A DNA stretch of 64,000 nt, from the NCBI RefSeq assembly GCF_000768315.1, contig NZ_AQQX01000010.1, forward strand, positions 1 to 64,000, given 5' to 3'. The notes under the pieces are model-generated. The model saw only the letters and a list, made by a program, of their open reading frames with translations. It searched no databases and had not been told where the DNA came from. The position numbers and the translations under genes are program-made. This DNA comes from Pseudooceanicola atlanticus (GTDB taxonomy: Bacteria; Pseudomonadota; Alphaproteobacteria; Rhodobacterales; Rhodobacteraceae). Numbering within the stretch: position 1 is the stretch's first letter; each line of letters begins with the position of its first letter. Shown piece by piece: positions 1 through 64,000 of the stretch.

Positions 1-440
1 TTGGCGCAGACTCTACATTAAGGTGAGGGATTTCGCGGGGGGCAGGTCAGCCGAACTTGCCAAACTCTCGTGACACAGCTGACCGAATGTCCGAATGTTT
101 TTCATTTTCCCACAAGTATCTAAGAGGAAGCTCCTGTGGAGACGACAGGCAGTCAAGCGGACATTCTTGGATCGCGCAGGGCCCGTCACTATGGGCTGTG
201 TCGGGCCGTTCGCTGCGCCTAGTGTAGATGGCGGCTATGGGCCGTCCCAGCCAGCCAAACCACCCGCCTGAGCATGCAGCACACCGCGCCGTCGTATGAC
301 CGGTTTGAGCCCTTCAGTGATGGATGTTGCAGTATAGGCGAATGGCTACTGAGGTAATCAGATTGGCGGCCTAACCTGAGCAGTTTCCGCGGGCTCGAAA
401 CCAACTCGCGAGAGCAGGTAGGAATTCGGGACTTGTTTAA
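1..440. other. Left-edge non-coding stretch
   Basis: I see no convincing gene. Short open frames here have no recognisable domain or good start. Around 208-250 there is a degraded motif (cgctgcg, then ggcggct and gggccg) resembling stretches near 1290 and 6960, so it may be decayed repetitive DNA common to Roseobacter islands. The left attachment site of the tRNA-Arg element was not found here. Confidence 0.5.
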
Positions 441-1073
441 TTAGTGTCTACGCTTGCGTTGGTCATTGATGAAGGCACGATACAACTCCCACGCGGCTTC
501 ACCCTCGCCGATCGCGACTTGCTCCAAAATCTGCAACAGGAGCGTGGTTCCTGGCGTGACATTTTGAGGCTCTACTTCTTCGTCGTCTGCCCAATTTTCG
601 TCCACCGCCATCTCGACGTTGATGACCCACCAGCGATCGATCTTAGTTACCAAGTATACAATCTTGGGAAATAGCCTCTCGAATTCTGGCATCTCACCAG
701 TCGAAATCACGCTTCTCAGTTCATGTGCGAAGAAGTTCCGTGCACAAGTTAGCTCTTCGATAATCTTGAGATCATCCGTGTCGATGACTTCCATTTTATC
801 CAGCCAACTAATGGAGCCACGAAGAACATCTTCCTTACCTTTTGGATCCAAGGCCAAGACTTCGCGGCGATACTGATCGCTGAAATGCCAGTCCTTCTTT
901 TCACTCCACTTTTCGGAGAAAAATTCTATGATGGGCTCCTTAATTGAGGCTACAAGCATTTCGTGCGCGACCAAATAGAGTCCGGCCGTCGCAAAGCGCC
1001 TGCGCACGACATCGGGATTGAGGAAGTCTTCCCACTGGCTGTTCATCCGGAATGAATAGCGCCGGGAGGCCAT
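441..1073 (-). CDS. HEPN-domain-like protein (putative RNase), hypothetical
   Basis: A 210-residue, mostly helical, acidic protein that I cannot assign to a named family. The informative feature is R112-N-F-F-A-H117 inside ARNFFAHEL, which fits the R-x4-H signature (R followed by N, then three residues and H) of HEPN-superfamily ribonucleases used in toxin-antitoxin and antiphage systems. No signal peptide or membrane segment is visible. It is transcribed away from the large multi-nuclease gene at 1585, separated by about 510 bases, so the two could form a divergent defence locus; this is inference. There is no clear Shine-Dalgarno before ATG 1073. A TACAAT box lies about 10 bases upstream of the start, so the message may be nearly leaderless. 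Alternative start: ATG at 1046. Lower GC than the core genes suggests transfer. Confidence 0.6.
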   Translation of the reverse strand: MASRRYSFRMNSQWEDFLNPDVVRRRFATAGLYLVAHEMLVASIKEPIIEFFSEKWSEKKDWHFSDQYRREVLALDPKGKEDVLRGSISWLDKMEVIDTDDLKIIEELTCARNFFAHELRSVISTGEMPEFERLFPKIVYLVTKIDRWWVINVEMAVDENWADDEEVEPQNVTPGTTLLLQILEQVAIGEGEAAWELYRAFINDQRKRRH

Positions 1074-1584
1074 CGAAGTCTATATTGTATTGGCGATGGC
1101 CGGCCCCAAATGCTCAGCGAGAGGCCAGCTCTACACGGGAAGGCTGTGTATGAGCCCCTCCGGGGGCGTCCCTGTGCGAAGCAGACGGACCTTCCCCCTT
1201 TCGAGGATTGGCTCAGTCCGCACTGCCGACCTTCGCCTGCCAGATCGTGCTGCACAATGACGCCAATGGCCGGTCTTGGGAAGCTGCGCCGCAGCGAAGC
1301 TGAACCTGGCGAACGGCAGCTCTGGGCCGGGAGCAGACTTGGTCGCAAAGGGCGGAGAGCCGACATTCTTCGCACCTGCAGCATGGTGCAACGAAAGCTC
1401 AAAAGCGAACCTGCATACCGGATCGGTCCCGCGCACGGCCCTGGGAAGCTCGCAGGCTTGAGAGTGGATACTCGCAGTGCAACGCCACAACGTCGACAAG
1501 CTCATACATTGGAGAGATGTGGTTCCGATGTCGAAGGGCCTAAGCTAGGATTTGGATACAGAAAATCAAATAGCCGCGAGCACC
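1074..1584. other. Intergenic stretch with decayed repeat-like sequence
   Basis: There are overlapping open frames on both strands, but none has a recognisable domain. The segment 1287-1335 (gccgcagcgaa, then ggcagctctggg) closely resembles 6963-6985 (gccgcagcgaa, then ggcggctctgg), so this looks like degenerate repeated DNA. It should contain the promoter of the large plus-strand gene. Confidence 0.4.
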
Positions 1585-4500
1585 ATGGTCAACGTCACGA
1601 ATGTAAATCTACTCGCGCCTGCCGACTGGCAGGCCTTCGAGCGGCTGGCTAGGGATCTGTTCGAAAGCGAATGGCAGACAGATGACGTTCGCATGAATGG
1701 TCGTTCGGGCCAGGAGCAACATGGCGTCGATGTTTACGGCACGGACCGGGTTCACAAGAAATGGGTCGGCGTCCAGTGCAAAGGCCGCTCCGGAGGCTAT
1801 GGGAAGGCGCTTAAAGAAAAGGATCTTCGCGAGGAGGTCGAGAAGGCCAAGTTATTTCACCCTCCTCTCGACAGGTTCATCCTCGCCACCACAGCCCCCA
1901 ATGACGCGCGAATACAGGAAGTCGCGCGAGAGCTGAATGAGAAGAACCGAAAGGAGCTTCTCTTCGAAGTCGATGTCATGAGCTGGGACGAGATCAAGGC
2001 TGTTCTCAATCGCCATCCTCGCGTTGCGGCCATTCATTGCTCAGGCGTATCGACGATCGCAGACCTCCAGATATCAGACGCGATGAATGCCCTGCGCAGT
2101 GACGTCTCTAGGGAACTGACGGGGATCTCTTCCGCCGTGCTCGATCTCCAGAGGTCAGCCTCGGCAGCGATAGAAAGAGAACCATCTGATGACGCACTCG
2201 GTCAGCGCATCACCGACGCCGCCGATCTTCTGAATGATAGCCCCGCCCAGTCGGCCATCTCTCGGCTCGAGAAGCTCTTGGAGACCGAAGGCCGCGAAGC
2301 GAGCGCCCGAAACCGCTTCCGCCTCAAGGCCAATCTTGGATCTGCCCATTTTGCAAAGGGTGACAAGGAAGCCACAGTAGATTGGTATCGTCAGGCTCAC
2401 GACGAGTACCCCGATACATCCGAAGCGCTTTCCATACTGGCGGCTGCTGAGTCCATCGCAGGTAATCGTGAGAAGGCGGCTGAACTAGCCTCCCGCGCAA
2501 TGGCAATGCAAGAGCCACAACAGCGGGCCGCTGGAGTATTCTTGGAGACGGCTTCGGCGGAAACACCATGGCAGGAGCTCCAGGCCCAGCTTCCGAAGCA
2601 GTTCCAGCGGGTCCCGGAGTTCCTACTGGCACTCGCGGAGCACGCCCAGAAAGCAGGCCAGCTCACGGATTGCCGGCGGCTGACCAAGGATGCGATCAAT
2701 CGAGACCCCGACAATTGGCGCGTGCGCGCTTACGCAGGATACCTCAGGTTCCAGGAAGTCGCCGAACGGGAAGACATCCGCAGCCTCAGGCTCATGCGGA
2801 AAAGCGACATCGAGATCGTCGAAGATGCGAGAGTACACTTTCTCGTTGCCTGGGGGCTTCTGCAGGCAAGCGGATGGGCGCGAGAGGCTGAAACCTGCAT
2901 CATGAACGCCCTCTCGGCCTCCCTGATGCTTGGGGATGAGGAGAAGGCTGAAGAGCTCATCGAAGAAGCTTTCCGGAGACTTGGAGATACGCCGCAACTG
3001 CTGCGTTTCCGCGCCGCCCATAAGATGCACAAGGGAGAGGATGCTGCGGTTGCCGATGCGCTTTCGAGGATTCCCGAAAGCGATCGGGATCCGAATGACG
3101 AGCTTATGCTACTCCAGGCGCGCATCAATGACGGGGATCCAGAGGCAGCTCTTGCACGTGCCGATTTCCTATATCGAACAGCGGAAGAGGCCAACTTGCG
3201 TGTCGCATTTGGCAACTGTCGTATCCTGGCTGCTGCGCAGATCAATCCTGATCTCTTCAAGGAAGTGGCCCATGACATCCTGAAAGAGCACCCGGACTCC
3301 ACACTGCTATTGGCCTGCTTCGTGTTCAACCATCCTTCTGATATCGACGATCCCGCAGTCATCGATCGCCTTGCCGAGTTGTCAGAGCGAGAGGCCAACA
3401 GCTTCGCGCGTGACCGTGCGGCCCATGCCCTTGCTATGGTGGGCCGGAACTCCGAAGCCGCAGACATCTATCTCGATCTCTGCAGTCCTGACACGGATAC
3501 GCCTCAACTCAGGATGGCACTCCAGACACTGGTGAACTGCCGCAGGATTCGAGAAGCCCGAGAACTGTATGTGAAGCTCGACGCCAGGATCAGAGATACT
3601 GCCAGCATGCGAAGGATCGGCGCTGTCATCTTTCAGAGCGCGGGCAACTTGAAGGGCGCCAGAAAGGAACTCGAGCACGTGTTCGGCACAGGGGATGAAA
3701 CCCTGGAAGACCGCGCTCGCTGGATCGACATCTGCGAGCGTCTGCCGGACATCTCTTCGATCATCCGGTATCTCGACACCGTGCCGGTGGACATTTCCGG
3801 CGATCCCCGAATGCGTATGCACGTTGCGCATAAGCTCGATCACTACACGGACGACTTCCAGAGGGCGCTCGAGAACGGATACCGCGCATTGCGCGACGGA
3901 TATGAAGACCCACAGATACATCTCGGCTTCATGGTCGGGTTGATCCTGACAGGCCGTTCAGGGCGACATGTCGATTTTGACCGCGAGGTCGTTGAGGAAG
4001 ATACGGTCGTAGTGGTCTCGCGAGATCACGCTGATCCGCTCACGAAGATCATCGAGACGGCTCCCGCCCCGCGGGCTGACCGCGACGAAATTTCCACTGA
4101 AGACCCTTTGGCTCTTCGCCTGATGGGAAAGGCTGTGGGTGACAGTTTCCCAATGGATTCCGCTGTCGGGAAGCTGAACGCCACCGTCACAAAGGTCCTG
4201 TCCAAGTATGCCCATGCGTATCATCGGTCTCAGAAGGACTTCGAGCGCCTGTTTCCTGAGAGCAAGATATTCGGAGCGCTTCGGATCGATGAAAATGATC
4301 TGGAAGGCAGTTTTCGTCCCATCCTCGAAAGCGCCAGGGAGCGTGCGGGGCAGGTCAAGCGCATTGAGGAGGCCTACGAATCAGGTAAAGCCCCCATAGC
4401 TCTGTTGGCCGCCGCAGGTGGGGGCACGGTCTTCGATTTTTGGGATTTTCTGCGGCACCACGGCAGCATCAAAATCAAGATGGCCCTTGGTAATGCCGTA

Positions 4501-5541
4501 GAACGGAAGGCTGCAACGCAATCGGTTATGGCCGCGCCCGGAGTGATCGTCGATCCAATCACCCTATACGGCGCCCAGACCCTAGGCTTCGCCGACACCC
4601 TCCTTCAGGCCTGCCCGGACCTGCATATCACCCAGAGCAGCATCGATCTGCTTCACGAAGCCTACCAGGACCGGGTGTATGCCATCGGGGGAAAAGGACG
4701 CCGAGGTAGCCTCGTGGCGGACGAGCACGGCACGCGTACAGTCGAGATGTCCCGAGAGATGTCCGACCTTCTCATATCGAACCTCGGACGAACCCTTGAA
4801 CTTGCACGAGGCCTGAAAATCGCCATGCCGGAAGAAGGCACCGCCCTTCAACCGGACTTCGAAACGGTGTTCGAAGATGTGGGCCCGTGCTTCATAGATA
4901 CGCTGGTAGTCGCCAAGGAGAGAGGGTGGACCTTGCTTGCGGATGACACCGCACTCCGGTTGTTTGCGAGCCTAGACGGTATTTCATCGGCTTGGAGCCA
5001 GGTCGCTCTACAGATCGCTCGCAACAAGCGCAGGATTTCGCAGGAAGCATATTCTGATTCCCTCGGCGCAATGCTGGAGGGGAATTACCGATACGTCAGC
5101 ATCGACGGAGATACGACGGAGTTCGAGTGGGAGCGCAAGGAAACGTCGCTGTGGTTGAAGCGATTTCTCGATCACATCGCCCTGCCGACGAACGACCCCT
5201 GGAGCATTGCTCAACTAATCGGGTCCAGCCTCCTGGAACTCTGGGACGATGCAGACGATGGAGCGCATTGCGTCGCCTATGCCGCCTTCATGCTCGAAGA
5301 GCTCTCATCTCGGTTGGGTGAAGATGGGGCGATCAGGATGTTGGGTGACGCATTAGCCGCCGCAGTTTCGAGGGCGCAGAGAAACGCCCGCATAATCAAA
5401 CTCCCCCAGGTCCTGGCGATGACTACCAGCCTCGCTTCTCCGGCTTATCTGGCCATGGACATAAATCGCGACCATGAAGAAGCCGTCATGAACACAATAG
5501 GTGAATGCTTGAAATCAGCGCGGAAGCTATCCAAGCTGTAA
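1585..5541 (+). CDS. Mrr-like nuclease / TPR / GreAB-C-like / PIN fusion protein (putative defence effector)
   Basis: A single 1318-residue chain. Residues about 10-140 form a PD-(D/E)XK restriction-like fold: E19, then D49 in HGVDVYG, then Q64-C-K66, the Mrr-type E...D...QxK pattern. About 200-780 is helical TPR-like repeats. About 795-890 (REVVEEDTVVVVS, then STEDPLALRLMGKAVGDSF) matches the FKBP-like C-terminal domain of GreA/GreB. About 985-1170 reads as a PIN nuclease with D990 (VIVDPITLYG), D1105 (CFIDTL) and D1120/D1121 (LLADDTALRLF). A TPR-GreAB_C-PIN architecture has been described by comparative genomics as a predicted conflict-system family (recollection, not searched). An added N-terminal DNA-nuclease domain gives two nucleases on one scaffold. 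Inferred job: sensing stalled or foreign transcription and cutting nucleic acid. ATG 1585 was chosen (GAG four bases upstream); TTG 1552 would add 11 residues but has poor spacing. Neighbours: HEPN gene upstream, decayed mobile genes downstream. Confidence 0.75.
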   Translation: MVNVTNVNLLAPADWQAFERLARDLFESEWQTDDVRMNGRSGQEQHGVDVYGTDRVHKKWVGVQCKGRSGGYGKALKEKDLREEVEKAKLFHPPLDRFILATTAPNDARIQEVARELNEKNRKELLFEVDVMSWDEIKAVLNRHPRVAAIHCSGVSTIADLQISDAMNALRSDVSRELTGISSAVLDLQRSASAAIEREPSDDALGQRITDAADLLNDSPAQSAISRLEKLLETEGREASARNRFRLKANLGSAHFAKGDKEATVDWYRQAHDEYPDTSEALSILAAAESIAGNREKAAELASRAMAMQEPQQRAAGVFLETASAETPWQELQAQLPKQFQRVPEFLLALAEHAQKAGQLTDCRRLTKDAINRDPDNWRVRAYAGYLRFQEVAEREDIRSLRLMRKSDIEIVEDARVHFLVAWGLLQASGWAREAETCIMNALSASLMLGDEEKAEELIEEAFRRLGDTPQLLRFRAAHKMHKGEDAAVADALSRIPESDRDPNDELMLLQARINDGDPEAALARADFLYRTAEEANLRVAFGNCRILAAAQINPDLFKEVAHDILKEHPDSTLLLACFVFNHPSDIDDPAVIDRLAELSEREANSFARDRAAHALAMVGRNSEAADIYLDLCSPDTDTPQLRMALQTLVNCRRIREARELYVKLDARIRDTASMRRIGAVIFQSAGNLKGARKELEHVFGTGDETLEDRARWIDICERLPDISSIIRYLDTVPVDISGDPRMRMHVAHKLDHYTDDFQRALENGYRALRDGYEDPQIHLGFMVGLILTGRSGRHVDFDREVVEEDTVVVVSRDHADPLTKIIETAPAPRADRDEISTEDPLALRLMGKAVGDSFPMDSAVGKLNATVTKVLSKYAHAYHRSQKDFERLFPESKIFGALRIDENDLEGSFRPILESARERAGQVKRIEEAYESGKAPIALLAAAGGGTVFDFWDFLRHHGSIKIKMALGNAVERKAATQSVMAAPGVIVDPITLYGAQTLGFADTLLQACPDLHITQSSIDLLHEAYQDRVYAIGGKGRRGSLVADEHGTRTVEMSREMSDLLISNLGRTLELARGLKIAMPEEGTALQPDFETVFEDVGPCFIDTLVVAKERGWTLLADDTALRLFASLDGISSAWSQVALQIARNKRRISQEAYSDSLGAMLEGNYRYVSIDGDTTEFEWERKETSLWLKRFLDHIALPTNDPWSIAQLIGSSLLELWDDADDGAHCVAYAAFMLEELSSRLGEDGAIRMLGDALAAAVSRAQRNARIIKLPQVLAMTTSLASPAYLAMDINRDHEEAVMNTIGECLKSARKLSKL

Positions 5542-5979
5542 TAGCTTGATCTCGAGATTTATGGAGGCGACAAACGTTATCGCTTTCGTTGCCTTCAGAC
5601 GACATAAACGTCTGCTTTCCGCTGCCGCGTTGCAGAAACCGTAGCGGCGCCGGATGTCTGCTTCGGGCCGTCAGTATCGGAAATGGCCTCACGCCGACCC
5701 TTCCGGGCGCCCCAGTACCGCAAGTCCGCTCCGAGCCCGTATTGACCGATGCTGCATCATGCGCGAGTGTCAGCGATGCGCTGATAGCAATCCTTTCAAA
5801 ATCTCCGGTAGCGCCTTTTTCGCCGGGCAAACGTCGCTTTTGTGTCGTTGAACAGCCAAATTTTATGCTGCGATCGTAATTTGCAAAGCACATATTTCTT
5901 GGTGGCAGGTGCGTGGGGATTGGATGAACTCACTCATTGTTTTGGACTTCCACCTTCGGCGCCAAGCCAGAATTGGCTC
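5542..5979. other. Intergenic stretch, no gene seen
   Basis: 438 bases follow the stop of the large fusion gene. Short open frames lack domains and ribosome sites. The text 5600-5760 (gtctgctttccgctgcc, tgcttcgggccg) resembles degenerate non-coding repeats I associate with Roseobacter genomes. No terminator with a clear T-run was found. Confidence 0.4.
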
Positions 5980-6627
5980 TTACTCTTCGGCGGTTTCTAA
6001 AAACATGAAGTTTCCCGGGCTGGCCGCGTCCATTTCCGCCTTAAATTCTTCATCACAGAACCACTCTGACGTGTTCGCATCTCGCCAGACATGCAGATCC
6101 GTCTTGAACCCCCTGACGTTCTTAACCCATTTGTTGCTCTGAGAAGCCGACATGTATTTCTGCGCGCCTGCCAATTTCGGATTTTTCACTTCGATCACCT
6201 CCGACCGGGCGAGGTCTATGGTTTCGGCTGACGCAAATACATTCGCAAGATAGTACGGCTCTGCAATTTCGGCTTCGTCGGCAAGGGACCAAAAGTTCGG
6301 AATCGGGACCAACTCCAAGTCATCACCGACACGCATGCGATAGATATCTGCCAGCTTTTCTCCCACAGCTTGCAGACCGGTGAAATGATGCGGACCATTG
6401 GAATTGAAAAAGTCTGGCAACCAATCATTCCCGAGTCCCGTCAAAGCCCAATGCGTCGCCATCTTTGCCTTCAGGTCGTCTGGCAAAGGCCCAAGCGGGA
6501 AGCCATCGGAGTCAGTTGGATACCAGCGCACAGCCCCTTTCTTAGAACGGCGCTTCTTCTTGTTTTCCGACCAGTCGAACGCGCCTGCCACTGCATCGGG
6601 ATGCACACTAAAGCGATAAACTTCCAT
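5980..6627 (-). CDS. Imm11-like (DUF1629) immunity protein
   Basis: A 215-residue cytoplasmic protein. The second half resembles the Imm11/DUF1629 family of immunity proteins that neutralise polymorphic toxins: EPYYLANVFASAETIDLARS (about residues 122-141), then an alternating strand region with LHVWRDANTSEWFCDEEF, and a terminal block near GNFMFLE. In that family the C-terminal block (a partner residue expected at, or ordered to, the end of the chain) is typical. No intact toxin is found beside it. The short frame 6631-6933 immediately upstream ends 3 bases before this ATG and may be the remnant of a partner gene. Family assignment is by pattern only; it could instead be an uncharacterised phage-island protein. 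Confidence 0.55.
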   Translation of the reverse strand: MEVYRFSVHPDAVAGAFDWSENKKKRRSKKGAVRWYPTDSDGFPLGPLPDDLKAKMATHWALTGLGNDWLPDFFNSNGPHHFTGLQAVGEKLADIYRMRVGDDLELVPIPNFWSLADEAEIAEPYYLANVFASAETIDLARSEVIEVKNPKLAGAQKYMSASQSNKWVKNVRGFKTDLHVWRDANTSEWFCDEEFKAEMDAASPGNFMFLETAEE

Positions 6628-6630
6628 CAG

Positions 6631-6933
6631 TCACCTGTTTAAAGTGTCTAGATGTAGAAGCATTTGCATGTCTTCGCCCAGCCCGACACCCCAAAACGTA
6701 GGGGAGCCCATTGAGTTGTGAAGAACGGCGGCATCTGGTGAGGCAATTGGAGCGAACCGGAAGACTGCCAGCAATTCTCTACACGATGGACGTTGGTAGT
6801 CAGTGCAACCAATTCCTGCTTCCAACCGCACCTTCGTGAATGCTGCGATGCCGCGATAGTAAAGATCATGTTCGTTTTGGGCTCGGAACAGTCGCTGCTT
6901 ATTCGGGTCCAAACGTAAGCTTTTACCGCACAA
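6631..6933 (-). pseudogene. Short frame upstream of the Imm11-like gene, possibly a 5'-truncated gene
   Basis: A 100-residue frame opening with a weak TTG; the frame is closed by TAG a few codons further upstream (about 6954). Its stop overlaps the ribosome-site region of the Imm11-like gene, 3 bases before that ATG, consistent with translational coupling. The C-terminal part (FWGVGLGEDMQMLLHLDT) looks protein-like, but I do not recognise a family. Sequence upstream (6940-7058) is degraded and repeat-like, so this may be the tail of a gene whose 5' part was lost. It may also be chance. Confidence 0.3.
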
Positions 6934-7058
6934 CAGACCTTGGCCTTTGACCCTACCTTGCGGCCGCAGCGAATGGCGGCTCTGGCGGGCCGCGCCGTAG
7001 CATTCCGCTTGTTAGGTGAATGGCAGGAATGGGCCGTCCGCAAAGACGGCCCAAATCT

Positions 7059-7692
7059 TCAGATTTCTACGGCCTCCGCGATCGCCAAGGCGTCTTCTAT
7101 TTCGACCCCTAGGTATCTTACCGTACTGTCCATTTTGGTGTGTCCGAGCAGGAGTTGTACGGCCCGTAGGTCTCCCGTCTTACGATAAATCTGTGCGACC
7201 TTGGTGCGGCGCATCGAGTGGGTGCCATGAGAACTTGGTTCTAGGCCAATAGACGTGACCCCAATCGCGAACAAGGCGCGCGTATTGCCGTGTCGAAATG
7301 TGCAACCGCTCATGAAACCGCCCTGGCCAAAGGTATTCAGATCCGATCATCAAGGGCTCGCCCATCTATCGCAGGAGCGACTTCCGCGTGCCATCGGTAA
7401 CCTCAAAGCGGACAGGTTTCTGTGTCTTACTCTGAGTGATCGAGGCCCGCTCTTTGATCTGTCCTGCAGCGAAAACATCAGCCACCTTCAGTTTGACCAG
7501 ATCGCATCCCCGCAGTTTGCTGTCGATAGCGAGATTGAACAAAGCCGGGTCGCGGTGCTTCTCTGCGATTTCAAGACGGACGCGGATCGCCCAGAGGTGT
7601 TTTGGCAGCAGCGGGCGTTTCTGTCCGACAATGCGGCCCTTGTTCCAAGCAGGACGGCGTGCGCGAATGGCTGGTAAGTTTGGTGTTGGCAT
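7059..7692 (-). pseudogene. Tyrosine recombinase/integrase, inactivated by an in-frame stop and a frameshift
   Basis: The pieces together spell a short (~210 aa) integrase of a type common in alphaproteobacteria. The first part opens at ATG 7692 with SD GGAGGA (RARRPAWNKG, then LFNLAIDSKLRGCDLVKL). A TAG at 7366-7368 sits where Trp is expected. The same frame continues with YLWPGRFHERLHISTRQYAR. At about 7258 one extra G (gattggGgtcacg on minus) shifts the frame. The third part carries GTHSMRRTKVAQIYRKTGDL, the box with catalytic H and R, then LLGHTK and the nucleophile region STVRYLG. Both lesions would prevent a functional product unless they are sequencing errors. It records an older integration event nested in the island. 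Confidence 0.85.
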
Positions 7693-7996
7693 GGCATTTC
7701 CTCCGATCCGCCATACCTCACCCAAGCGCCAACACGACGTTGGCTTGACCACTATATCATACGATGACGCGCCGCTTCCGAAGTCAATTCCGAGCTCAAA
7801 TTGACCGCGGCGACGGAGTTGTCTTTCGCAAGTGCTTCAATCTACTCTCAGTCGAGGTCGGTCCAAAATGGTCATGGGGCGTTTCGCCGGTTGCCATGAT
7901 CTGCCTCGTATTGGACCATGGCGCTTCTTGCCCATAACCATTATTTGCGCCAAGTGCAGCGCACAACCAGTCCCAGCCCGTTGTCGACAGCTTGTC

Positions 7997-8101
7997 GAGT
8001 TAGGCATCTTCAAATACCTCAACGGCTGCTACTATCCGCGACGGCGGCACTCAGCCTTGGGCTGGAAAAGCCCGGTCGCCTTGAAAAGAAATGGGGCCTG
8101 A
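7997..8101 (+). pseudogene. IS3-family transposase C-terminal remnant
   Basis: The plus frame ending at 8101 reads LGIFKYLNGCYYPRRRHSAL followed by GWKSPVA, the characteristic last ~35 residues of the IS3-family OrfB (DDE) transposase (YLN-YNxxRRHSALGYxSP). Nothing of the catalytic domain is visible upstream in any frame. It is therefore a 3' scrap of an insertion sequence. It lies against the truncated 3' end of the terminase gene on the other strand, so IS insertion and deletion probably caused that truncation. The rest of 7693-8169 shows no gene. Confidence 0.75.
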
Positions 8102-8169
8102 ACGAGCACCTGTTGCGACAATTTCACTTGGACAGGTCCACGTCGTACCCGCCAGTGATGTCTTCGGCG

Positions 8170-8589
8170 TCAATGCGCCGCACGGACTAGCTCATGCCGC
8201 TGCTCGGCCGCTTTGTTGCGCTGATAATCCGCCTGGCTTTCCTTGATGATCTGCTCGGCCGTGAGGACCGGGCCCGTCGAGGCCTCGTCTTCATCGTCAT
8301 TCCGAAACATCAGCGACATCTGCGCAGCGGCCCGATCCCCCGCCTCCCGACGATCGGCCAGTTCCGCGTCGCGGTGCATCTTCCAGGCGCAGCATTCCGA
8401 GGGCAGGAATTCGTAGGCCTGCCCGTTCGATCCCTTGGACAGAACCGGCATGCCCTGCTCCAGGTACTTCATGATGATATTCTCCGAAACGCCGTGCGCT
8501 TTCGCGATCGTGCCCCGGTTCATGACCACGTCTTCGACACCCTCCGGCAGAGGACAACGACGCAGCGCTTCCTCCGGATCGAAGCTCAT
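8170..8589 (-). CDS. Phage terminase small subunit (DUF1441/Nu1-like), probably 3'-truncated
   Basis: A 139-residue protein. Residues about 22-70 form a winged-helix-like DNA-binding segment (RGTIAKAHGVSENIIMKYLE, then a charged wing), as in Nu1/DUF1441 terminase small subunits that recognise pac/cos DNA and recruit the large subunit. The following region (TAEQIIKESQADYQRNKAAE) is the coiled-coil linker, which in relatives continues for several dozen residues. Here it stops shortly after HELVRAAH beside an IS3 scrap, so the oligomerisation part is probably missing. No large subunit, portal or capsid gene is in the window, so packaging by this element is not possible from what is seen. Confidence 0.6.
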   Translation of the reverse strand: MSFDPEEALRRCPLPEGVEDVVMNRGTIAKAHGVSENIIMKYLEQGMPVLSKGSNGQAYEFLPSECCAWKMHRDAELADRREAGDRAAAQMSLMFRNDDEDEASTGPVLTAEQIIKESQADYQRNKAAEQRHELVRAAH

Positions 8590-8713
8590 GTATCTTTTCC
8601 TTCCATAACAATAACAACAACCCTTTCAGGTACCCCCAACCCATACCACCCAGCCGCACCCAACGGGGCGCGAATTACCCCCGTGCGGGGCGGAGGGGGG
8701 AAGGACCCAAACC

Positions 8714-9214
8714 CTATCGGGCGGTCTCGATCGCCAGGCGCAGCCGCCGGACGAAGTGATCGTGGAAAACGCCACGGGCCCGACGCATCGGCAGGTCGTG
8801 GAAGTGCCAGCACGCGGTGTAGCTCGCGCTCGGCTCGAACGAGATCAGCATCTTGAGGCCAGAGCCCTTCCGGCCCTTCCGCTCCTAGCCCCCCCCGGGG
8901 GGAGTGCGATGTTGCACGGCCGCGCTTCGAAGTGACGAAGATGTCCGGTTTGGCCTTCAGCCGGGCCAAGGCATCCTTGGGCAGGTTGCCGTAGGCGTTG
9001 CGTCTGGCCTTGACCGGCACGACCAGCGCGGCACCCATCGGACGGCGCACACCACCGCTCACCTGAAGGCGAAGATAGAGCGCGCGCTCGTGTACCGGGT
9101 CGGCCGATCAAAGGCGCGTCCAATGTCCAACTCCTCCAACCGCTTCACGGAGTCTGCAGTGTCGTCGATTGCCATGGTGGTCACAAAGGGAACCGGCTTG
9201 CGGCCCTCTCCGGA
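8714..9214 (-). pseudogene. Phage minor tail protein Z-like gene, frameshifted and 5'-deleted
   Basis: Reading the minus strand and changing frame, the pieces align as one protein: VPFVTTMAIDDTADSVKRLE, then FDRPTRYTSARSIF, then (frameshift near 9065) ALVVPVKARRNAYGNLPKDA and KAKPDIFVTSKRG, then (frameshift near 8920) KMLISFEPSASYTACWHFHD and the final HDHFVRRLRLAIETAR with stop TAG at 8714. PFxTxxAxxDTA followed by FDRPTxxT is the pattern I know from GpZ-like prophage tail proteins. At least two shifts destroy the gene. Its beginning is missing and joined directly to a helix-turn-helix fragment (9215-9313). Confidence 0.6.
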
Positions 9215-9313
9215 CTAGCACCCCTCCAACTTGCCCGAGGACACCAGCTGACTGATCCGACTCTTCGTGACGCCAAGCCGTTCCGCCGATGCCGTCGCGG
9301 TCCGTCCCGCCAT
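9215..9313 (-). pseudogene. Helix-turn-helix fragment (phage-type), truncated by deletion
   Basis: From ATG 9313 the minus strand encodes 32 residues, including ASAERLGVTKSRISQLVSSG and KLEGC, then TAG. This is the N-terminal DNA-binding helix-turn-helix of a phage protein usually much longer; in relatives known to me the text after 'GKL.GC' continues in frame. After the stop the same frame runs straight into the tail-protein remnant, so a deletion joined two unrelated phage genes. Confidence 0.5.
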
Positions 9314-9318
9314 CTGTC

Positions 9319-9375
9319 GTTTAGCCTCTCGCCACTTGTTTAGCCGATTTAGTTTAGGCTTCGCGGATTGTTTAG
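9319..9375. repeat. Four GTTTAG direct repeats
   Basis: GTTTAG occurs at 9319, 9338, 9352 and 9370. The second copy extends to gtttagccgatt (9338-9349), found again exactly at 11724-11735 in the same element. Clustered hexamers upstream of the small helix-turn-helix frame suggest protein-binding sites, but no function can be assigned from sequence. Confidence 0.4.
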
Positions 9376-9449
9376 CGCCGTGCAACACATGCGCTCAGCC
9401 GCACCGTATACGCTGAAGCGTCAGAAGGACCCGCGATCGCCAGGAAATG

Positions 9450-9484
9450 GAAACGCCCGGCAGCGGGTAAACCGCTCCGGGCGC
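9450..9484 (-). terminator. Rho-independent-like terminator of the phage early operon
   Basis: Perfect two-part hairpin: CGCCCGG pairs with CCGGGCG and inside it AGCGG pairs with CCGCT around a GTAAA loop. On the minus strand it is followed by TTTCCATTTCC. It sits about 40 bases beyond the stop of the 9526-10179 gene, so it probably ends the minus operon that starts near 11575. Confidence 0.7.
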
Positions 9485-9525
9485 AATGGGGTCGAGTGCA
9501 CTAAGTCACCGCACCGAGCATCTCG

Positions 9526-10179
9526 TTAGACAATTTCTCTCCACGGCTGGAGAGGCGGCAGCTCGGCCGTCACCTCGTGCGAGGTCAGCCCGCCGTAAAT
9601 CCGGAACGTATCGCGCAGGTCGCGCAGCGCCATGACCCAGAGCATGTAGCTCTTGCGCAATGTGGCGACCTGAGTGCTGTGGCCGTAGTAGACCACCGGA
9701 CAGACCCGCAGCTCTACCCGACGGACGCGGCCGCGACTGAGGTATTTGACTTCGCCACAGGGTTCGGTTTCGGCGAACTCCCCATGCTTGCAGCGCCGCC
9801 AGGCCCGCGGCCGACAGGATAACCGCGTGTCATTGCCCCAGTCATGAGACTGGCCCAGCCGGGCAAGCTCGGCGATCCGCAGGGCCATGGCCCGGCCGCC
9901 GACACCCTCGGGCAGCACCGACAGCGCATCGGCCACCGCATCCGCATCGGGGTGCGGGTCAGACCGTCCGCCGCCATCGACCCGGCAGCCGAGCTCGGCA
10001 CGTTTGAGAATGATGTATTCCATGCCGACATTCGGCGACGGGTCGCGAGCCGTGTTCACCTGGTCGAAGTCCACCGAGGCGAATTCCCGCTGGAAGGCCC
10101 AGCCGATCAGCGCCTCGATCGACACGGCCCGCTTGACCGGCGCCCCACGGCGCAGGCCCGTATCTGCAATCGCATTCAT
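9526..10179 (-). CDS. Phage-associated hypothetical protein
   Basis: A 217-residue protein of a kind seen in rhodobacterial prophage early regions; I know no activity. It has a basic, Arg-rich middle (LSCRPRAWRRCK; RGRVRRVELRV) and cysteines at CRVDGGG, CRPRAWRRC and CGEV, which could indicate nucleic-acid or metal binding; this is speculative. No signal or membrane segment is visible. Its ATG overlaps the stop of the gene at 10176-10766 by four bases (ATGA), so the two are translationally coupled. It is the last gene of the minus operon before the terminator at 9450. Confidence 0.6.
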   Translation of the reverse strand: MNAIADTGLRRGAPVKRAVSIEALIGWAFQREFASVDFDQVNTARDPSPNVGMEYIILKRAELGCRVDGGGRSDPHPDADAVADALSVLPEGVGGRAMALRIAELARLGQSHDWGNDTRLSCRPRAWRRCKHGEFAETEPCGEVKYLSRGRVRRVELRVCPVVYYGHSTQVATLRKSYMLWVMALRDLRDTFRIYGGLTSHEVTAELPPLQPWREIV

Positions 10180-10766
10180 GCGGCATCCTCCTGCCCGGCG
10201 ACGGTCACCAGGTCCAAGGCGGACTGTTCGTCCAGTTCGTAGGCCTCGAGCATGGCGCGCTCATCCGGCTGCAGCGGCACGTTGCGGTAGACACGCTCCC
10301 GGGCCAGCTCGACATCCGAGGCCAGCCGACGCGCATGGGACGTGATCATTGCTGTCTCATGCTCGTTCATCGGTGGACGGTGCTTCGCCTTCCAGAACCG
10401 ATATTCGGCGACCAGGCGGTTCGCCTCCAGGGCCCGTTGCCCGGCAGCGCTGGCAAACCAGCTCGCAAGCCCAGGGAAGTCCTCGATCGGGCGCGGCTGC
10501 GCCGCCTGGGCCAGCGCGATGATCGTCGCCCGCGCCGGCCAGAAACACCGCGCACTCCCTTCGCCCTTGTCCCGAAGGGTCAGGTAGAGCCGATCGAGGT
10601 TGCGATCCTTCAGGTAGGACACATCGTCGATGATCCGCTCGATCCGCTTGCGCTCTTCCTCGATCGGCGTGCCCTTCTTGAACCGGAACCCCAGCCCCTG
10701 CATCGGCGCGATGAACAACCGGCGCACGCGCGCCCGGTTGCTTTCTTCAGTCTGATCTTCGGTCAT
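10176..10766 (-). CDS. Phage-associated hypothetical protein
   Basis: A 196-residue, charged, mostly helical protein without a recognised domain. The N-terminal third (RVRRLFIAPMQGLGFRFKKG, then a KRIERIIDDVSYLKD helix) and the Trp-rich centre (FWPARATIIALAQ, EYRFWKAKHRPP) look like a conserved prophage protein of Rhodobacterales. It is coupled by ATGA to the downstream gene. Upstream lies the TGTCC palindrome cluster (10832-10924), so it may have its own regulated promoter rather than relying on read-through from 11575. Confidence 0.6.
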   Translation of the reverse strand: MTEDQTEESNRARVRRLFIAPMQGLGFRFKKGTPIEEERKRIERIIDDVSYLKDRNLDRLYLTLRDKGEGSARCFWPARATIIALAQAAQPRPIEDFPGLASWFASAAGQRALEANRLVAEYRFWKAKHRPPMNEHETAMITSHARRLASDVELARERVYRNVPLQPDERAMLEAYELDEQSALDLVTVAGQEDAA

Positions 10767-10831
10767 GGCCTGCCCTTTCTCAGCATCTGCTCTGCACGCG
10801 GGCCCGGCCGATCCGTGCGGCCTGGCCCTTT

Positions 10832-10924
10832 CCCTGTCATTTCCCTGTCCCTGTCCCTGTCGTGCGGGACAGAAATTTTCTGTCCGGTTTTGTCCCGTTC
10901 TGTCCCAGGGACAAAACCGGACAG
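10832..10924. promoter_or_regulatory. Nested TGTCC palindromes: candidate operator or iteron origin
   Basis: In 93 bases there are overlapping CCCTGTC repeats at 10832, 10843, 10849 and 10855; a 19-base palindrome GGACAGAAATTTTCTGTCC (10867-10885); and a perfect 17-base inverted repeat, arms at 10880-10896 and 10908-10924 (CTGTCCGGTTTTGTCCC and its complement), whose spacer holds a further TGTCCC-A-GGGACA palindrome (10901-10913). All share the core TGTCC. It lies between the replication-like gene and the next minus gene. It could be a repressor operator or a replication origin with iterons. Confidence 0.65.
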
Positions 10925-10933
10925 TTTATGAGA

Positions 10934-11575
10934 TCAAGTTCGTGGTGGTTTGCCGTGCAGCCGGTGCCCCAGCGTGCGGGCGGTCCAGGCCTGGATCGCG
11001 CGCTCGACCCAGCTGGCCGTGCGGTTGCCGGTGCAACGCTCGACCAACCATTCGTCGATCCACTCGACCGCGGCGTCGTTCTGGCCCAGCTCTTTGTGAT
11101 AGCCCATCATTACCGCCCGCAATCGCTGCAGCCGCTTCTTGCGATTGGCCGCCTCGTTGCGGGCACGGTTGTCTTCCTTCCGCGAGAGCGCCTCCAGCGC
11201 CATCTCCAGAACCACCGGATGATACAGGCGCACCTCATCGAGGCAGCGCACCGGTCTCCAGCCATGCAGCGGACCAAAATCAAGCGCGCAGAGGCGCTTG
11301 AAGTCGGTTTCCGTCAGGTTGAGCTGCTTGGCCAGGATCTCGGTATCGGTCGGCAGGGTGCCAAGCGGGGTTTCATCCTGCGACACGCAGATCAGGTCAA
11401 AATGCAGCGCCCTGCATTCCGGTAAGGCCTTCACACGCATCGGGCTGTGCAGCCAGCGCCGATGCGGCCAGGCGATCCAGGAATGGCTGTCCACCCGATC
11501 CTCCGGACCCAGAGGATACTCCTCCAGCTCGTCGATCGGCACCAGGCCAAGCGCGGTGACACTCATGGCCGCCAC
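10934..11575 (-). CDS. Phage replication-region protein (DUF1376-like)
   Basis: A 213-residue protein whose N-terminal half resembles DUF1376-type phage replication-associated proteins: a Trp-rich opening (HSWIAWPHRRWLHS), then ALHFDLICVSQDETPLGTLP followed by DTEILAKQLNLTETDFKRL, matching the 'few residues, G-x-LP-D-ee-LA' pattern. The second half is a basic helix (RKEDNRARNEAANRKKRLQR), probably nucleic-acid binding. It is the first gene of the minus phage operon. ATG 11575 follows an attenuator-like pair of hairpins, and the gene ends against the TGTCC palindromes, which would suit a replication origin. Function is inferred from family resemblance and context only. Confidence 0.55.
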   Translation of the reverse strand: MAAMSVTALGLVPIDELEEYPLGPEDRVDSHSWIAWPHRRWLHSPMRVKALPECRALHFDLICVSQDETPLGTLPTDTEILAKQLNLTETDFKRLCALDFGPLHGWRPVRCLDEVRLYHPVVLEMALEALSRKEDNRARNEAANRKKRLQRLRAVMMGYHKELGQNDAAVEWIDEWLVERCTGNRTASWVERAIQAWTARTLGHRLHGKPPRT

Positions 11576-11592
11576 GCCTCAGCTGTTCGCCG

Positions 11593-11622
11593 AAAAGGGG
11601 GCGCGAGATCTCCCCGCGCCCC
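11593..11622 (-). terminator. Terminator-like hairpin just upstream of the replication-region gene
   Basis: GGGGCGCG (11598-11605) pairs with CGCGCCCC (11615-11622). On minus it is followed by CTTTT. It lies about 20 bases before ATG 11575, a position suited to attenuation or antitermination control rather than simple termination. Confidence 0.5.
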
Positions 11623-11650
11623 AAGTCCAACAGGGAGGTTGCCCGGATAA

Positions 11651-11712
11651 TCCGCCGGGCGCGGATAAACGGCGGATCGCGAGGAGCTGAATGGGATGTC
11701 TCGCGATCCGCC
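11651..11712. promoter_or_regulatory. 13-base perfect inverted repeat with a competing arm
   Basis: GGCGGATCGCGAG (11671-11683) pairs with CTCGCGATCCGCC (11700-11712) around 16 bases. TCCGCC at 11651-11656 could pair with GGCGGA at 11671-11676 instead, giving mutually exclusive structures. It may be an operator or part of an antitermination leader. Confidence 0.5.
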
Positions 11713-11927
11713 TACGCCCCGGCGTTTAGCCGATTGGGAGGGCGATACTGCGATGCTTTCCGGGCGCTCTTTACAAAGCAACCCACAGTCGAAAAAACGG
11801 CGCGAGACCAGCAGCCCGAGGGACACTGGCGCCTGATCCCGCGCCGAAGTTTGGCCGCGCGATCTTCCCACACGCGGCCCGGCGGTGCGGAGCAGACCCG
11901 CATTCCGTGAGTGATGATTTGAATCGG

Positions 11928-12422
11928 TCATGCCCGGTCCACCCGTTTGAAGGGCGTCGCGCGCAGGGCGGATGGCGCATCCAGCGCGACCAACGCCGCC
12001 TGGGCCGCGGCGACGATATCCAGCAATTCAGCCCGCGCCTCGTGCCGGCATCCGCCCTCGGACACGGCCAGCAGGGCCGAGGTCCCCTCGCCCGCCTCTT
12101 TCACCAGCCGCCCGGCATGCGCCAGCAGCGAAACGGTTTCGCGCGGCGCCGCCTCAGCCACTTCCGGCGCAATCGCCTTGCTGATCCGGTCCGTGCCCGA
12201 CAGAGCCTGCAGGGCGATCGCGTCATTCAGGGTCCACTGGCGGGTGCCGTTCATTTTGCGCGACAGATCGGCAGGGTCGAACTGATCCCCTGCCCCGCCG
12301 GGCCCGGCAAAGAAATCCGCGATCTCCTTGGCCGCGCTCTGTTGCGTCGGGAAATGCGAGGCCACCAGCCCGCGCATCATCGCATGAACCGTCCGGCGCG
12401 CGTCAGGCATCGGCAACCTCAT
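11928..12422 (-). CDS. Phage regulatory protein, CII-like
   Basis: A 164-residue protein of a type found beside the immunity switch of rhodobacterial prophages. Residues about 18-65 look like a small DNA-binding module (ASHFPTQQSAAKEIADFF, then DLSRKMNGTRQWTLNDAIAL), similar to CII-type activators that read a regulatory region as tetramers. The rest (SLLAHAGRLVKEAGEGTSAL, then an Ala-rich helix) would be the oligomerisation part. It lies downstream of the Cro-like gene on the same strand. Its stop is followed by the structured leader 11576-11927. Assignment is by resemblance and position. Confidence 0.5.
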   Translation of the reverse strand: MRLPMPDARRTVHAMMRGLVASHFPTQQSAAKEIADFFAGPGGAGDQFDPADLSRKMNGTRQWTLNDAIALQALSGTDRISKAIAPEVAEAAPRETVSLLAHAGRLVKEAGEGTSALLAVSEGGCRHEARAELLDIVAAAQAALVALDAPSALRATPFKRVDRA

Positions 12423-12518
12423 TGTTTTGCGGCGACCGCGGTAAGCCGTTCAAGTCGAGCGATGAAACAAAGCGCGACGAGAGACGAGATGTACGGAGCT
12501 CTGCATGAAGTTCACCCA

Positions 12519-12779
12519 TCATGCCGCGCTTCGATCTGCGTTTTGCTTACTGGCATCTGCCGCGCCTACGTTCTGGCGAAAAAGGTGTTCGGGAACTTCG
12601 ATGCCGATCTCCGCGCACCAATCACGGCAGCTGAAGAACCAATGAGCGGGAAACTGGTTTTTTGCCAGCGCCCGGGACACGACCTGAGTCGAGTGCCCCA
12701 AATTGCGCTCGAAGTTCGAACGTCCGACGCGGTCAAGAAAGCTGGCTACGGTATCGCGGGTATCGGTCATGGCGCACAT
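12519..12779 (-). CDS. Cro-like phage regulator (small helix-turn-helix protein)
   Basis: An 86-residue protein, divergent from the CI-like repressor. Residues about 12-60 fit a compact helix-turn-helix (VASFLDRVGRSNFERNLGHS, then TQVVSRALAKNQFPAHWF) followed by WCAEIGIEVPEHLF, the usual layout of small prophage Cro/CI-type proteins of this group. The 77-base space to the repressor start carries GCA-N3-TGC operator sites (12786, 12810), so both genes are probably controlled from it. A variant site (tgcgttttgctta) lies inside this gene near 12539. Start could also be the second Met at codon 4. Confidence 0.55.
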   Translation of the reverse strand: MCAMTDTRDTVASFLDRVGRSNFERNLGHSTQVVSRALAKNQFPAHWFFSCRDWCAEIGIEVPEHLFRQNVGAADASKQNADRSAA

Positions 12780-12785
12780 TTCTAC

Positions 12786-12829
12786 GCATTTTGCTTATCA
12801 TGTAAATACGCAAATTGCTCAGTGTGAGC
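12786..12829. promoter_or_regulatory. Divergent operator: GCATTTTGC / GCAAATTGC / GCTCAGTGTGAGC
   Basis: Two 9-base near-palindromes, gcattttgc (12786-12794) and gcaaattgc (12810-12818), centred 24 bases apart and each preceded by tac, plus an overlapping perfect gctca-gtg-tgagc (12817-12829), lie between the Cro-like and CI-like genes. The same GCATTTTGC core recurs at 13298 and 13329, supporting these as binding sites of one repressor. Confidence 0.65.
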
Positions 12830-12856
12830 AACCTATGCTGCGCGGATAATCTCAAC

Positions 12857-13117
12857 ATGTTGGAAGAGCTTGAAGATTCGAGAGAAGCAGTCGGTGCGCG
12901 CCTTAAAAAGGTGCGTGAAATCCTCGGCATGGCTAAGAAAGAATTCGCTGAAAAGGCTGGTATCAGCGAGCAGGTCTACGGTCCGTTCGAAAACGCGAAG
13001 CGCGATCTTTCTCTGCAAAGCGCGAAGAAGCTGCGCAAGGCTTACTCGCTACCCTTAGACTTCTTGTACTTCGGAAAGACCGACGACTTACCGACCAGGA
13101 TCTCTAGAGAACTCTGA
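12857..13117 (+). CDS. XRE-family (CI-like) transcriptional repressor
   Basis: An 86-residue protein that is almost only a lambda-repressor-type helix-turn-helix: VGARLKKVREILGMAKKEFA, then EKAGISEQVYGPFENAKRDL and SLQSAKKLRKAYSLPLDFLY, the five-helix XRE fold with the recognition helix around SEQVYGPFENAK. It lacks the C-terminal LexA-like autocleavage domain of classical CI, so SOS induction by self-cleavage is not expected. ATG 12857 is preferred because it leaves the operator sites upstream; a TTG at 12815 would extend the frame through them. It probably represses the divergent minus phage genes and, through sites at 13298-13337, the plus operon leading to the integrase. Confidence 0.75.
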   Translation: MLEELEDSREAVGARLKKVREILGMAKKEFAEKAGISEQVYGPFENAKRDLSLQSAKKLRKAYSLPLDFLYFGKTDDLPTRISREL

Positions 13118-13297
13118 TCAAGCCCCTCGGTAAATTCTTCCCAAAAATCCAACGACCACCCTGACTGTCTACGCGCCTGTTTTAACAAGCGCAGCCTCGT
13201 TTCGTCGTCCATTCGATTCGCCCCCCATTGCTTGAGGAGACTATTTTGTTCACCTTGCGTTCACAAAGAGACTTTTGAAGCCACTTGGCGTCACTAA

Positions 13298-13337
13298 GCA
13301 TTTTGCTAATTTACAGACTTCCAATTAAGCAAAATGC
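13298..13337. promoter_or_regulatory. Second operator pair: GCATTTTGC and GCAAAATGC
   Basis: gcattttgc at 13298-13306 and its exact complement-symmetric partner gcaaaatgc at 13329-13337 (centres 31 bases apart) lie just upstream of the plus operon beginning at 13359. They repeat the core of the sites at 12786 and 12810, implying control by the same repressor. The 13118-13297 interval shows no gene. Confidence 0.6.
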
Positions 13338-13358
13338 GTACTACAAGCACCTCCACCA

Positions 13359-13652
13359 ATGATGGAGGCCAACATGCACCACCCCTACCATCCCGACGCG
13401 ATCCGGGCGGTCACGACACCCGCTCTTTTCGTTCCCTTCCCGGCCCTGCGCACCGATGCCTGGCTCCGCCTGAAGGAACAACAGGGCCACCCGATCAGCC
13501 GTGACAGGCTGGAACGACTGGATGCCCCGCGTCCAATCTCCGGCTACACGCCGCGGGCCGTGATCGACTTCGTCACCAGGCAGGCGCTGGAGCCAACGCG
13601 CGCAGCGATCCGGGCTCACGGCCTGACCCCGACCGGGGATGACGCCGCATGA
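13359..13652 (+). CDS. Phage-element hypothetical protein
   Basis: A 97-residue protein, His/Pro-rich at its N-terminus, without a domain I recognise (FPALRTDAWLRLKEQQGHPI; YTPRAVIDFVTRQALEPTRA). It is the first gene of the plus-strand operon that runs through the GapR-like gene to the integrase, directly behind the second operator pair. Its stop overlaps the next start (ATGA at 13649). A second in-frame Met at codon 6 is an alternative start. Confidence 0.5.
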   Translation: MMEANMHHPYHPDAIRAVTTPALFVPFPALRTDAWLRLKEQQGHPISRDRLERLDAPRPISGYTPRAVIDFVTRQALEPTRAAIRAHGLTPTGDDAA

Positions 13653-13885
13653 GCGCTCCACTGGCCGACATCGCCCGCCAAGACCGCGAGGACCGGGCAA
13701 GGATCGATGCCCGCGAACGGTTGCGCGGTCGGATTGAGTGCTTCTGCCAGGGCCTCACCCTCCTCGGCTTTGCCCCATCCGTTGATCGCGACCCCGGCGG
13801 CCGGCTCCGCATCACCATCGATGCCGATGCCTGGGAGCCGCCGAACCTCGCACCCCTGGCGCCGCCCCAGTCACAGGACGCCTGA
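13649..13885 (+). CDS. Phage-element hypothetical protein
   Basis: A 78-residue, charged protein (DIARQDREDRARIDARERLR, then a strand-like RLRITIDADAWEPP). Family unknown. It is translationally coupled to the preceding gene by an ATGA overlap and followed 33 bases later by the GapR-like gene, so it belongs to the same operon. Confidence 0.5.
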   Translation: MSAPLADIARQDREDRARIDARERLRGRIECFCQGLTLLGFAPSVDRDPGGRLRITIDADAWEPPNLAPLAPPQSQDA

Positions 13886-13918
13886 CCGCCAGGCGCAACC
13901 ATTCCGAAAGGATCACAC

Positions 13919-14257
13919 ATGCCCCAGGACCTCAGCCCGGCCGCGCAGGCCTTCGTCGAAACCGGCAACGGCGCCGGCGGTTACAAGGAAACACCAGCTG
14001 ACATGGCCGTGCGCGACAAGGCCTACCGCGTGACCGCCGACGAGCTGCGCGGCTTTATCGAGCGCTTCGAACGCCTTGCGGTGGAGAAAGCCGAGATCGG
14101 CGACCAGCAGAAATCCGCCATGGCCGAAGCCAAGGCGCGCGGCTACGACATCAAGGCTCTGCGCCGCATCATCGCCATGCGCAAGAAACACCCCGAGGAC
14201 ATCGCCGAAGAGGAATCCGTGGTCGAACTTTACCGCGAAGTCCTCGGCATGAGCTGA
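13919..14257 (+). CDS. GapR-family (DUF2312) DNA-binding protein
   Basis: A 112-residue protein whose C-terminal 75 residues match the GapR/DUF2312 family: ADELRGFIERFERLAVEKAE, then AEAKARGYDIKALRRIIAMR and EEESVVELYREVLGM. GapR is a small nucleoid-associated protein that clamps overtwisted DNA and stimulates type II topoisomerases. Chromosomal alphaproteobacteria normally carry one copy; phage and plasmid copies also occur. The N-terminal ~35 residues are a variable extension. SD is present upstream (gaaagga). In this element it may help replication or act on the topology of the integrated DNA. It is in an operon with two hypothetical genes before and the integrase after. Confidence 0.85.
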   Translation: MPQDLSPAAQAFVETGNGAGGYKETPADMAVRDKAYRVTADELRGFIERFERLAVEKAEIGDQQKSAMAEAKARGYDIKALRRIIAMRKKHPEDIAEEESVVELYREVLGMS

Positions 14258-14260
14258 CCC

Positions 14261-14452
14261 ATGGGTGCACCTGTTTTCACCGAAGCCGAACTGCGTCGCG
14301 CGATGAAAGTCGCGAACGAATTCGGTGTATCCGTGGAGATCTGCCCGAGGCAGGGTGTCATCAGGCTTGTGAGCGGCGATCGCGCCCCGGTAGCATCGCC
14401 GGAAACCGGGGGTGAATCATGCGACGACATATTCGGGGCGCAGTCAGGTTGA
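14261..14452 (+). CDS. Small phage protein upstream of the integrase
   Basis: A 63-residue protein (FTEAELRRAMKVANEFGVSV, then EICPRQGVIRLV) of a type often found directly before integrases in rhodobacterial elements. A helix followed by two strands could be a small DNA-binding or excisionase-like fold, but no family is confirmed. Its 3' end overlaps the integrase start by 34 bases, implying coupled expression; a role as recombination directionality factor is inference only. Confidence 0.5.
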   Translation: MGAPVFTEAELRRAMKVANEFGVSVEICPRQGVIRLVSGDRAPVASPETGGESCDDIFGAQSG

Positions 14453-15516
14453 AGCACCTTAACGCATCCGGCCGATGGCCATCCGGGAATGTTCGGTACT
14501 ACTACCGCCCGAAAGGGCAGAAGGGAGTACCGCTTCCCGATCTGCGGCCCGATGACCCGCAGTTTCTGGACGCCTATGTCAAAGTGTCGAAAGGCACTGC
14601 ACCAGAGCCAGAACCGGCGGTCACTGGCACCATAGCCGCCGGGATCGCGGCCTACCTCGCCTCCGACGCCTATCTTGGCATGGCGGCCTCGACCCGGAGC
14701 GTCTGGCGACGGTTCCTGGACGATTTCCGCAAGAGGTACGGCAAGGGCACGATGGCCACACTGCAACCGAAGCATATCCGACAAGACCTCGCCAAGTACC
14801 GGGCCCACCCGGCAAACAATCGATTGAAGGTATGGCGCGGGCTCTGCAAATGGTGGCTGTCAGCCGGGCTGATCGACGATAACCCGGCCAAGCAGGTCGA
14901 GCGCCGCGCGACACCGAAAGCGCAGGGTGCGGTGCCCTGGTCACGTGAGGACATGCAGAGCTTTCGCAACCACTGGCCGGTTGGCTCCCCCGAACGCCTC
15001 GCCTTCGAATTGATGTACCAGACCTGCGCCTCTATCGGCGACATGACCCGGCTTGGACCGAACATGGTGAAAGGTGGATGGCTGACCTACACGCGCCAGA
15101 AATCGAAAAGCACCGCTGTCTGCCCCTGGACGGTACCAGCGCCACTCTGGTTCGAAGCCAGTGAATACCTGGCTGAGTGCCTGTCCGCCGCGCCGAAAGG
15201 TCTAACGTTCCTCCTGACAGCGCACAAGCGCCCCAGGAGCGCCAAGAGCGCGGCGCGGTGGTTCTCCGCGGCCTGCACAGATGCAGGCCTACCCGAACAC
15301 TCCGCGCATGGAATCAGAAAGGGGCGAGCAGCGATCTTCCGGGAAAACGGCGCAACGACGGATCAGCGCATGGCAATTCTCGGCCACGAAACCGAGGAAG
15401 AAGCGCACCACTATAGCAAGAGCGCAGACCTAGTGAGGATCATATCAGGAACGCAAAAGTTCCAACTTTTGGAACAAGTTCCAACTTCGCAAAAAAATCT
15501 AAGCGAAATCAAATAA
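14419..15516 (+). CDS. Tyrosine recombinase (phage-type integrase) at tRNA-Arg
   Basis: A 365-residue site-specific recombinase. About residues 70-155 form the core-binding domain (YLGMAASTRSVWRRFLDDFR; LQPKHIRQDLAKYRAHPANN) and about 170-340 the catalytic domain. Visible catalytic elements are HGIRKGRA (His and second Arg), ILGHET (His/Trp position) and the nucleophile in HHYSKS. Where the first catalytic Arg is expected (T-G-x-R-x-S-D-x-x-R-L) the protein reads TCASIGDMTRLG, with Ser in the usual Arg place. The gene points at, and ends 22 bases before, the 3' end of tRNA-Arg, the classical layout for integration into a tRNA gene. Opposing direct repeats AAGTTCCAACTT lie in its last codons. 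ATG 14419 has a gggggtg SD. Confidence 0.85.
   Translation: MRRHIRGAVRLKHLNASGRWPSGNVRYYYRPKGQKGVPLPDLRPDDPQFLDAYVKVSKGTAPEPEPAVTGTIAAGIAAYLASDAYLGMAASTRSVWRRFLDDFRKRYGKGTMATLQPKHIRQDLAKYRAHPANNRLKVWRGLCKWWLSAGLIDDNPAKQVERRATPKAQGAVPWSREDMQSFRNHWPVGSPERLAFELMYQTCASIGDMTRLGPNMVKGGWLTYTRQKSKSTAVCPWTVPAPLWFEASEYLAECLSAAPKGLTFLLTAHKRPRSAKSAARWFSAACTDAGLPEHSAHGIRKGRAAIFRENGATTDQRMAILGHETEEEAHHYSKSADLVRIISGTQKFQLLEQVPTSQKNLSEIK
15457..15487. repeat. AAGTTCCAACTT direct repeat beside the attachment site
   Basis: AAGTTCCAACTT occurs at 15457-15468 and 15476-15487, 19 bases apart, with the inverted core TTGGAAC between. It lies in the last codons of the integrase, about 50 bases from the tRNA 3' end, a position suited to integrase or excisionase arm sites. 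Confidence 0.4.
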
Positions 15517-15538
15517 CTGCAAGGCGCATTGGGGGAAG

Positions 15539-15615
15539 TGGCGGACCGAGGAGGATTCGAACCCCCGACCCCCTGATTCGTAGTCAGGTACTCTATCCAG
15601 CTGAGCTATCGGTCC
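15539..15615 (-). tRNA. tRNA-Arg (anticodon ACG)
   Basis: On minus the sequence folds as a complete cloverleaf: acceptor GGACCGA pairs with TCGGTCC, D-arm GCTC, anticodon stem CCTGA/TCAGG with loop containing ACG, T-arm with TTCGAAT, discriminator G and encoded CCA (15539-15541). Anticodon ACG reads CGU/CGC/CGA after A34 deamination to inosine. Its intact 3' half faces the integrase, so this is the attachment site and the element restores the gene's 3' end. I did not find a second copy of the 3' end within the window, so the far att site is probably left of it. Confidence 0.95.
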
Positions 15616-15799
15616 GTGTGGGCTGCGTTTAACGACGGGCCGGGATGAGTTCAAGCGGAAAATTCAAACTTTCTGCAGGAGGTTCGGGTGACGCGGGGCA
15701 AGCGGTCATCCGATGGCGGCCCGGCCTTCGTAAACACGGAGCAGTCGTGCCTGCCACGTGACGAGACGCTCCTTACAACCCATTGCCACGCAATAATAT

Positions 15800-17209
15800 T
15801 CACGCCGCTCGCGGTTCAGGCGCGCGCATTGCGTCGGGGCGGCGAGGCAGGTGGATGACGAAATGGGTGCCCTCCGGCCCGGTCTGTTCCAGGCTCAGCC
15901 AGCCGCCGTGACCCCGCACCAGTTCGGCCGAGATCACAAGGCCCAGACCGGCCCCTCCCTTGCGCGTGCCGCCCTGGAACGCGGTAAACAGATGCTCCTG
16001 CGCCTTCTTGGGCAGGCCAGGGCCGGTATCGGTGACGCGGATCATCCAGGCATCTTCGGTTTCCTCGCCCCGGACAGAGATCTCGCCCGGATCGCCGGTG
16101 GCAGAGATCGCCTGACGGGCGTTGCGGACGAGGTTCAGAAGCACACGGTGCATCTGTTCGGGGTCGGCCCGCACGGTCATAGTGGCCGGAAAATCCTCGG
16201 AAAAACTGATATCGGCATCCCCCACGGCGAGGCGTTCGCCCTCGATCACATCGCCGACCAGTTCCGCCAGCGGCACCATGGTCAGGCGGGGGGCGGGTTC
16301 CTCGGCGCGGCCGAAGGCCAGTGTGCTTTCACAAAGGTTCACGGCGCGGGTGATGGAGTTCACCAGCTTGGGTGCCAGGCGCAGCACGGTTGGGTCCTCG
16401 CTCTGCTCAAGGCGGTCGGTGAACAGCTGGGCCGAGGTCAGGATGTTGCGCAGGTCGTGGCTGATCTTGGCCACTGCACCGCCCAGCTGGGCCAGGCGTT
16501 CCTTCTGGCGGAGCGAGTTTGTCAGCTCGGTCTCGAGGGTCTTAAGCGCTTGTTCCGCCTCGCGTAATTCCGTGATTCCGGCGGTCGGCTCGATGATGCG
16601 GCGGGTGTCTTCTGGGGCGGCGGCGTAATTCTGCATCTGCCCGATCACCCGCTTGATCGGTCGCACCAGAAGCGCCCGAACGGCCAGAAACAGGAAGGCG
16701 GAGGTGATGACCGAGATGACCAGCGACAGCGCCAGGACGCGGCGGCCGTAATCGAGCATGGCGACCCGCAGCCCCTCGGTTGGCATCGTGACCTCGATCA
16801 GCAGGCCAGCCTCCCGCACCGGGTTTCCCAGCACCCGGATGACCCGCGGGGCGGGGTCGACCAGGCGGGTCAATGCGTCCCGCATCAGTGCCCAGGGGCC
16901 GTCCATCCGCATATCGTAGGTGGCGCTGACCTCGTCCGGGACGGGCGAGGAAAGGATCAGTTGGCGGGCCTCATCGCGGCGCAGGACGACGTTGTAAACC
17001 TCTGCATTCCTTAGCAATTCCTCTTCGACATCGGCGTCGATCATGTCGTTCGCCAGCAGGGCCAGCGACGCGATCTGCGCGCGTTCGAGACGCGACAGGA
17101 GGTAGTCCTGGCGGAAGCGGGCGACGGAGGGGACAAAGATCAGCACTTCGGCAAGCATCACGAAGAGCACCGTGAGGATCAGGAAGCGGCCGGAAAGCGA
17201 TCTGAGCAT
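15800..17209 (-). CDS. Membrane sensor histidine kinase
   Basis: A 469-residue inner-membrane two-component kinase. TM1 is at about residues 8-30, a periplasmic sensor region at about 31-155, TM2 at about 158-180, and a HAMP-like linker at 180-235 (ALLVRPIKRVIGQMQN). The dimerisation helix carries the phospho-acceptor His in AKISHDLRNILTSAQL (about 258). The HATPase_c domain shows LLNLVRNARQAI (N box), DTGPGLP (G1) and GGAGLGLVISAELVRGHGG (G2). No response regulator is adjacent in the window. It is the third gene of a minus run, 21 bases after the flavoprotein gene, so it may be co-transcribed with it and the TVP38-type gene. The stimulus is unknown. Confidence 0.9.
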   Translation of the reverse strand: MLRSLSGRFLILTVLFVMLAEVLIFVPSVARFRQDYLLSRLERAQIASLALLANDMIDADVEEELLRNAEVYNVVLRRDEARQLILSSPVPDEVSATYDMRMDGPWALMRDALTRLVDPAPRVIRVLGNPVREAGLLIEVTMPTEGLRVAMLDYGRRVLALSLVISVITSAFLFLAVRALLVRPIKRVIGQMQNYAAAPEDTRRIIEPTAGITELREAEQALKTLETELTNSLRQKERLAQLGGAVAKISHDLRNILTSAQLFTDRLEQSEDPTVLRLAPKLVNSITRAVNLCESTLAFGRAEEPAPRLTMVPLAELVGDVIEGERLAVGDADISFSEDFPATMTVRADPEQMHRVLLNLVRNARQAISATGDPGEISVRGEETEDAWMIRVTDTGPGLPKKAQEHLFTAFQGGTRKGGAGLGLVISAELVRGHGGWLSLEQTGPEGTHFVIHLPRRPDAMRAPEPRAA

Positions 17210-17230
17210 GGTCGGGTCCGATACGGGCGG

Positions 17231-18742
17231 TCAGGGCAGCACGCGCTGGATCAGGCGCACGACCCTTTCAACCCATGGATTATCAAAGAGTTTCGGAGAT
17301 AAATAGGCCCCCGCGGCGCGTTTACCAAGTTCCGGCAGTGTCGGATAGGGCAGGACGAGCCCGGAAATCACCGTCAGACGGGTGCCGGAGGCCATCGCCT
17401 GGACCCACGGGGCCAGCAGGTCGCCAGCCTGCGGCCCGACGATGGTCACGCCATGGGGTTTTCCCTTTCGGATCAGCAACTTGACGAAGCCTTCGGTGGC
17501 CTTTTCGGTGCGGGCGCGGTCGTTGTCGGTATAACGTAGGTATGACGTCGGTATTACGTCGGTGCGCGTGTCGGTGGTTGCGGCGGGATCGGCGCCGGCC
17601 GCGCCGCCCTCGGCCATGGCGACCGCGACGCTTTGTCCACCTTTTCGGCGGGCGGAACGCGCCTCGGCCTCGGTCGGGCCGAGTTGAGCCAGTTCGGGCG
17701 AAGTGTAGGTGACGCGGGGAATGCGGGAATGATCGGCGCGGGCGGGCAGGCCCAGCATGGCCTGCCGGATCACGATCCCCGCATGGTAGCCCGCCACATG
17801 GGTGAACGAGGGCGCATCCGCCACCACGTCGCCGATGGCGTAGACGTGCCGGTCGCTGGTGCGCAGGCGGGCATCGGTTTCGATGCCGCGCGCGTCGGCG
17901 CGGATGCCGGCGGCCTCCAGCCCCAGCCCATCGACGCCCGCCGTTCGGCCGGTGGCGACGAGCAGATGCGTCGCCTCGATCACCTCGCCTGTTTCGGGGT
18001 GCAGGCGGATGGGCCCTGCCCCACCCTCGACACTTGCGATGCGTGTGTCTTCGCGAATGGCCACGCCCTCGCGCTTCATCGCCTCACGGACGAGGGCGAC
18101 GGCCTGCGGGTCCTCGCGCGACAGGATGGTGCCCGAGTCGATCAGCGTGACCTCGGCCCCGAGACGGCGGAAAGCCTGGGCCAGTTCCGCCCCGATGGGA
18201 CCGCCGCCGAGGATCGCGAGGTGACCGGGCAGCGCATCCAGGCCGAAGATCGTCTCGTTCGTCAGGTATTCCACCGTATCGAGGCCGGGGATCGGCGGCA
18301 CGAAGGGGCGCGAGCCTGTGGCGATGACGATGCGCCGCGCGGTCAGGCGTTCGCCCGCGACCTCGATCAGGCGGGGGCCGACGAAACGGGCATGGGCACG
18401 CAGGACGCGGACGCCCAGCCCCGCGAACCGCTCCTGGCTGTCATGCGGGGCGATGCCGGCGATGACCGACCGGACGTGATCCATGACGGCGGGGAAATCC
18501 ACCTGCGGCTCCACCGGGGTGATGCCGAACCGTCCGGCATCGCGCATCTGGTGCGCCCGTGCCGCGGCGGCGATCAGCGCCTTGGAGGGCACGCAGCCAT
18601 GGTTCAGGCAATCGCCACCCATCTCGCCCGCCTCGATCAGGGTGACGCTGGCGCCCATCTGCACCGCACCGGAGGCGACCGAGAGCCCCGCCGCGCCGGC
18701 GCCGATGACGATCAGGTCGCTTCTTGTGGGTTTGGGGGTCAT
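17231..18742 (-). CDS. FAD-dependent pyridine nucleotide-disulfide oxidoreductase (mercuric reductase/DLD-like)
   Basis: A 503-residue class-I flavoprotein disulfide reductase. The N-terminal FAD motif is LIVIGAGAAGLSVASGA, the redox-active pair is in GGDCLNHGCVPSK (C-x4-C), the NAD(P) site is GGGPIGAELAQAFRRLG, the second FAD site is YAIGDV near residue 310, and the dimerisation domain is C-terminal. In the terminal H-x-H-P-T-x-x-E box of lipoamide dehydrogenase this protein reads LPYPTLPE: Glu stays but both His are replaced, so the substrate is probably not lipoamide. An 11-bp tandem repeat is embedded in frame and encodes the odd stretch TRTDVIPTSY just before the dimerisation domain. ATG 18742 overlaps the TVP38 stop (ATGA), and long upstream frame extensions are artefacts. 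TVP38-flavoprotein fusions or pairs are common, suggesting a membrane partner. Confidence 0.9.
   Translation of the reverse strand: MTPKPTRSDLIVIGAGAAGLSVASGAVQMGASVTLIEAGEMGGDCLNHGCVPSKALIAAAARAHQMRDAGRFGITPVEPQVDFPAVMDHVRSVIAGIAPHDSQERFAGLGVRVLRAHARFVGPRLIEVAGERLTARRIVIATGSRPFVPPIPGLDTVEYLTNETIFGLDALPGHLAILGGGPIGAELAQAFRRLGAEVTLIDSGTILSREDPQAVALVREAMKREGVAIREDTRIASVEGGAGPIRLHPETGEVIEATHLLVATGRTAGVDGLGLEAAGIRADARGIETDARLRTSDRHVYAIGDVVADAPSFTHVAGYHAGIVIRQAMLGLPARADHSRIPRVTYTSPELAQLGPTEAEARSARRKGGQSVAVAMAEGGAAGADPAATTDTRTDVIPTSYLRYTDNDRARTEKATEGFVKLLIRKGKPHGVTIVGPQAGDLLAPWVQAMASGTRLTVISGLVLPYPTLPELGKRAAGAYLSPKLFDNPWVERVVRLIQRVLP
17525..17568. repeat. 11-bp tandem repeat (GTCGGTATNAC) inside a coding sequence
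   Basis: Three consecutive 11-base units start at 17525 (gtcggtataac), 17536 (gtaggtatgac) and 17547 (gtcggtattac), followed by a partial gtcggtgcgcg. Three units add 33 bases and so preserve the flavoprotein frame. The same unit occurs four times at 42130-42173. Confidence 0.85.
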
Positions 18743-19467
18743 TGCAGGCTCCGTCTGAGGCGCAGGATCACGGGGACCAGCGACAGCGCCGCGAGGCCGA
18801 GGATCGGCAACAGGAGGCGCGGTTCGAAGATCACGCCCAGGTCGGGGCGCTGCCCGGTTTCCAGGAGCGACCCCAGCCCCGCGCCGACCGAGGTGTAGAT
18901 CGCGGCCCCCGGCAGGATGCCGATGGCGGTGGAAATGACGAACCGGTTGAGCGGCACGTTCAGCAGCCCCGGCAACAGGTTGGCGGCGAAGAAGGGGATG
19001 ACCGGGGCCAGCCGGATGAAGAACAGCATCGACCATTGGTTTTCGTCCAGCCCCCGCTTGATCCGGGCGATCCGGCCCGGGGAGGCGTCGATCCGTTCGG
19101 CCAGGCTACGCCCCAGGCCGAAGCGGACGGCAAGGAACAGCAGCGTCGCCCCGATGGTCGCGCCCGCCACGTTGAAGGCGATGCCGGGCCAGAGCCCGAA
19201 GAGAAACCCGCCGGTCAGCGTGGCGATGGTCGCGCCCGGCACCGACAGTCCGACCATGGCCGCGTAGATCGTCACAAAGGCAAGGCTGGTGAGCACGGCA
19301 TGGTCGTTGCGGAACGCCTCGAGCGCATCGTGGCTGTCGACCAGGGCCTGGTAGGTCAGCCGGTCACCGAAGGCATAGGTGATCGCCACCGCGCACAGCA
19401 CCATCAGCCCCAGCGGCCAGAGGCGCGCGGGCGTGATGCGTCGGGGGGGCGGTGTCTTGTCGGTCAT
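18739..19467 (-). CDS. TVP38/TMEM64 (DedA-superfamily) membrane protein
   Basis: A 242-residue inner-membrane protein of the SNARE-associated/VTT superfamily, linked to lipid scrambling or phosphate-lipid traffic. TM segments are predicted at about 15-35, 60-85, 88-115, 160-180, 185-205 and 218-236. The family hallmark region is visible: VPGATIATLTGGFLFGLWPG (re-entrant loop), then FFIRLAPVIPFFAANLLPGL, with conserved Arg and Pro in the second re-entrant helix. It is the first gene of the minus operon, overlapping the flavoprotein start by four bases. Its promoter must lie in the 424-base interval shared with rpmH. Confidence 0.9.
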   Translation of the reverse strand: MTDKTPPPRRITPARLWPLGLMVLCAVAITYAFGDRLTYQALVDSHDALEAFRNDHAVLTSLAFVTIYAAMVGLSVPGATIATLTGGFLFGLWPGIAFNVAGATIGATLLFLAVRFGLGRSLAERIDASPGRIARIKRGLDENQWSMLFFIRLAPVIPFFAANLLPGLLNVPLNRFVISTAIGILPGAAIYTSVGAGLGSLLETGQRPDLGVIFEPRLLLPILGLAALSLVPVILRLRRSLQ

Positions 19468-19891
19468 GGCCGGCCTTCCTGGGGTCGGTTCAGAATGCGC
19501 AGGCTTCTTGCGCCGTGAAAAGCCCCCTCACGCGGGGGTGATGGGCGGTTCGGCTGTCGGGGGAGGCGTTGGTTCCGTCGCGGCATTGCGGGCCTTCCCG
19601 CAGTGGCCGGATGGTGGCGTCGCCGCTTGGTGCGGGGCCCTGTGCGGATGGTCGTTCGGGCCTTGCGCTTTTCGCCGCTGCGGGGCATTGGAAAAACCTC
19701 GCTCCGGAGCGGTTTGCATATTTGACATATAGCGGACCCGCCCCTATAGAGCGGGCTTCGAACATACGCGGTCCGGCGGGCGATTCCCCGTTGTCTGGTC
19801 CGCATGACCAGACCGGCGCGACGCGCCAGCCAACCCCGGGCCTTCCGCAGGTCCAACCGCCGAACCGGCGCAAGCAGATGGAGACGGAGCG
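19468..19891. other. Divergent intergenic region between the TVP38 operon and rpmH
   Basis: 424 bases without a convincing gene. It contains the strong rpmH promoter at 19722-19750 and a small ctccggag inverted repeat near 19701-19710. Overlapping open frames on both strands are Arg/Pro-rich and without domains. Confidence 0.5.
19722..19750 (+). promoter_or_regulatory. Sigma-70-type promoter of rpmH-rnpA-yidD
   Basis: TTGACA (19722-19727), exactly 17 bases, then TATAGA (19745-19750). This is the best housekeeping promoter match seen in the window and lies about 140 bases before rpmH on the same strand. Confidence 0.75.
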
Positions 19892-20026
19892 ATGAAACGC
19901 ACCTACCAACCCTCGAACCTCGTGCGCAAGCGGCGTCACGGTTTCCGTGCGCGCATGGCCTCCAAGGCCGGCCGCAAGATCCTGAACGCCCGCCGCGCCC
20001 GCGGCCGCAAGTCGCTGAGCGCGTAA
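19892..20026 (+). CDS. rpmH: 50S ribosomal protein L34
   Basis: A 44-residue, extremely basic protein matching bacterial L34 over its full length: [20 protein letters not shown] at the start and [12 protein letters not shown] at the end. It is a late-assembling protein of the large subunit that contacts 23S rRNA. ATG follows an ggagacggagcg ribosome site. It heads the classical rpmH-rnpA-yidD cluster and is driven by the promoter at 19722. Confidence 0.98.
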
Positions 20027-20141
20027 GCGTTTGGCCCCGTGATGCGGGGCGTTGCGACGATGGAACGGACAGAACCGCCCCGGCCCCGCGCCCGGGCGGT
20101 TTTCGCTTGTGCGCCTGTGGCCCGGTGAAGGTGTGTTGCGG

Positions 20142-20537
20142 ATGACGATGGTGGATGGAGCAAAGCTGAAGGGCGGCGCGCTGGCCGTGCTGCGCAAGCG
20201 GTCGGATTTCCTGGCCTGCGCGCGGGCGCGGCGGCAGGGCACGTCCGGCATGATGGTCCAGGCCCGGCAGCGCCGCGATGACGAACCGGCCGAGGCGCCG
20301 ATCCGCGTGGGGTTCACCTGTTCCAAGAAGGTCGGCAATGCCGTCGCCCGCAACCGCGCCAAGCGCCGCCTGCGCGAGGTCGCCCGGCTGGTCCTGCCAG
20401 AGGCCGGAATGGCGGGCTACGATTACGTGCTGATCGGCCGCCACGGCGCCACGGCCGAGCGGGATTTCGAGGCGTTGAAAGGCGATCTGCGCTATGCCCT
20501 GGGCAAGCTGCACGCGCTGCAGGGGGGCCAGGAATGA
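20142..20537 (+). CDS. rnpA: Ribonuclease P protein component
   Basis: A 131-residue basic protein that binds RNase P RNA and helps it cleave tRNA 5' leaders. The diagnostic RNR motif is VARNRAKRRLREVARL (about residues 72-87). VGFTCSKKVGNA before it is the conserved beta-strand and loop. ATG 20142 gives family length; the upstream extension of the frame is not homologous. Its stop overlaps the yidD start (ATGA), so translation is coupled. Confidence 0.95.
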   Translation: MTMVDGAKLKGGALAVLRKRSDFLACARARRQGTSGMMVQARQRRDDEPAEAPIRVGFTCSKKVGNAVARNRAKRRLREVARLVLPEAGMAGYDYVLIGRHGATAERDFEALKGDLRYALGKLHALQGGQE

Positions 20538-20755
20538 CCCCGCTGGCCCGACTGATGTCCCTGCCGGTTCTGGCCTATCGGGCGGTCTTTTCCCCCTGGG
20601 TCGGGCATAATTGCCGCTATGACCCCACCTGTTCCGCCTATGCACTTGAGGCCCTGCGCAAGCATGGCGGGATCAAGGGCGGCTGGCTTGCCCTGCGCCG
20701 GATCGGGCGGTGCCATCCCTGGGGCGGGATGGGCGTCGACGACGTTCCGGATTGA
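20534..20755 (+). CDS. yidD: Membrane protein insertion efficiency factor YidD
   Basis: A 73-residue peripheral inner-membrane protein that assists Sec/YidC-dependent insertion. It is recognised by YRAVFSPWVGHNCRYDPTCS and AYALEALRKHGGIKGG, the conserved PTCSxYA block of the family. It overlaps rnpA by four bases. In this genome yidC is not the next gene but lies about 4 kb on, beyond three unrelated genes. Confidence 0.95.
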   Translation: MTPLARLMSLPVLAYRAVFSPWVGHNCRYDPTCSAYALEALRKHGGIKGGWLALRRIGRCHPWGGMGVDDVPD

Positions 20756-20761
20756 TCGGCT

Positions 20762-22018
20762 CTAGCGCGCCCTGAGCGGCGCGTAGCGACGGGACGGGCT
20801 GAGTGGCTCGATCGACAGGTTGGATTGCCGTCCCTCCAGCAAATCCGTGACGATCCGCCCGGTGATGCCGCCAAGGGTCAGGCCCAGATGCTGGTGCCCG
20901 AAGGCGTGGATGATCCGGTCGGTCCCCGGCGCATAACCCAGCACGGGCAGGCTGTCGGGCATGGTCGGGCGGAACCCGATCCAGTCGCTGGTGGGCGCGG
21001 GCAGGTCCCCGAACATCTCGCGCCCCTTGCGGGCGAGGTAATCGAGGCGGTTCTGGTTCTTGGGCGCATCGATCGCCGCGATTTCGACGGTGCCGGCCAG
21101 GCGCAGGCCGCGGGCCATGGGCACTCCGTAGAAGCCGCCCTCCCCCCAGCCGACGGGGCGGGTGATGCGCCCGGCCTCTCCGGCATAGAGCAGGTGATAG
21201 CCGCGTTCCGTGCCCAGCGGCAGTTTTTCCGCGCCTCCGCCCCAGATGCGGGAGGAGAACGCCCCGGCCGCGACAACCGCGCGGGTCGCCGTCACTTCGG
21301 ACGAGAAGGTGCGCAGGATGACGTGATCGTGCTGGGCATTCACCTCTGTCACCTTTTCGACCAGCGTGAACCCTGCCTCCTCCTCGAAAGCCGCGTGGAA
21401 CCGGCGGACCAGCGCCTCGGGATCGTGGACATGCCGCGCCTCGGGAAAGAGCGCGGCGCGGTGGATCGGCAGGGTGATCCCCGGCTCTAGCGCCTGCGCC
21501 TCCTCCGGCGACAGCTCCTGGAGGGTGACGCCCAGGGCGCGGCGACGGTCGAGGCCGGATTGCGCGTCGCGCGCACCCTGCGCTGTCGACCACAGCGAAA
21601 GCTGACCACGGGCATGGATCAGGTCTTCGGCACCCGCGGCCTCGATCAATGGGTTCAGCCCGGCATCGGCCTGGGCCAACAACCCCGCCAGCACGCCCGC
21701 GATGTGATCGGAGCGCCCCGCGCGGCAATTGGCGAGAAACCCCAGCATCCAGCGCGGATTGCGCAGCGCATGACGGAAGGAAAAGGCCAGCGGGCTGTCC
21801 CGTGCGGTCAGAAGCTGCGGCAACCCGGTGATGACCGAGGGATCGTTGACCGGCAGGCAGCCATAGGTGGCGATGGTGCAGGCATTGCCCGAACTGGTGC
21901 CCGATCCGGGCGGCGCCGGGTCGATCAGCAGCACGCGGAACCCGCGCAGCTGCGCCCAGAGCGCGGTGGCCGTGCCCACGATGCCCGCGCCGATGATCGC
22001 CACGTCGTAATCCGCCAC
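20762..22018 (-). CDS. FAD-dependent D-amino-acid dehydrogenase-like oxidoreductase (DAO/DadA family)
   Basis: A 418-residue DAO-superfamily flavoprotein. The N-terminal Rossmann motif is [20 protein letters not shown]. The central region has [20 protein letters not shown], and the C-terminal FAD contact is [20 protein letters not shown] followed by [13 protein letters not shown], as in DadA and related amine dehydrogenases that pass electrons to the quinone pool. The exact substrate (D-alanine, other D-amino acids, hydroxyproline or a dipeptide derivative) cannot be read from sequence. It stands alone on minus, its stop facing the yidD stop with 6 bases between. Confidence 0.85.
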
Positions 22019-22198
22019 GCGCTGTCCCCCTGTTGCCCGGCCCGGCCGCTTGCCGACCGCTTGTCGACCGCTGAGAGCTTTGTCACGCGGCGCCCGCGCC
22101 GATGCAAGCCACGGCGCGCGGATTGTCCGGGCATCGCCCTGCGGAACCGTCGCGATGCCTGCGAAGCGCCCTTCCCTCGCCCCCCGGTTTCATGCCAT

Positions 22199-23113
22199 AT
22201 GCGCGCCATGCTGGACGAGGCCGACGATATCCACCCGCTCTTTCACGGTGCCCCCAAGAGCACCGAGTTCAAGAAGCTGCGCAAACGCATCGTGCAGAAC
22301 GTGCGCGAGGCGGTGGATCAGTATGGCATGGTCGAACCGGGCGCCCGCTGGCTTGTCTGCCTGTCGGGTGGCAAGGACAGCTATACCCTGCTGGCGATCC
22401 TGTACGAGCTGAAATGGCGCGGGCTGCTGCCGGTCGACCTGCTGGCCTGCAACCTGGACCAGGGGCAGCCCGGCTTTCCCGCGACCGTCCTGCCCGAATT
22501 CCTGGAAAAGATGCAGGTGCCGCACCGGATCGAATACCAGGACACCTATTCCATCGTCGTCGACAAGGTGCCGCAGGGGCGGACCTATTGCGCGCTGTGT
22601 TCGCGGCTGCGGCGTGGCAACCTCTACCGGATCGCGCGGGAAGAGGGCTGTTCGGCCGTCGTGCTGGGCCATCACCGCGACGATATCCTCGAGACGTTCT
22701 TCATGAACCTGTTCCATGGCGGGCGCCTGGCGACAATGCCGCCCAAGCTGGTCAATGAAGAGGGTGATCTGTTCCTCTATCGTCCGCTGGCCCATGTGGC
22801 CGAGGCCGATTGCGAGAAATTCGCCCGCGCGATGAACTACCCGATCATTCCCTGCGATCTGTGCGGGTCGCAGGATGGTCTGCAGCGCCAGCAGGTGAAG
22901 CGGATCCTCGATCAGTGGGAAAAGAACAGCCCCGGCCGCCGCCAGGTGATGTTCCGGTCGCTGATGAATATCCGGCCGTCCCATATGCTTGACCCGAAAT
23001 TGTTTGATTTCGCGGGGCTGATGCGGGATGCACCCGCAGAAACCGGGGCTGAAACCGGGTCTGAAACCAGCCCTGGCGACGAAAATAATCCGCAGATCCC
23101 GCAGTTGCGTTAA
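22199..23113 (+). CDS. ttcA: tRNA 2-thiocytidine(32) biosynthesis protein TtcA
   Basis: A 304-residue PP-loop ATPase that, with an iron-sulfur cluster, thiolates C32 of certain tRNAs. The ATP pyrophosphatase loop is [17 protein letters not shown] (about residues 50-66). The cluster-binding cysteine pairs are [11 protein letters not shown] (about 145) and [10 protein letters not shown] (about 222), as in E. coli Ttc[17 protein letters not shown] is the family-specific block. The final ~25 residues are a low-complexity acidic tail. ATG 22199 or ATG 22208 (three codons later) could start; neither has a strong SD. Confidence 0.95.
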
Positions 23114-23170
23114 ACCGCTGTTGAGCAAACGCCCCTAGGTTCGGCCCCGTGTCGCAACAAAGGGACGCGT

Positions 23171-24718
23171 ATGCTGTCGCGGATCATGAACGGAACAGGG
23201 CTGTTGCAAACCCGGCTGAAGCGCCTGTTTTTCGGGCCACAGATGCTGGCTTTCCTGCCCGCGATGGCGCTTGGGGCCTTCTGGTTCGGCGGTGAGGGCT
23301 GGCTGATCGCCGTGACCCTCGGCCTGCCGGCTGTCTATGCGTTTCTGGGCGGGTTCGACCGCCCGCCCGCGCCGCCACCGCGCAGCTGTGACGGTGTCAC
23401 GGGCCTGCCCCTCCGCGATGCCCTGCAGGCGACGCTGAACATGGCGCTGACCGGCACCCGCACGGGGCGCCGTGCGACCGCCTGTTACATGATTTCACTG
23501 GATGATTTCGACGTTGTGACGGACCGCTACGGGCGCATGGCCAGCGATCACATCCTGCAGAAAACGGCGGAACGGGTGCGATCGACCCTGCGCGACGACG
23601 ACCTTGTCTGCCGGATCGGCTCTGACAGTTTCGGGATCGCCCTGGCACCGGTCGCGCATCTGGACATCGAAACCGCGATCCAGCTGGCCAGCCGCATGCA
23701 GATGGCCTGCGAGGAACCGGTGATCCTGGACAATACGGTGATCTATGTCTCGGCATCGGTCGGGTTCTGCCTGGGCTCTCGGACGCCGGAACAGACGGGA
23801 CAGGCGCTGATGAACGCCGCCGCAACCGCCCTGGCCGAGGCGTCGCGCAACGCGCCCTCGGCGATCCGCTCCTATTCCGATGAAATGCGTCGCTCCGAAC
23901 GCTCGCGCCATATCTTTGCCGACGAAGCTGCGGCGGCGCTGGAGAACGGGCAGATCCGGCCCTATTACCAGCCACAGATCTCGACCGATACGGGCCAGGT
24001 CACCGGGTTCGAGGCGCTGGCGCGCTGGATCCATCCGGATCGCGGGGAAATCTCGCCCGCCGATTTCCTGCCGATTCTCGAAAATGCCGGAAAACTCGCC
24101 CGCCTGGGAGAGATCATGCTGACCCGGTCGCTGTCGGCCTTGCGCAGCTGGGACGATGCGGGGCTGGATATTCCATGCGTCGGGGTGAATTTCTCGTCGG
24201 ACGAGTTGCGCAATCCCAAGCTGATCGACAAGGTGAAATGGGAGCTCGACCGCTATGACCTGGCCCCGCACCGCCTGTCGGTGGAGGTGCTGGAAACCGT
24301 CGTTGCCGCCTCGCCCGAGGACGTGGTGTCGCGCAACGTGAACGGGCTGGCCAAGCTGGGATGCCGCATCGACCTGGATGATTTCGGCACCGGCCATGCC
24401 TCCATCTCCTCCATCCGGCGCTTCGCGGTGCAGCGGATCAAGATCGACCGGAGCTTTGTCATGAAGGTGGATCGCGACCCCGAGCAGCAGCGCATGGTCG
24501 CCGCGATCCTGACCATGGCGGAACGGCTGGGCCTGGAAACCCTGGCCGAGGGCGTGGAGACGCCGGGCGAACATGCGATGCTGGCGCAGCTGGGGTGCGG
24601 CCACGTGCAGGGCTTCGGACTGGGCCGCCCGATGGCCTTCGAGGCGACGGAGCCCTGGGTGCGCGACCATGTGTCGAAACTGCAGGCGCCGCCGCGGATC
24701 ATCCGCCGCAGGCCTTGA
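23171..24718 (+). CDS. Membrane GGDEF-EAL protein, probable cyclic-di-GMP phosphodiesterase
   Basis: A 515-residue protein. Two hydrophobic segments are at about 20-60. The GGDEF-like domain at about 75-230 has its signature as RIGSDSFGI instead of GG(D/E)EF, so cyclase activity is unlikely. The EAL domain at about 250-505 keeps the catalytic set: FEALARW (E of EAL), VNFSSDEL (Asn), EVLETVV (Glu), LDDFGTGHAS (Asp pair, loop 6), IKIDRSF (Lys), LAEGVET (Glu) and VQGFGLGRPM (Gln). It therefore most likely hydrolyses c-di-GMP to pGpG, with the degenerate GGDEF as a possible GTP sensor. It is a single gene between ttcA and yidC. Confidence 0.9.
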   Translation: MLSRIMNGTGLLQTRLKRLFFGPQMLAFLPAMALGAFWFGGEGWLIAVTLGLPAVYAFLGGFDRPPAPPPRSCDGVTGLPLRDALQATLNMALTGTRTGRRATACYMISLDDFDVVTDRYGRMASDHILQKTAERVRSTLRDDDLVCRIGSDSFGIALAPVAHLDIETAIQLASRMQMACEEPVILDNTVIYVSASVGFCLGSRTPEQTGQALMNAAATALAEASRNAPSAIRSYSDEMRRSERSRHIFADEAAAALENGQIRPYYQPQISTDTGQVTGFEALARWIHPDRGEISPADFLPILENAGKLARLGEIMLTRSLSALRSWDDAGLDIPCVGVNFSSDELRNPKLIDKVKWELDRYDLAPHRLSVEVLETVVAASPEDVVSRNVNGLAKLGCRIDLDDFGTGHASISSIRRFAVQRIKIDRSFVMKVDRDPEQQRMVAAILTMAERLGLETLAEGVETPGEHAMLAQLGCGHVQGFGLGRPMAFEATEPWVRDHVSKLQAPPRIIRRRP

Positions 24719-24845
24719 AACCGGGGGTGGTGCGGGGCCGGGACGGTCGGGCCACGTCGCCGCGTTTTCCCGATCACCCCTTGACCTTTCCACCCTTCCT
24801 CTGTTGAACCGGCCTGACTTTCTACATGGCACGGGATCCCGTTTG

Positions 24846-26711
24846 ATGGACGATCAGAACAAGAACCTCATCCTGGCAGTGGTGCTCAGCTTCGTCGTGA
24901 TCTTCGGATGGTCGTTGCTCTTCCCCGCACCGGAGGTGGTCGAGGACCCGAACGCCCCGACAGAGACAAGCCAGACCGCCGAGGGCACCCCCGGCGTGCC
25001 GAGCGGTGACAGCGGCGCGCCCGGCGTGCCCGGCGAAGCGACCACCGGTACCACGGCCCCGTCGGCCGGCAACGCCCCCGCTGGCACCGCAACCGCCGAT
25101 ACCGCGGAACCCGCACCGCGCCTGACCATCGAAACCCCGCGCCTGGCCGGGTCGATCAACCTGCAGGGCGGCCGGATCGACGATCTGAAGCTGAAGGATT
25201 ACCTGACCTCGCTGGATGCCGACGCCACCCGCGTGGCCGTGCTGAAACCCGAGGGGCAGGAGAACTCGTTCTACGCCACCTATGGCTGGGTGCCCGTCTC
25301 GGGCGTCGAGAGCGGCAACGTGCCCACCGATGCGACCGTCTGGTCCGCACCCGAAGGCGCAACGCTGACCTCGGAGACGCCGGTCACGCTGACCTGGGAC
25401 AACGGCGCCGGTCTGATCTTCTCGCGCACGATCTCGGTCGACGAGGATTACATGTTCACCGTCGTGCAATCGGTCGAGAACACCACCGGCAGCGCGGTGG
25501 CTCTGCGCCCCTATGGCCTGCTGCGCCGCCATGGCGAACCGACCGACCTGAAGAACTTCTTCGTGCTGCATGAGGGCCTGATCCGCCTGTCGGACGGTGA
25601 GCTGCAGGAAGAAGATTACGGCAACATGGAAGATTTCGACGTCGACAGCCGCGAAGGCGTGCCCGCCGACCGGATCGAAGTCGCCGAAAGCGGCTGGATC
25701 GGCTATACCGACCATTACTGGATGTCGACGCTGATCCCCGACACCGGCACGCCGTTCCGGTCGACCGCGAAATACTACCCGCAGCGCAACATCTTCCAGG
25801 CCGATGCCGTTCTGCCGACCGTCGAGATCGCCGCCGGGTCCTCTGCCGCGTCGGAAACGCGCCTGTTTGCCGGCGCCAAGGAATGGGAAACCATCCGCAA
25901 TTACGAGAATCAGCAGGACGTGACCCGTTTCCTGGACGCCATCGACTGGGGCTGGTTCTTCTTCCTGACCAAGCCGATCTTCGCCGTGCTGCACTGGCTG
26001 AACAGCCATATCGGCAACATGGGCTGGTCGATCATCGCCCTGACCGTGCTGCTGAAGATGCTGCTCTTCCCGCTGGCCTACAAATCCTACGCCTCCATGG
26101 CGAAGATGCGCGAGCTGCAGCCGGAGATGGAGAAGCTGAAGGAAAAGGCCGGCGACGACCGCCAGGCGATGCAGAAGGGCATGATGGAGCTCTACAAGAA
26201 GAACAAGGTCAACCCGGCCTCGGGCTGTCTGCCGATCCTGCTGCAGATCCCGATCTTCTTCTCGCTCTACAAGGTGATCTTCGTCACGCTGGAACTGCGC
26301 CACGCCCCCTGGGTCGGCTGGATCCGCGACCTGTCGGCACCTGACCCGTCCTCGATCCTGAACCTGTTCGGCCTGCTGTCCTTCGCACCGCCGTCGCCTG
26401 AAAGCTTCCTCGCGATCATCAGCCTCGGCGTGCTGCCGATCCTGCTGGGTGTCTCCATGTGGCTGCAGCAAAAGCTGAACCCGGCGCCCACGGACCCGAC
26501 GCAGCAGATGATCTTTGCCTGGATGCCCTGGGTGTTCATGTTCATGCTGGGCACCTTCGCCAGCGGCCTGGTCATCTACTGGATCACCAACAACATGATC
26601 ACCTTCGTCCAGCAATACGCGATCATGCGCAGCCATGGGTTCAAGCCGGATGTCTTCGGCAATATCCGCAAGAGCTTCAGCCGCAAGAAGACCGCGGAAG
26701 AGAAGAAGTGA
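24846..26711 (+). CDS. yidC: Membrane protein insertase YidC
   Basis: A 621-residue inner-membrane insertase with the Gram-negative layout. TM1 is at the N-terminus (LILAVVLSFVVIFGWSLLF), followed by a Thr/Pro/Gly-rich linker and the large periplasmic beta-supersandwich P1 domain (about 95-375). The conserved five-TM core is at about 385-600 and includes MGWSIIALTVLLKMLLFPLA, KKNKVNPASGCLPILLQIPI and the last helices near FMFMLGTFASGLVIYWITNN. It ends with a basic tail (RKSFSRKKTAEEKK) that can contact ribosomes. ATG 24846 is at the N-terminal TM; longer frames are spurious. It overlaps the MOSC gene start (GTGA at 26708). Confidence 0.97.
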   Translation: MDDQNKNLILAVVLSFVVIFGWSLLFPAPEVVEDPNAPTETSQTAEGTPGVPSGDSGAPGVPGEATTGTTAPSAGNAPAGTATADTAEPAPRLTIETPRLAGSINLQGGRIDDLKLKDYLTSLDADATRVAVLKPEGQENSFYATYGWVPVSGVESGNVPTDATVWSAPEGATLTSETPVTLTWDNGAGLIFSRTISVDEDYMFTVVQSVENTTGSAVALRPYGLLRRHGEPTDLKNFFVLHEGLIRLSDGELQEEDYGNMEDFDVDSREGVPADRIEVAESGWIGYTDHYWMSTLIPDTGTPFRSTAKYYPQRNIFQADAVLPTVEIAAGSSAASETRLFAGAKEWETIRNYENQQDVTRFLDAIDWGWFFFLTKPIFAVLHWLNSHIGNMGWSIIALTVLLKMLLFPLAYKSYASMAKMRELQPEMEKLKEKAGDDRQAMQKGMMELYKKNKVNPASGCLPILLQIPIFFSLYKVIFVTLELRHAPWVGWIRDLSAPDPSSILNLFGLLSFAPPSPESFLAIISLGVLPILLGVSMWLQQKLNPAPTDPTQQMIFAWMPWVFMFMLGTFASGLVIYWITNNMITFVQQYAIMRSHGFKPDVFGNIRKSFSRKKTAEEKK

Positions 26712-27448
26712 CGGCCCGCATCGCCGCGCTGTACCGCCACCCGATCAAGGCCATAGGCCGCGAAGAGGTGGATGAGGTCGACTTGATCGCCGGGCAGACC
26801 CTGCCCGGCGACCGTCGTTGGGCCGTGGCGCATGAGGCGGCGAAACTGCAGGACGGGGTCTGGAACCGCTGCGTGAACTTCATCCGCGGCGCGTCCTCTC
26901 CCAAGCTGATGGCGGTGACCCTGCGGACGGAGGGCGACCGGCTGCACCTGACCCATCCCGACCGCCCCGACCTGTTCATCGATACGGCCACCGACGAAGA
27001 GCGCCTGATCCGCTGGGTCGCGCCCCTGGTGGCAGAGGGGCGCGCCGCCCCGACCGCCCTGGTCCCGGCCCCGGCCGACCGCGGCCTGACCGATACGCCG
27101 GATGCGACGATCTCCCTGGCCAGCCTCGCCTCTCATCAGGCGGTGGCCGACAAGGCCGCGGCCCCGTTCGAGGTGCACCGCTGGCGCTGCAACATCTTCG
27201 TCGACGGCCTGACCGCCTGGGAGGAGTTCGACTGGGTCGACCGGACGATCCGCCTGGGCGAGGCCGAGGCACGTGTGGCCTTTCGCATCGATCGCTGCAT
27301 GGCCACGACCGCAAACACCGATACCGGAGAGCGTGACGTCCCGACGCTGGAGATTCTCGACGGGTTCGGTCACCAGGATTTCTCGGTCGCGCTGGTCGTG
27401 ACCAAGGGCGGCGCCCTGCGCGTCGGAGACGAGGTAGCCCCGCTATGA
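26708..27448 (+). CDS. MOSC domain-containing protein
   Basis: A 246-residue protein with the MOSC N-terminal barrel (ARIAALYRHPIKAIGREEVD, then LPGDRRWAV) and the MOSC core (about 100-240: FEVHRWRCNIFVDG, WEEFDWVDRTIRLGEA, DRCMATTANTDTGERD). MOSC proteins bind molybdenum or iron-sulfur-derived sulfur; a catalytic Cys is expected, and C in FRIDRCMAT fits. GTG start with coupling to yidC. A gene of this type lying between yidC and engB is familiar in Rhodobacteraceae. The specific reaction is unknown. Confidence 0.9.
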   Translation: MTARIAALYRHPIKAIGREEVDEVDLIAGQTLPGDRRWAVAHEAAKLQDGVWNRCVNFIRGASSPKLMAVTLRTEGDRLHLTHPDRPDLFIDTATDEERLIRWVAPLVAEGRAAPTALVPAPADRGLTDTPDATISLASLASHQAVADKAAAPFEVHRWRCNIFVDGLTAWEEFDWVDRTIRLGEAEARVAFRIDRCMATTANTDTGERDVPTLEILDGFGHQDFSVALVVTKGGALRVGDEVAPL

Positions 27449-28098
27449 CCCCCCTGCCCTTTCCCATTGTCGAAGAACCCGACCAGGCGGCCGCCGAGGC
27501 GGGACGCAAGCTGTTTGCCGGCGAGACCGAGTTCGTCAAGGGCGTGGTCGCCATGTCCGGCCTGCCGCCTGCCGACCGGATCGAGGTCTGCTTTGCGGGC
27601 CGGTCGAATGTGGGGAAGTCCAGCCTGATCAATGCGCTGACCGGTCACAAGAACCTGGCTCGCGCCTCGAACACGCCGGGCCGCACGCAAGAGATCAACT
27701 TCTTCACCATGGGCAATCACGGTTACCTGGTCGACCTGCCCGGCTATGGCTTTGCCAATGCGCCGCTGCCGGTGGTCGAGAAATGGCAACGCCTGCTCAA
27801 GCAATATCTGAGCGGCCGCCAGACCCTGCGCCGCGCCTTCGTGCTGATAGACGCGCGCCACGGGGTAAAGAGTGTCGACGAAGAGATCATGTCGCTTCTC
27901 GACAGCGCCGCGGTGACCTTTCAGGCGGTGCTGACGAAAACCGACAAGGTGCGGAAATCGGACCTGGAAAAGAGCCTCGACATCTCGCGCAAGGCGCTGT
28001 CGAAACATCCCGCCGCCTTCCCCGAACTGGTTCTCACCTCGTCCGAGAAGGGCGACGGGATCGCAACCCTGCGATCCATCATCGCAGGGTTGGAGTGA
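27445..28098 (+). CDS. engB: Ribosome biogenesis GTPase EngB (YsxC/YihA)
   Basis: A 217-residue TRAFAC GTPase needed for 50S subunit assembly and, typically, essential. G1 is GRSNVGKSSLINAL, G2 is around TPGRTQEINFF, G3 is DLPGYGFA, G4 is TKTDK and G5 is SSEKGDG. It overlaps the MOSC gene by ATGA. Together with yidC and rpmH nearby it reflects the usual arrangement of membrane-insertion and ribosome-assembly genes. Confidence 0.97.
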   Translation: MTPLPFPIVEEPDQAAAEAGRKLFAGETEFVKGVVAMSGLPPADRIEVCFAGRSNVGKSSLINALTGHKNLARASNTPGRTQEINFFTMGNHGYLVDLPGYGFANAPLPVVEKWQRLLKQYLSGRQTLRRAFVLIDARHGVKSVDEEIMSLLDSAAVTFQAVLTKTDKVRKSDLEKSLDISRKALSKHPAAFPELVLTSSEKGDGIATLRSIIAGLE

Positions 28099-28111
28099 CG
28101 CTTCAGACGTC

Positions 28112-28690
28112 TCAGAAGCGGTAGCTGACGCGCGCTTCGAACGTGTTGCCGGTCAGGTCGGAGCCGGACCCCGCGAAATTGTCGTAGTGGTTGTAGAGGT
28201 ATTCTGCACCCACGGACACGTTGTTGGAAAGCTTGTAGTCCATGCCGACGCCCGCGACATAGCCGGTGTCGTCACCGATCGCGCTGTCTGCATAGCCCAC
28301 ACCGGCGGTCCCGTAGATCAGCGCCGGGCCGGCATCGTAGCCAACGCGCGCCTTCAGGCGGGCCATGTTGTCCAGGGACGTGCCACCGACGCTGATGTCG
28401 TTGCCGACATACTGCGCTTCGCCGCCCAGCGTGTAGGAACCGAAATCGTAGTCGTAACCGGCGAACAGGCCACCGGTCATGCCATCGCCGGATGCGGCGC
28501 CGGATTCGTAGTCACCATAGCCCAGCGAGCCACCGAAATAGCCACCGGTCCAATCGCCGATCGTCATGACGGGGGTGACGGGGGTGGCAATCACCGGGTC
28601 TTCCGGCGCGGCGACGGGGGTGCCTGCCATGGCGGCACCGGCGGTCACGGTGAGGGCGGTCCCGAGAAGTACGGTCTTGATACGGGTCAT
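28112..28690 (-). CDS. Outer-membrane beta-barrel protein (OMP_b-brl type)
   Basis: A 192-residue exported protein. A cleavable signal peptide (KTVLLGTALTVTAGAAMA, cut near residue 22) is followed by a Pro/Ala linker and an eight-stranded barrel of alternating Gly/aromatic strands (GYFGGSLGYGDYES, LFAGYDYDFGSYTLGGEAQY, GYVAGVGMDYKLSNNVSVG). It ends in VSYRF with the terminal Phe used by BAM. The family resembles Omp25/Opa-like surface proteins of alphaproteobacteria. ATG 28690 has an aaggagat SD. It is monocistronic, its stop facing engB with 13 bases between. A specific function is not evident. Confidence 0.9.
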   Translation of the reverse strand: MTRIKTVLLGTALTVTAGAAMAGTPVAAPEDPVIATPVTPVMTIGDWTGGYFGGSLGYGDYESGAASGDGMTGGLFAGYDYDFGSYTLGGEAQYVGNDISVGGTSLDNMARLKARVGYDAGPALIYGTAGVGYADSAIGDDTGYVAGVGMDYKLSNNVSVGAEYLYNHYDNFAGSGSDLTGNTFEARVSYRF

Positions 28691-28865
28691 GTGCTTATCT
28701 CCTTGCTCGTTGTTTGACGCCCGAGGCGCCTGTGATTGCACAACGCGACACATGGGGCATGGGTCCGAGACAAGCAAAACCTGTGGCGGAAATGTGCCAT
28801 TCCCGCTCTTGGCACGGGCGGGACTTGGCCGTATCACGGTGCCTGACCCTTGAGTTTCCGGAACC

Positions 28866-29732
28866 ATGAAGAAACAAGACGCCATGAATCGCGACTGGAT
28901 CGCCACCGCCCGCACGCTCAACCAGGCGCTGCCCTATCTGCAACGTTACGAAGGCGCCATCGTGGTGGTGAAATTCGGTGGCCACGCCATGGGCGACGAC
29001 GAGGCGATGGAGACCTTCGCCCGCGATATCGTGCTGATGCGCCAGGTCGGGGTGAACCCTGTGATCGTTCATGGCGGCGGCCCGATGATCAACGAGATGC
29101 TGGAGCGTCTCCAGATCAAGTCGGATTTCGTGAACGGCAAGCGGGTGACCGACCAGGCCACCGTCGAAGTCGTCGAAATGGTCCTGTCGGGCCGCGTCAA
29201 CAAGCGGATCGTCCAGGCCATCAACGATGCCGGCGGCAAGGGCGTCGGCCTGTCGGGCAAGGATGCCAAGCTGATGATCTGCGAAGCCGACAATCCCGAG
29301 CTTGGCCTCGTGGGCACACCGGTCGAGCTGGACACGACCATCCTGCACGCGATGTTCCAGGCCGATATCATCCCCGTCATCGCACCGCTCGGCATGGGCC
29401 GGGATGGCGAGACCTACAATATCAACGGCGACACGGCGGCGGGCGCCATTGCCGGCGCACTCAAGGCCGACCGGCTGCTGCTGCTGACCGACGTGGCCGG
29501 CGTCAAGAACGCCGAGGGCGACGTGGTCACCGAATTGCGCGCCGCCCAGATCCGCCAGATGACCGCCGATGGCGTCATCGCAGGCGGCATGATCCCCAAG
29601 ACGGAAACCGCGCTGGACGCGATCGACCGGGGCGTGCGCGCGGTGGTCATCCTGGACGGGCGCGCGCCGAACGCGACCCTGCTCGAGCTGTTCACCGATC
29701 ACGGCGCCGGGTCGCTGATCCGGGCGGACTGA
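28866..29732 (+). CDS. argB: Acetylglutamate kinase
   Basis: A 288-residue amino-acid kinase catalysing phosphorylation of N-acetylglutamate in arginine biosynthesis. The ATP-binding Lys is in [11 protein letters not shown], the substrate Gly-rich loop in [15 protein letters not shown], and the C-terminal ATP site around [15 protein letters not shown] and [16 protein letters not shown]. Full family length suggests an arginine-sensitive hexamer like other alphaproteobacterial enzymes. An alternative start at codon 7 (MNRDW) exists. It is followed by the ferredoxin-like gene after 3 bases. Confidence 0.97.
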
Positions 29733-29735
29733 TCC

Positions 29736-30383
29736 ATGCCGGGGCTGGCGGCGCTGCAGGATGCGGCCCGGGCCCGGCACCTGTCGATCACAGCCGTGCT
29801 GCAGGGGCCGCGCGACGACCTGCCCGATGGCTGCCAGACCCTTCTGATGCTGTCCCCGGACGAACCTGCCTTCTGGCCGGCCTTCACCGACAGCCCCGAA
29901 TATTGCGACGGCGCCCCCGATCCGATGGATCGCTGGTCGCTGCGGGTCATCACGGCCTGGGCCGCCGAACTGGATGCCCGGCCGGTCTTTCCCTTCGGCG
30001 GGCCGCCCTTTCAGCCCTTCATCGCCTGGGCGCTCGCCTCTGGCTTTGCCGCCTCCTCCCCGGTCGGGATGATGGTGCATGCGCAGGCCGGGCTCTACCT
30101 GTCCTTCCGCGGCGCGCTGGCCATGTCCGTGCGGGTCGACGCGCCGGCGCCCCCGCTCTCCCCCTGTGACAGCTGCGCGGACAAGCCCTGCCTCACCGCC
30201 TGCCCGGTGACCGCCCTGGGCCCGGGCGGCTACGACGTTCCCGCCTGCAAGGGCTACCTGGTCACGGATGCGGGGCAGGATTGCATGTCGCGCGGCTGCG
30301 CTGCACGTCGGGCTTGCCCTGCGGGCCAGGATCATGGAAGACTTTCCTCGCATTCAGCATTTCATATGATCCATTTTCTCTAG
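29736..30383 (+). CDS. 4Fe-4S ferredoxin-type protein
   Basis: A 215-residue cytoplasmic protein. The C-terminal part carries a bacterial-ferredoxin-like cysteine set: CDSCADKPCLTACPVTALG (C-x2-C-x4-C-x3-CP) and further Cys in CKGYL, DCMSRGCAARRACP, enough for one or two [4Fe-4S] clusters. The N-terminal ~130 residues (Trp/Phe-rich, WSLRVITAWAAELDA, PFGGPPFQPFIAWA) form an uncharacterised domain. It follows argB by 3 bases and precedes the SixA-like gene. Its electron-transfer partner is unknown. Confidence 0.85.
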   Translation: MPGLAALQDAARARHLSITAVLQGPRDDLPDGCQTLLMLSPDEPAFWPAFTDSPEYCDGAPDPMDRWSLRVITAWAAELDARPVFPFGGPPFQPFIAWALASGFAASSPVGMMVHAQAGLYLSFRGALAMSVRVDAPAPPLSPCDSCADKPCLTACPVTALGPGGYDVPACKGYLVTDAGQDCMSRGCAARRACPAGQDHGRLSSHSAFHMIHFL

Positions 30384-30400
30384 TCGGACGTTTCACTTAC

Positions 30401-30895
30401 ATGACAAAGCGCCTTGTCCTGATGCGCCATGCCAAATCGAGCTGGGATGACCTCAACCTCGAAGATCACGCACGCCCGCTGAACGCGCGGGGCCGCAAGG
30501 CCGCCCGCGCCATCGGTGCGTGGCTGACGTCTCTCGATATCGCGCCAGACATGATCCTGTGCTCCGACGCCGTGCGTACGCAGGAAACCCATCAACGGCT
30601 GAAGATGGATGGCCCGGTCCACATGCGGCCCGATCTGTACCTGGCCAGCCTCGACCGTATCCTCACCGTCCTGCAAGGCGCCGAGGGCGACACGGTCATG
30701 CTCATCGGCCACAATCCCGGCATTGGCGAATTCGCCAATCGGCTGGTCATGTCGCCGCCGCCCCATGGCCGCTTCGTCGATTACCCGACCGGCGCCACCC
30801 TGGTGGCCGACCTGCCGATCGACGATTGGAGCGCCGCCCATTTCGGAACCGGCCGGGTGGTGAACTTCCTCACCCCGCGCGAACTGACCGGCTGA
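30401..30895 (+). CDS. Histidine phosphatase family protein, SixA-like
   Basis: A 164-residue branch-1 histidine phosphatase. The catalytic motif is LVLMRHAKSSWDD (RH with nucleophilic His, residues about 9-10), the second Arg lies around SDAVRTQET, and the second His in LIGHNPGIGEF. Short length without the cap domain matches SixA, which removes phosphate from His phosphotransfer proteins. In alphaproteobacteria these genes are generally annotated only as phosphohistidine phosphatases. ATG 30401 was chosen; upstream frame overlaps the ferredoxin gene. Confidence 0.9.
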   Translation: MTKRLVLMRHAKSSWDDLNLEDHARPLNARGRKAARAIGAWLTSLDIAPDMILCSDAVRTQETHQRLKMDGPVHMRPDLYLASLDRILTVLQGAEGDTVMLIGHNPGIGEFANRLVMSPPPHGRFVDYPTGATLVADLPIDDWSAAHFGTGRVVNFLTPRELTG

Positions 30896-30933
30896 TCCCC
30901 CGCGCCACGCCGGGTGGCCGGGCGCATCCCCGG

Positions 30934-30957
30934 CTTCATCTTGCCCAAAATACTCTC
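30934..30957. repeat. Roseobacter-type intergenic motif (CATCTTGCCCAAAATACTC)
   Basis: The motif tcatcttgcccaaaatactc lies in the spacer between two convergent transcription units. I recognise closely similar short text as recurring between genes in many Rhodobacteraceae genomes. It occurs only once in this window, so its repetitive nature rests on family knowledge. Confidence 0.4.
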
Positions 30958-30997
30958 GCCGAAGGCACCGGGCGCAGCCCGGTCATGGCACGACACG

Positions 30998-31028
30998 AAA
31001 AAGGGCGCGCCACATCAGCGGCGCGCCC
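30998..31028 (-). terminator. Rho-independent terminator of the bzt operon
   Basis: GGGCGCGCC (31003-31011) pairs perfectly with GGCGCGCCC (31020-31028). On minus the stem is followed by TTTTT (30998-31002). It lies about 30 bases after the stop of the ATPase gene. Confidence 0.85.
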
Positions 31029-31059
31029 CACCCGGTCCGGAGACCGGCATGTGAAAGGA

Positions 31060-31854
31060 TCAATGCCCGAGGATCTGCGACAGGAACAGCTTGGTCCGGT
31101 CGGATTGCGGGTTGTTGAAGAAGGCCTCGGGTTCGTTCTGTTCCACGATCTGGCCCTGGTCCATGAAGATCACGCGGTTGGCGACCTGGCGGGCAAAGCC
31201 CATCTCGTGCGTCACGCAGAGCATGGTCATGCCTTCCTGGGCGAGCTCGATCATGGTGTCGAGCACCTCCTTGATCATCTCGGGGTCGAGCGCGGAGGTC
31301 GGTTCGTCGAACAGCATGATCCGCGGCTTCATGCAGAGCGAGCGGGCGATCGCCACACGCTGCTGCTGACCGCCCGAAAGCTGGCCGGGATACTTGTTGG
31401 CCTGGTCGGGGATTTTCACCTTTTCCAGGAAATGCATCGCCGTTTCCTCGGCTTCCTTCTTGGGCGTCTTGCGGACCCAGATCGGCGCGAGGGTGCAGTT
31501 CTCGAGAATCGTCAGATGCGGGAAGAGGTTGAAGTGCTGAAAGCACATGCCGACCTCGGACCGGATTTTGTCGATGTTCTTGAGGTCCGAGGACAGCTTG
31601 GTCCCGTCGACCTCGATCGACCCCTTCTGATGCTCTTCCAGCGCGTTGATGCAGCGGATCAGGGTGGATTTGCCGGACCCCGAGGGGCCACAAATCACGA
31701 TCCGTTCCCCGCGATAGACCGTCAGGTCGATATCACGCAGGACGTGGAAGGTTCCGTACCATTTGTTCATGTTCCGGATGTCGATGGCGACTTCGTCCGA
31801 GACCTTCATCTGCTCGGGGTTGACGGACGAAATATCGGTTGCGGTATCGGTCAT
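31060..31854 (-). CDS. bztD: Glutamate/glutamine/aspartate/asparagine ABC transporter, ATP-binding subunit
   Basis: A 264-residue ABC ATPase of the polar amino-acid uptake type. Walker A is [10 protein letters not shown]-loop [11 protein letters not shown], signature LSGGQQQR, Walker [16 protein letters not shown], and the switch His in CVTHEMGFA. Length and order match BztD of Rhodobacter (AapP in rhizobia). It is the last gene of the four-gene minus operon, 14 bases after the second permease. Confidence 0.95.
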
Positions 31855-31868
31855 GACCGTCCCTTTCC

Positions 31869-33173
31869 TTAGCGTGAATGTCCGGTGTTGAGCTGACGCT
31901 CAAGCCACTGGGAATATTGCGAGATGCCGTAGCAGACGACGAAGAACAGGAGTGCTGCGAACAGGAAGAGTTCCCAGTAGACGCCGTTCCAGTCGGTCGA
32001 GGCCAGGATCGGTCCGCGGATCATGCCGACCATGTCGAACATCGAGATGACCGAGACCAGCGTGGTGTCCTTGAACAGACCCACGGCCACGTTCACAATG
32101 CCCGGGATGGAGATCTTCAGTGCCTGCGGCAGGATGATCAGGCGCATCGCCTGGGCGTAATCCAGCCCCAGCGAATCCGCCGCCTCGTACTGGCCTTTCG
32201 GCAGTGCGGCGAGGCCACCCCGGATCACCTCTGCGATATAGGCAGAGGCGAACATGGTGATCATGATGATCACCCGCAGGATCAGGTCGAAGGTCGTGCC
32301 CGGCGGCAGGAAGTAGGCCAGGACCACGTTCGCCACGAAGAGCAGCGTGATCAGCGGCACGCCGCGGATGAACTCGATGAAGATCACGCAGATCCACTTG
32401 ATCAGCGGCATCTGGCTGCGACGTCCAAGCGCCAGCAGGATACCGATGGGCAGCGACAGCGAGATACACACCGTGCCGAGGATCAGGTTCAGCATGAAGC
32501 CGCCCATGTCCCGCGACGGAACCGCCGGCAGGTCGATCGGAATGATCCGCGACAGGTCAGGCGTGATGAACCCCGACACCCACCAGAAGGCGAAGGCCGC
32601 GATCACACCCCCGAAGAACCCCATGGCAAAGCTTTGCTTTTCCAGTTTCTTGAAGGCGAAATAGCCCGCGACGAAGCCAAGCAGCGCGAAGACCGGCACC
32701 CAGATCGACCCGCCCCAGATCAGGAAGAAGGCGATGAAGGGATAGAGGCCGGTGAAGATCAGCATCTTGCGCGGCAGCTTCGAGAACAGGACCGGCGCCG
32801 CCGCGACCAGCAGCAGCAGGAAGGCCAGGAAGGGCCGCCAGTATTCTTCGCTCGGGTACTGGAAGCCGAAGATCAGCTGGTTCCAGCGTTCCGCGATCAC
32901 CGCGAAACAGGCGCCGCTGGTGCCGTCGAGGATCTCGCGACACTGGCTGAGGTTCTCGGCGTCCCACACCCCGTTGAGGAGCCAGGGCAGCGAGAAGGAG
33001 GCGAACCAGTAGATCGCGAGGATCCCCAGGATCGTCATGATCGCGTTGGCGGTGGAGGAGAACAGGTTCTCCCGCATCCACTTGAAGGCCCCGGTTTCCG
33101 CCGCGGGCGGCGGCGAGGGCGGGATTTGCGTCTTCTGGACGAAGCCGACGGATTGCGCATGTGTATCGGACAT
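31869..33173 (-). CDS. bztC: Amino-acid ABC transporter permease (BztC/AapM type)
   Basis: A 434-residue inner-membrane permease, the same length as Rhodobacter BztC. It is unusually long for HisM-type subunits, with an N-terminal extension holding extra TM segments and a periplasmic insert with two Cys ([18 protein letters not shown]), then the canonical permease module. The EAA loop that docks the ATPase is [20 protein letters not shown] (about residue 340). It pairs with the permease encoded upstream (one base between the two genes) to form a heterodimeric channel. Confidence 0.93.
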
Positions 33174-33174
33174 C

Positions 33175-34389
33175 TCAGCGCTCCTTCAGCTGCATGCGGG
33201 AATTGTAGACGTTCATCACCGCCGAAATGGTCAGCGAGATCGCGAGGTAGAACAGCATCAGCAGCAGGATGCATTCGATGGCCCGGCCGGTCTGGTTCAG
33301 CGTGATGCCGCCCAGGGTGCCCGTCAGGTCCATGTAACCCACGGCAATCGCGAGAGAGCTGTTCTTGGTCAGGTTCAGATATTGCGAGATGACCGGCGGG
33401 ATGACGATGCGCAGTGCCTGGGGCAGGACCACGAGGTTCATGATGCGGCCCGGACGCATGCCGAGAGAGGCCGCGGCCTCTGTCTGGCCATGGCTCACGG
33501 CCTGGATGCCCGCACGGACGTTTTCCGCGATGAAGGCGCCGGTATAGATCGCCAGGGCGAACCACAGTGCGATCAGCGAGCCGCGGATCTGCGTGCCGCC
33601 CTGGAAGTTGAACCCGCGCAGCGCCGGCAGATCGAGAGAGATCGGCTGGCCCATAATGAAGTAGACTAGGAGGGTCGGGATGAACAGGATCGCCAGGCTC
33701 GGCCAGCCGCGCGGCAGCAGTTTGCCGGTATCGTACAGCAGCTTGGTCGTGTAGCGCCGATAGGCGAAGACCGCGATCACCGAGGCGATGAACACGCCGA
33801 CTACGATACCGGAGCCCGCTTCCCAGATCGGGCGGGGAATGTAGATGCCGCGATTGGTGAAGGCGAAGGCGCCAAACAGCATGGAACTGTCGGGATCATC
33901 GCCGCGGAACGCGCTTGGCGGCGGCAGGGCCGCGGTCATCACGAAGAAGATGATGAGGATCCAGATCAGCACGGGGACGTTCCGGAACGCCTCGACATAG
34001 ACCATCATCAGTTTCCGGATGATCCAGTTCTTGGACAGGCGCAGAACGCCAGCCGTGACGCCAAGGATCGTGGCGGTGATGCAGCCCAGGAACGCAACGA
34101 TCAGGGTGTTCAGCACCCCGATGATCGTGGCCCGCATATGCGTGGACTGGCTGGTATATTCGATGGGCTTCTGGTTGATGTCGTAACCCGACGGTTCCCC
34201 GAGGAATTCGTAGGAAATGTCCTGCCCCAGCAATGCGAGGTTACGCATCAGGTTCCAGCCGAGGAAGCCAATGGCGCCTGCCAGCAGGATCAGGGCGATG
34301 AATTGAAACGTCATGGACCGATAGCGGGTATCGTTCAACAGCATGGATAGCCGGAACGACTCCGATGGCGGGTCGGAAATGGTCGTCAT
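33175..34389 (-). CDS. bztB: Amino-acid ABC transporter permease (BztB/AapQ type)
   Basis: A 404-residue inner-membrane permease. An N-terminal TM (about 32-52), further TM segments and a large extra-cytoplasmic insert precede the conserved BPD_transp_1 module, which begins around IKL-like helix VLNTLIVAFLGCITATILGV and ends with the ATPase-docking EAA loop EAAASLGMRPGRIMNLVVLP. It has the long format seen only in the Bzt/Aap class of glutamate-family transporters. It is separated from the binding-protein gene by a 130-base gap containing a hairpin. Confidence 0.93.
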   Translation of the reverse strand: MTTISDPPSESFRLSMLLNDTRYRSMTFQFIALILLAGAIGFLGWNLMRNLALLGQDISYEFLGEPSGYDINQKPIEYTSQSTHMRATIIGVLNTLIVAFLGCITATILGVTAGVLRLSKNWIIRKLMMVYVEAFRNVPVLIWILIIFFVMTAALPPPSAFRGDDPDSSMLFGAFAFTNRGIYIPRPIWEAGSGIVVGVFIASVIAVFAYRRYTTKLLYDTGKLLPRGWPSLAILFIPTLLVYFIMGQPISLDLPALRGFNFQGGTQIRGSLIALWFALAIYTGAFIAENVRAGIQAVSHGQTEAAASLGMRPGRIMNLVVLPQALRIVIPPVISQYLNLTKNSSLAIAVGYMDLTGTLGGITLNQTGRAIECILLLMLFYLAISLTISAVMNVYNSRMQLKER

Positions 34390-34482
34390 TGTATGTTCCC
34401 CGTTATCCGGCCTGTTCTTGGATGCGTCTTCGCGCTTTGGCCGGTCATTCCTGCCCCGTTTCTACGGAGCCAAGATGTGAGA

Positions 34483-34508
34483 AGGGCGCGGTCATTGCCG
34501 CGCCCTTC
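34483..34508 (-). terminator. Intercistronic hairpin between binding-protein and permease genes
   Basis: GAAGGGCG (34483-34490) pairs with CGCCCTTC (34501-34508). The T-rich tail is weak. Such a stem between a periplasmic binding protein and its permeases usually stabilises the upstream message or partly terminates it, giving more binding protein than channel. Confidence 0.6.
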
Positions 34509-34519
34509 CCCGTCGTCCC

Positions 34520-35539
34520 TTAGCGGAACGGCGGTGCGTAGAGCAGGCCGCCTTCGGTCCACTGAGCGTTCAGGCCACGGGCCAGACCGATCGGAGTGGA
34601 TTCGCCGATATTGGCTTCGAAAACTTCGCCGTAGTTGCCGATGTTCTCGATGATCATCTTCGCCCAGCCGGCGTCCAGGCCGAGCATTTCGCCCAGGTTG
34701 CCTTCGGTGCCGAGCAGACGGTTGATTTCCGGGTTGTCGCCGGCTTCCATCGACATTTCGCCGACATTGGCCGAGGTCACGCCCAGTTCTTCTGCCGCGA
34801 CCATCGCGTTCAGGGACCAGCGGACCACGTCACCCCATTCGCTGTCGCCGTGGCGAACGAGCGGGCCCAGCGGCTCCTTGGAGATGATTTCCGGCAGGAT
34901 CACGTGATCGCCGGGTGCTTCGAAGGTCGCACGGGTTGCGGCCAGGCCGGAGGCGTCCGTCGTGTAGACGTCGCAGGCACCTGCCAGGTACTGCTGCTGT
35001 GCTTCGGCGTTGGTTTCGATCGGCACCGGCTCGTAGCTGATGTTGTTGACGCGGAAGTAGTCCGCCAGGTTCAGCTCGGTCGTGGTACCGGTCTGGATGC
35101 AGACGGTCGCGCCGTCCAGTTCCTTGGCCGAGGACACGCCCAGGGCTTTCGGGATCATGAAGCCCTGACCATCGTAGTAGTTCACGCCGACGAAGGTGAA
35201 CTTGAGGTCCACATCGCGCGAGAAGGTCCAGGTGGTGTTACGGGCCAGCATGTCGATTTCGCCGGAGGCCAGCGCGGTGAAACGCGTCTTGCCGGTGGTC
35301 GGAACGAATTCGACAGCATTCGGATCGCCGAGAACGGCGGTGGCGACGGCACGGCAGACGGCAACGTCGAAGCCTTCCCATTCGCCATCGGCGTCGGGGG
35401 CGGCAAAACCGACGAGACCGGTGGACACGCCGCAGTTCAGCGTGCCGCGGGCCTTGACGTCATCCAGCGTGGCTGCGGCGGATGCGCCTGCGGCCAGACC
35501 GGCTACGGTCAGCGCGCCAAAGAAAACAGATTTGTTCAT
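34520..35539 (-). CDS. bztA: Periplasmic amino-acid-binding protein (BztA/AapJ type)
   Basis: A 339-residue periplasmic receptor that delivers glutamate, glutamine, aspartate or asparagine to the transporter. A signal peptide (SVFFGALTVAGLAAGASA) is followed by the mature start AATLDDVKARGTLNCGVSTG, typical of SBP_bac_3 family members. Further family blocks are WEGFDVAVCRAVATAVLGD, LARNTTWTFSRDVDLKF and VCIQTGTTTELNLADYF. It is the first gene of the operon, with a strong SD (aggaagagg) before ATG 35539. The ~290-base AT-richer spacer upstream presumably carries its promoter. Confidence 0.95.
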   Translation of the reverse strand: MNKSVFFGALTVAGLAAGASAAATLDDVKARGTLNCGVSTGLVGFAAPDADGEWEGFDVAVCRAVATAVLGDPNAVEFVPTTGKTRFTALASGEIDMLARNTTWTFSRDVDLKFTFVGVNYYDGQGFMIPKALGVSSAKELDGATVCIQTGTTTELNLADYFRVNNISYEPVPIETNAEAQQQYLAGACDVYTTDASGLAATRATFEAPGDHVILPEIISKEPLGPLVRHGDSEWGDVVRWSLNAMVAAEELGVTSANVGEMSMEAGDNPEINRLLGTEGNLGEMLGLDAGWAKMIIENIGNYGEVFEANIGESTPIGLARGLNAQWTEGGLLYAPPFR

Positions 35540-35831
35540 GTTTACCTCTTCCTGATTTTCCGCTTGTTGATAGCGGTTCATACGGCCCCCCCTAAGGGAC
35601 CGGCGGAGATACCGGTGGGTTCTCCCCCCTCCAGCATGCGGGGAGTTTGGAGGGATTCATTCCAAACGGTCAAGGGTCACATCATCAAAAACGCACGATC
35701 CATGGCTAACTTAAGGGCATTTTGCTGCCCAGAAAGGCGGCACTGAACCATTTGGTCAAAAGCAACAAAAAAGCACAAAGACGGCCCCCGAGAGCCCTTG
35801 TTCCTTTTCGCTTTGTGACGTGCAGGCCGGA

Positions 35832-36548
35832 TCAGTCGCCAATCGTGACAGAATCAAAGAATCGTTTCGCATTCAGAAACGATGCCTTTTTGAGCGCCGC
35901 ATGCGCCTCGGCCTCTTCATCCTTGCCCCAGAGTTTGGCCTGCCAGATCTCGTCCAGCCGGGAATGATCCCAAAGCTGTTCGATGGGCTGCGCGTCGCGG
36001 GTCGCGGCAAAGCCGATGACAAGCGACCCGGACAGGCTGACCAGGTCGGAAAAGGCCGCCAGTTGAAAGGCATCGAGGGCATGGACCTCGCGCCGCAGGC
36101 GGGCCACGGCCTCGGGGTCCTGGGGCGCGTGGATGACGCCGGTGCGCGGTTCAAGCCGGGCGCCGTAGGTGTCGGCAGCCCAGTCCAGCAGCGGATCCCA
36201 GGCGGCGGCCTGTTGATCGACCAGCTCCACCGGGGCATCGGCGCGGTAGCACAGCAGGTCGCTGTCACCATATTCAGCCAACATGTCCGCGACCTCGGCA
36301 TGCTGTGGCACGACCTTGTCGATGGCGGCATTGGCGCCACGGGTCGCGGGCATGGTGCCGGGATCGACCTGGTCTTCCTGCGCATCCCATTCGGCGGCCA
36401 CCAACTCGGCCAGTTGCCGCGAGGGCATGATGAGCGCCGCCTTGGCGGGCGTGCGCACGGGGCGACCGTCCAGCTGAACGGTATAGCCCGTCTCAGCCTC
36501 GGTCACGGCAGTGGTTTTCCAGAACCGCTTGGGTTTCCAGTCGCTCAT
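35832..36548 (-). CDS. ATP12 family chaperone (F1-ATPase assembly)
   Basis: A 238-residue protein of the ATP12 family, which in mitochondria binds the F1 alpha subunit during ATP synthase assembly; alphaproteobacteria keep homologues. Family features are KRFWKTTAVTEAETGYTVQL with DGRPVRTPAKAAL, the VAAEWDAQEDQVDPGTMPAT block, and the acidic/aromatic LLCYRADAPVELVDQQAAAW. It is the downstream member of a minus run with the HAD phosphatase and pseudouridine synthase genes. The first member of the pair lies 12 bases upstream. Confidence 0.9.
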   Translation of the reverse strand: MSDWKPKRFWKTTAVTEAETGYTVQLDGRPVRTPAKAALIMPSRQLAELVAAEWDAQEDQVDPGTMPATRGANAAIDKVVPQHAEVADMLAEYGDSDLLCYRADAPVELVDQQAAAWDPLLDWAADTYGARLEPRTGVIHAPQDPEAVARLRREVHALDAFQLAAFSDLVSLSGSLVIGFAATRDAQPIEQLWDHSRLDEIWQAKLWGKDEEAEAHAALKKASFLNAKRFFDSVTIGD

Positions 36549-36560
36549 TGCGGCCTCCTG

Positions 36561-37229
36561 TCAGTTTCCGATCACCTGGTCGATCGCGGCGGGCAGGTCC
36601 GCGGCGTCGGTGACCATGGCGCGGGCGCCGGTCAGCGCCGCTGGGGCGTGATAGCCCCAGCTGACGCCGATAAAGGGAATACCCGCCGAGTGCGCCATCT
36701 GCATATCGTAGGTCGTGTCGCCGATCATCACGGCGCGCGCGGTCTCTACCCCGGTTTCGGCCAGCGCGGTCATCAGCATCGAGGGATGGGGTTTCGACGG
36801 GTGGTCATCGGCGACCTGCACCGTCTGGAACAGCCCCGTCCATCCGTGATTGTCCAGCAGCGCATCGAGCCCCCGGCGCGATTTGCCCGTGGCGATGCCC
36901 AGCAGCGTATGATCCTGGGTCGACAGGCTTTCGACCACCGCACCGATGCCGGGATATAGCGGGCTGGATTCGGCCCCGCCCGCCTTGCGCAGACGCTGGT
37001 ATTCTTCCTTGTAGGCCGCCACGAGCCGGTCGCGGGTGGCAACCGGCGTTTCCGGGGCCAGCCGGTGCATGGCCTGATCCAGCGACAGACCGACGATGGC
37101 CAGCAGCTCCGCCCGCAATGGCAAGGTCAGTTCGACCGCATCGAAGGCGGCGGTCATGGAGGCCACGATATCGCCCTGGCTGTCGACCAGCGTGCCGTCG
37201 ACATCGAAGATCACGAGACGCGGGGTCAT
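36561..37229 (-). CDS. HAD-superfamily hydrolase, phosphoglycolate phosphatase-like
   Basis: A 222-residue HAD subfamily I phosphatase. Motif I is VIFDVDGTLVDSQGD (nucleophile first Asp), motif II around GIATGKS (Thr/Ser), motif III Lys near DDHPSKPHP, and motif IV MIGDTTYDM. The helical cap between motifs I and II is of the Gph/PGMB type. Exact substrate is uncertain. It starts one base after the pseudouridine synthase stop, so the two are coupled. Confidence 0.9.
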   Translation of the reverse strand: MTPRLVIFDVDGTLVDSQGDIVASMTAAFDAVELTLPLRAELLAIVGLSLDQAMHRLAPETPVATRDRLVAAYKEEYQRLRKAGGAESSPLYPGIGAVVESLSTQDHTLLGIATGKSRRGLDALLDNHGWTGLFQTVQVADDHPSKPHPSMLMTALAETGVETARAVMIGDTTYDMQMAHSAGIPFIGVSWGYHAPAALTGARAMVTDAADLPAAIDQVIGN

Positions 37230-37230
37230 G

Positions 37231-38274
37231 TCAGTGCAGCTCCGCGAAGGGATCGTCGGCGGCGATATCCTCGGCCCAGCCCAACGTTTCCCAGCTGTCG
37301 GCCATATGCGGCGGCAGGGGCGCGGTGATGGTGATGGGCTTGCGCGTGACGGGATGTTCGAAGGTCATGGACCGGGCATGCAGGTGCAGTTTCTTCGAGA
37401 TGATACCGCCCAGCTGCGCGCCCCAGCCATCGCCAAGATTTTCCTGACCCGACCCGCCATACTTGCCGTCACCGATGATCGGATGCCCGATCTCGGCCAT
37501 ATGCGCCCGAAGCTGGTGAGTGCGGCCCGTCAGCGGCTCCATCGCGACCCAGGAGGCGCGGCTGGCCACCCGGTAGAGCGTGGCATAGAGCGTATGCGCG
37601 CGTTTCGCGCCGGGCGTCGCGTCGATCTCGCGCGGGTGGATGGCGATCATCTTTTCGCCCTCCCCGCCCTTGCCGTGGCCGCCCGCCTTGACCAGCCCGT
37701 AGCGGATTTCGCCCAGGTAGGGGGTCGGCACGCCGGCGACGAGCGCCCAGTAGATCTTGCGCGTTTCCTTGTGCCGCAGCGCCGCCGTCAGATGCTGGGC
37801 CGCGGCACGGTTGCGCGCCAGCAGAAGGACACCCGAAGTATCCTTGTCCAGCCGGTGCACCAGCTTGGGCTTTTCGTCGAGGTCGAATTTCAAAGCCTCG
37901 GCCAGGCCATCCACGTGCTTGGTCTGCTTGCTGCCGCCCTGGGTGGGCAGGCCCGGCGGCTTGTTCAACGCGATGACGTCGTCATCCTTGTAGATCACGC
38001 AATCGCGGATCATCCGGGCATCGGCCTCGGACACCTTGGGCTGCGCCTCGGGCGGCGGGGCGGCGGTGTCGGGGATCGGCGGCACGCGCACGACCTGCCC
38101 GGCCTCGAGCCGCACATTGGATTTGACCCGCCCCTTGTCGACCCGCAGATCGCCCTTGCGGCACATCTTCTCGATGCGGCCCTGGGTCAGCTGCGGAAAG
38201 GTCCGGCGCAGCCAGCGGTCCAGCCGCTGATCCGCATCCTCGGCCGGGACGGTGATATGTTGAACGCCGCTCAT
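37231..38274 (-). CDS. Ribosomal large-subunit pseudouridine synthase, RluC/RluD type
   Basis: A 347-residue RNA pseudouridine synthase. The N-terminal S4 RNA-binding domain (ADQRLDRWLRRTFPQLTQGR) is followed by the catalytic domain with LVHRLDKDTSGVLLLARNRA, whose Asp is the nucleophile, and the downstream LTGRTHQLRAHMAEIGHPII block. The C-terminus is family-typical. It probably modifies uridines in 23S rRNA; sequence alone does not decide RluC or RluD. It overlaps the crcB stop by four bases. Confidence 0.92.
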   Translation of the reverse strand: MSGVQHITVPAEDADQRLDRWLRRTFPQLTQGRIEKMCRKGDLRVDKGRVKSNVRLEAGQVVRVPPIPDTAAPPPEAQPKVSEADARMIRDCVIYKDDDVIALNKPPGLPTQGGSKQTKHVDGLAEALKFDLDEKPKLVHRLDKDTSGVLLLARNRAAAQHLTAALRHKETRKIYWALVAGVPTPYLGEIRYGLVKAGGHGKGGEGEKMIAIHPREIDATPGAKRAHTLYATLYRVASRASWVAMEPLTGRTHQLRAHMAEIGHPIIGDGKYGGSGQENLGDGWGAQLGGIISKKLHLHARSMTFEHPVTRKPITITAPLPPHMADSWETLGWAEDIAADDPFAELH

Positions 38275-38648
38275 TGTGCGAAACTCCGTGCAAGGAGAAG
38301 CCCGGCCACCAGCGCCGCCAGGGACAGGCAGACAGAGGCCGCGACATAGGCGATGGCCGTGCCCGCCTGGCCGCGTTCCCAGATCGTCACCGCGTCCAGC
38401 GAAAAGGCCGAAAAGGTCGTGAAGCCGCCCAGAAGCCCGGTCAACAGGAACGGCGCAAACCGGTTCTGGCCCAGATGCGCCAGCCCCACCACGATCGCGC
38501 CCATGATGAAGGAACCGACCACGTTCACGGTCAGCGTGCCCCAGGGAAAACCCGGGCCGATCAGGCGGATGGCCGCAAGGCCGGTGAGATAGCGCGCCGA
38601 GGCACCGATGGCACCGCCAAGCGCGACCTGGAGGAGGGTCGGGATCAT
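38271..38648 (-). CDS. crcB: Fluoride exporter CrcB (Fluc)
   Basis: A 125-residue four-TM protein. The family marks are LGGAIGASARYLTG at the start, PWGTLTVNVVGSFIMG (TM2 with conserved Asn) and LLGGFTTFSAFSLDAVTI (the fluoride-track Phe/Thr segment). Fluc proteins act as antiparallel dimers that let fluoride leave the cell. No fluoride riboswitch was recognised upstream. It overlaps the pseudouridine synthase start, giving a small co-transcribed run. Confidence 0.93.
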   Translation of the reverse strand: MIPTLLQVALGGAIGASARYLTGLAAIRLIGPGFPWGTLTVNVVGSFIMGAIVVGLAHLGQNRFAPFLLTGLLGGFTTFSAFSLDAVTIWERGQAGTAIAYVAASVCLSLAALVAGLLLARSFAQ

Positions 38649-38735
38649 GATCGGGTCATGGCGTCAGAAGCGGGGGGAGTCAATCACGGTTGGGCAAAAG
38701 CGGGGTTCGCGACGGGACGGAACCGGGTGCGGCGT

Positions 38736-40043
38736 TCAATCCCCGGCCCGCTTGGCGCGCAACTTTGCAAAGTATTCGACCCGCTTTTTCAAATCGCGCT
38801 CAAAGCCCCGTTCCACCGGCTGGAAAAGGTCGGGGCGCGGGACATTGTCCGGAAAGTAGTTCTGGCCGGAAAACCCGTCCTCCGCGTCGTGGTCATAGGC
38901 ATAGCCAGCCCCATAGCCCTGATCCTTCATCATGCCCGTGGGCGCGTTCAGGATATGTTTGGGCGGCATGGCACTGCCGGTCTGGCGCGCCAGGGCCATC
39001 GCGCCCTTGTAGGCCACGTAGGTCGCGTTGGATTTCGGGGCGAGCGCCAGGTAGACCACCGCCTGGGCCAAGGCGAGCTCCCCCTCGGGAGAGCCGAGGC
39101 GTTCGTAGATCTGCCAGGCTTCCAGGCAGATGCCCTGCGCCTGCGGGTCGGCCAGGCCGATATCCTCGACCGCCATGCGGGTGATGCGGCGGGCCAGGAA
39201 ACGGGGATCCTCTCCGCCCTGTAGCATCCGGGCCAGCCAGTAGAGCGCGGCATCCGGGTCCGACCCGCGCACGGATTTATGCAGCGCGGAGATGAGGTTG
39301 TAATGCTCCTCGCCCGATTTGTCGTACTTGGCCGCGCGGCGCATCAGGCGGGTCGACAGCTGCTCGGGGCTCAGGTCACCCTCAGTCCGCCAGGCGGCAA
39401 CCTGTTCCACGAGGTTCAGGAGCGCACGACCATCGCCATCGGCCATATCCTTGAGGGTGGTGCGCGCCGCGTCGGTCAGCGGAAGCTTGCGGTCCAGTTC
39501 GGTTTCGGCACGGCTGAGCAGCAGATCGAGGTCACCATCCCCCAGCCGTTCCAGCACCAGGACCTGGGCCCGGGACAGAAGCGCCGCGTTCAGCTCGAAG
39601 GACGGGTTTTCCGTGGTGGCCCCGACAAGGAGGATCGTTCCGTCCTCCATATGGGGCAGAAACCCGTCCTGCTGCGCCTTGTTGAAGCGGTGGATCTCGT
39701 CCACGAACAAGAGCGTGCCCATGCCGGCGCGGCGGCGTTGCTTGGCGGCCTCGAACACCTTTTTCAGGTCGGCGACGCCGGTGAAGATCGCGCTGATCTG
39801 CACGAAATCAAGGTCGGTTTCATCGGCCAGCAGGCGGGCGATCGTGGTCTTGCCCACGCCGGGCGGCCCCCACAGGATCAACGAGGACAGGCTGCCAGAG
39901 GCCAGCATGACCCCCAACGGCGCATCGGGGCCCAGCACCTGTTGCTGTCCGATCACCTCGGACAGGGCGCGGGGGCGCAGGCGGTCGGCCAGGGGCCGCG
40001 GGGCGGTGCTGTCGGCGCCGGATTGGTCGAACAGATCGCTCAT
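38736..40043 (-). CDS. rarA: Replication-associated recombination protein RarA (MgsA)
   Basis: A 435-residue AAA+ ATPase related to clamp loaders and acting at stalled replication forks. RPLADRLRPRALSEVIGQQQ leads into Walker A GPPGVGKTT, Walker B TLLFVDEIHRF, sensor 1 LVGATTENPSF, and the C-terminal tetramerisation region (SDPDAALYWLARMLQGGEDP, RRITRMAVEDIGLADP). It follows the protease gene with 4 bases between on minus, so the two may be co-transcribed. Confidence 0.95.
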   Translation of the reverse strand: MSDLFDQSGADSTAPRPLADRLRPRALSEVIGQQQVLGPDAPLGVMLASGSLSSLILWGPPGVGKTTIARLLADETDLDFVQISAIFTGVADLKKVFEAAKQRRRAGMGTLLFVDEIHRFNKAQQDGFLPHMEDGTILLVGATTENPSFELNAALLSRAQVLVLERLGDGDLDLLLSRAETELDRKLPLTDAARTTLKDMADGDGRALLNLVEQVAAWRTEGDLSPEQLSTRLMRRAAKYDKSGEEHYNLISALHKSVRGSDPDAALYWLARMLQGGEDPRFLARRITRMAVEDIGLADPQAQGICLEAWQIYERLGSPEGELALAQAVVYLALAPKSNATYVAYKGAMALARQTGSAMPPKHILNAPTGMMKDQGYGAGYAYDHDAEDGFSGQNYFPDNVPRPDLFQPVERGFERDLKKRVEYFAKLRAKRAGD

Positions 40044-40047
40044 CCCG

Positions 40048-41460
40048 TCACAGCCTCAGCCGCAGGGTCATGCGGCGGCCGGTGCGGATCAGGTTGATGT
40101 CGAGCCTGCGGGTCGCGGTGGCCAGCACCTCGGCCAGGGTGGCGCTGTCGGCGATGGCGATGCCGTTGACACCCTGGATGACGTCACCACGCAGAAGGCC
40201 GACGCGCTGACCGACGGGGCCGGGATCGGTAACGAGCACGCCGGTCGTGCCGGTATCGAGCCCGCGCTGCGCTGCGACGGCGGGGTTCACGGTTTCCAGC
40301 GACAGGCCCGGGATCGGCGAATTGCGGGTCGTCGTGATCGGGTTGCGGGGCGGTTCATCGGGGGCGGCGATGAGGTCGACCTCGGCCTGCGCCTCTTCGC
40401 CGTCGCGGTAGTAGGTCACCTGGGTCTGTGCGCCCAGACCGGCCACCGACATGCGGAAAATCATTTCGGGCGGGGTGTTTACGGCCAGATCGTCCACGGC
40501 GAGGATCACGTCACCCACCTCTATCCCCGCAGCACCGAAGGGGCTTTCGGGGTGCAGTTCGGCGACGATGACACCGCCGGGCACGGGCAGGCCGAGGTTT
40601 TCGGCCATGGTCGCGTCGACCTCCTGCCCCGACATGCCGGCCCAGGGGCGTTCGAAGCGGTCATTGCCCTGACGGGCCTGCGCCACGAACTGCGCGACAA
40701 GGGCCGAGGGGATGGCGAAACCGATACCGTTGGAGCCGCCCGACCGGGTCAGGATGGACGTGTTCACACCGATCAAATCTCCATTGATATCAATGAGTGC
40801 GCCCCCGGAATTGCCCGGGTTGATCGGCGCATCGGTCTGGATGAAATAGCCACGCCCATTGCCGGTCGCGGTGCCCGAACGGGCGAGGCCCGAGACGATG
40901 CCCGACGATACGGTCTGACCGACACCGAAGGGGTTGCCGATGGCCAGCGCCAGTTCCCCGACCTCGACATTGTCGCTATCGCGCAATTGCAGATGGGGCA
41001 TGTCCTGCGGGGCGTCGTCGATCTGGAGGATGGCGAGGTCGGCCTCGCTGTCCGACAGCAGGACCCGGGCCGAGAATTCGCGGCGGTCATTCAACACGAC
41101 ACGGATGTCATCGGCCTGCCCGACCACGTGGTAATTGGACACCACGATGCCGTCATCCGACAGGATAACGCCCGAGCCGAGCGAGTTCTGCACCTGCGGC
41201 CGCGGCTGCCCGAATTCGCGGAAAAAGTCCCGAAAAAACGGGTCGTTGACGAAAGGAGAAACGCGGCGTTCGACGATGCGGCGGGCGTAGATATTGACCA
41301 CGGCCGGCGCCGCCTGGCGCACCACCGGCGCGAAACCGAGGGAGATTTCCGCCTGCGAGGACGGCACCCGCGTCTGCGCCTGGGCAGGCAGCGGAGCAAG
41401 CGGCGGAAGGGCTGAGATGAGGGCGACGATGCCCAGGAAAGGCGGCAGGATACGGGTCAT
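40048..41460 (-). CDS. Periplasmic serine protease, DegP/DegQ (HtrA) family
   Basis: A 470-residue HtrA-type protease. A signal peptide (ILPPFLGIVALISALPPLAP, ending near AQA) is followed by the trypsin-like domain with the triad His in SNYHVVGQADD, Asp in SEADLAILQI and Ser in NPGNSGGALIDING. Two PDZ domains follow, one starting near GMSGQEVDATMAENLGLPVP and the second around GVLVTDPGPVGQRVGLLRGD. It probably degrades misfolded envelope proteins. ATG 41460 gives a proper signal peptide; the longer frame does not. Confidence 0.93.
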   Translation of the reverse strand: MTRILPPFLGIVALISALPPLAPLPAQAQTRVPSSQAEISLGFAPVVRQAAPAVVNIYARRIVERRVSPFVNDPFFRDFFREFGQPRPQVQNSLGSGVILSDDGIVVSNYHVVGQADDIRVVLNDRREFSARVLLSDSEADLAILQIDDAPQDMPHLQLRDSDNVEVGELALAIGNPFGVGQTVSSGIVSGLARSGTATGNGRGYFIQTDAPINPGNSGGALIDINGDLIGVNTSILTRSGGSNGIGFAIPSALVAQFVAQARQGNDRFERPWAGMSGQEVDATMAENLGLPVPGGVIVAELHPESPFGAAGIEVGDVILAVDDLAVNTPPEMIFRMSVAGLGAQTQVTYYRDGEEAQAEVDLIAAPDEPPRNPITTTRNSPIPGLSLETVNPAVAAQRGLDTGTTGVLVTDPGPVGQRVGLLRGDVIQGVNGIAIADSATLAEVLATATRRLDINLIRTGRRMTLRLRL

Positions 41461-41550
41461 GGTTTCCTCGTCACGGGCCGGGTCCGGCAGATATGCGGGG
41501 CGGTGGCGCGGATTGCAAGCTTTGGCCCCGGACCGGGACGCCAGCGCCAT

Positions 41551-41587
41551 GCAAAAAGGCCCCCGCCGGTTGGGCGAGGGCCTTTGC
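41551..41587 (-). terminator. Rho-independent terminator after rplQ
   Basis: A GC-rich stem (on minus AAAGGCCCTCGCC against GGCGGGGGCCTTT) is followed by TTTTT and GCATGG. It lies about 20 bases beyond the rplQ stop and ends the alpha operon. Confidence 0.85.
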
Positions 41588-41607
41588 AACCATCTGAAAT
41601 GGTTGAA

Positions 41608-42030
41608 TTAGTCTTCGGCGGACGCCTCTTCGGCGGCGACGCGGGCCTTGTCGGCTGCGCCTTTCGCCGCGGGGTCACGATCGACGAATTCGATGATCGC
41701 CATCGGAGCCATGTCGCCATAACGGAAACCGGCTTTCATGATGCGAACGTAGCCGCCGGAGCGCTCTGCGTAGCGGGGGCCCAGGATGTCGAACAGCTTC
41801 TGAACGGCTTCGTCCTGCTTGATGCGCGAATGGGCGATACGGCGGGAATGCAGATCACCTTTTTTGGCAAGGGTAACAAGCTTTTCCACGATGGGACGCA
41901 GTTCCTTGGCCTTGGGCAGGGTGGTCTTGATTTGCTCGTGAACGATGAGCGAGGACGCCATGTTTGCGAACAGCGCCTTGCGGTGTTCGTGGGTCCGGTT
42001 CAGGCGGCGATAGCCTCGTGCGTGACGCAT
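41608..42030 (-). CDS. rplQ: 50S ribosomal protein L17
   Basis: A 140-residue protein: [20 protein letters not shown] at its start, then [20 protein letters not shown] and the C-terminal [20 protein letters not shown], plus the acidic/Ala extension common in alphaproteobacteria. It is the last gene of the alpha operon, 217 bases after rpoA; that space holds an 11-bp tandem repeat. ATG 42030 is preceded by ggagaa. Confidence 0.97.
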
Positions 42031-42129
42031 GTCATTTCTCCATTTTTGCCCTCTACGGGCGGTTTTGCTTTGTCCGGCGGCCCTGCGTGGGGGACGCTCT
42101 CCTTGGGGCGGAATGCCCATTTTCGGCAC

Positions 42130-42173
42130 GTCGGTTCCGCGTCGGTATGACGTCGGTATTGCGTCGGTGCCTT
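42130..42173. repeat. 11-bp tandem repeat (GTCGGTATNNC), four units
   Basis: Units at 42130 (gtcggttccgc), 42141 (gtcggtatgac), 42152 (gtcggtattgc) and 42163 (gtcggtgcctt) lie in the rpoA-rplQ spacer. The middle two match those at 17536-17557 nearly exactly, so the element occurs at two distant loci. Confidence 0.85.
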
Positions 42174-42247
42174 TGTGCGGTCGGGCAAGGTGGTATTAAC
42201 CGCCCTGCCCTTCCGAATTCTGTCCCTCGAAACCCGAGAGGCGGGTC

Positions 42248-43264
42248 TTAGAACTGGTCTTCGAACTTCTTGGCCAGGTCTTCGATATTGTCCGGCGGCC
42301 AGTCCTCGACATCCATGCCGAGGTGCAGGCCCATGCCCGACAGAACCTCTTTGATCTCGTTCAGCGACTTGCGGCCGAAGTTCGGGGTGCGCAGCATCTC
42401 GGCTTCGGTCTTCTGGATCAGGTCGCCGATATAAACGATGTTGTCGTTCTTCAGGCAGTTTGCCGAACGGACCGAGAGCTCCAGCTCGTCGACCTTCTTC
42501 AGCAGCAGCGGGTTGAACTCCAGACCGTCGTCGTCGTCCTGGCGGGACGCCGATTCCGGCTCGTCGAAGTTGACGAAGATCGACAGCTGGTCCTGCAGGA
42601 TGCGCGCGGCGAAGGCCACGGCGTCGTCCGGCGTGATGGAGCCATCGGTTTCGATCTTCATGGTCAGCTTGTCGTAGTCCAGCACCTGGCCCTCACGGGT
42701 GGGCTGAACGTCGTAGGAGACCTTCTTGATCGGCGAGTAGATCGCATCGATCGGGATCAGGCCGATCGGCGCGTCTTCGGGCTTGTTGCGATCGGCGGGG
42801 ACGTAGCCCTTGCCGGTATTCACGGTCAGTTCCATGAACAGCGACGCACCTTCGTCGAGGTGGCAGATCACGTGATCCTTGTTCAGCACCTCGATGCCGG
42901 CGGATTCAGAGATCTCGGCGGCGGTGACGACGCCCGGGCCCTTGGCATTGATCGACAGGCGCTTGGGCCCTTCGACTTCCATGCGCAGGGACACGCCCTT
43001 GAGGTTCAGAACCACGTCGGTGACGTCCTCGCGGACCCCGGCGATGGAGGAGAATTCATGCAGAACGTTGTCGATCTGAACGCTGGTGATGGCCGCGCCC
43101 TGAAGCGACGACATCAGCACGCGGCGCAGCGCGTTGCCGAGGGTCAGACCAAAGCCGCGTTCCAGCGGTTCGGCCACAACCGTCGCCTGGCGCGACGGGT
43201 CGAAGCCCGGCTTGACGTCCAGCGCTGTCGGCTTGATCAGTTCTGCCCAGTTTTTGTGGATCAT
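42248..43264 (-). CDS. rpoA: DNA-directed RNA polymerase subunit alpha
   Basis: A 338-residue alpha subunit. The N-terminal assembly domain ([20 protein letters not shown], the dimer interface; DITP-like loop and [14 protein letters not shown]) joins through an acidic linker to the C-terminal domain (about 255-320: [20 protein letters not shown], then [20 protein letters not shown]), which binds UP elements and activators. It follows rpsK after a spacer containing a 10-base-pair hairpin (43335-43358). Confidence 0.98.
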
Positions 43265-43334
43265 GTGCGTCCCTCCATGCTCGTTTCGGCCCCATGTCCC
43301 TAAGGACGAAACACCCGAGGATTAAATGACGAAG

Positions 43335-43358
43335 GGAGGCCGCGCGAACGCGGCCTCC
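43335..43358 (-). terminator. Hairpin between rpsK and rpoA
   Basis: GGAGGCCGCG (43335-43344) pairs with CGCGGCCTCC (43349-43358) around a four-base loop (TTCG on minus). The following CTTCGTCATTT is only moderately T-rich, so it may be a leaky terminator or a message-processing stem that tunes rpoA against the ribosomal genes. Confidence 0.6.
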
Positions 43359-43376
43359 GGAAAGTGCGACCTGGGA

Positions 43377-43766
43377 TCAGACCCGGCGACGCTTCGGCGG
43401 GCGGCAGCCATTGTGTGCGATCGGGGTGACATCACGGATCGAGGTGATGTTGAACCCGACAGCGGCCAGCGCGCGCAGAGCCGATTCACGGCCCGAACCG
43501 GGGCCTTGAACTTCGACTTCGAGCGTCTTGACGCCGTGTTCCTGGGCTTTCTTGCCAGCATCTTCGGCGGCCATCTGGGCAGCGTAGGGGGTCGACTTGC
43601 GCGAGCCCTTGAAGCCCATCGTGCCGGCCGAGGACCATGCGATGGCATTGCCCTGAACGTCGGAGATCAGGATCTTAGTGTTGTTGAACGAAGAGTTCAC
43701 ATGAGCAACGCCTGCGGCGATGTTCTTGGAAACCTTCTTTTTAACGCGGCGGGTATCACGTGCCAT
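43377..43766 (-). CDS. rpsK: 30S ribosomal protein S11
   Basis: A 129-residue protein: [20 protein letters not shown] near the start, [20 protein letters not shown], and the conserved [17 protein letters not shown] and final [14 protein letters not shown]. It lies in the platform of the small subunit near the Shine-Dalgarno helix. It is 15 bases after rpsM in the alpha operon. Confidence 0.98.
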
Positions 43767-43781
43767 ATCTGCTGTCTCCCC

Positions 43782-44150
43782 TTACTTCTTCTTGCCGGCA
43801 ATGGCCTTTGCGGGGCCTTTGCGGGTGCGAGCGTTGGTGTGGGTACGCTGACCGCGCACGGGGAGGTTGCGACGATGACGCAGGCCGCGGTAGCAGCCGA
43901 GGTCCATCAGGCGCTTGATGTTCATCTGCACTTCACGGCGCAGGTCGCCTTCGACGGTGAAGTTCGCGTCGATATGCTCGCGGATGGCCAGCACTTCGGC
44001 GTCGGACAGTTCGTTGACGCGGCGGGTCTGGTCGATGCCGGTGGCGTCGCAGATGGATTTGGCAGAGGACGGGCCAATGCCGGTGATGTAGGTGAGGGCG
44101 ATCGGAACCCGCTTTGCGGTCGGGATGTTAACGCCGGCGATACGTGCCAA
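43782..44150 (-). CDS. rpsM: 30S ribosomal protein S13
   Basis: A 122-residue protein starting [20 protein letters not shown], with the helix-two-turns-helix ([19 protein letters not shown]) and basic tail ([20 protein letters not shown]). The start is a TTG at 44150, since no ATG or GTG lies near and upstream frame is unrelated; gene length is then exactly family length. It begins the last block of the ribosomal supercluster; no ribosomal gene lies between it and adk, only the inserted genes at 44.5-46.9 kb. Confidence 0.96.
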
Positions 44151-44543
44151 TGTTGGTCTTCCTTTTGTTGCGAGCCCGTAGCACCAGGCCCTTTTTTCAC
44201 AACACGAGGCCCGAGGCATTGCCTGCGGGCCAAGGGTCATTCGACGGAACGCGGGGTGCAAAGAACGGTGAATCCGAGAATCGGCAACACCCGCGAGATA
44301 GCGCGTGGTATTTGCCATGGGCCCTGAGGTCAATACCCCATGCCGGGATTTTCCGTGCAGGGGGCAAATCCGTGCGGGTCTGCCCTGTCTTGCGTGGAGG
44401 ATAGGGTGCCCGTTTCGACGGTCAATGTCCAGTCCGGGGCCGGGTCTGCGCATGGTTGGCTGTGGTCAGGGTTAGCGGTTTGTGTAAATCCGCTGCAGGC
44501 GGGGCGTCTGCGGCGGGATCTGGGGCCCTGCCCCGGTCCTCTG
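44151..44543. other. 393-base spacer upstream of rpsM, promoter region
   Basis: I see no gene. Because the genes upstream on the minus strand are inserts, this spacer should contain a promoter for rpsM-rpsK-rpoA-rplQ, but no unambiguous -35/-10 pair could be assigned by eye. An inverted gcccg/cgggc pair lies near 44207-44239. Confidence 0.4.
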
Positions 44544-44951
44544 TCACATGCAGATGTGGAACACCGTGGGCACGTCGCTGTCGCTTTGCCAGACATGGAC
44601 CTGGCCTTCGTCGGGGCGCGGGTCGACGACGAAGACCTTGGGGGTCAGGTAGGGGCCGGGTTCCTCGCAATAGCCGGGGAAGATCTGGCGCGTCGTCATC
44701 GGGGGATCGACCTGGATTTCGCCGTCGAAGACGCAATTGTACTCGATCGCCTCCATCCCATCGAGCAGCAGCACCATCGTGTCGGACTGGATCGCGTCGA
44801 AGAGCTTGTTCTCGGGGGCGGCGGCGGCAATCGTATCGCAGACCTTCACATCGGTGACACCGATGATCGTGGGCCCTTCCGGTTCGGTCTGGGTTTGCGC
44901 CTGGGCCGCGGCGGCAGCCAGGCAAACGGTGCCAGCAAGGAAGAGGCGCAT
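44544..44951 (-). CDS. Small exported hypothetical protein
   Basis: A 135-residue protein with a clear signal peptide (MRLFLAGTVCLAAAAAQAQ). The mature domain has four Cys (KVCDTIAAAAPE, YNCVFDG, GYCEEPGPY and terminal HICM), suggesting two disulfides in the periplasm. The chain ends at the last Cys region with Met, unusually abruptly. Family unknown. It is one of two short exported genes flanking the persulfide-related pair. Confidence 0.7.
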   Translation of the reverse strand: MRLFLAGTVCLAAAAAQAQTQTEPEGPTIIGVTDVKVCDTIAAAAPENKLFDAIQSDTMVLLLDGMEAIEYNCVFDGEIQVDPPMTTRQIFPGYCEEPGPYLTPKVFVVDPRPDEGQVHVWQSDSDVPTVFHICM

Positions 44952-45125
44952 GGTACTGTAGTCCTGAAAACAACGTCGTACCCGCAGGATAGCGGGTTTA
45001 TGCCGCATCGCATCATGAAAATTTGCGAAAATTGTGTCAGGAACGGTGATCTGTTTGGCTGAAGTGTTGCCTGACGCCTATCCCGGCCCCGTGACGAGGG
45101 ACCGGGATAGGGGATCGGTGTCGTA

Positions 45126-45503
45126 TCAGGGCGTGACCTCTTTCGGGGCGCCGGTGGCCATGTCGGTGCCGGTATAGGGCAGCTTGGCGGCTTTCCAGCC
45201 GGCGAAGCCGTCCTTCATGTGGGCGACGGGGCCGAAGCCCTCGGCCAGCGCCTTTTCGGCCATCTTGCCGGACCGCATGGAGGAGCCGCAGTAGAAGACC
45301 ACGCGCTTGCCCTCCTGGCTGGGCAGACGGTCAGTGCGGAAGAAGGCCATGGGCAGGAGCATCGCGCCGGCGACATGTTCGAACATGTATTCCTGCGGGG
45401 TGCGGACGTCGATCAGGGCGATCTCGCCCGCGTCGAGCGCCTTTGCAACCTTTTCGGGTGTCCAGACCTCGATCTGACCGTTTTCCGTGTTTTGCGTTTC
45501 CAT
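45126..45503 (-). CDS. Rhodanese-like sulfurtransferase
   Basis: A 125-residue single-domain rhodanese. IALIDVRTPQEYMFEHVAGA is the CH2A-type motif, and the active-site loop VVFYCGSSMRSGKMAEKAL contains the catalytic Cys followed by GSSMRS, with conserved Gly and Arg. WKAAKLPYT closes the domain. It is 12 bases downstream of the metallo-hydrolase gene on minus, an arrangement known from persulfide/sulfide detoxification operons in alphaproteobacteria, where the rhodanese transfers sulfane sulfur. Confidence 0.92.
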   Translation of the reverse strand: METQNTENGQIEVWTPEKVAKALDAGEIALIDVRTPQEYMFEHVAGAMLLPMAFFRTDRLPSQEGKRVVFYCGSSMRSGKMAEKALAEGFGPVAHMKDGFAGWKAAKLPYTGTDMATGAPKEVTP

Positions 45504-45515
45504 TTTGCGATCTCC

Positions 45516-46412
45516 TCAGAAGCGGTTTGCAGGGATTTTGAAATAGCTGTTGCCGTCGGATTCCGCCTGCGGCAGGCGGCCGCCGCGCAGATTGACCTGA
45601 AGCGCATAGAGCATCCGGTCGGGCAGGTTCAGCGTCGCGTCACGCTCATCACGCAGCTTGCGATACTCGGCCTCCGGGACGCCACCGCCCAGGTGCTTGT
45701 TGTTGGCGCGGTGATCGGCCACCGTCGCCTCCCAGGCGGGGTCCTTGCGGTCGCCGACCGGCGGGTAATCGTGGCCGACGAACAGGCGCGTGTCGTCCGG
45801 CAGGGACAGGATGTCCATCAGCGAGGCATAGAGGTCGGCCGAAGAGCCGCCGGGGAAATCCGCGCGGGAGGTGCCGCTGTCGACGTGCATGAACGTGTCG
45901 TGCACGAAGGCCGCATCGCCGATCACGTAGGTGATGGAGCCCAGCGTATGGCCCGGATGCAGGCGCACATCGACGGTCAGGTCGCCCAGTTCGAAACTGT
46001 CACCATGATCGAAGAGCCGGTCGAAATCGCGGTCGGCATCGAAGACGCCTGGAAGGTTGTAGAGGTCGCTCCACAAATTCGCGATGTCGCGCACCTTGGA
46101 CCCGATCGCCGTGGGCGCGCCGGTCTGCTCCTTCAGCCAGGCGGAGGCCATCATGTGGTCGGCATGCGGGTGGGTGTCGAGGATCCAGGCGACGGTCAGC
46201 CCTTCATCCCGCACGTAATCCAGCACTTCTTGGGCGCTGTCGGTGCGGGTACGGGCATGGGCCGGGTCGAAATCGAGCACGATGTCGATCAGCGCGGCCT
46301 GCTTGGTCGCCTCGTCGACGGCCACATACATGATGGAGCCGCTATCCTTGTCATAGAAGCCGGTCACGCGGGGCGAGCCCGGCCCGGTGGAGGGGCTGGT
46401 CCGTGTAAACAT
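45516..46412 (-). CDS. MBL-fold metallo-hydrolase, persulfide dioxygenase-like (Blh type)
   Basis: A 298-residue metallo-beta-lactamase-fold enzyme. The metal site is THPHADH (about residues 79-85), with further ligands HPGHTLGS (His about 148), a metal Asp in FVHDTFMHVD, and the C-terminal His in FVGHDYPP. The layout corresponds to the ETHE1/Blh class that oxidises glutathione persulfide in sulfide detoxification; the immediately following rhodanese supports this. The promoter region carries TATTCGGAATA, a perfect inverted repeat of the kind bound by ArsR-type repressors (BigR/SqrR), but no such repressor gene is in the window. Confidence 0.88.
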   Translation of the reverse strand: MFTRTSPSTGPGSPRVTGFYDKDSGSIMYVAVDEATKQAALIDIVLDFDPAHARTRTDSAQEVLDYVRDEGLTVAWILDTHPHADHMMASAWLKEQTGAPTAIGSKVRDIANLWSDLYNLPGVFDADRDFDRLFDHGDSFELGDLTVDVRLHPGHTLGSITYVIGDAAFVHDTFMHVDSGTSRADFPGGSSADLYASLMDILSLPDDTRLFVGHDYPPVGDRKDPAWEATVADHRANNKHLGGGVPEAEYRKLRDERDATLNLPDRMLYALQVNLRGGRLPQAESDGNSYFKIPANRF

Positions 46413-46450
46413 GTCATTCTCCTTCGTTCGTTGACGGAGAACATATGCTG

Positions 46451-46461
46451 TATTCGGAATA
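46451..46461. promoter_or_regulatory. TATTC-G-GAATA palindrome, candidate ArsR-family operator
   Basis: TATTCGGAATA is a perfect 5+1+5 inverted repeat located about 40 bases upstream of the metallo-hydrolase start, in an AT-rich stretch likely to be the promoter. Operators of the BigR/SqrR persulfide sensors are AT-rich palindromes with ATTC/GAAT arms, which fits the genes downstream; this is an inference. Confidence 0.5.
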
Positions 46462-46521
46462 TATCAATGGGTGGGGTAAAATTTCTCCCCTGCCCAGCTT
46501 CGATGGCCCTGCGCCGGTGGG

Positions 46522-46923
46522 CTAGACGCCTGGGCAGCTGTGATAAATCACCGGCGCGCGGTCGGCCCGGCGTGGCGCGTCAGTGAAGGTGACGGAGAAG
46601 GTGCCGTCCTTGCGGCCCGCGATCAGCACTTCGCCGTCCCAGAACCGAGTGGGGTCGGTGTGGTGAAAGCAGCTGGCCTTGCGCGTCACCCCGAGGCCGG
46701 GGCCGAGGATCGACAGGTCGAGCGGTCGGTCGAGGCCCTCCCAGTGACAGCCGAAGACGTGGTTGCCGGCGAAATGGGGCTGGAGGTAGCGGGTATCCTC
46801 AAGCTCGATCATCTCGAAGGGCTGGCCGCACATGGCCGGGTCCTCCAGAAGCTCGAAAGCCTGCGCCGCGGGGGCGGCACAGGCTATCAGGGTTCCGATC
46901 ATACTTGCACTAATCAGGCGCAT
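46522..46923 (-). CDS. Small exported hypothetical protein
   Basis: A 133-residue protein. It has a signal peptide (MRLISASMIGTLIACAAPAA, cut near QAF) and a mature part of strand-like segments with Cys at AMCGQPF, FGCHWEG, ASCFHH and the final HSCPGV, suggesting disulfides. No family is recognised. It shares its Cys-at-the-end layout with the exported protein at 44544, so the two may be distant paralogues. It follows adk by 10 bases on minus. Confidence 0.7.
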   Translation of the reverse strand: MRLISASMIGTLIACAAPAAQAFELLEDPAMCGQPFEMIELEDTRYLQPHFAGNHVFGCHWEGLDRPLDLSILGPGLGVTRKASCFHHTDPTRFWDGEVLIAGRKDGTFSVTFTDAPRRADRAPVIYHSCPGV

Positions 46924-46933
46924 CCCGGCCGGA

Positions 46934-47578
46934 TCAGTTGTCCATGATCGCTTTGATCGACGCTTCGACGACGGCCATTTCGGCAAGGCCGTCAACGCGC
47001 TTGAGCTTTTTCTTCGCGTGATAGTAGCCAAGCAGCGGCGAGGTCTGCTTGTAATATTCCATCAGGCGGGTCTTGAGGCTGTCTTCGTTGTCGTCGGCGC
47101 GGCGCTTGAATTCGGTGCCACCGCAAACGGTGCATTTGCCATCCGCCGGGATCGGCTTGGTCTCGTCGTGGTAGACCTCACCGCAATTGCCGCAGGTGGA
47201 GCGGCCGACGATCCGGGCGACCAGTGCCTCGTCCCGCACGCGCAGTTCGATCACCGCGTCCAGCGTTTCGCCGCAATCGGCCAGCAGATCCTCGAGCGCG
47301 TCGGCCTGGGCCAGCGTCCGGGGGAAGCCGTCGAAGATGAAACCACCCTTCTTGTCGCCTTCGAGCTTTTCGCGGATCAGGCCGATCACGATCTCGTCGG
47401 TAACGAGCTTGCCGCTGTCCATGACATCGGCCACGACCTTGCCCATTTCCGTGCCGGAGGTGCGCGCCTCGCGCAGCATGTCACCGGTCGAAAGCTGGAT
47501 CATGTCGCGATCTTCGACAAGCTTGCGCGCCTGGGTGCCTTTGCCGGCGCCCGGCGGTCCAAGAAGAATGATGTTCAT
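46934..47578 (-). CDS. adk: Adenylate kinase
   Basis: A 214-residue NMP kinase equilibrating ATP, AMP and ADP. The P-loop is GPPGAGKGT at residues about 7-15, the AMP site around [11 protein letters not shown], and the LID contains a structural zinc-type CGNCG...C-x-V-C motif (CGNCGEVY and CTVCGG). [12 protein letters not shown] is the NMP-binding signature. Its start overlaps the secY stop by four bases, the usual spc-operon arrangement. Confidence 0.97.
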
Positions 47579-48945
47579 CGGCGTGCTGCCCCCCTCCGTT
47601 TGCTGCGGCCCTTGCCTTTGCCACGCAGCTGAGATTTTTCGATCAGGCCTTCATACTGGTGCGCCAGGAGGTGCGATTGCGCCTGCTGGATCGTGTCCAT
47701 CGTCACCGAAACGACGATGAGGACGGAAGTGCCACCAAAGTAGAAGGGAATGGCCAGCTGGCTGCGCAGGATTTCCGGCAGCAGACAGACCGCGGCGAGA
47801 TAGGCAGAGCCCAGCACCAGGATGCGGTTGGCCACGTATTCGAGATATTCCGCCGTCTTCTTGCCCGGACGGATGCCGGGAACGAAGCCGTTCTGGTTCT
47901 TCAGGTTGTCCGCCACCTCGTCCGGTTTGAAGGACACGTTGAAGGTGTAGAAATATGCGAAGAACACGATCATCGCCGTGAAGAACAGCAGGTAGAGCGG
48001 CTGACCCGGTCCGAAATAGGCAAGGATCGTCGACATGATCGGCGAGGTCTGGTTGCCCGAGAAGGTCGAGATCGTGACCGGCAGCAGCAGCAGCGACGAG
48101 GCGAAGATCGCCGGGATGACGCCCGCCGGGTTCACCTTGATCGGCAGGTGGCTGGAGCCGCCGTCATAGACCTTCATGCCGACCTGGCGGCGCGGATACT
48201 GGATATGGATCTTGCGCAGGGCGCGTTCCATGAACACCACGAAGGCAATGGTCGCGATCACCATGAGGATCACGCCGACGATCACCGCGGGGCTGATCGC
48301 ACCGGAGCGGCCGGAGGCGAAGAACTGTGCCAGGGCGGCGGGCAGTTCGGCGATGATGCCGACGAAGATGATCAGCGAAATCCCGTTGCCGAGGCCGCGG
48401 GCCGTGATCTGTTCGCCCAGCCACATCAGGAACATGGTGCCGCCGATCAGGGTGATCATGCAGGTTGCGATGAAGAACCAGTAGGGCAGGTCCGCCTGAA
48501 CCAGGTCGCCGTTCTGCAGCGACACGGCCAGGCCGTAGGACTGAAGCGTGGCCAGGAACACGGTGCCGTAGCGCGTGTACTGGTTCATCTTCTTGCGGCC
48601 CTGTTCGCCCTCTTTCTTCATCTGTTCCAGCGCCGGCACCATGGAGCCCAGCAGCTGAACGATGATCGAGGCCGAGATGTAGGGCATGATGCCCAGGGCG
48701 AAGATGCCCATGCGACCAAGCGCGCCGCCGGTGAACATCGACAGGATGCCGCCGATCCCCTGACCCGCACCTTCCATGAATTCCCGAAGCGCCGCACCGT
48801 CGATGCCCGGCACCGGGATCCAGGTGCCCAGGCGATACACGATCAGGAGCATGATGGTGAAAAGGATGCGGTTGCGCAGGTCGGTCGCCTTGCCGAGCGC
48901 GGCCCAGCTGGTGTTGGCCGCCATCTGTTCTGCTGCGGATACCAT
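47575..48945 (-). CDS. secY: Preprotein translocase subunit SecY
   Basis: A 456-residue inner-membrane channel with ten TM segments. It has the SecY signatures [20 protein letters not shown] (TM1), [13 protein letters not shown] (TM2/plug), the lateral gate helices, and the C-terminal cytoplasmic loop with [20 protein letters not shown]. It ends in a very basic tail ([17 protein letters not shown]). ATG 48945 has a good aagagagag SD. It is coupled to adk by ATGA and follows rplO by about 120 bases. Confidence 0.98.
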
Positions 48946-49065
48946 ATGGCTCTCTCTTTCAAGCAAACGCCGCCGGGCCGTTTCCCGGCTCGGCGGCGCT
49001 ATTGGAAAACTCAGAGGTATGTAAGCGGCGGCGTCGCCGCTCACAACCACTTAATCTGCGGCTGA

Positions 49066-49536
49066 TTACTCAGCAGCCTGTGCAGACGTGACCTTGAGCG
49101 AGCCGCCGGCCTTCTCGACCGCCTCGATGGCGGACTTGGAGGCACCGGTGACTTCGATGGTCACGGCCGTGCCGATGTCGCCCTTCGCGAGGACGCGGAC
49201 ACCGTCCAGCTTGCGGCGGATCGCGCCGGATGCCAGCAGGGTGTCTTCGGTCACGTTGGATGCGTCGAGCTTGCCGGCTTCGATGAACTTGGCGATGATG
49301 CCCAGGTTGATCACGGCGAATTGCTTGCGGTTCGGCTTGTTGAAGCCACGCTTGGGCAGACGCTGGTAGAGCGGCATCTGGCCGCCCTCGTAACCGTTGA
49401 TGGACACACCCGAACGGGATTTCTGGCCCTTGATACCACGGCCACCCATCTTGCCCTTGCCGGAGCCGGGGCCGCGGCCAACGCGCATCCGTTTCTTGGC
49501 GGCGCCGGGATTGTCGCGCAGTTCGTGCAGTTTCAT
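49066..49536 (-). CDS. rplO: 50S ribosomal protein L15
   Basis: A 156-residue protein: [20 protein letters not shown], then [20 protein letters not shown] and FEGGQ-like [17 protein letters not shown], then a strand-rich C-terminal domain. SD aaggagaag precedes ATG 49536. In the standard spc operon rpmD directly precedes it; here more than 4 kb of other genes intervene, so rplO must have its own promoter in the spacer. Confidence 0.97.
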
Positions 49537-50070
49537 ATCGCTTCTCCTTGGCCGGAACACCCCCGTGAAGCGAGGTGGGGGGACACGGCGTTTCTTGGTT
49601 ATGTAGAACGGCCCCAACGACTCGGGGTCGTGGGGCCACCCGGGGCGTATAGGCGATGATCCTCTGCGGTGCAAGCGGTGTGGTTTAGGCGGGGCCGTGG
49701 ATCGGGTGACGTTGCGGGAGCGGGGTGCTTTGGCATCGGGTGGCGTCCTGTCCTTGCCCCGAAATGGCGTCCCGCCCCCCCTGTCGCCCACGGGCCACTC
49801 TCAAGGCCAGAGCCCGCAAGACCATTGACTTTAGCGCTCACAACCGCCATGTCCCCGCTTGTGCCGCACTGCCGCGTGAGCAGGCGGGCGCGCCCCATGG
49901 CAGCGCCGGGCACATTTTCCCTTGGTTCCCATTTCACGCGGGGGGTCAGACGCCCGAACGGTGGTCCCGGCAATGCGGCCGGCCTGTCGCAGGGCGCAAC
50001 CCGTGCGTTCTCCGGTACAGATCCGGACGCCCGACAGATGGCCGGGGGCCTTGCCCGCCGGCGAAAGGAT
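49537..50070. other. 534-base divergent spacer between rplO and the DEAD-box gene
   Basis: I see no gene. It holds the rplO promoter on minus and the helicase leader on plus. ttgact at 49824 with a plausible spacing is a weak candidate -35 for the helicase. A long untranslated leader is typical of cold-regulated DEAD-box genes, but no cold-box could be identified. Confidence 0.4.
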
Positions 50071-51423
50071 ATGTCTTTGGACTTTGACATGCTGGGGCTG
50101 CCGCCCCGACTACTGACGAACCTGGCCGAGATGGGCCTGACCGATCCCACCCCAATCCAGGTCAAGGCCATCCCCCATGCGATGGACGGCCGCGACGTGA
50201 TGGGCCTGGCCCAGACCGGCACCGGCAAGACCGCCGCCTTCGGCCTGCCGCTGCTGAGCACGATCATGCGGATGGAAGGCCGCCCAGAGGCCAAGACCTG
50301 CCGCGGCCTGATCCTGGCCCCGACGCGGGAACTGGCCAAGCAGATCCTCGACAACCTGCGCGCCTATTCCGACGGCAGCAGCGTACGCATCGGCCTCGTG
50401 GTCGGCGGCGTGTCGATCAATGCGCAGATCAACCGCCTGCAGCGTGGCACCGACCTTCTGGTCGCCACGCCGGGCCGCCTGATCGACCTGCTGGACCGCA
50501 ACGCGATCCGGCTGGACCGGACCGAGTTCCTGGTGCTGGACGAGGCCGACCAGATGCTCGACCTGGGCTTCATCCACTCGCTGCGCCGTATCGCCACACT
50601 GCTGCCGAAAGCGCGTCAGACGATGCTGTTCTCGGCCACGATGCCGAAACAGATGGAAGAGATCTCGCGCGCCTACCTGACCGATCCGATCCGGATCGAG
50701 ACCGCACCGCCGGGCAAACCGGCCGAGAAGATCGACCAATGCGTGCACTTCATCGCCCAGGCCGCCAAGACCGACCTGCTGATCGAACACCTGGATCAGC
50801 ATCGCGACGAGGCGGCGCTGGTCTTCGGGCGCACGAAACACGGCTCTGAAAAGCTGATGAAGGCACTGGTGGCGGCGGGCTATGCCGCGGCCTCGATCCA
50901 CGGCAACAAGAGCCAGGGTCAGCGCGACCGTGCCATCGCCGCCTTCAAGGCCGGCGAGATCAAGGTGCTGGTGGCGACCGACGTGGCCGCGCGGGGCATC
51001 GACATCCCCGAGGTGCGCTACGTCTACAACTACGACCTGCCCAACGTGCCGGACAATTACGTGCACCGGATCGGCCGGACCGCGCGTGCGGGCCGCGACG
51101 GCACCGCGATCGCCTATTGCGCCCCGGCAGAGTTGAGCGAGTTCCTGGACATCCAGAAGGTCATGGGCCGCAAGATCCCCGTGGCCAGCGGTACGATCTG
51201 GACCCGCGAAGAAGGTGCAGCCGCCGACAAGGCGGCCAAGCAGCGTCGCGGTGGCGGCGGTGGTGGCCCGAAAGGCGGCAATGGCGGGAAATCCCGTCGC
51301 GGCGGCGGCAAGCCCCGCGCCAATGCCGGTTCCAATTCGGGCGCGAATGCCAATGGCGGCCAGAAACAGGGCCAGAAGGCAGGCGGCGGACGCCGCCGGT
51401 CGCGCAAGTCGCGCGCGGCCTGA
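50071..51423 (+). CDS. DEAD-box RNA helicase (RhlE-like)
   Basis: A 450-residue ATP-dependent RNA helicase. Q motif PTPIQVKAIPHAMD, motif I AQTGTGKT, Ia PTREL, Ib TPGR, II VLDEADQMLDLG, III SAT, V ATDVAARGIDI and VI HRIGRTARAG. The C-terminal ~70 residues are low-complexity Gly/Lys/Arg/Asn (GGGGGPKGGNGGKSRRGG), an RNA-binding tail like that of RhlE proteins. It is expected to help ribosome assembly or RNA decay. ATG 50071 follows aaagga. It is not part of the ribosomal operon strand and interrupts it. Confidence 0.95.
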   Translation: MSLDFDMLGLPPRLLTNLAEMGLTDPTPIQVKAIPHAMDGRDVMGLAQTGTGKTAAFGLPLLSTIMRMEGRPEAKTCRGLILAPTRELAKQILDNLRAYSDGSSVRIGLVVGGVSINAQINRLQRGTDLLVATPGRLIDLLDRNAIRLDRTEFLVLDEADQMLDLGFIHSLRRIATLLPKARQTMLFSATMPKQMEEISRAYLTDPIRIETAPPGKPAEKIDQCVHFIAQAAKTDLLIEHLDQHRDEAALVFGRTKHGSEKLMKALVAAGYAAASIHGNKSQGQRDRAIAAFKAGEIKVLVATDVAARGIDIPEVRYVYNYDLPNVPDNYVHRIGRTARAGRDGTAIAYCAPAELSEFLDIQKVMGRKIPVASGTIWTREEGAAADKAAKQRRGGGGGGPKGGNGGKSRRGGGKPRANAGSNSGANANGGQKQGQKAGGGRRRSRKSRAA

Positions 51424-51493
51424 TACGGGCCTCGCGGATGCCTGATGCATCCGCGACATTGCTTTTTCCCGCGGGGCGGTGTGACATGTAGAC

Positions 51494-52231
51494 ATGCACC
51501 GCCCCGTTTTCATGCGTGCCCTTGCGGGCCTGACGCTGGCGACCGGCCTGATGGCCCCCGCCCCGCAGGCCCATGCCGTCGCCGATTGCGCCACCGATGC
51601 GATGCTGGTGTTTGACGGGTCCGGCTCGATGAACGAGTTCGGCTATGACCCCAGCGAACGCACCCGCATTCAGGAGGCGCGCGAGGCCGTGTCCCGCGCC
51701 ATGCCACAGATCGCGCCGGTGCGGCGGATCGGGCTTGTCATCTACGGCCCCGGAGAGGCGTCATGCGACGGGATCGACCTGCGGTTCGGCCCGCGTGTCG
51801 ATGCGGCGGGGCCGGTGATCGACGCGGTGAACGCGCTGCGGCCCGGCGGGCTGACGCCGCTGGCCAATTCCGTGCAGGCGGCCGCCGAGGCGCTGGATTA
51901 CCGCAACGAGGCCGGAATCGTCGTGCTGGTCACCGATGGCAACGAAACCTGCGGCGGACGGCCCTGTAGCCTGGGCGCGGCGCTGGCGGCCGAGGCGCGA
52001 GACCTGACGGTCCACGTGATCGGGTTCCGCACGGTGGTGGATTACTGGACCTGGGACAATCCCGAACAGGAGGTCTTTGCCGGCGACGACAGCGTGGCGC
52101 GGTGCCTCGCCGATCGCACGGGGGGCATGTATGTCTCGACGAGGACGGTCGACGAATTGTCGGCCGCATTGCAGGACACGCTGGGCTGTGCGCTGATCGG
52201 CGCGCGCGAGCAGGATCTGCGGGCGGGCTGA
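51494..52231 (+). CDS. Exported von Willebrand factor A domain protein
   Basis: A 245-residue protein with a signal peptide (MRALAGLTLATGLMAPAPQA region, cut near AHA) and one VWA domain. The MIDAS motif is LVFDGSGSMNEFG (D-x-S-x-S), the downstream Thr is within GGLTPLANS, and the second Asp is in VVLVTDGNETCGG. Cys at CDGID, TCGG, RPCSLG, ARCLAD and GCALIG suggest disulfides. Such exported VWA proteins mediate protein contacts; a specific partner is not evident. Confidence 0.9.
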   Translation: MHRPVFMRALAGLTLATGLMAPAPQAHAVADCATDAMLVFDGSGSMNEFGYDPSERTRIQEAREAVSRAMPQIAPVRRIGLVIYGPGEASCDGIDLRFGPRVDAAGPVIDAVNALRPGGLTPLANSVQAAAEALDYRNEAGIVVLVTDGNETCGGRPCSLGAALAAEARDLTVHVIGFRTVVDYWTWDNPEQEVFAGDDSVARCLADRTGGMYVSTRTVDELSAALQDTLGCALIGAREQDLRAG

Positions 52232-52234
52232 GCC

Positions 52235-52972
52235 CTAGCCGCCCTGCCCCACCGGCGCCACCGCCCGCACATCGCGCAGCAGCGCCTTGAGGTCTGGATC
52301 GTCGATGCCCATGGCGTCGAACTGCGCCAGGGTGTTTTCGAGATATTCCAGCGACGTGCCCAGAAACCCCTCGCCCTTGGCGATGTAATCGACCTGGAGT
52401 GCGCGAGGCAGGTCGATCTCGATCATGTCGGCCTCGGGGTCGGCGACGAAGGCCATGGCGGTGATCGGCCCCTGCGGCGTCGCGGCGGGGGCGAAGACCG
52501 GGTAATAGGCATGGGCGATCATCTCGCGCCGCCAGAGCCGTTCGGTTTCTTCCTCGACCTGGTCGGCGGGAATACGGAAGACGAGGCCATCGCAGCGCCC
52601 GCCCTCGGCCAGGCCCGCCATCAGGCCCGGCGCCTCGGCAGAGCCACGGGCGCCCCGGCGGTCGACCAGGCACATGGCGCGGGAATAGCCTTCGAAGACC
52701 GCATGGCGGACTTCGTCGAAGAGGATGCCCGGATCCCACATGAGAGAGCCGTAGGCGAAGACCCAGAGCGGCCCCTCGTGCCCAGCCAGGAATTTGTGGC
52801 GGGTGGCTTCCCTGTCTTCGTCGGTGCGCCGCCAGGGCATGGGCACCCCGCGTTCGATCATCCGGCGGTCCATCTCCTCGAGGTCGAGGTCGCGGAAGTA
52901 GCTGTCCTCGGGCGGGCGAATCTGGCCGGCAAGCGCGGGGTGATGGCGGAAGGCGGAGGCAGGTATGGGCAT
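52235..52972 (-). CDS. Gamma-glutamylcyclotransferase, ChaC-like
   Basis: A 245-residue protein with the GGCT-like fold. The substrate-loop motif is VFAYGSLMWDPGI (YGSL), and the catalytic Glu lies in the central region after the AMCLVDRRGARGSAEAPGLM block, consistent with ChaC-type enzymes that split glutathione's gamma-glutamyl bond to 5-oxoproline. It is convergent with the VWA gene (3 bases) and divergent from the dioxygenase. The substrate is inferred by family. Confidence 0.85.
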   Translation of the reverse strand: MPIPASAFRHHPALAGQIRPPEDSYFRDLDLEEMDRRMIERGVPMPWRRTDEDREATRHKFLAGHEGPLWVFAYGSLMWDPGILFDEVRHAVFEGYSRAMCLVDRRGARGSAEAPGLMAGLAEGGRCDGLVFRIPADQVEEETERLWRREMIAHAYYPVFAPAATPQGPITAMAFVADPEADMIEIDLPRALQVDYIAKGEGFLGTSLEYLENTLAQFDAMGIDDPDLKALLRDVRAVAPVGQGG

Positions 52973-53175
52973 TCGGTATCCGGTTGGTGGCTGGGGCGGA
53001 GTGAACCTGCTTTGCGCGGGGAGGGAAACCCGAAAACGGCGCTGACGCGGCGACGGCCGGGGACACGCCTGCCGTTGCAGCGTTCACAAGATCGGGAACG
53101 GGGCATGGCGACGGAGCCGCGCGGACGCTGCGTACTACCTGTCCAAGCAGACGCAGATGCGCAGAAAGGACCCCC

Positions 53176-53856
53176 ATGACCCAGGACAGCCCCAAGACCC
53201 TGACCCGCCGTGACAGCCTGATCACCCTTGCCGTGACCGCAACGGGGCTGATGATCCCGCGGGCGGCGCTGGCGCAGGACACCTCTCAGCTGCTGATGGG
53301 CAGCGATGTGTGCAGCCTGGTGCCGGAAACGACGGAAGGGCCCTATTACGTCGCCGACCGCATGATCCGCAGCGATATCCGCGAGGATCGCGACGGGCAG
53401 CCACTGCTGATGCGGATGCAGGTGGTGGACCCGCGCTGTGCCCCGATCGAGGGCGCGCGGGTGGATATCTGGCATTGCGACGCGCAGGGCACCTATTCCG
53501 CCTTTGGCGACGGCCGCGGCGAAACCTTCCTGCGGGGCACGCAGATGGCCGATGCGCGGGGCGTGGTGGAGTTCACGACGATCTATCCCGGCTGGTATCC
53601 GGGGCGGACGGTGCATATCCATTTCAAGGTCTACCTGGATGCGCAGACCCTGCTGACCGGGCAGATATTCTTCGACGACGGCAATTCCGAGGCGATCTAT
53701 GCCTCTGACCCCGCCTATGCGCGCAGCGACCGGCGGCGCGTGGTGAACCGCAATGACGGGATCGCCCGGCGGGCCGGAGAGGCATCTGTCGCAAGATTGT
53801 CGCGCGGGCAGAACGCCTACCTGGCGCAGCTGATCGTGGGGGTGCGGGACGGCTGA
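53176..53856 (+). CDS. Exported intradiol ring-cleavage dioxygenase-like protein
   Basis: A 226-residue protein with a Tat-like leader (TRRDSLITLAVTATGLMI, cut after ALAQ). The intradiol fold is recognised by VPETTEGPYYVAD, ARVDIWHCDAQGTYSAFG, GVVEFTTIYPGWYPGR and VHIHFKV. The Fe(III) ligands of the family (two Tyr, two His) fit Tyr in PYY, Tyr in WYPGR, and His in HIH. Periplasmic members of this group act on unknown aromatics or are paralogues without known activity. Confidence 0.88.
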   Translation: MTQDSPKTLTRRDSLITLAVTATGLMIPRAALAQDTSQLLMGSDVCSLVPETTEGPYYVADRMIRSDIREDRDGQPLLMRMQVVDPRCAPIEGARVDIWHCDAQGTYSAFGDGRGETFLRGTQMADARGVVEFTTIYPGWYPGRTVHIHFKVYLDAQTLLTGQIFFDDGNSEAIYASDPAYARSDRRRVVNRNDGIARRAGEASVARLSRGQNAYLAQLIVGVRDG

Positions 53857-53883
53857 CTGGTTCCCTCAGACCGTGATGCAAAG

Positions 53884-53917
53884 AAAAACGCCCCGATCCT
53901 GAGGATAGGGGCGTTTC
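53884..53917 (-). terminator. Bidirectional-type terminator between the dioxygenase gene and rpmD
   Basis: AAACGCCCC pairs with GGGGCGTTT around a 13-base loop. On minus it is followed by TTTTTC, so it ends the rpmC-rpmD block; on plus the tail is poorer but may also stop the dioxygenase transcript. Confidence 0.8.
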
Positions 53918-53955
53918 CGATTTCTGATATCCGGCGGACCGGATGATCGCCTTGA

Positions 53956-54141
53956 TTAAGCTTTTTCTTCGACGATCTCGACCAGGTGCGGGATCTTGCG
54001 GATCATGCCGCGGACCGAGGGGGTGTCCTCAAGCTCGCTGGTCTTGTGCATCTTGTTCAGGCCCAGGCCGATCAGCGTCTGGCGCTGGATGGCGGGGCGG
54101 CGGATCGGCGAACCGATCTGTTTCACGACGATGGTAGCCAT
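53956..54141 (-). CDS. rpmD: 50S ribosomal protein L30
   Basis: A 61-residue protein, [20 protein letters not shown] then [20 protein letters not shown], full family length. It is the last gene of the rpmC-rpmD block, 3 bases after rpsE. The partner rplO that normally follows is over 4 kb away. Confidence 0.97.
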
Positions 54142-54144
54142 GGA

Positions 54145-54717
54145 TTATGCCTCCTCGGCGATCTGCGACGATTCTGCCGGCGCTTCGTCACGCTTGGGCA
54201 GGATGTCGGCCACTTTCTTGCCGCGACGCTGAGCCACCATGCGGGGGCTGGACTCTTTGGTGAGGCCGTTCAGCGTGGCGCGGATCATGTTGTAGGGGTT
54301 CTGGGAGCCGATCGACTTGGCGACGACGTCCTGGATACCCAGCATTTCGAACACGGCACGCATCGGACCACCGGCGATGATACCGGTACCGGTCGGGGCG
54401 GTGCGCATGACGACGCGGCCAGCGCCGTGGCGGCCTTCCATGTCGTGGTGCAGGGTGCGGCCTTCGCGCAGCGGGACGCGGATCATCTGGCGCTTGGCTT
54501 GTTCGGTTGCCTTGCGGATGGCCTCGGGGACCTCCTTGGCCTTACCTTTGCCAAAGCCGACGCGGCCTTTCTGGTCGCCAACGACGACGAGGGCTGCGAA
54601 GCCGAAGCGCTTACCACCCTTGACGGTCTTGGACACACGGTTGATCGCAACCAGGCGATCTGCAAATTCCGGAGCTTCGTCGCGATCGCGACCCCGGCGG
54701 TTATCATCACGAGCCAT
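54145..54717 (-). CDS. rpsE: 30S ribosomal protein S5
   Basis: A 190-residue protein. The double-stranded-RNA-like N-domain has [20 protein letters not shown] and [20 protein letters not shown], then the C-domain [20 protein letters not shown] and [13 protein letters not shown]. The N-terminal extension is Arg/Asp-rich as in other Rhodobacteraceae. ATG 54717 follows aaaggagagccc. It takes part in the accuracy centre of the 30S subunit. Confidence 0.97.
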
Positions 54718-54899
54718 GGGCTCTCCTTTCATCGTGGGTCCAGAGACTGGAGCCCGGTTTGTCCAATCCAGGTGAGGTCCTTGCGGAACGCTCCCGGATC
54801 ATCGGGGCGACGTGGCGCCCTCTGGTGTGGAAGCAGGCGATACCGGAGTATCGCCTGCCCGTTCCGTGGCTGGATGCGCGCGGGGGCGCATCCGACCGA

Positions 54900-55259
54900 T
54901 CAGAGTTTCAGACCATTCTCACGGGCCGCATCGGCCAGTGCCTTGATCTTGCCGTGGTACAAGAAACCACCGCGGTCGAAGTAAGCTTCTTCCACGCCGG
55001 CTTTCTTGGCACGTTCGGCAATCGCCGCGCCGACCTTGGTGGCCGCCTCGACGTTGTTCTTGCCGAAGATACCCAGGTCCTTCTCGAGCGAGGATGCGGA
55101 CGCCAGGGTGACGCCGTTCACATCGTCGATCAGCTGGACGCTGATGTTCTTGTTCGAACGGTGAACCGAAAGACGAACGCGGCCTGCGTTCACCTTGCGG
55201 AGTTTGTTCCGGACGCGCAGGCGGCGCTTCAGGAACAGGGAGCGTTTGCTTGTAGCCAT
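54900..55259 (-). CDS. rplR: 50S ribosomal protein L18
   Basis: A 119-residue protein: [20 protein letters not shown] at the start, then [20 protein letters not shown] and the final [20 protein letters not shown]. It binds 5S rRNA with L5 and L25. A 182-base spacer to rpsE follows, in which no gene or clear terminator is seen. Confidence 0.97.
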
Positions 55260-55270
55260 CTGTCGCGTCC

Positions 55271-55804
55271 TTACTTCTTCTTGCCTTCCTTACGGAAGAT
55301 GTACTCGTCCTTGTACTTGATGCCCTTGCCCTTGTAGGGCTCCGGCGCGCGCCATTCGCGGATATTCGCCGCGACCTGGCCCACAAGCTGAGGGTCGGAA
55401 CCCTCGACGATCACTTCCGTCGGCTTCGGGGTCGTGATGGTGACACCCGCCGGAATGGCGAAGTCGACATCATGGGAGTAGCCGAGGTTCAGCTTCAGCA
55501 CGTTGCCCTGAACAGCGGCACGGTAACCGACGCCGTTGATCTCGAGCTCTTTCTTGAAGCCGTCGGAGACACCCTGGACCATGTTTGCGACCATGGTGCG
55601 GGACATGCCCCACTGCTGACGGGCGCGCTTGGACTTGCCGCGCGGCGTCACGGTGATGGCGTTGTCTTCCTGCACGATGGTGACATCGTCCGTGGCGGTG
55701 AAGCTGTGGGTGCCTTTCGGCCCCTTCACTTCGACGGTCTGGCCCGAAATCGTCGCGGAGACGCCAGAGGGCAGCTCGACCGGACGTTTACCAATACGAG
55801 ACAT
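55271..55804 (-). CDS. rplF: 50S ribosomal protein L6
   Basis: A 177-residue two-domain protein: [20 protein letters not shown], then [10 protein letters not shown], and in the second domain [20 protein letters not shown] and [20 protein letters not shown]. It lies near the factor-binding site of the 50S subunit. It is 11 bases from rpsH and 11 from rplR. Confidence 0.98.
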
Positions 55805-55815
55805 TGCAGACCTCC

Positions 55816-56208
55816 TTAGAATACGGTGCAGAGCACTTCGCCGCCAACATTCTGGCTGCGTGCTGCTGCATCCGACATCACGCCCTTGGACGTGGAGACA
55901 ATCGACACACCCAGGCCCTGACGGACCTGCGGGACGTCCTTGACACCCATGTAAACGCGACGGCCCGGCGTGGAAACACGCTTGAGTTCGCGGATGACGG
56001 GGGTGCCTTCGTAGTACTTCAGGCTGATTTCGAGGGTCGGGTGACCTTCTGCATTCGTGCCTTTTTCATAGCCGCGGATGTAGCCTTCGTCTGCCAGCAC
56101 ATCCAGGACCCATGCGCGCAGCTTGGATGCCGGCGTGGAGACGGTGGATTTGCCGCGCAGCTGGGCGTTGCGGATACGGGTGAGCATATCGCCGATAGGA
56201 TCGTTCAT
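55816..56208 (-). CDS. rpsH: 30S ribosomal protein S8
   Basis: A 130-residue protein: [20 protein letters not shown], then the C-terminal [24 protein letters not shown] block ([15 protein letters not shown]) and GGEVLCTVF. It organises the central domain of 16S rRNA and, in enterobacteria, represses the spc operon. It is part of the standard spc order here. Confidence 0.98.
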
Positions 56209-56221
56209 ATCACAGCCCTCC

Positions 56222-56527
56222 TTACCAGCTCGATTTCACGAGACCGGGGATCTGGCCGTTGGAGCCCAGTTCCCGCAGCATGATCCGGGAGACCTTGAGC
56301 TTACGGTAGTAAGCATGGGGACGGCCGGTCAGCTGGCAACGGTTGTGAAGACGGGTCGGGGACGAGTTGCGGGGCAGCTCGGCCAGCTTCAGGGTGGCGC
56401 GGAAACGCTCTTCCATCGGCTTGGACTCGTCGTTGATGATTTCTTTCAGTTCGGCGCGCTTGGCAGCGTATTTCTTCACCAGACGCTCGCGCTTTTTCTC
56501 GCGCTCAACCATGGATTTTTTAGCCAT
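56222..56527 (-). CDS. rpsN: 30S ribosomal protein S14
   Basis: A 101-residue, zinc-free (C-) form of S14: [20 protein letters not shown] at the start and ending [38 protein letters not shown]. There is no C-x2-C zinc motif, so it does not depend on zinc. It is between rplE and rpsH with short spacers. Confidence 0.98.
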
Positions 56528-56543
56528 AACTCTCTCTCCCGCG

Positions 56544-57107
56544 TCAGCTGTTGAAGGGCATGTTGAAGTGCTTCAACAGCGCCTTTGCTTCCGCGTCGGT
56601 TTTCGCGGTGGTGGCGATCACGATGTCCAGACCCCAGACCTCATCGACCTTGTCGAAGTTGATTTCGGGGAAGACGATATGTTCCTTCATGCCCATGGCG
56701 TAGTTGCCACGGCCATCGAAGGATTTGCCCGAGACGCCACGGAAGTCGCGGATACGGGGCATGGCGATGGTGATCAGGCGATCCAGGAATTCGTACATCC
56801 GGTCAGCGCGCAGGGTCACCTTGGCGCCCAGCGGCATGTCTTCGCGGACGCGGAAACCTGCGATGGATTTCTTCGCCGTGGTGATCAGGGCCTTCTGGCC
56901 GGCGATCAGCGTCAGGTCTTCCTGAGCCGACTTGGCCTTCTTGCTGTCCTTCACCGCTTCGGCGCCGCAGCCAATGTTCAGGACGATCTTGTCCAGGCGC
57001 GGGATCATCATGTCGTTCGTGTAGCCGAATTCCTCTTTCATGGCAGCACGGATGCTGTCGTTGTAAGCGGCCTTCAGACGCGGGGTGTAGTTCGCGGTAT
57101 CAAGCAT
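56544..57107 (-). CDS. rplE: 50S ribosomal protein L5
   Basis: A 187-residue protein: [20 protein letters not shown], then [40 protein letters not shown] and [20 protein letters not shown]. It contacts 5S rRNA and the P-site tRNA. It overlaps rplX by 8 bases, indicating coupled translation. Confidence 0.98.
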
Positions 57108-57411
57108 CGATCACGTCCCCCGTGGTCTTGGCGAAACGAACCTTCTTGTCGCCGTCCATCTTGAAACCGACGCGGGTCGGTTTGCCGTTGGCGTCGACGA
57201 ATGCCAGGTTCGAGATGTCGATCGGCAGAGCCTTGGGCAGACGCCCGCCCTGCTGGGTCTGGGTCTGACGGGTGTGACGAACGGCCATGTTGATGCCTTC
57301 GACCACGGCCTTGCCATCCTGCGGCATGACCTTGGTGATTTCGCCGGTCTTGCCCTTGTCCTTACCGGACAGGACGATGACCTTGTCACCCTTGCGGAGT
57401 TTCGCAGCCAT
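57100..57411 (-). CDS. rplX: 50S ribosomal protein L24
   Basis: A 103-residue protein with the KOW motif at its start ([20 protein letters not shown]) and the conserved [20 protein letters not shown] loop. It initiates 50S assembly at the 5' end of 23S rRNA. It shares one base with the end of rplN. Confidence 0.98.
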
Positions 57412-57779
57412 TACAGCACCTCCGGAGCAAGCGAGATGATCTTCATGAAGTTCTTGGCACGCAGTTCGCGCACGACCGGCCCGAAGATACGGGTGCCGAC
57501 CGGTTCACCTGCGTTGTTCAGGATGACGGCGGCGTTGCGGTCGAAGCGGATGGAGGTGCCGTCTTCACGACGAACTTCCTTGGCGGTGCGAACGACGACG
57601 GCCTTGCGGACGTCACCCTTTTTCACACGGCCGCGCGGAATGGCTTCTTTCACCGAGACAACGATGATGTCGCCAACCGACGCATAACGACGGTGGGAAC
57701 CGCCGAGGACCTTGATGCACTGAACCCGGCGAGCACCGGAGTTGTCAGCGACATCCAGATTGGTCTGCATCTGGATCAT
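57411..57779 (-). CDS. rplN: 50S ribosomal protein L14
   Basis: A 122-residue protein: [20 protein letters not shown], then the conserved [20 protein letters not shown] and [13 protein letters not shown] [20 protein letters not shown]. It lies at the subunit interface. There is a one-base overlap with rplX, and rpsQ ends 78 bases upstream. Confidence 0.98.
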
Positions 57780-57857
57780 TTGGTTTCTCCCGACCTTTGG
57801 GGAGGGCTGCAGCGCCCTTGTCCCCCAGGGTTTCGATTAAGCTGGATCGTCGACGCC

Positions 57858-58088
57858 TCAGGCGTTGATGACTTCCCAACGTTTGGTCTTCGATTTCGGT
57901 GCGCATTCCTGAATGCGGACCTCATCACCTTTCTTGAAGGTGTTGTTCTCATCGTGAGCCCGGTATTTCTTGGACTTACGGATGGTCTTTTTCAGAACCG
58001 GGTGCGTGAAGCGGCGTTCCACCGACACGGTGACGGTCTGGGCGTTGGCGTCAGAAGTGACGACGCCGGACAGGATACGTTTGGGCAT
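57858..58088 (-). CDS. rpsQ: 30S ribosomal protein S17
   Basis: A 76-residue OB-fold protein: [20 protein letters not shown], then [20 protein letters not shown] and the [20 protein letters not shown] block, complete family length. It is an early 16S-binding protein. It follows rpmC by 12 bases. Confidence 0.98.
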
Positions 58089-58100
58089 CTGGATCTTCCC

Positions 58101-58301
58101 TTATTCGGCAGCCGAAGCGGCTTTTTCGTTCAGCACGGTCAGGACGCGGGCGGCCTGACGGCGCGCGGCACGCATACGTGCGGGGTTTTCCAGTTGGCCA
58201 GTGGCCTGCTGAAAGCGCAGGTTGAACTGCTCTTTCTTCAGATTGGCCAGCTCTTCACGGAGCTGGTCCGGGGTCTTATCGCGGAGCTCTTGCGCGCTCA
58301 T
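58101..58301 (-). CDS. rpmC: 50S ribosomal protein L29
   Basis: A 66-residue helical-hairpin protein: [20 protein letters not shown] and [20 protein letters not shown]. It sits beside the exit tunnel. Normally it directly follows rplP; here about 2.8 kb of unrelated genes lie between, so this block must be driven by a promoter in the 189-base spacer at 58302-58490. Confidence 0.98.
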
Positions 58302-58490
58302 ATCTCTTTCCTTTCAACATCACCGGTAGGCCCCATAGCGCAAAGCGCCGGGTCACCCTGATTCCGGTGGAGTCATGATGAGGGGGCCGTTTACGCGCGA
58401 TCCGCCAACAAAGCAACCCCCTTGCTGCCACGAAGCCTTTCCACCTGCATTCCAAAGGCCGGAGGCCGTCCGATGAGCGGGTTTCGGCGG

Positions 58491-58949
58491 TCAGAGCAGC
58501 TCGTAAAACTGGGATTGCAGCCCTTCGGACGTGCGATGGCCATGGCAGACCGCACGGATGTCTTTCAGCCAGGCATATTTCTGCGAACAGGTCTCGAAGA
58601 CCGGATTGATGACATAGCTGGTATCGGATGACCGGTGGAGGTTGCCCTGTTCCATCAGGGCGACCTGTTCGTCGGTGACCATCTGGTGACCGGTGAAACT
58701 GATATAGATCAGCGCATCGTCATCCGTGCGCAGCAGGATGCGGGCATCGAATTCAAGCCGTCCGCCGGGGCAGATGGTCACCCAATCCCCGCAGGTCGGC
58801 AGGACGGTTCCGCGCAGTCGTTCCCCTTCGAAGGAGCCGCCGCGAACGCTGTAAATCAGACGCCCCGTGTTGCCTTCATCCCGCAGGTCCATTGGCGGCG
58901 GCGCATCCGTGAACATGTCGAACAGCAGCCTGGTGCCGTGATCCTTCAT
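58491..58949 (-). CDS. DUF3237 family protein
   Basis: A 152-residue protein matching DUF3237: GRLIYSVRGGSFEGERLRGT, VLPTCGDWVTICPGGRLEFD, ARILLRTDDDALIYISFTGH and a final NPVFETCSQKYAWLKDIRAV. The family has no established enzymatic role. It is cytoplasmic, without signal peptide, and convergent or adjacent to the oxygenase gene with 30 bases between on the same strand. Confidence 0.9.
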   Translation of the reverse strand: MKDHGTRLLFDMFTDAPPPMDLRDEGNTGRLIYSVRGGSFEGERLRGTVLPTCGDWVTICPGGRLEFDARILLRTDDDALIYISFTGHQMVTDEQVALMEQGNLHRSSDTSYVINPVFETCSQKYAWLKDIRAVCHGHRTSEGLQSQFYELL

Positions 58950-58979
58950 TTACCACTCCTCTGCCCCCCGATTCATTAG

Positions 58980-59600
58980 TTATTCCCACTTATAGTTAAA
59001 ACTGACCGATATTCGATCCTCTTCGGACATACTCATCGGAACTTCGTGGCGTAACCAGCTTTCCCACAACAGGACGTCCCCGGGAGCGGGGGCGATGTAG
59101 ACGAAGGGCTTGAGCTCTTCGCGAGCATTTTTCACCCGCGTGGGCGCCGCCATCATCATGGGCAGGCGCGGATCCTCGAGCTTGAGCGCGGAGGCCCCGT
59201 CGGGCATCGCGACATAGGTCGTCCCCGAGATCACCGAATGCGGGTGGATATGGCTGGAATGGCTGCCGCCCTCGGGCAGGATGTTGATCCAGAGGTCTTC
59301 AAGCTGCAGCTGCTTGTCACCCAGATCCAGCTGACAATGTTCTGCAAAGGCGGCGACATGCTGGTCGAGCGCCTTGACCACATCGGCGAAGATCGGGAAG
59401 CGCCAGGGCAGATCGGTCAGCGAGGCGTAGGAGGTGTAGCCGGGATAGCCCTGTTCCTCGCACCAGGTCTGGCCGGCCTCGTCGTCCTCGGCGATCGAAT
59501 AGCAGGAGGCCTCCAGTTCATCGGTATCCACCTTCGGGTCGAAATCCGAAAGGCGCGCATGGTAAAGCGGCGTGGCGAAGAGAGACTTGAATTCGGGCAT
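58980..59600 (-). CDS. 2-oxoglutarate/Fe(II)-dependent oxygenase-like protein (TIGR02466 type)
   Basis: A 206-residue protein: ATPLYHARLSDFDPKVDTDE at the start, WINILPEGGSHSSHIHPHSV with the H-x-H facial ligands, GTTYVAMPDGASALKLEDPR, and the distal RHEVPMSMSEEDRISVSFNY with a His and the Arg that would bind 2-oxoglutarate. These features fit the uncharacterised double-stranded beta-helix family TIGR02466, sometimes phage-linked. Substrate unknown. It is downstream of HxlR on the minus strand. Confidence 0.85.
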   Translation of the reverse strand: MPEFKSLFATPLYHARLSDFDPKVDTDELEASCYSIAEDDEAGQTWCEEQGYPGYTSYASLTDLPWRFPIFADVVKALDQHVAAFAEHCQLDLGDKQLQLEDLWINILPEGGSHSSHIHPHSVISGTTYVAMPDGASALKLEDPRLPMMMAAPTRVKNAREELKPFVYIAPAPGDVLLWESWLRHEVPMSMSEEDRISVSFNYKWE

Positions 59601-59665
59601 GGCGGCCTCTGCTGCGAATGGCGTTTGTGCCGCTCTAGCCGGTTTCGCGCCGCGATGCGAGGGGG

Positions 59666-60082
59666 CTAGGCGGCCCCCTGCCCCGCCTTGTCCGACGTAT
59701 CCTCGCGTTCGGCCCAATGGGCGGCGATGCTGGGCAGGCTGGTTTCGATCCAGTCCGCCAGGTCGCGCACCTTGGCCGCGGCCTCCAGCCCAAGGGGCGT
59801 GAGACGATATTCGACATGGGGCGGGACCACGTCATATTCGATCCGCTCCACCAGCCCATCCCCTTCGAGCCATTTCAGCGTCTGGGCCAGCATCCGTTCG
59901 CTGACCCCGCCGATGCGCCGGCGCAGGGCGCTGAAGCGCAGGGTTTCAGCTTCGAGCGCGATGAGGACCAGCACGCCCCAGCGGCTGGTCACATGTTTCA
60001 GCACGTCGCGGGACGGGCAATTGGCGGCCAGCAGGTCGCCCTTTTGCAAGCGGGCGGAGAGGGTTTGAGGATCTTTTTCCAT
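59666..60082 (-). CDS. HxlR/MarR-type winged-helix regulator
   Basis: A 138-residue HxlR-family DNA-binding protein. The wHTH is CPSRDVLKHVTSRWGVLVLI, then RFSALRRRIGGVSERMLAQT and LEGDGLVERIEYDVVPPHVE. A Cys in AANCPSRDVL at the start of the domain is the position that senses thiol or quinone stress in QorR/YodB-type members. It is divergent from the NmrA-like reductase gene at 60177 and shares the TACTTAC repeats with it; it probably controls that gene and itself. Confidence 0.92.
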   Translation of the reverse strand: MEKDPQTLSARLQKGDLLAANCPSRDVLKHVTSRWGVLVLIALEAETLRFSALRRRIGGVSERMLAQTLKWLEGDGLVERIEYDVVPPHVEYRLTPLGLEAAAKVRDLADWIETSLPSIAAHWAEREDTSDKAGQGAA

Positions 60083-60106
60083 ACTTACATTTCTGTGCGT
60101 ACTTAC
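60082..60106. promoter_or_regulatory. Direct TACTTAC repeats, candidate HxlR operator
   Basis: tacttac at 60082-60088 and 60100-60106, 18 bases apart, lie at the start of the 94-base divergent spacer. HxlR/QorR regulators bind repeats of this kind in such spacers. Spacing near two helical turns fits dimer binding. Confidence 0.5.
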
Positions 60107-60176
60107 GATTGATTAGTGGTCAATATATATCGGCGGTCGATCAGGAAAACAACGATCAGATCAAAGGAGAACAAAC

Positions 60177-61019
60177 ATGACCATCGCAGTGACCGGCGCC
60201 ACGGGGCAACTGGGCCGCATCGTCATCGAGAAACTGAAAGCCAAGGTCGACCCGACCAGCATCGTCGCGCTGGCCCGGTCGCCGGAAAAAGCCGCCGAGC
60301 TGGGCGTGGAGACCCGCGCCTTCGATTACGACCAGCCCGATCAGCTGGTCCCGGCGTTGCAGGGCGTCGATACCCTGCTGCTGATCTCGGCCAGCGAAAT
60401 CGGCAAACGCGTGCCGCAGCACCAGGCGGTGATCGATGCCGCCAAGGCCGCGGGCGTCGGCCATGTCGTCTACACCTCGGTTCTGCATGCGGATGCGTCG
60501 GAGCTGAGCCTGGCGGGCGAACACCGCGAAACCGAGGCCGCGCTGGCCGCGTCCGGTCTGGACGTCACGCTGCTGCGCAATGGCTGGTACACGGAGAACT
60601 ACGGCGCCTCGATCCCGTCGGCGCTGGAGCACGGCGCCTTTGTCGGCAGCGCGGGCGACGGGCGCATCGCCTCGGCCACGCGGGACGACTACGCCGAGGC
60701 CGCAGTCACCGTGCTGACGGGCGACGGGCACAAGGGCAAGACCTACGAACTGGCCGGAGACAGCGCCTACACGCTGGCCGAGTTCGCGGCAGAGCTGTCG
60801 GCCCAGACCGGCAAGGAGGTGCCTTATGTCGACATGCCCGAGGAGGAATACGCCAAGGTTCTGACCGGCGCGGGCTTCCCCGAGCCGATGGCGGCGGCCT
60901 TTGCGGGCTTCGACACGGCAGCGAAGAACGGCGCGCTCTACGACAATGGCGGGCAGCTGTCGTCGCTGATCGGGCGCCCGACCACGCCGCTGAAGGACGC
61001 GATCGCGGGGCTGCTGTAA
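60177..61019 (+). CDS. NmrA-like NAD(P)-dependent quinone oxidoreductase (QOR2/YtfG type)
   Basis: A 280-residue atypical short-chain dehydrogenase. TIAVTGATGQLGRIVIEKLK is the G-x-x-G-x-x-G NAD(P) motif; VYTSVLHADASELSLAGEHR and LLRNGWYTENYGASIPSALE are family blocks of YtfG, which reduces quinones with NADPH. It has no catalytic Tyr-x3-Lys. SD aaaggag precedes ATG. Paired with the divergent HxlR regulator, as QorR-QOR2 pairs are in other bacteria, suggesting a response to electrophiles. Confidence 0.9.
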   Translation: MTIAVTGATGQLGRIVIEKLKAKVDPTSIVALARSPEKAAELGVETRAFDYDQPDQLVPALQGVDTLLLISASEIGKRVPQHQAVIDAAKAAGVGHVVYTSVLHADASELSLAGEHRETEAALAASGLDVTLLRNGWYTENYGASIPSALEHGAFVGSAGDGRIASATRDDYAEAAVTVLTGDGHKGKTYELAGDSAYTLAEFAAELSAQTGKEVPYVDMPEEEYAKVLTGAGFPEPMAAAFAGFDTAAKNGALYDNGGQLSSLIGRPTTPLKDAIAGLL

Positions 61020-61063
61020 GCCCTGCGCCCTCTCCGGCCTGAAACCGAGGCCCCTATAAAGAA

Positions 61064-61098
61064 AGACCCCCGCAGCCTGGGCTGCGGGGGTCTTTTTG
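61064..61098. terminator. Bidirectional terminator between the oxidoreductase gene and rplP
   Basis: AGACCCCCGCAGCC pairs with the GCTGCGGGGGTCT arm around a three-base loop. Plus ends TTTTTG, minus ends TTTCTTTAT. It stops the oxidoreductase transcript and the rplB-rplP block from running into each other. Confidence 0.9.
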
Positions 61099-61120
61099 TT
61101 CTGATCGTGGAAGACCGGGC

Positions 61121-61534
61121 TTACCAGTCTTCGCGAACCACGACGCGGGTCTTGATCGGAAGCTTCATCGCGGCGAGGCGCAGGGCTTCGCGGGCGATGT
61201 CTTCGTTGACGCCGTCGATTTCGAACATCACGCGGCCCGGCTTGACCTTGCAGGCCCAGCGGTCGACGGAACCCTTACCTTTACCCATACGAACTTCGAT
61301 GGGCTTGGCCGTCACGGGGACGTCCGGGAAGATACGGATCCAGACACGGCCCTGACGCTTCATGTGGCGCGTCATGGCACGGCGTGCGGCTTCGATCTGG
61401 CGTGCGGTGACACGCTCGGGCTGGGTCGCCTTGAGACCGTAAGTGCCAAAGTTCAGATCCGAGCCACCCTTGGCGTCGCCCTTGATCCGGCCTTTGAACT
61501 GCTTGCGGAATTTCGTGCGTTTCGGTTGAAGCAT
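61121..61534 (-). CDS. rplP: 50S ribosomal protein L16
   Basis: A 137-residue protein: [20 protein letters not shown], then [20 protein letters not shown], and [20 protein letters not shown]. It shapes the A-site and is a late assembly factor of the 50S subunit. It ends the rplB-rplP block; the terminator at 61064 follows the stop and rpmC is far off. Confidence 0.98.
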
Positions 61535-61546
61535 CTTTCTGTCTCC

Positions 61547-62263
61547 TTACCGGTCGCGGCGACCGCCGCCCGCTCCGCGGGGGGCCGGACCATCCTGGAG
61601 CTCTTGCGCACGGCGATCACGCGCCTGCGGGTCATGCTCCATGATTTCGCCTTTGAAGATCCACACCTTGATGCCGATGATGCCATAGGGCGTTTCGGCT
61701 TCGGAATGGGCGTAGTCGATATCCGCGCGCAGGGTGTGCAGGGGCACACGGCCTTCGCGGTACCATTCGGTCCGTGCGATTTCGGCACCGCCCAGACGGC
61801 CAGCGACGTTCACCCGGATACCCAGGGCGCCCATGCGCATGGCGTTCTGCACGGCACGCTTCATCGCGCGGCGGAACGAAACACGACGCTCCAACTGCTG
61901 TGCGATGGATTCACCGACCAGAGCGGCGTCGAGTTCGGGCTTGCGAACTTCGACGATGTTCAGGTGCAGTTCGCTGTCGGTCATCGCGGCGATCTTCTTG
62001 CGCAGGACTTCGATGTCCGCGCCTTTCTTGCCGATGATGACGCCCGGACGCGCGGTGTGAATGGTCACACGGCACTTCTTGTGCGGACGTTCGATGATGA
62101 CGCGAGCGACGCCGGCCTGCTTGCACTCTTTCTTGATGAACTCGCGGATCCGGATGTCTTCCAGCAGAAGATCACCGAAATCCTTGGTATCGGCGTACCA
62201 GCGGCTATCCCAGGTGCGGTTGACCTGAAGGCGCATGCCGATCGGATTGGTTTTGTTACCCAT
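61547..62263 (-). CDS. rpsC: 30S ribosomal protein S3
   Basis: A 238-residue protein with the KH domain ([20 protein letters not shown], then [20 protein letters not shown]) and the second domain with [40 protein letters not shown]. The acidic/basic tail ([20 protein letters not shown]) ends it. It lies in the mRNA entry channel and helps helicase activity. Adjacent to rplV with one base shared. Confidence 0.98.
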
Positions 62264-62643
62264 TAGGCTTGCTCCTCGATCTGACGCACCTTGATGGTGA
62301 GTTCCGAAAACGGCTTCACGATGCGGCCATAGCGGCCACGTGCCCGGGGACGGCCACGCTTCATCTGAAGGTTCTTACCCACATAGGCCTCGGCGACGAT
62401 CAGTTCATCGACGTCCAGGTTGTGGTTGTTTTCGGCGTTCGCAATCGCGGACTGAAGGCATTTCTTCACGTCCTCGGCGATCCGCTTTTTCGAGAAGGTC
62501 AGGTCCGTGAGGGCCTTGTCCACCTTCTTGCCGCGGATCAGTGCGGCGACCAGGTTGAGTTTCTGCGGGCTGGTGCGAAGCATGCGCAGTTTTGCCATTG
62601 CTTCGTTGTCGGCCACGCGGCGGGGGTTTTGTGCCTTGCCCAT
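62263..62643 (-). CDS. rplV: 50S ribosomal protein L22
   Basis: A 126-residue protein: [20 protein letters not shown], then [20 protein letters not shown] and the beta-hairpin tip ([20 protein letters not shown]) that lines the exit tunnel near the macrolide site. It overlaps rpsC by one base. Confidence 0.98.
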
Positions 62644-62646
62644 GAC

Positions 62647-62925
62647 TTACTTCCGCTTCGCTTTTTTGTCGGCAGCATGCCCGTAATAGGTACGGGTCGG
62701 CGAGTATTCACCGAATTTCTGACCGATCATGTCCTCGGACACGTTCACGGGAACGTGCTTCTGGCCGTTGTAGACGCCGAACGTCAGGCCCACGAACTGG
62801 GGCAGGATCGTCGAACGGCGGGACCAGATCTTGATGACTTCGTTACGCCCGGATTCGCGCGCCGCTTCGGCTTTCTTCAGCACGTAAGCGTCGACAAAGG
62901 GGCCTTTCCATACAGAGCGAGACAT
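62647..62925 (-). CDS. rpsS: 30S ribosomal protein S19
   Basis: A 92-residue protein: [20 protein letters not shown], then [20 protein letters not shown] and [20 protein letters not shown]. It contacts S13 in the 30S head. It lies between rplB and rplV with 3-base gaps. Confidence 0.98.
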
Positions 62926-62928
62926 AGC

Positions 62929-63771
62929 TTAGCGCCCTTTCTTCTTAGCGTGCCGCGAGCGGATGATGAGCTTCGAGGACGCCTTGTTCTTGTCGCGGGT
63001 GCGTGCACCCTTGGTCGGCTTGCCCCAGGGCGTGACCGGGTGACGACCACCCGAGGTCCGACCTTCACCACCACCATGGGGGTGATCGATCGGGTTCATC
63101 ACGACACCACGGACGCTCGGGCGGATGCCCTTGTGGCGGTTGCGGCCGGCTTTACCGATGTTCTGGTTGCTGTTGTCGGGGTTCGACACGGCACCGACGG
63201 TGGCCTTGCATTCCTGACGGACCATGCGCAGCTCACCGGAGCTGAGGCGGATCTGGGCGTAGCCACCGTCACGGCCGACGAACTGGGCATAGGTGCCCGC
63301 GGCGCGTGCGATCTGACCACCCTTGCCGGGCTTCAGTTCGATGTTGTGAACGATGGTACCGATCGGCATGCCGCTGAAGGGCATGCAGTTGCCCGGCTTG
63401 ATGTCGACCTTTTCGCCTGCGACGATGCTGTCGCCGACGGCCAGACGCTGGGGCGCCAGGATGTAGGCCTGTTCGCCATCTTCATACTTGATCAGCGCGA
63501 TGAATGCGGTCCGGTTCGGGTCGTATTCGATCCGCTCGACGGTGGCCGCAACATCAAATTTGTTACGCTTGAAATCGACGATCCGGTAGAGGCGTTTCGC
63601 CCCACCCCCGCGGCGGCGCGAGGTGATCCGTCCGGTGTTGTTCCGGCCGCCCGATTTCGTCAGACCCTCGGTGAGGGATTTGACGGGGCGTCCTTTCCAG
63701 AGCTCCGAACGGTCGATCAGCACCAGCCCGCGCTGGCCCGGCGTCGTCGGCTTATACGACTTGAGTGCCAT
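62929..63771 (-). CDS. rplB: 50S ribosomal protein L2
   Basis: A 280-residue protein: [20 protein letters not shown], then [39 protein letters not shown] and the peptidyl-transferase-proximal tail [20 protein letters not shown]. It binds domain IV of 23S rRNA. The long frame extension upstream is not homologous. No rplW lies directly before; instead about 180 bases with a terminator hairpin, suggesting a further break in the cluster. Confidence 0.98.
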
Positions 63772-63885
63772 GCTTTCTGTCTTCCGTTTAGCAGTGCCAG
63801 GCGTGAGCGCCCGGCTATGTGTGAGGCCCCCCGAAGGTGACCAATAGAGGGCCCCGAAGGTCCCCGGTTCGTATGGTCTGACGAC

Positions 63886-63916
63886 CAAAAGCAGAGCCCC
63901 GGACGAATCCGGGGCT
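63886..63916 (-). terminator. Terminator-like hairpin upstream of rplB
   Basis: AGCCCCGGA (63895-63903) pairs with TCCGGGGCT (63908-63916) around CGAA. On minus the tail reads CTGCTTTTGG. It would stop transcription coming from the gene beyond the right edge, so rplB needs its own promoter between here and 63771. The minus strand beyond 63950 may hold the end of that upstream gene. Confidence 0.65.
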
Positions 63917-64000
63917 TTGCGGATGGGGTCGTTTAGAGTCACTTGGGGTTCAGGTCAACCCCGTCAGCACCAGATCGCACTGCAAGACCACCGCCTGCAA

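Follow-up and report, generated by a model that had tools for sequence, protein, structure and literature searches.

P0001, the protein encoded by positions 1585-5541 of the window (the whole 64,000-nucleotide stretch of DNA analysed here), is probably a TPR-GreA/B-C-PIN defence protein whose gene stands alone and spreads horizontally, and whose N-terminal effector is an Mrr-like restriction endonuclease (REase). Conflict proteins of this kind, with exchangeable N-terminal effectors that include an REase, were described by Kaur et al. (2021, eLife; PMC8195603), whose account of the system predicts a role in virus defence and proposes RNA polymerase (RNAP) engagement and transcript cutting. The system is also named among anti-phage systems in the part of PMC9503650 that lists them. 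The preliminary description of this DNA had treated the addition of a DNA nuclease as an undescribed combination. We reject a novel fusion, because the REase is already among the effectors in the account of Kaur et al., and the REase is the usual N-terminus in our phylum sample (9 of 10 PF20698 matches over the cut-off; 398 genomes, own included). The remark that the combination had no experimental description agrees with the open PMC papers, among which we found neither such a description nor experiments on any family member.

Domain architecture of P0001

The gene and its parts are as follows.

1585..5541, + strand: whole gene, encoding REase, TPR, GreA/B-C, PIN and a helical C-terminus (1318 aa)
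1606..2034, + strand: Mrr-like PD-(D/E)XK nuclease domain (residues 8-150; E19, D49, Q64-C-K66), from segment profile, residue conservation and the helix/strand order of the model
2047..2169, + strand: helical linker of low confidence (residues 155-195; model pLDDT <50)
2176..3966, + strand: TPR superhelix (residues about 198-794), with the lowest conservation among the four parts compared
3967..4224, + strand: GreA/GreB C-terminal (FKBP-like) domain (residues 795-880), with Ser837 and Asp840 at the places of E. coli GreA S121 and S124
4300..4455, + strand: helical segment (residues 906-957)
4465..5019, + strand: PIN domain and flanks (residues 961-1145; PF20698 at 988-1128; D990, D1021, D1105, D1120/D1121)
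5020..5538, + strand: C-terminal part, helical in the structure model (residues 1146-1318)

TPR, GreA/B-C and the special version of PIN occur in P0001 in the order typical of the TPR-GreA/B-C-PIN system. The four domain calls of the preliminary description (Mrr-like nuclease, TPR, GreAB-C-like and PIN) are backed by profile and fold evidence, and the E19/D49/Q64-x-K66 and PIN Asp residues that it named are found where it placed them. The kinship with TPR-GreAB_C-PIN conflict proteins that it proposed is supported as well.

The N-terminal domain has the E ... D ... (Q/E)xK residues and an alpha-beta core, as judged from residue conservation, model secondary structure and the Mrr_cat profile. 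Mrr_cat scores 22.8 bits (cut-off 21) on the N-terminal segment alone; when the whole protein is scanned, both Mrr_cat and GreA_GreB fall under the Pfam cut-off. A PDB sequence-profile search gave no meaningful match for the REase, and the 50 matches listed in a fold search with a 1200-residue model are all repeat proteins, chiefly TPR, and uninformative on the nuclease. The helical segment before the PIN domain resembles HTH_upst_double_PIN weakly at residues 913-953 (15.7 bits, cut-off 27).

Structure comparison indicates that the GreA/B-C domain has the true GreA/GreB C-terminal fold. P0001 has this fold in common with GreA, GreB, Gfh1 and Rnk. It differs from them in that no Gre N-terminal coiled coil was matched in a Pfam scan of P0001, and in that the Ser before Pro is Asp or His in most of its family.

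The PIN fold is recovered by structure comparison of the C-terminal model. The canonical PIN site comprises four acidic residues. In P0001, D990, D1105 and D1120/D1121 are present, and the canonical second acid is replaced by Leu1022, with Asp1021 adjoining. The position of Leu1022 is Glu in 112 of 160 relatives, and the second acid is absent from the P0001 group. The other three acids are each retained in >95% of ungapped sequences, which points to a predicted metal-dependent cutting activity.

Related proteins and co-conservation of the two nucleases

P0001 resembles the TPR-GreA/B-C-PIN system (PF20698), as described by Kaur et al., in having the same core, an exchangeable N-terminal effector (REase included) and a mostly stand-alone gene. 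The archetype carries EAD10 at the N-terminus where P0001 carries an Mrr-like REase, which is no difference in kind. Exchange of the N-terminal effector is also seen here, with Mrr_cat in P0001 and bDLD3 and a phosphorylase in related loci. The latter two belong to the PF24407/PF20698 double-PIN proteins (L028, L029 and L039-L041; L040 by alignment only), which combine an REase or other N-terminal effector (L039 has bDLD3, L041 a phosphorylase) with a PF20698-type PIN, as P0001 does. They are 1411 to 2069 aa long and, unlike P0001, show no aligned Gre motif.

The REase module is also carried by 17 collected proteins, none of which matches our home-made Gre or PIN profiles; one of them, P0172, is given PF20698 by database annotation. 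P0174, an Avs-type STAND protein, is like P0001 in having the homologous REase at the N-terminus and a large sensor behind it. It gives a match to Avs4 (E=5e-12), and its residues 15-135 match LmuA (E=4e-5), suggesting that the REase nuclease is employed elsewhere in immunity. Avs has a STAND NTPase; in P0001, no NTPase family is found by the Pfam scan at E <= 1.

We collected at least 181 proteins by three word-based searches. The fusion is common in this set: REase, Gre and PIN are all present in 149 of 181 collected proteins, a fraction to be read with the searches, whose queries all bear the REase, and with the home-made profiles, which were built on rows including P0001, its relatives and L028-L038, so that these rows match by construction. 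The sole query blind to the N-terminus consisted of residues 800-1150 of its protein, and the best 120 of its 142 matches are listed. Gre and PIN occur without an REase match in 12 collected proteins, 11 of which are just 748-1145 aa long. Both active sites are intact in 130 of the 139 three-domain proteins in which every position is present and can be scored (10 of the 149 cannot). The distances within the REase and within the PIN domain are strongly correlated (Spearman 0.897; maximum 0.155 over 200 shuffles) in alignments of 98 rows, of which one is the window fragment and 97 come from the 147 full-length proteins listed. Judged from this co-variation of sequences, the REase-TPR-Gre-PIN fusion looks old. 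Neither the Gre-loop residues nor the co-diversification of REase and PIN appears in section 7 of PMC8195603, which deals with the TPR-GreA/B-C-PIN system.

Genomic setting

Two features in the window bear on mobility.

14419..15516, + strand: tyrosine integrase (PF00589, E=4.3e-8), adjoining tRNA-Arg and likely marking the end of the gene-carrying island
15539..15615, - strand: tRNA-Arg (acg), a possible integration site

Among 50 repeat families listed, the 20 largest yield only weak candidate pairs for att repeats around tRNA-Arg, none of them decisive. DNA homology to three related loci hardly extends past the gene (window positions 1577-5534 against L008 and L010; 1348-5673 against L011). 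L008 and L010 have a longer island in common with each other; the window has only the gene and short flanks in common with L008, L010 and L011. In accordance with the TPR-GreA/B-C-PIN system, comparison of the window with these three loci indicates that the gene is mostly stand-alone with few conserved neighbours.

Pfam scans covered 20 neighbour ORFs, 3 of these from the window; PADLOC scans covered 10. The scanned neighbours within 10 kb include an integrase, AbiJ, RelE and an MmeI-type enzyme in L008/L010, Drt8 (DRT8) in L011, an integrase, IS21 and a CBASS cyclase in L042, and a type I modification/specificity protein and MqsA in L009. Thus AbiJ, DRT8, CBASS or restriction genes lie near the gene in all four of the other close-relative places. 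In the island of the window, no defence-family match was obtained among nine scanned genes (nine by Pfam, six of them by PADLOC), and PADLOC on P0001 itself gave nothing but PDC-M58A (E=0.023). The same island holds an Imm11 immunity protein and the integrase.

We rejected a phage or plasmid origin. No plasmid match was obtained at the DNA level, and the sole similarity in phage records is to residues 2-143, at 31%, in a single Salmonella entry. None of 28 pattern matches was confirmed as a viral contig encoding the protein, and a fold search with the C-terminal model gave nothing viral at E <= 0.001.

Mode of action and alternative explanations

The mechanism we propose starts with an infection-linked target that would be recognised by the TPR superhelix and the Gre-like domain, the former being the fastest-changing part of the protein. 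The recognised complex is perhaps a hijacked RNAP, as in the 2021 proposal. Recognition would alter the protein in shape or in multimer state. Pairing of two copies could switch on the REase, which sits on the low-confidence, probably flexible helical linker. The PIN domain, whose fold and acidic residues are observed, would cut RNA near the recognised complex; the REase, which has the E-D-QxK residues and the profile match, would cut DNA with the PIN domain or after it. The outcome may be destruction of phage DNA or abortive infection. An attack on DNA as well as RNA by one protein is plausible on sequence grounds, because both active sites are conserved together.

In the docking model put forward by Kaur et al., a hijacked polymerase would be gripped at its beta-prime coiled coil by the Gre-like domain. 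PIN would cleave the transcript, itself forced into the secondary channel, and the REase would serve as a fall-back death effector. The true GreA/B-C fold and the published reasoning (PMC8195603) favour this model. With E. coli GreA numbered from the PDB alignment, Ser837 aligns with S121 (Ser in 119 of 164 sequences), where S121P is described in PMC7527559 as losing RNAP binding. Asp840 aligns with S124, the residue before Pro, where the column has His in 132, Asp in 20, Asn in 5 and Ser in just 4 of 164 sequences; in the primary GreA of the genus, 21 of 21 cases show Ser. The replacement by Asp840 speaks against docking, as does the missing match to a Gre N-terminal coiled coil. According to PMC3132773, MtbGre lost both its activity and its RNAP binding on the acidic change S127E at this place, whereas S124L reportedly retains RNAP binding in E. 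coli GreA (PMC7527559). The evidence of aligned residues on RNAP docking, and on the sensing through the secondary channel that the preliminary description had suggested, is mixed. Other proteins also lack Ser at the place of Asp840: Rnk-like proteins have Ala or Thr in 9 of 10 loci, and Thr stands there in 7 of 8 cases of a second Gre-like protein of the genus; each set has one unresolved case. Both support docking, with Rnk-RNAP binding known by the title of PDB 3bmb only. We withdrew the Gre loop as an argument against polymerase docking and, because Ser837 is kept and S124L retains binding, now regard the model as a serious possibility that falls somewhat short of an even chance.

In a further-reaching reading, which we hold rather doubtful as a whole, one polypeptide would employ two coupled nucleases of different target class: the Gre-like domain would dock on a phage-altered or non-canonical transcription complex, PIN would destroy the transcript and the REase the template, under joint selection on both sites family-wide. 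To the same tentative degree, one nuclease may be the effector and the other a nucleic-acid sensor or regulator (e.g., PIN binds trigger RNA and the REase kills). Active-site changes in 9 of the 139 scorable proteins (PIN alone in 6, REase alone in 2, both in 1) and the lack of the second PIN acid in the P0001 group are consistent with such a division of labour; the retention of the other three acids argues against it. That the protein is a housekeeping factor for RNA/DNA repair or quality control instead of defence is very unlikely. The preliminary description had named absent nuclease or GreAB_C matches, lost catalytic residues and housekeeping loci as signs against its reading; in close relatives the matches are obtained, the residues are kept and defence genes are near, but 4 of 7 distant loci (L030, L032, L034 and L036; 10 ORFs of the seven scanned) are flanked by housekeeping-like genes, judged partly by eye. 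Against a housekeeping role, presence is patchy, with matches in 7 of 194 genomes, own included (four full-length, two in the TPR range only, one over residues 871-1200 only), and in 3 of 22 genomes of the genus, one at 45% identity only. Moreover, homology between the marine genera is limited to the gene, and integrases and defence genes lie near the close relatives.

For the predicted immune system TPR-GreA/B-C-PIN, the two-nuclease form prevails in the phylum sample. Its two active sites are conserved jointly, and the Gre-like loop retains one residue of known importance for RNAP binding and alters another. This survey of active sites and Gre loop makes the published model directly testable, as regards both the partner of the Gre-like domain and the need for both nucleases.

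Domain organization and active sites of P0001

P0001 is encoded by an intact ORF of 1318 aa (window 1585-5541, +) with a single match within the genome. The preliminary description read it as a fusion of Mrr-like REase, TPR, GreA/B-C-like and PIN parts, and this reading is borne out by profile searches. The residues it named for the active sites (E19, D49, Q64 and K66; D990, D1105 and D1120/D1121) are all in place. The Pfam family for the PIN domain of this system (TPR-GreAB-C-PIN), PF20698, matches residues 988-1128 (E=6.9e-16). In the whole-protein Pfam scan, the TPR, Mrr_cat and GreA_GreB matches are each under their own cut-off. When the N-terminal segment is scanned alone, Mrr_cat scores 22.8 bits against a cut-off of 21, and it matches seven of twelve family N-terminal segments at E <= 0.01. 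Against the PDB, a profile from 23 Gre-like segments matches GreB, GreA and Gfh1, with a best E of 4e-5. In the P0001 model, PIN region 1040-1075 (window 4702-4809) forms a beta-hairpin and a helix. Structural matches of the PIN region include minimal protein-only RNase P chains.

Three protein searches gave a family set of 181 proteins including P0001, collected with REase-bearing queries and one query blind to the N-terminus (best 120 of its 142 matches). By home-made profiles, REase, Gre and PIN occur together in 149 of these, REase alone in 17, Gre and PIN without a REase match in 12 (11 of them only 748-1145 aa long) and REase with Gre in three. Across the family, hardly any variation is seen at E19, D49, Q64, K66 or the Asp residues of PIN. 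Both active sites are kept in 130 of the 139 scorable three-domain proteins and not in the other nine; 10 of the 149 are not scorable. At the position of the canonical second PIN acid, 112 of 160 sequences have Glu and 20, P0001 among them, have Leu. There is strong covariation between REase and PIN distances (Spearman 0.897, 98 rows). Of the four parts compared, conservation is highest in REase (median pairwise identity 0.45) and lowest in TPR (0.22).

Among double-PIN relatives, the N-terminal effector is REase in L028 and L029, bDLD3 in L039 and a phosphorylase domain in L041. The same REase domain heads P0162-P0179, which database annotation credits with NTPase, WD40 or TPR parts. One of them, P0174, is hit by neither the home-made Gre nor the home-made PIN profile; it matches Avs4, and its residues 15-135 match LmuA.

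Distribution, setting and probable mobility

PF20698 is found in 3 of 385 genomes of the class and 14 of 398 of the phylum, own genome included in both; nine of ten phylum matches over the cut-off have the REase N-terminus. Within Pseudooceanicola, 3 of 22 genomes carry the gene, one copy being only 45% identical. Relatives about 91% identical occur in Heliomarina, Pseudooceanicola pacificus and Maritimibacter, and one of 83% in Citreimonas.

In the window the gene sits close to where the contig begins, in a region of lower GC content (0.562 over 1-8100 vs 0.644 past the tRNA). None of its nine scanned neighbours in the window matches a defence family.

Other features of the window
5980-6627 (-): Imm11-family immunity protein, directly downstream of the gene (PF07791, 28.0 bits, cut-off 22.1)
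7059-7313 and 7366-7752 (-): two adjacent open pieces near the gene that, on visual inspection, resemble a disrupted tyrosine recombinase; no Pfam match for 7366-7752
8170-8589 (-): Phage Nu1-like small terminase protein, 27.9 bits, slightly under the cut-off of 30; may be a prophage remnant
14419-15615: integrase adjoining tRNA-Arg(acg), a typical island end

DNA homology of the window with L008 and L010 (Heliomarina and P. pacificus) and with L011 (Maritimibacter) extends barely beyond the gene; therefore, the gene seems mobile as a small unit. L008 and L010 have a 13.5 kb stretch in common (about 6116-19653, 97.5% identical), which probably reflects recent transfer between the two genera.

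Scanned neighbours of the family gene in relatives
L008/L010, common stretch, which carries the family gene too: integrase, AbiJ, RelE, an exonuclease, MmeI-type enzyme
L011, Maritimibacter: Drt8
L042, P. batsensis: integrase, IS21, CBASS cyclase
L009, Citreimonas: type I modification/specificity protein, MqsA

The surroundings of seven more distant loci are mixed. L031 has TIR and AAA_13 nearby, L037 has a recombinase and DUF3800, and L035 has an AAA ATPase; the flanks of the remaining four look housekeeping, with neighbour scans there covering L034 and L036 only.

The Gre-like loop and the predicted function

The host GreA loop reads KSPIARALIGK, and Ser-Pro is found in 21 of 21 primary GreA proteins of the genus. 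Thr-Pro stands at this place in seven of eight loci for another Gre-like protein of the genus (one unresolved), and nine of ten loci for Rnk-like proteins show Ala-Pro or Thr-Pro (one unresolved). P0001 has Asp840-Pro841 there, in a family column of H (132), D (20), N (5) and S (4; n=164). The S127E substitution of MtbGre is reported to abolish both activity and RNAP binding (PMC3132773); S127 was placed onto the Asp840 column by translating the printed primer (YSPNEPLGG). E. coli GreA S124 occupies the same place, and its S124L mutant reportedly keeps RNAP binding, which is lost on substitution of S121 by Pro (PMC7527559). S121 aligns with Ser837 of P0001, in a column that is Ser in 119 of 164. 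The loop residues are mixed evidence on docking. That P0001 might dock on RNA polymerase, as has been proposed, we consider somewhat less than an even chance; the residue-numbering check on E. coli GreA raised this estimate from an unlikely one.

The suggestion that the domain combination was undescribed proved wrong: Kaur et al. 2021 describe a TPR-GreA/B-C-PIN core with 13 alternative N-terminal effectors, REase among them (PMC8195603). The same paper reports mostly stand-alone genes for this system and proposes an RNAP mechanism in which the N-terminal effector serves as back-up. TPR-GreA/B-PIN is listed as an anti-phage system in PMC9503650. The DefensePredictor study reports validation of two PIN systems through catalytic mutants, in passages that make no link to the P0001 family (PMC13092281). 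Our search of open PMC papers found no experimental work on the TPR-GreA/B-C-PIN family. The predicted function of P0001 is likely defence.
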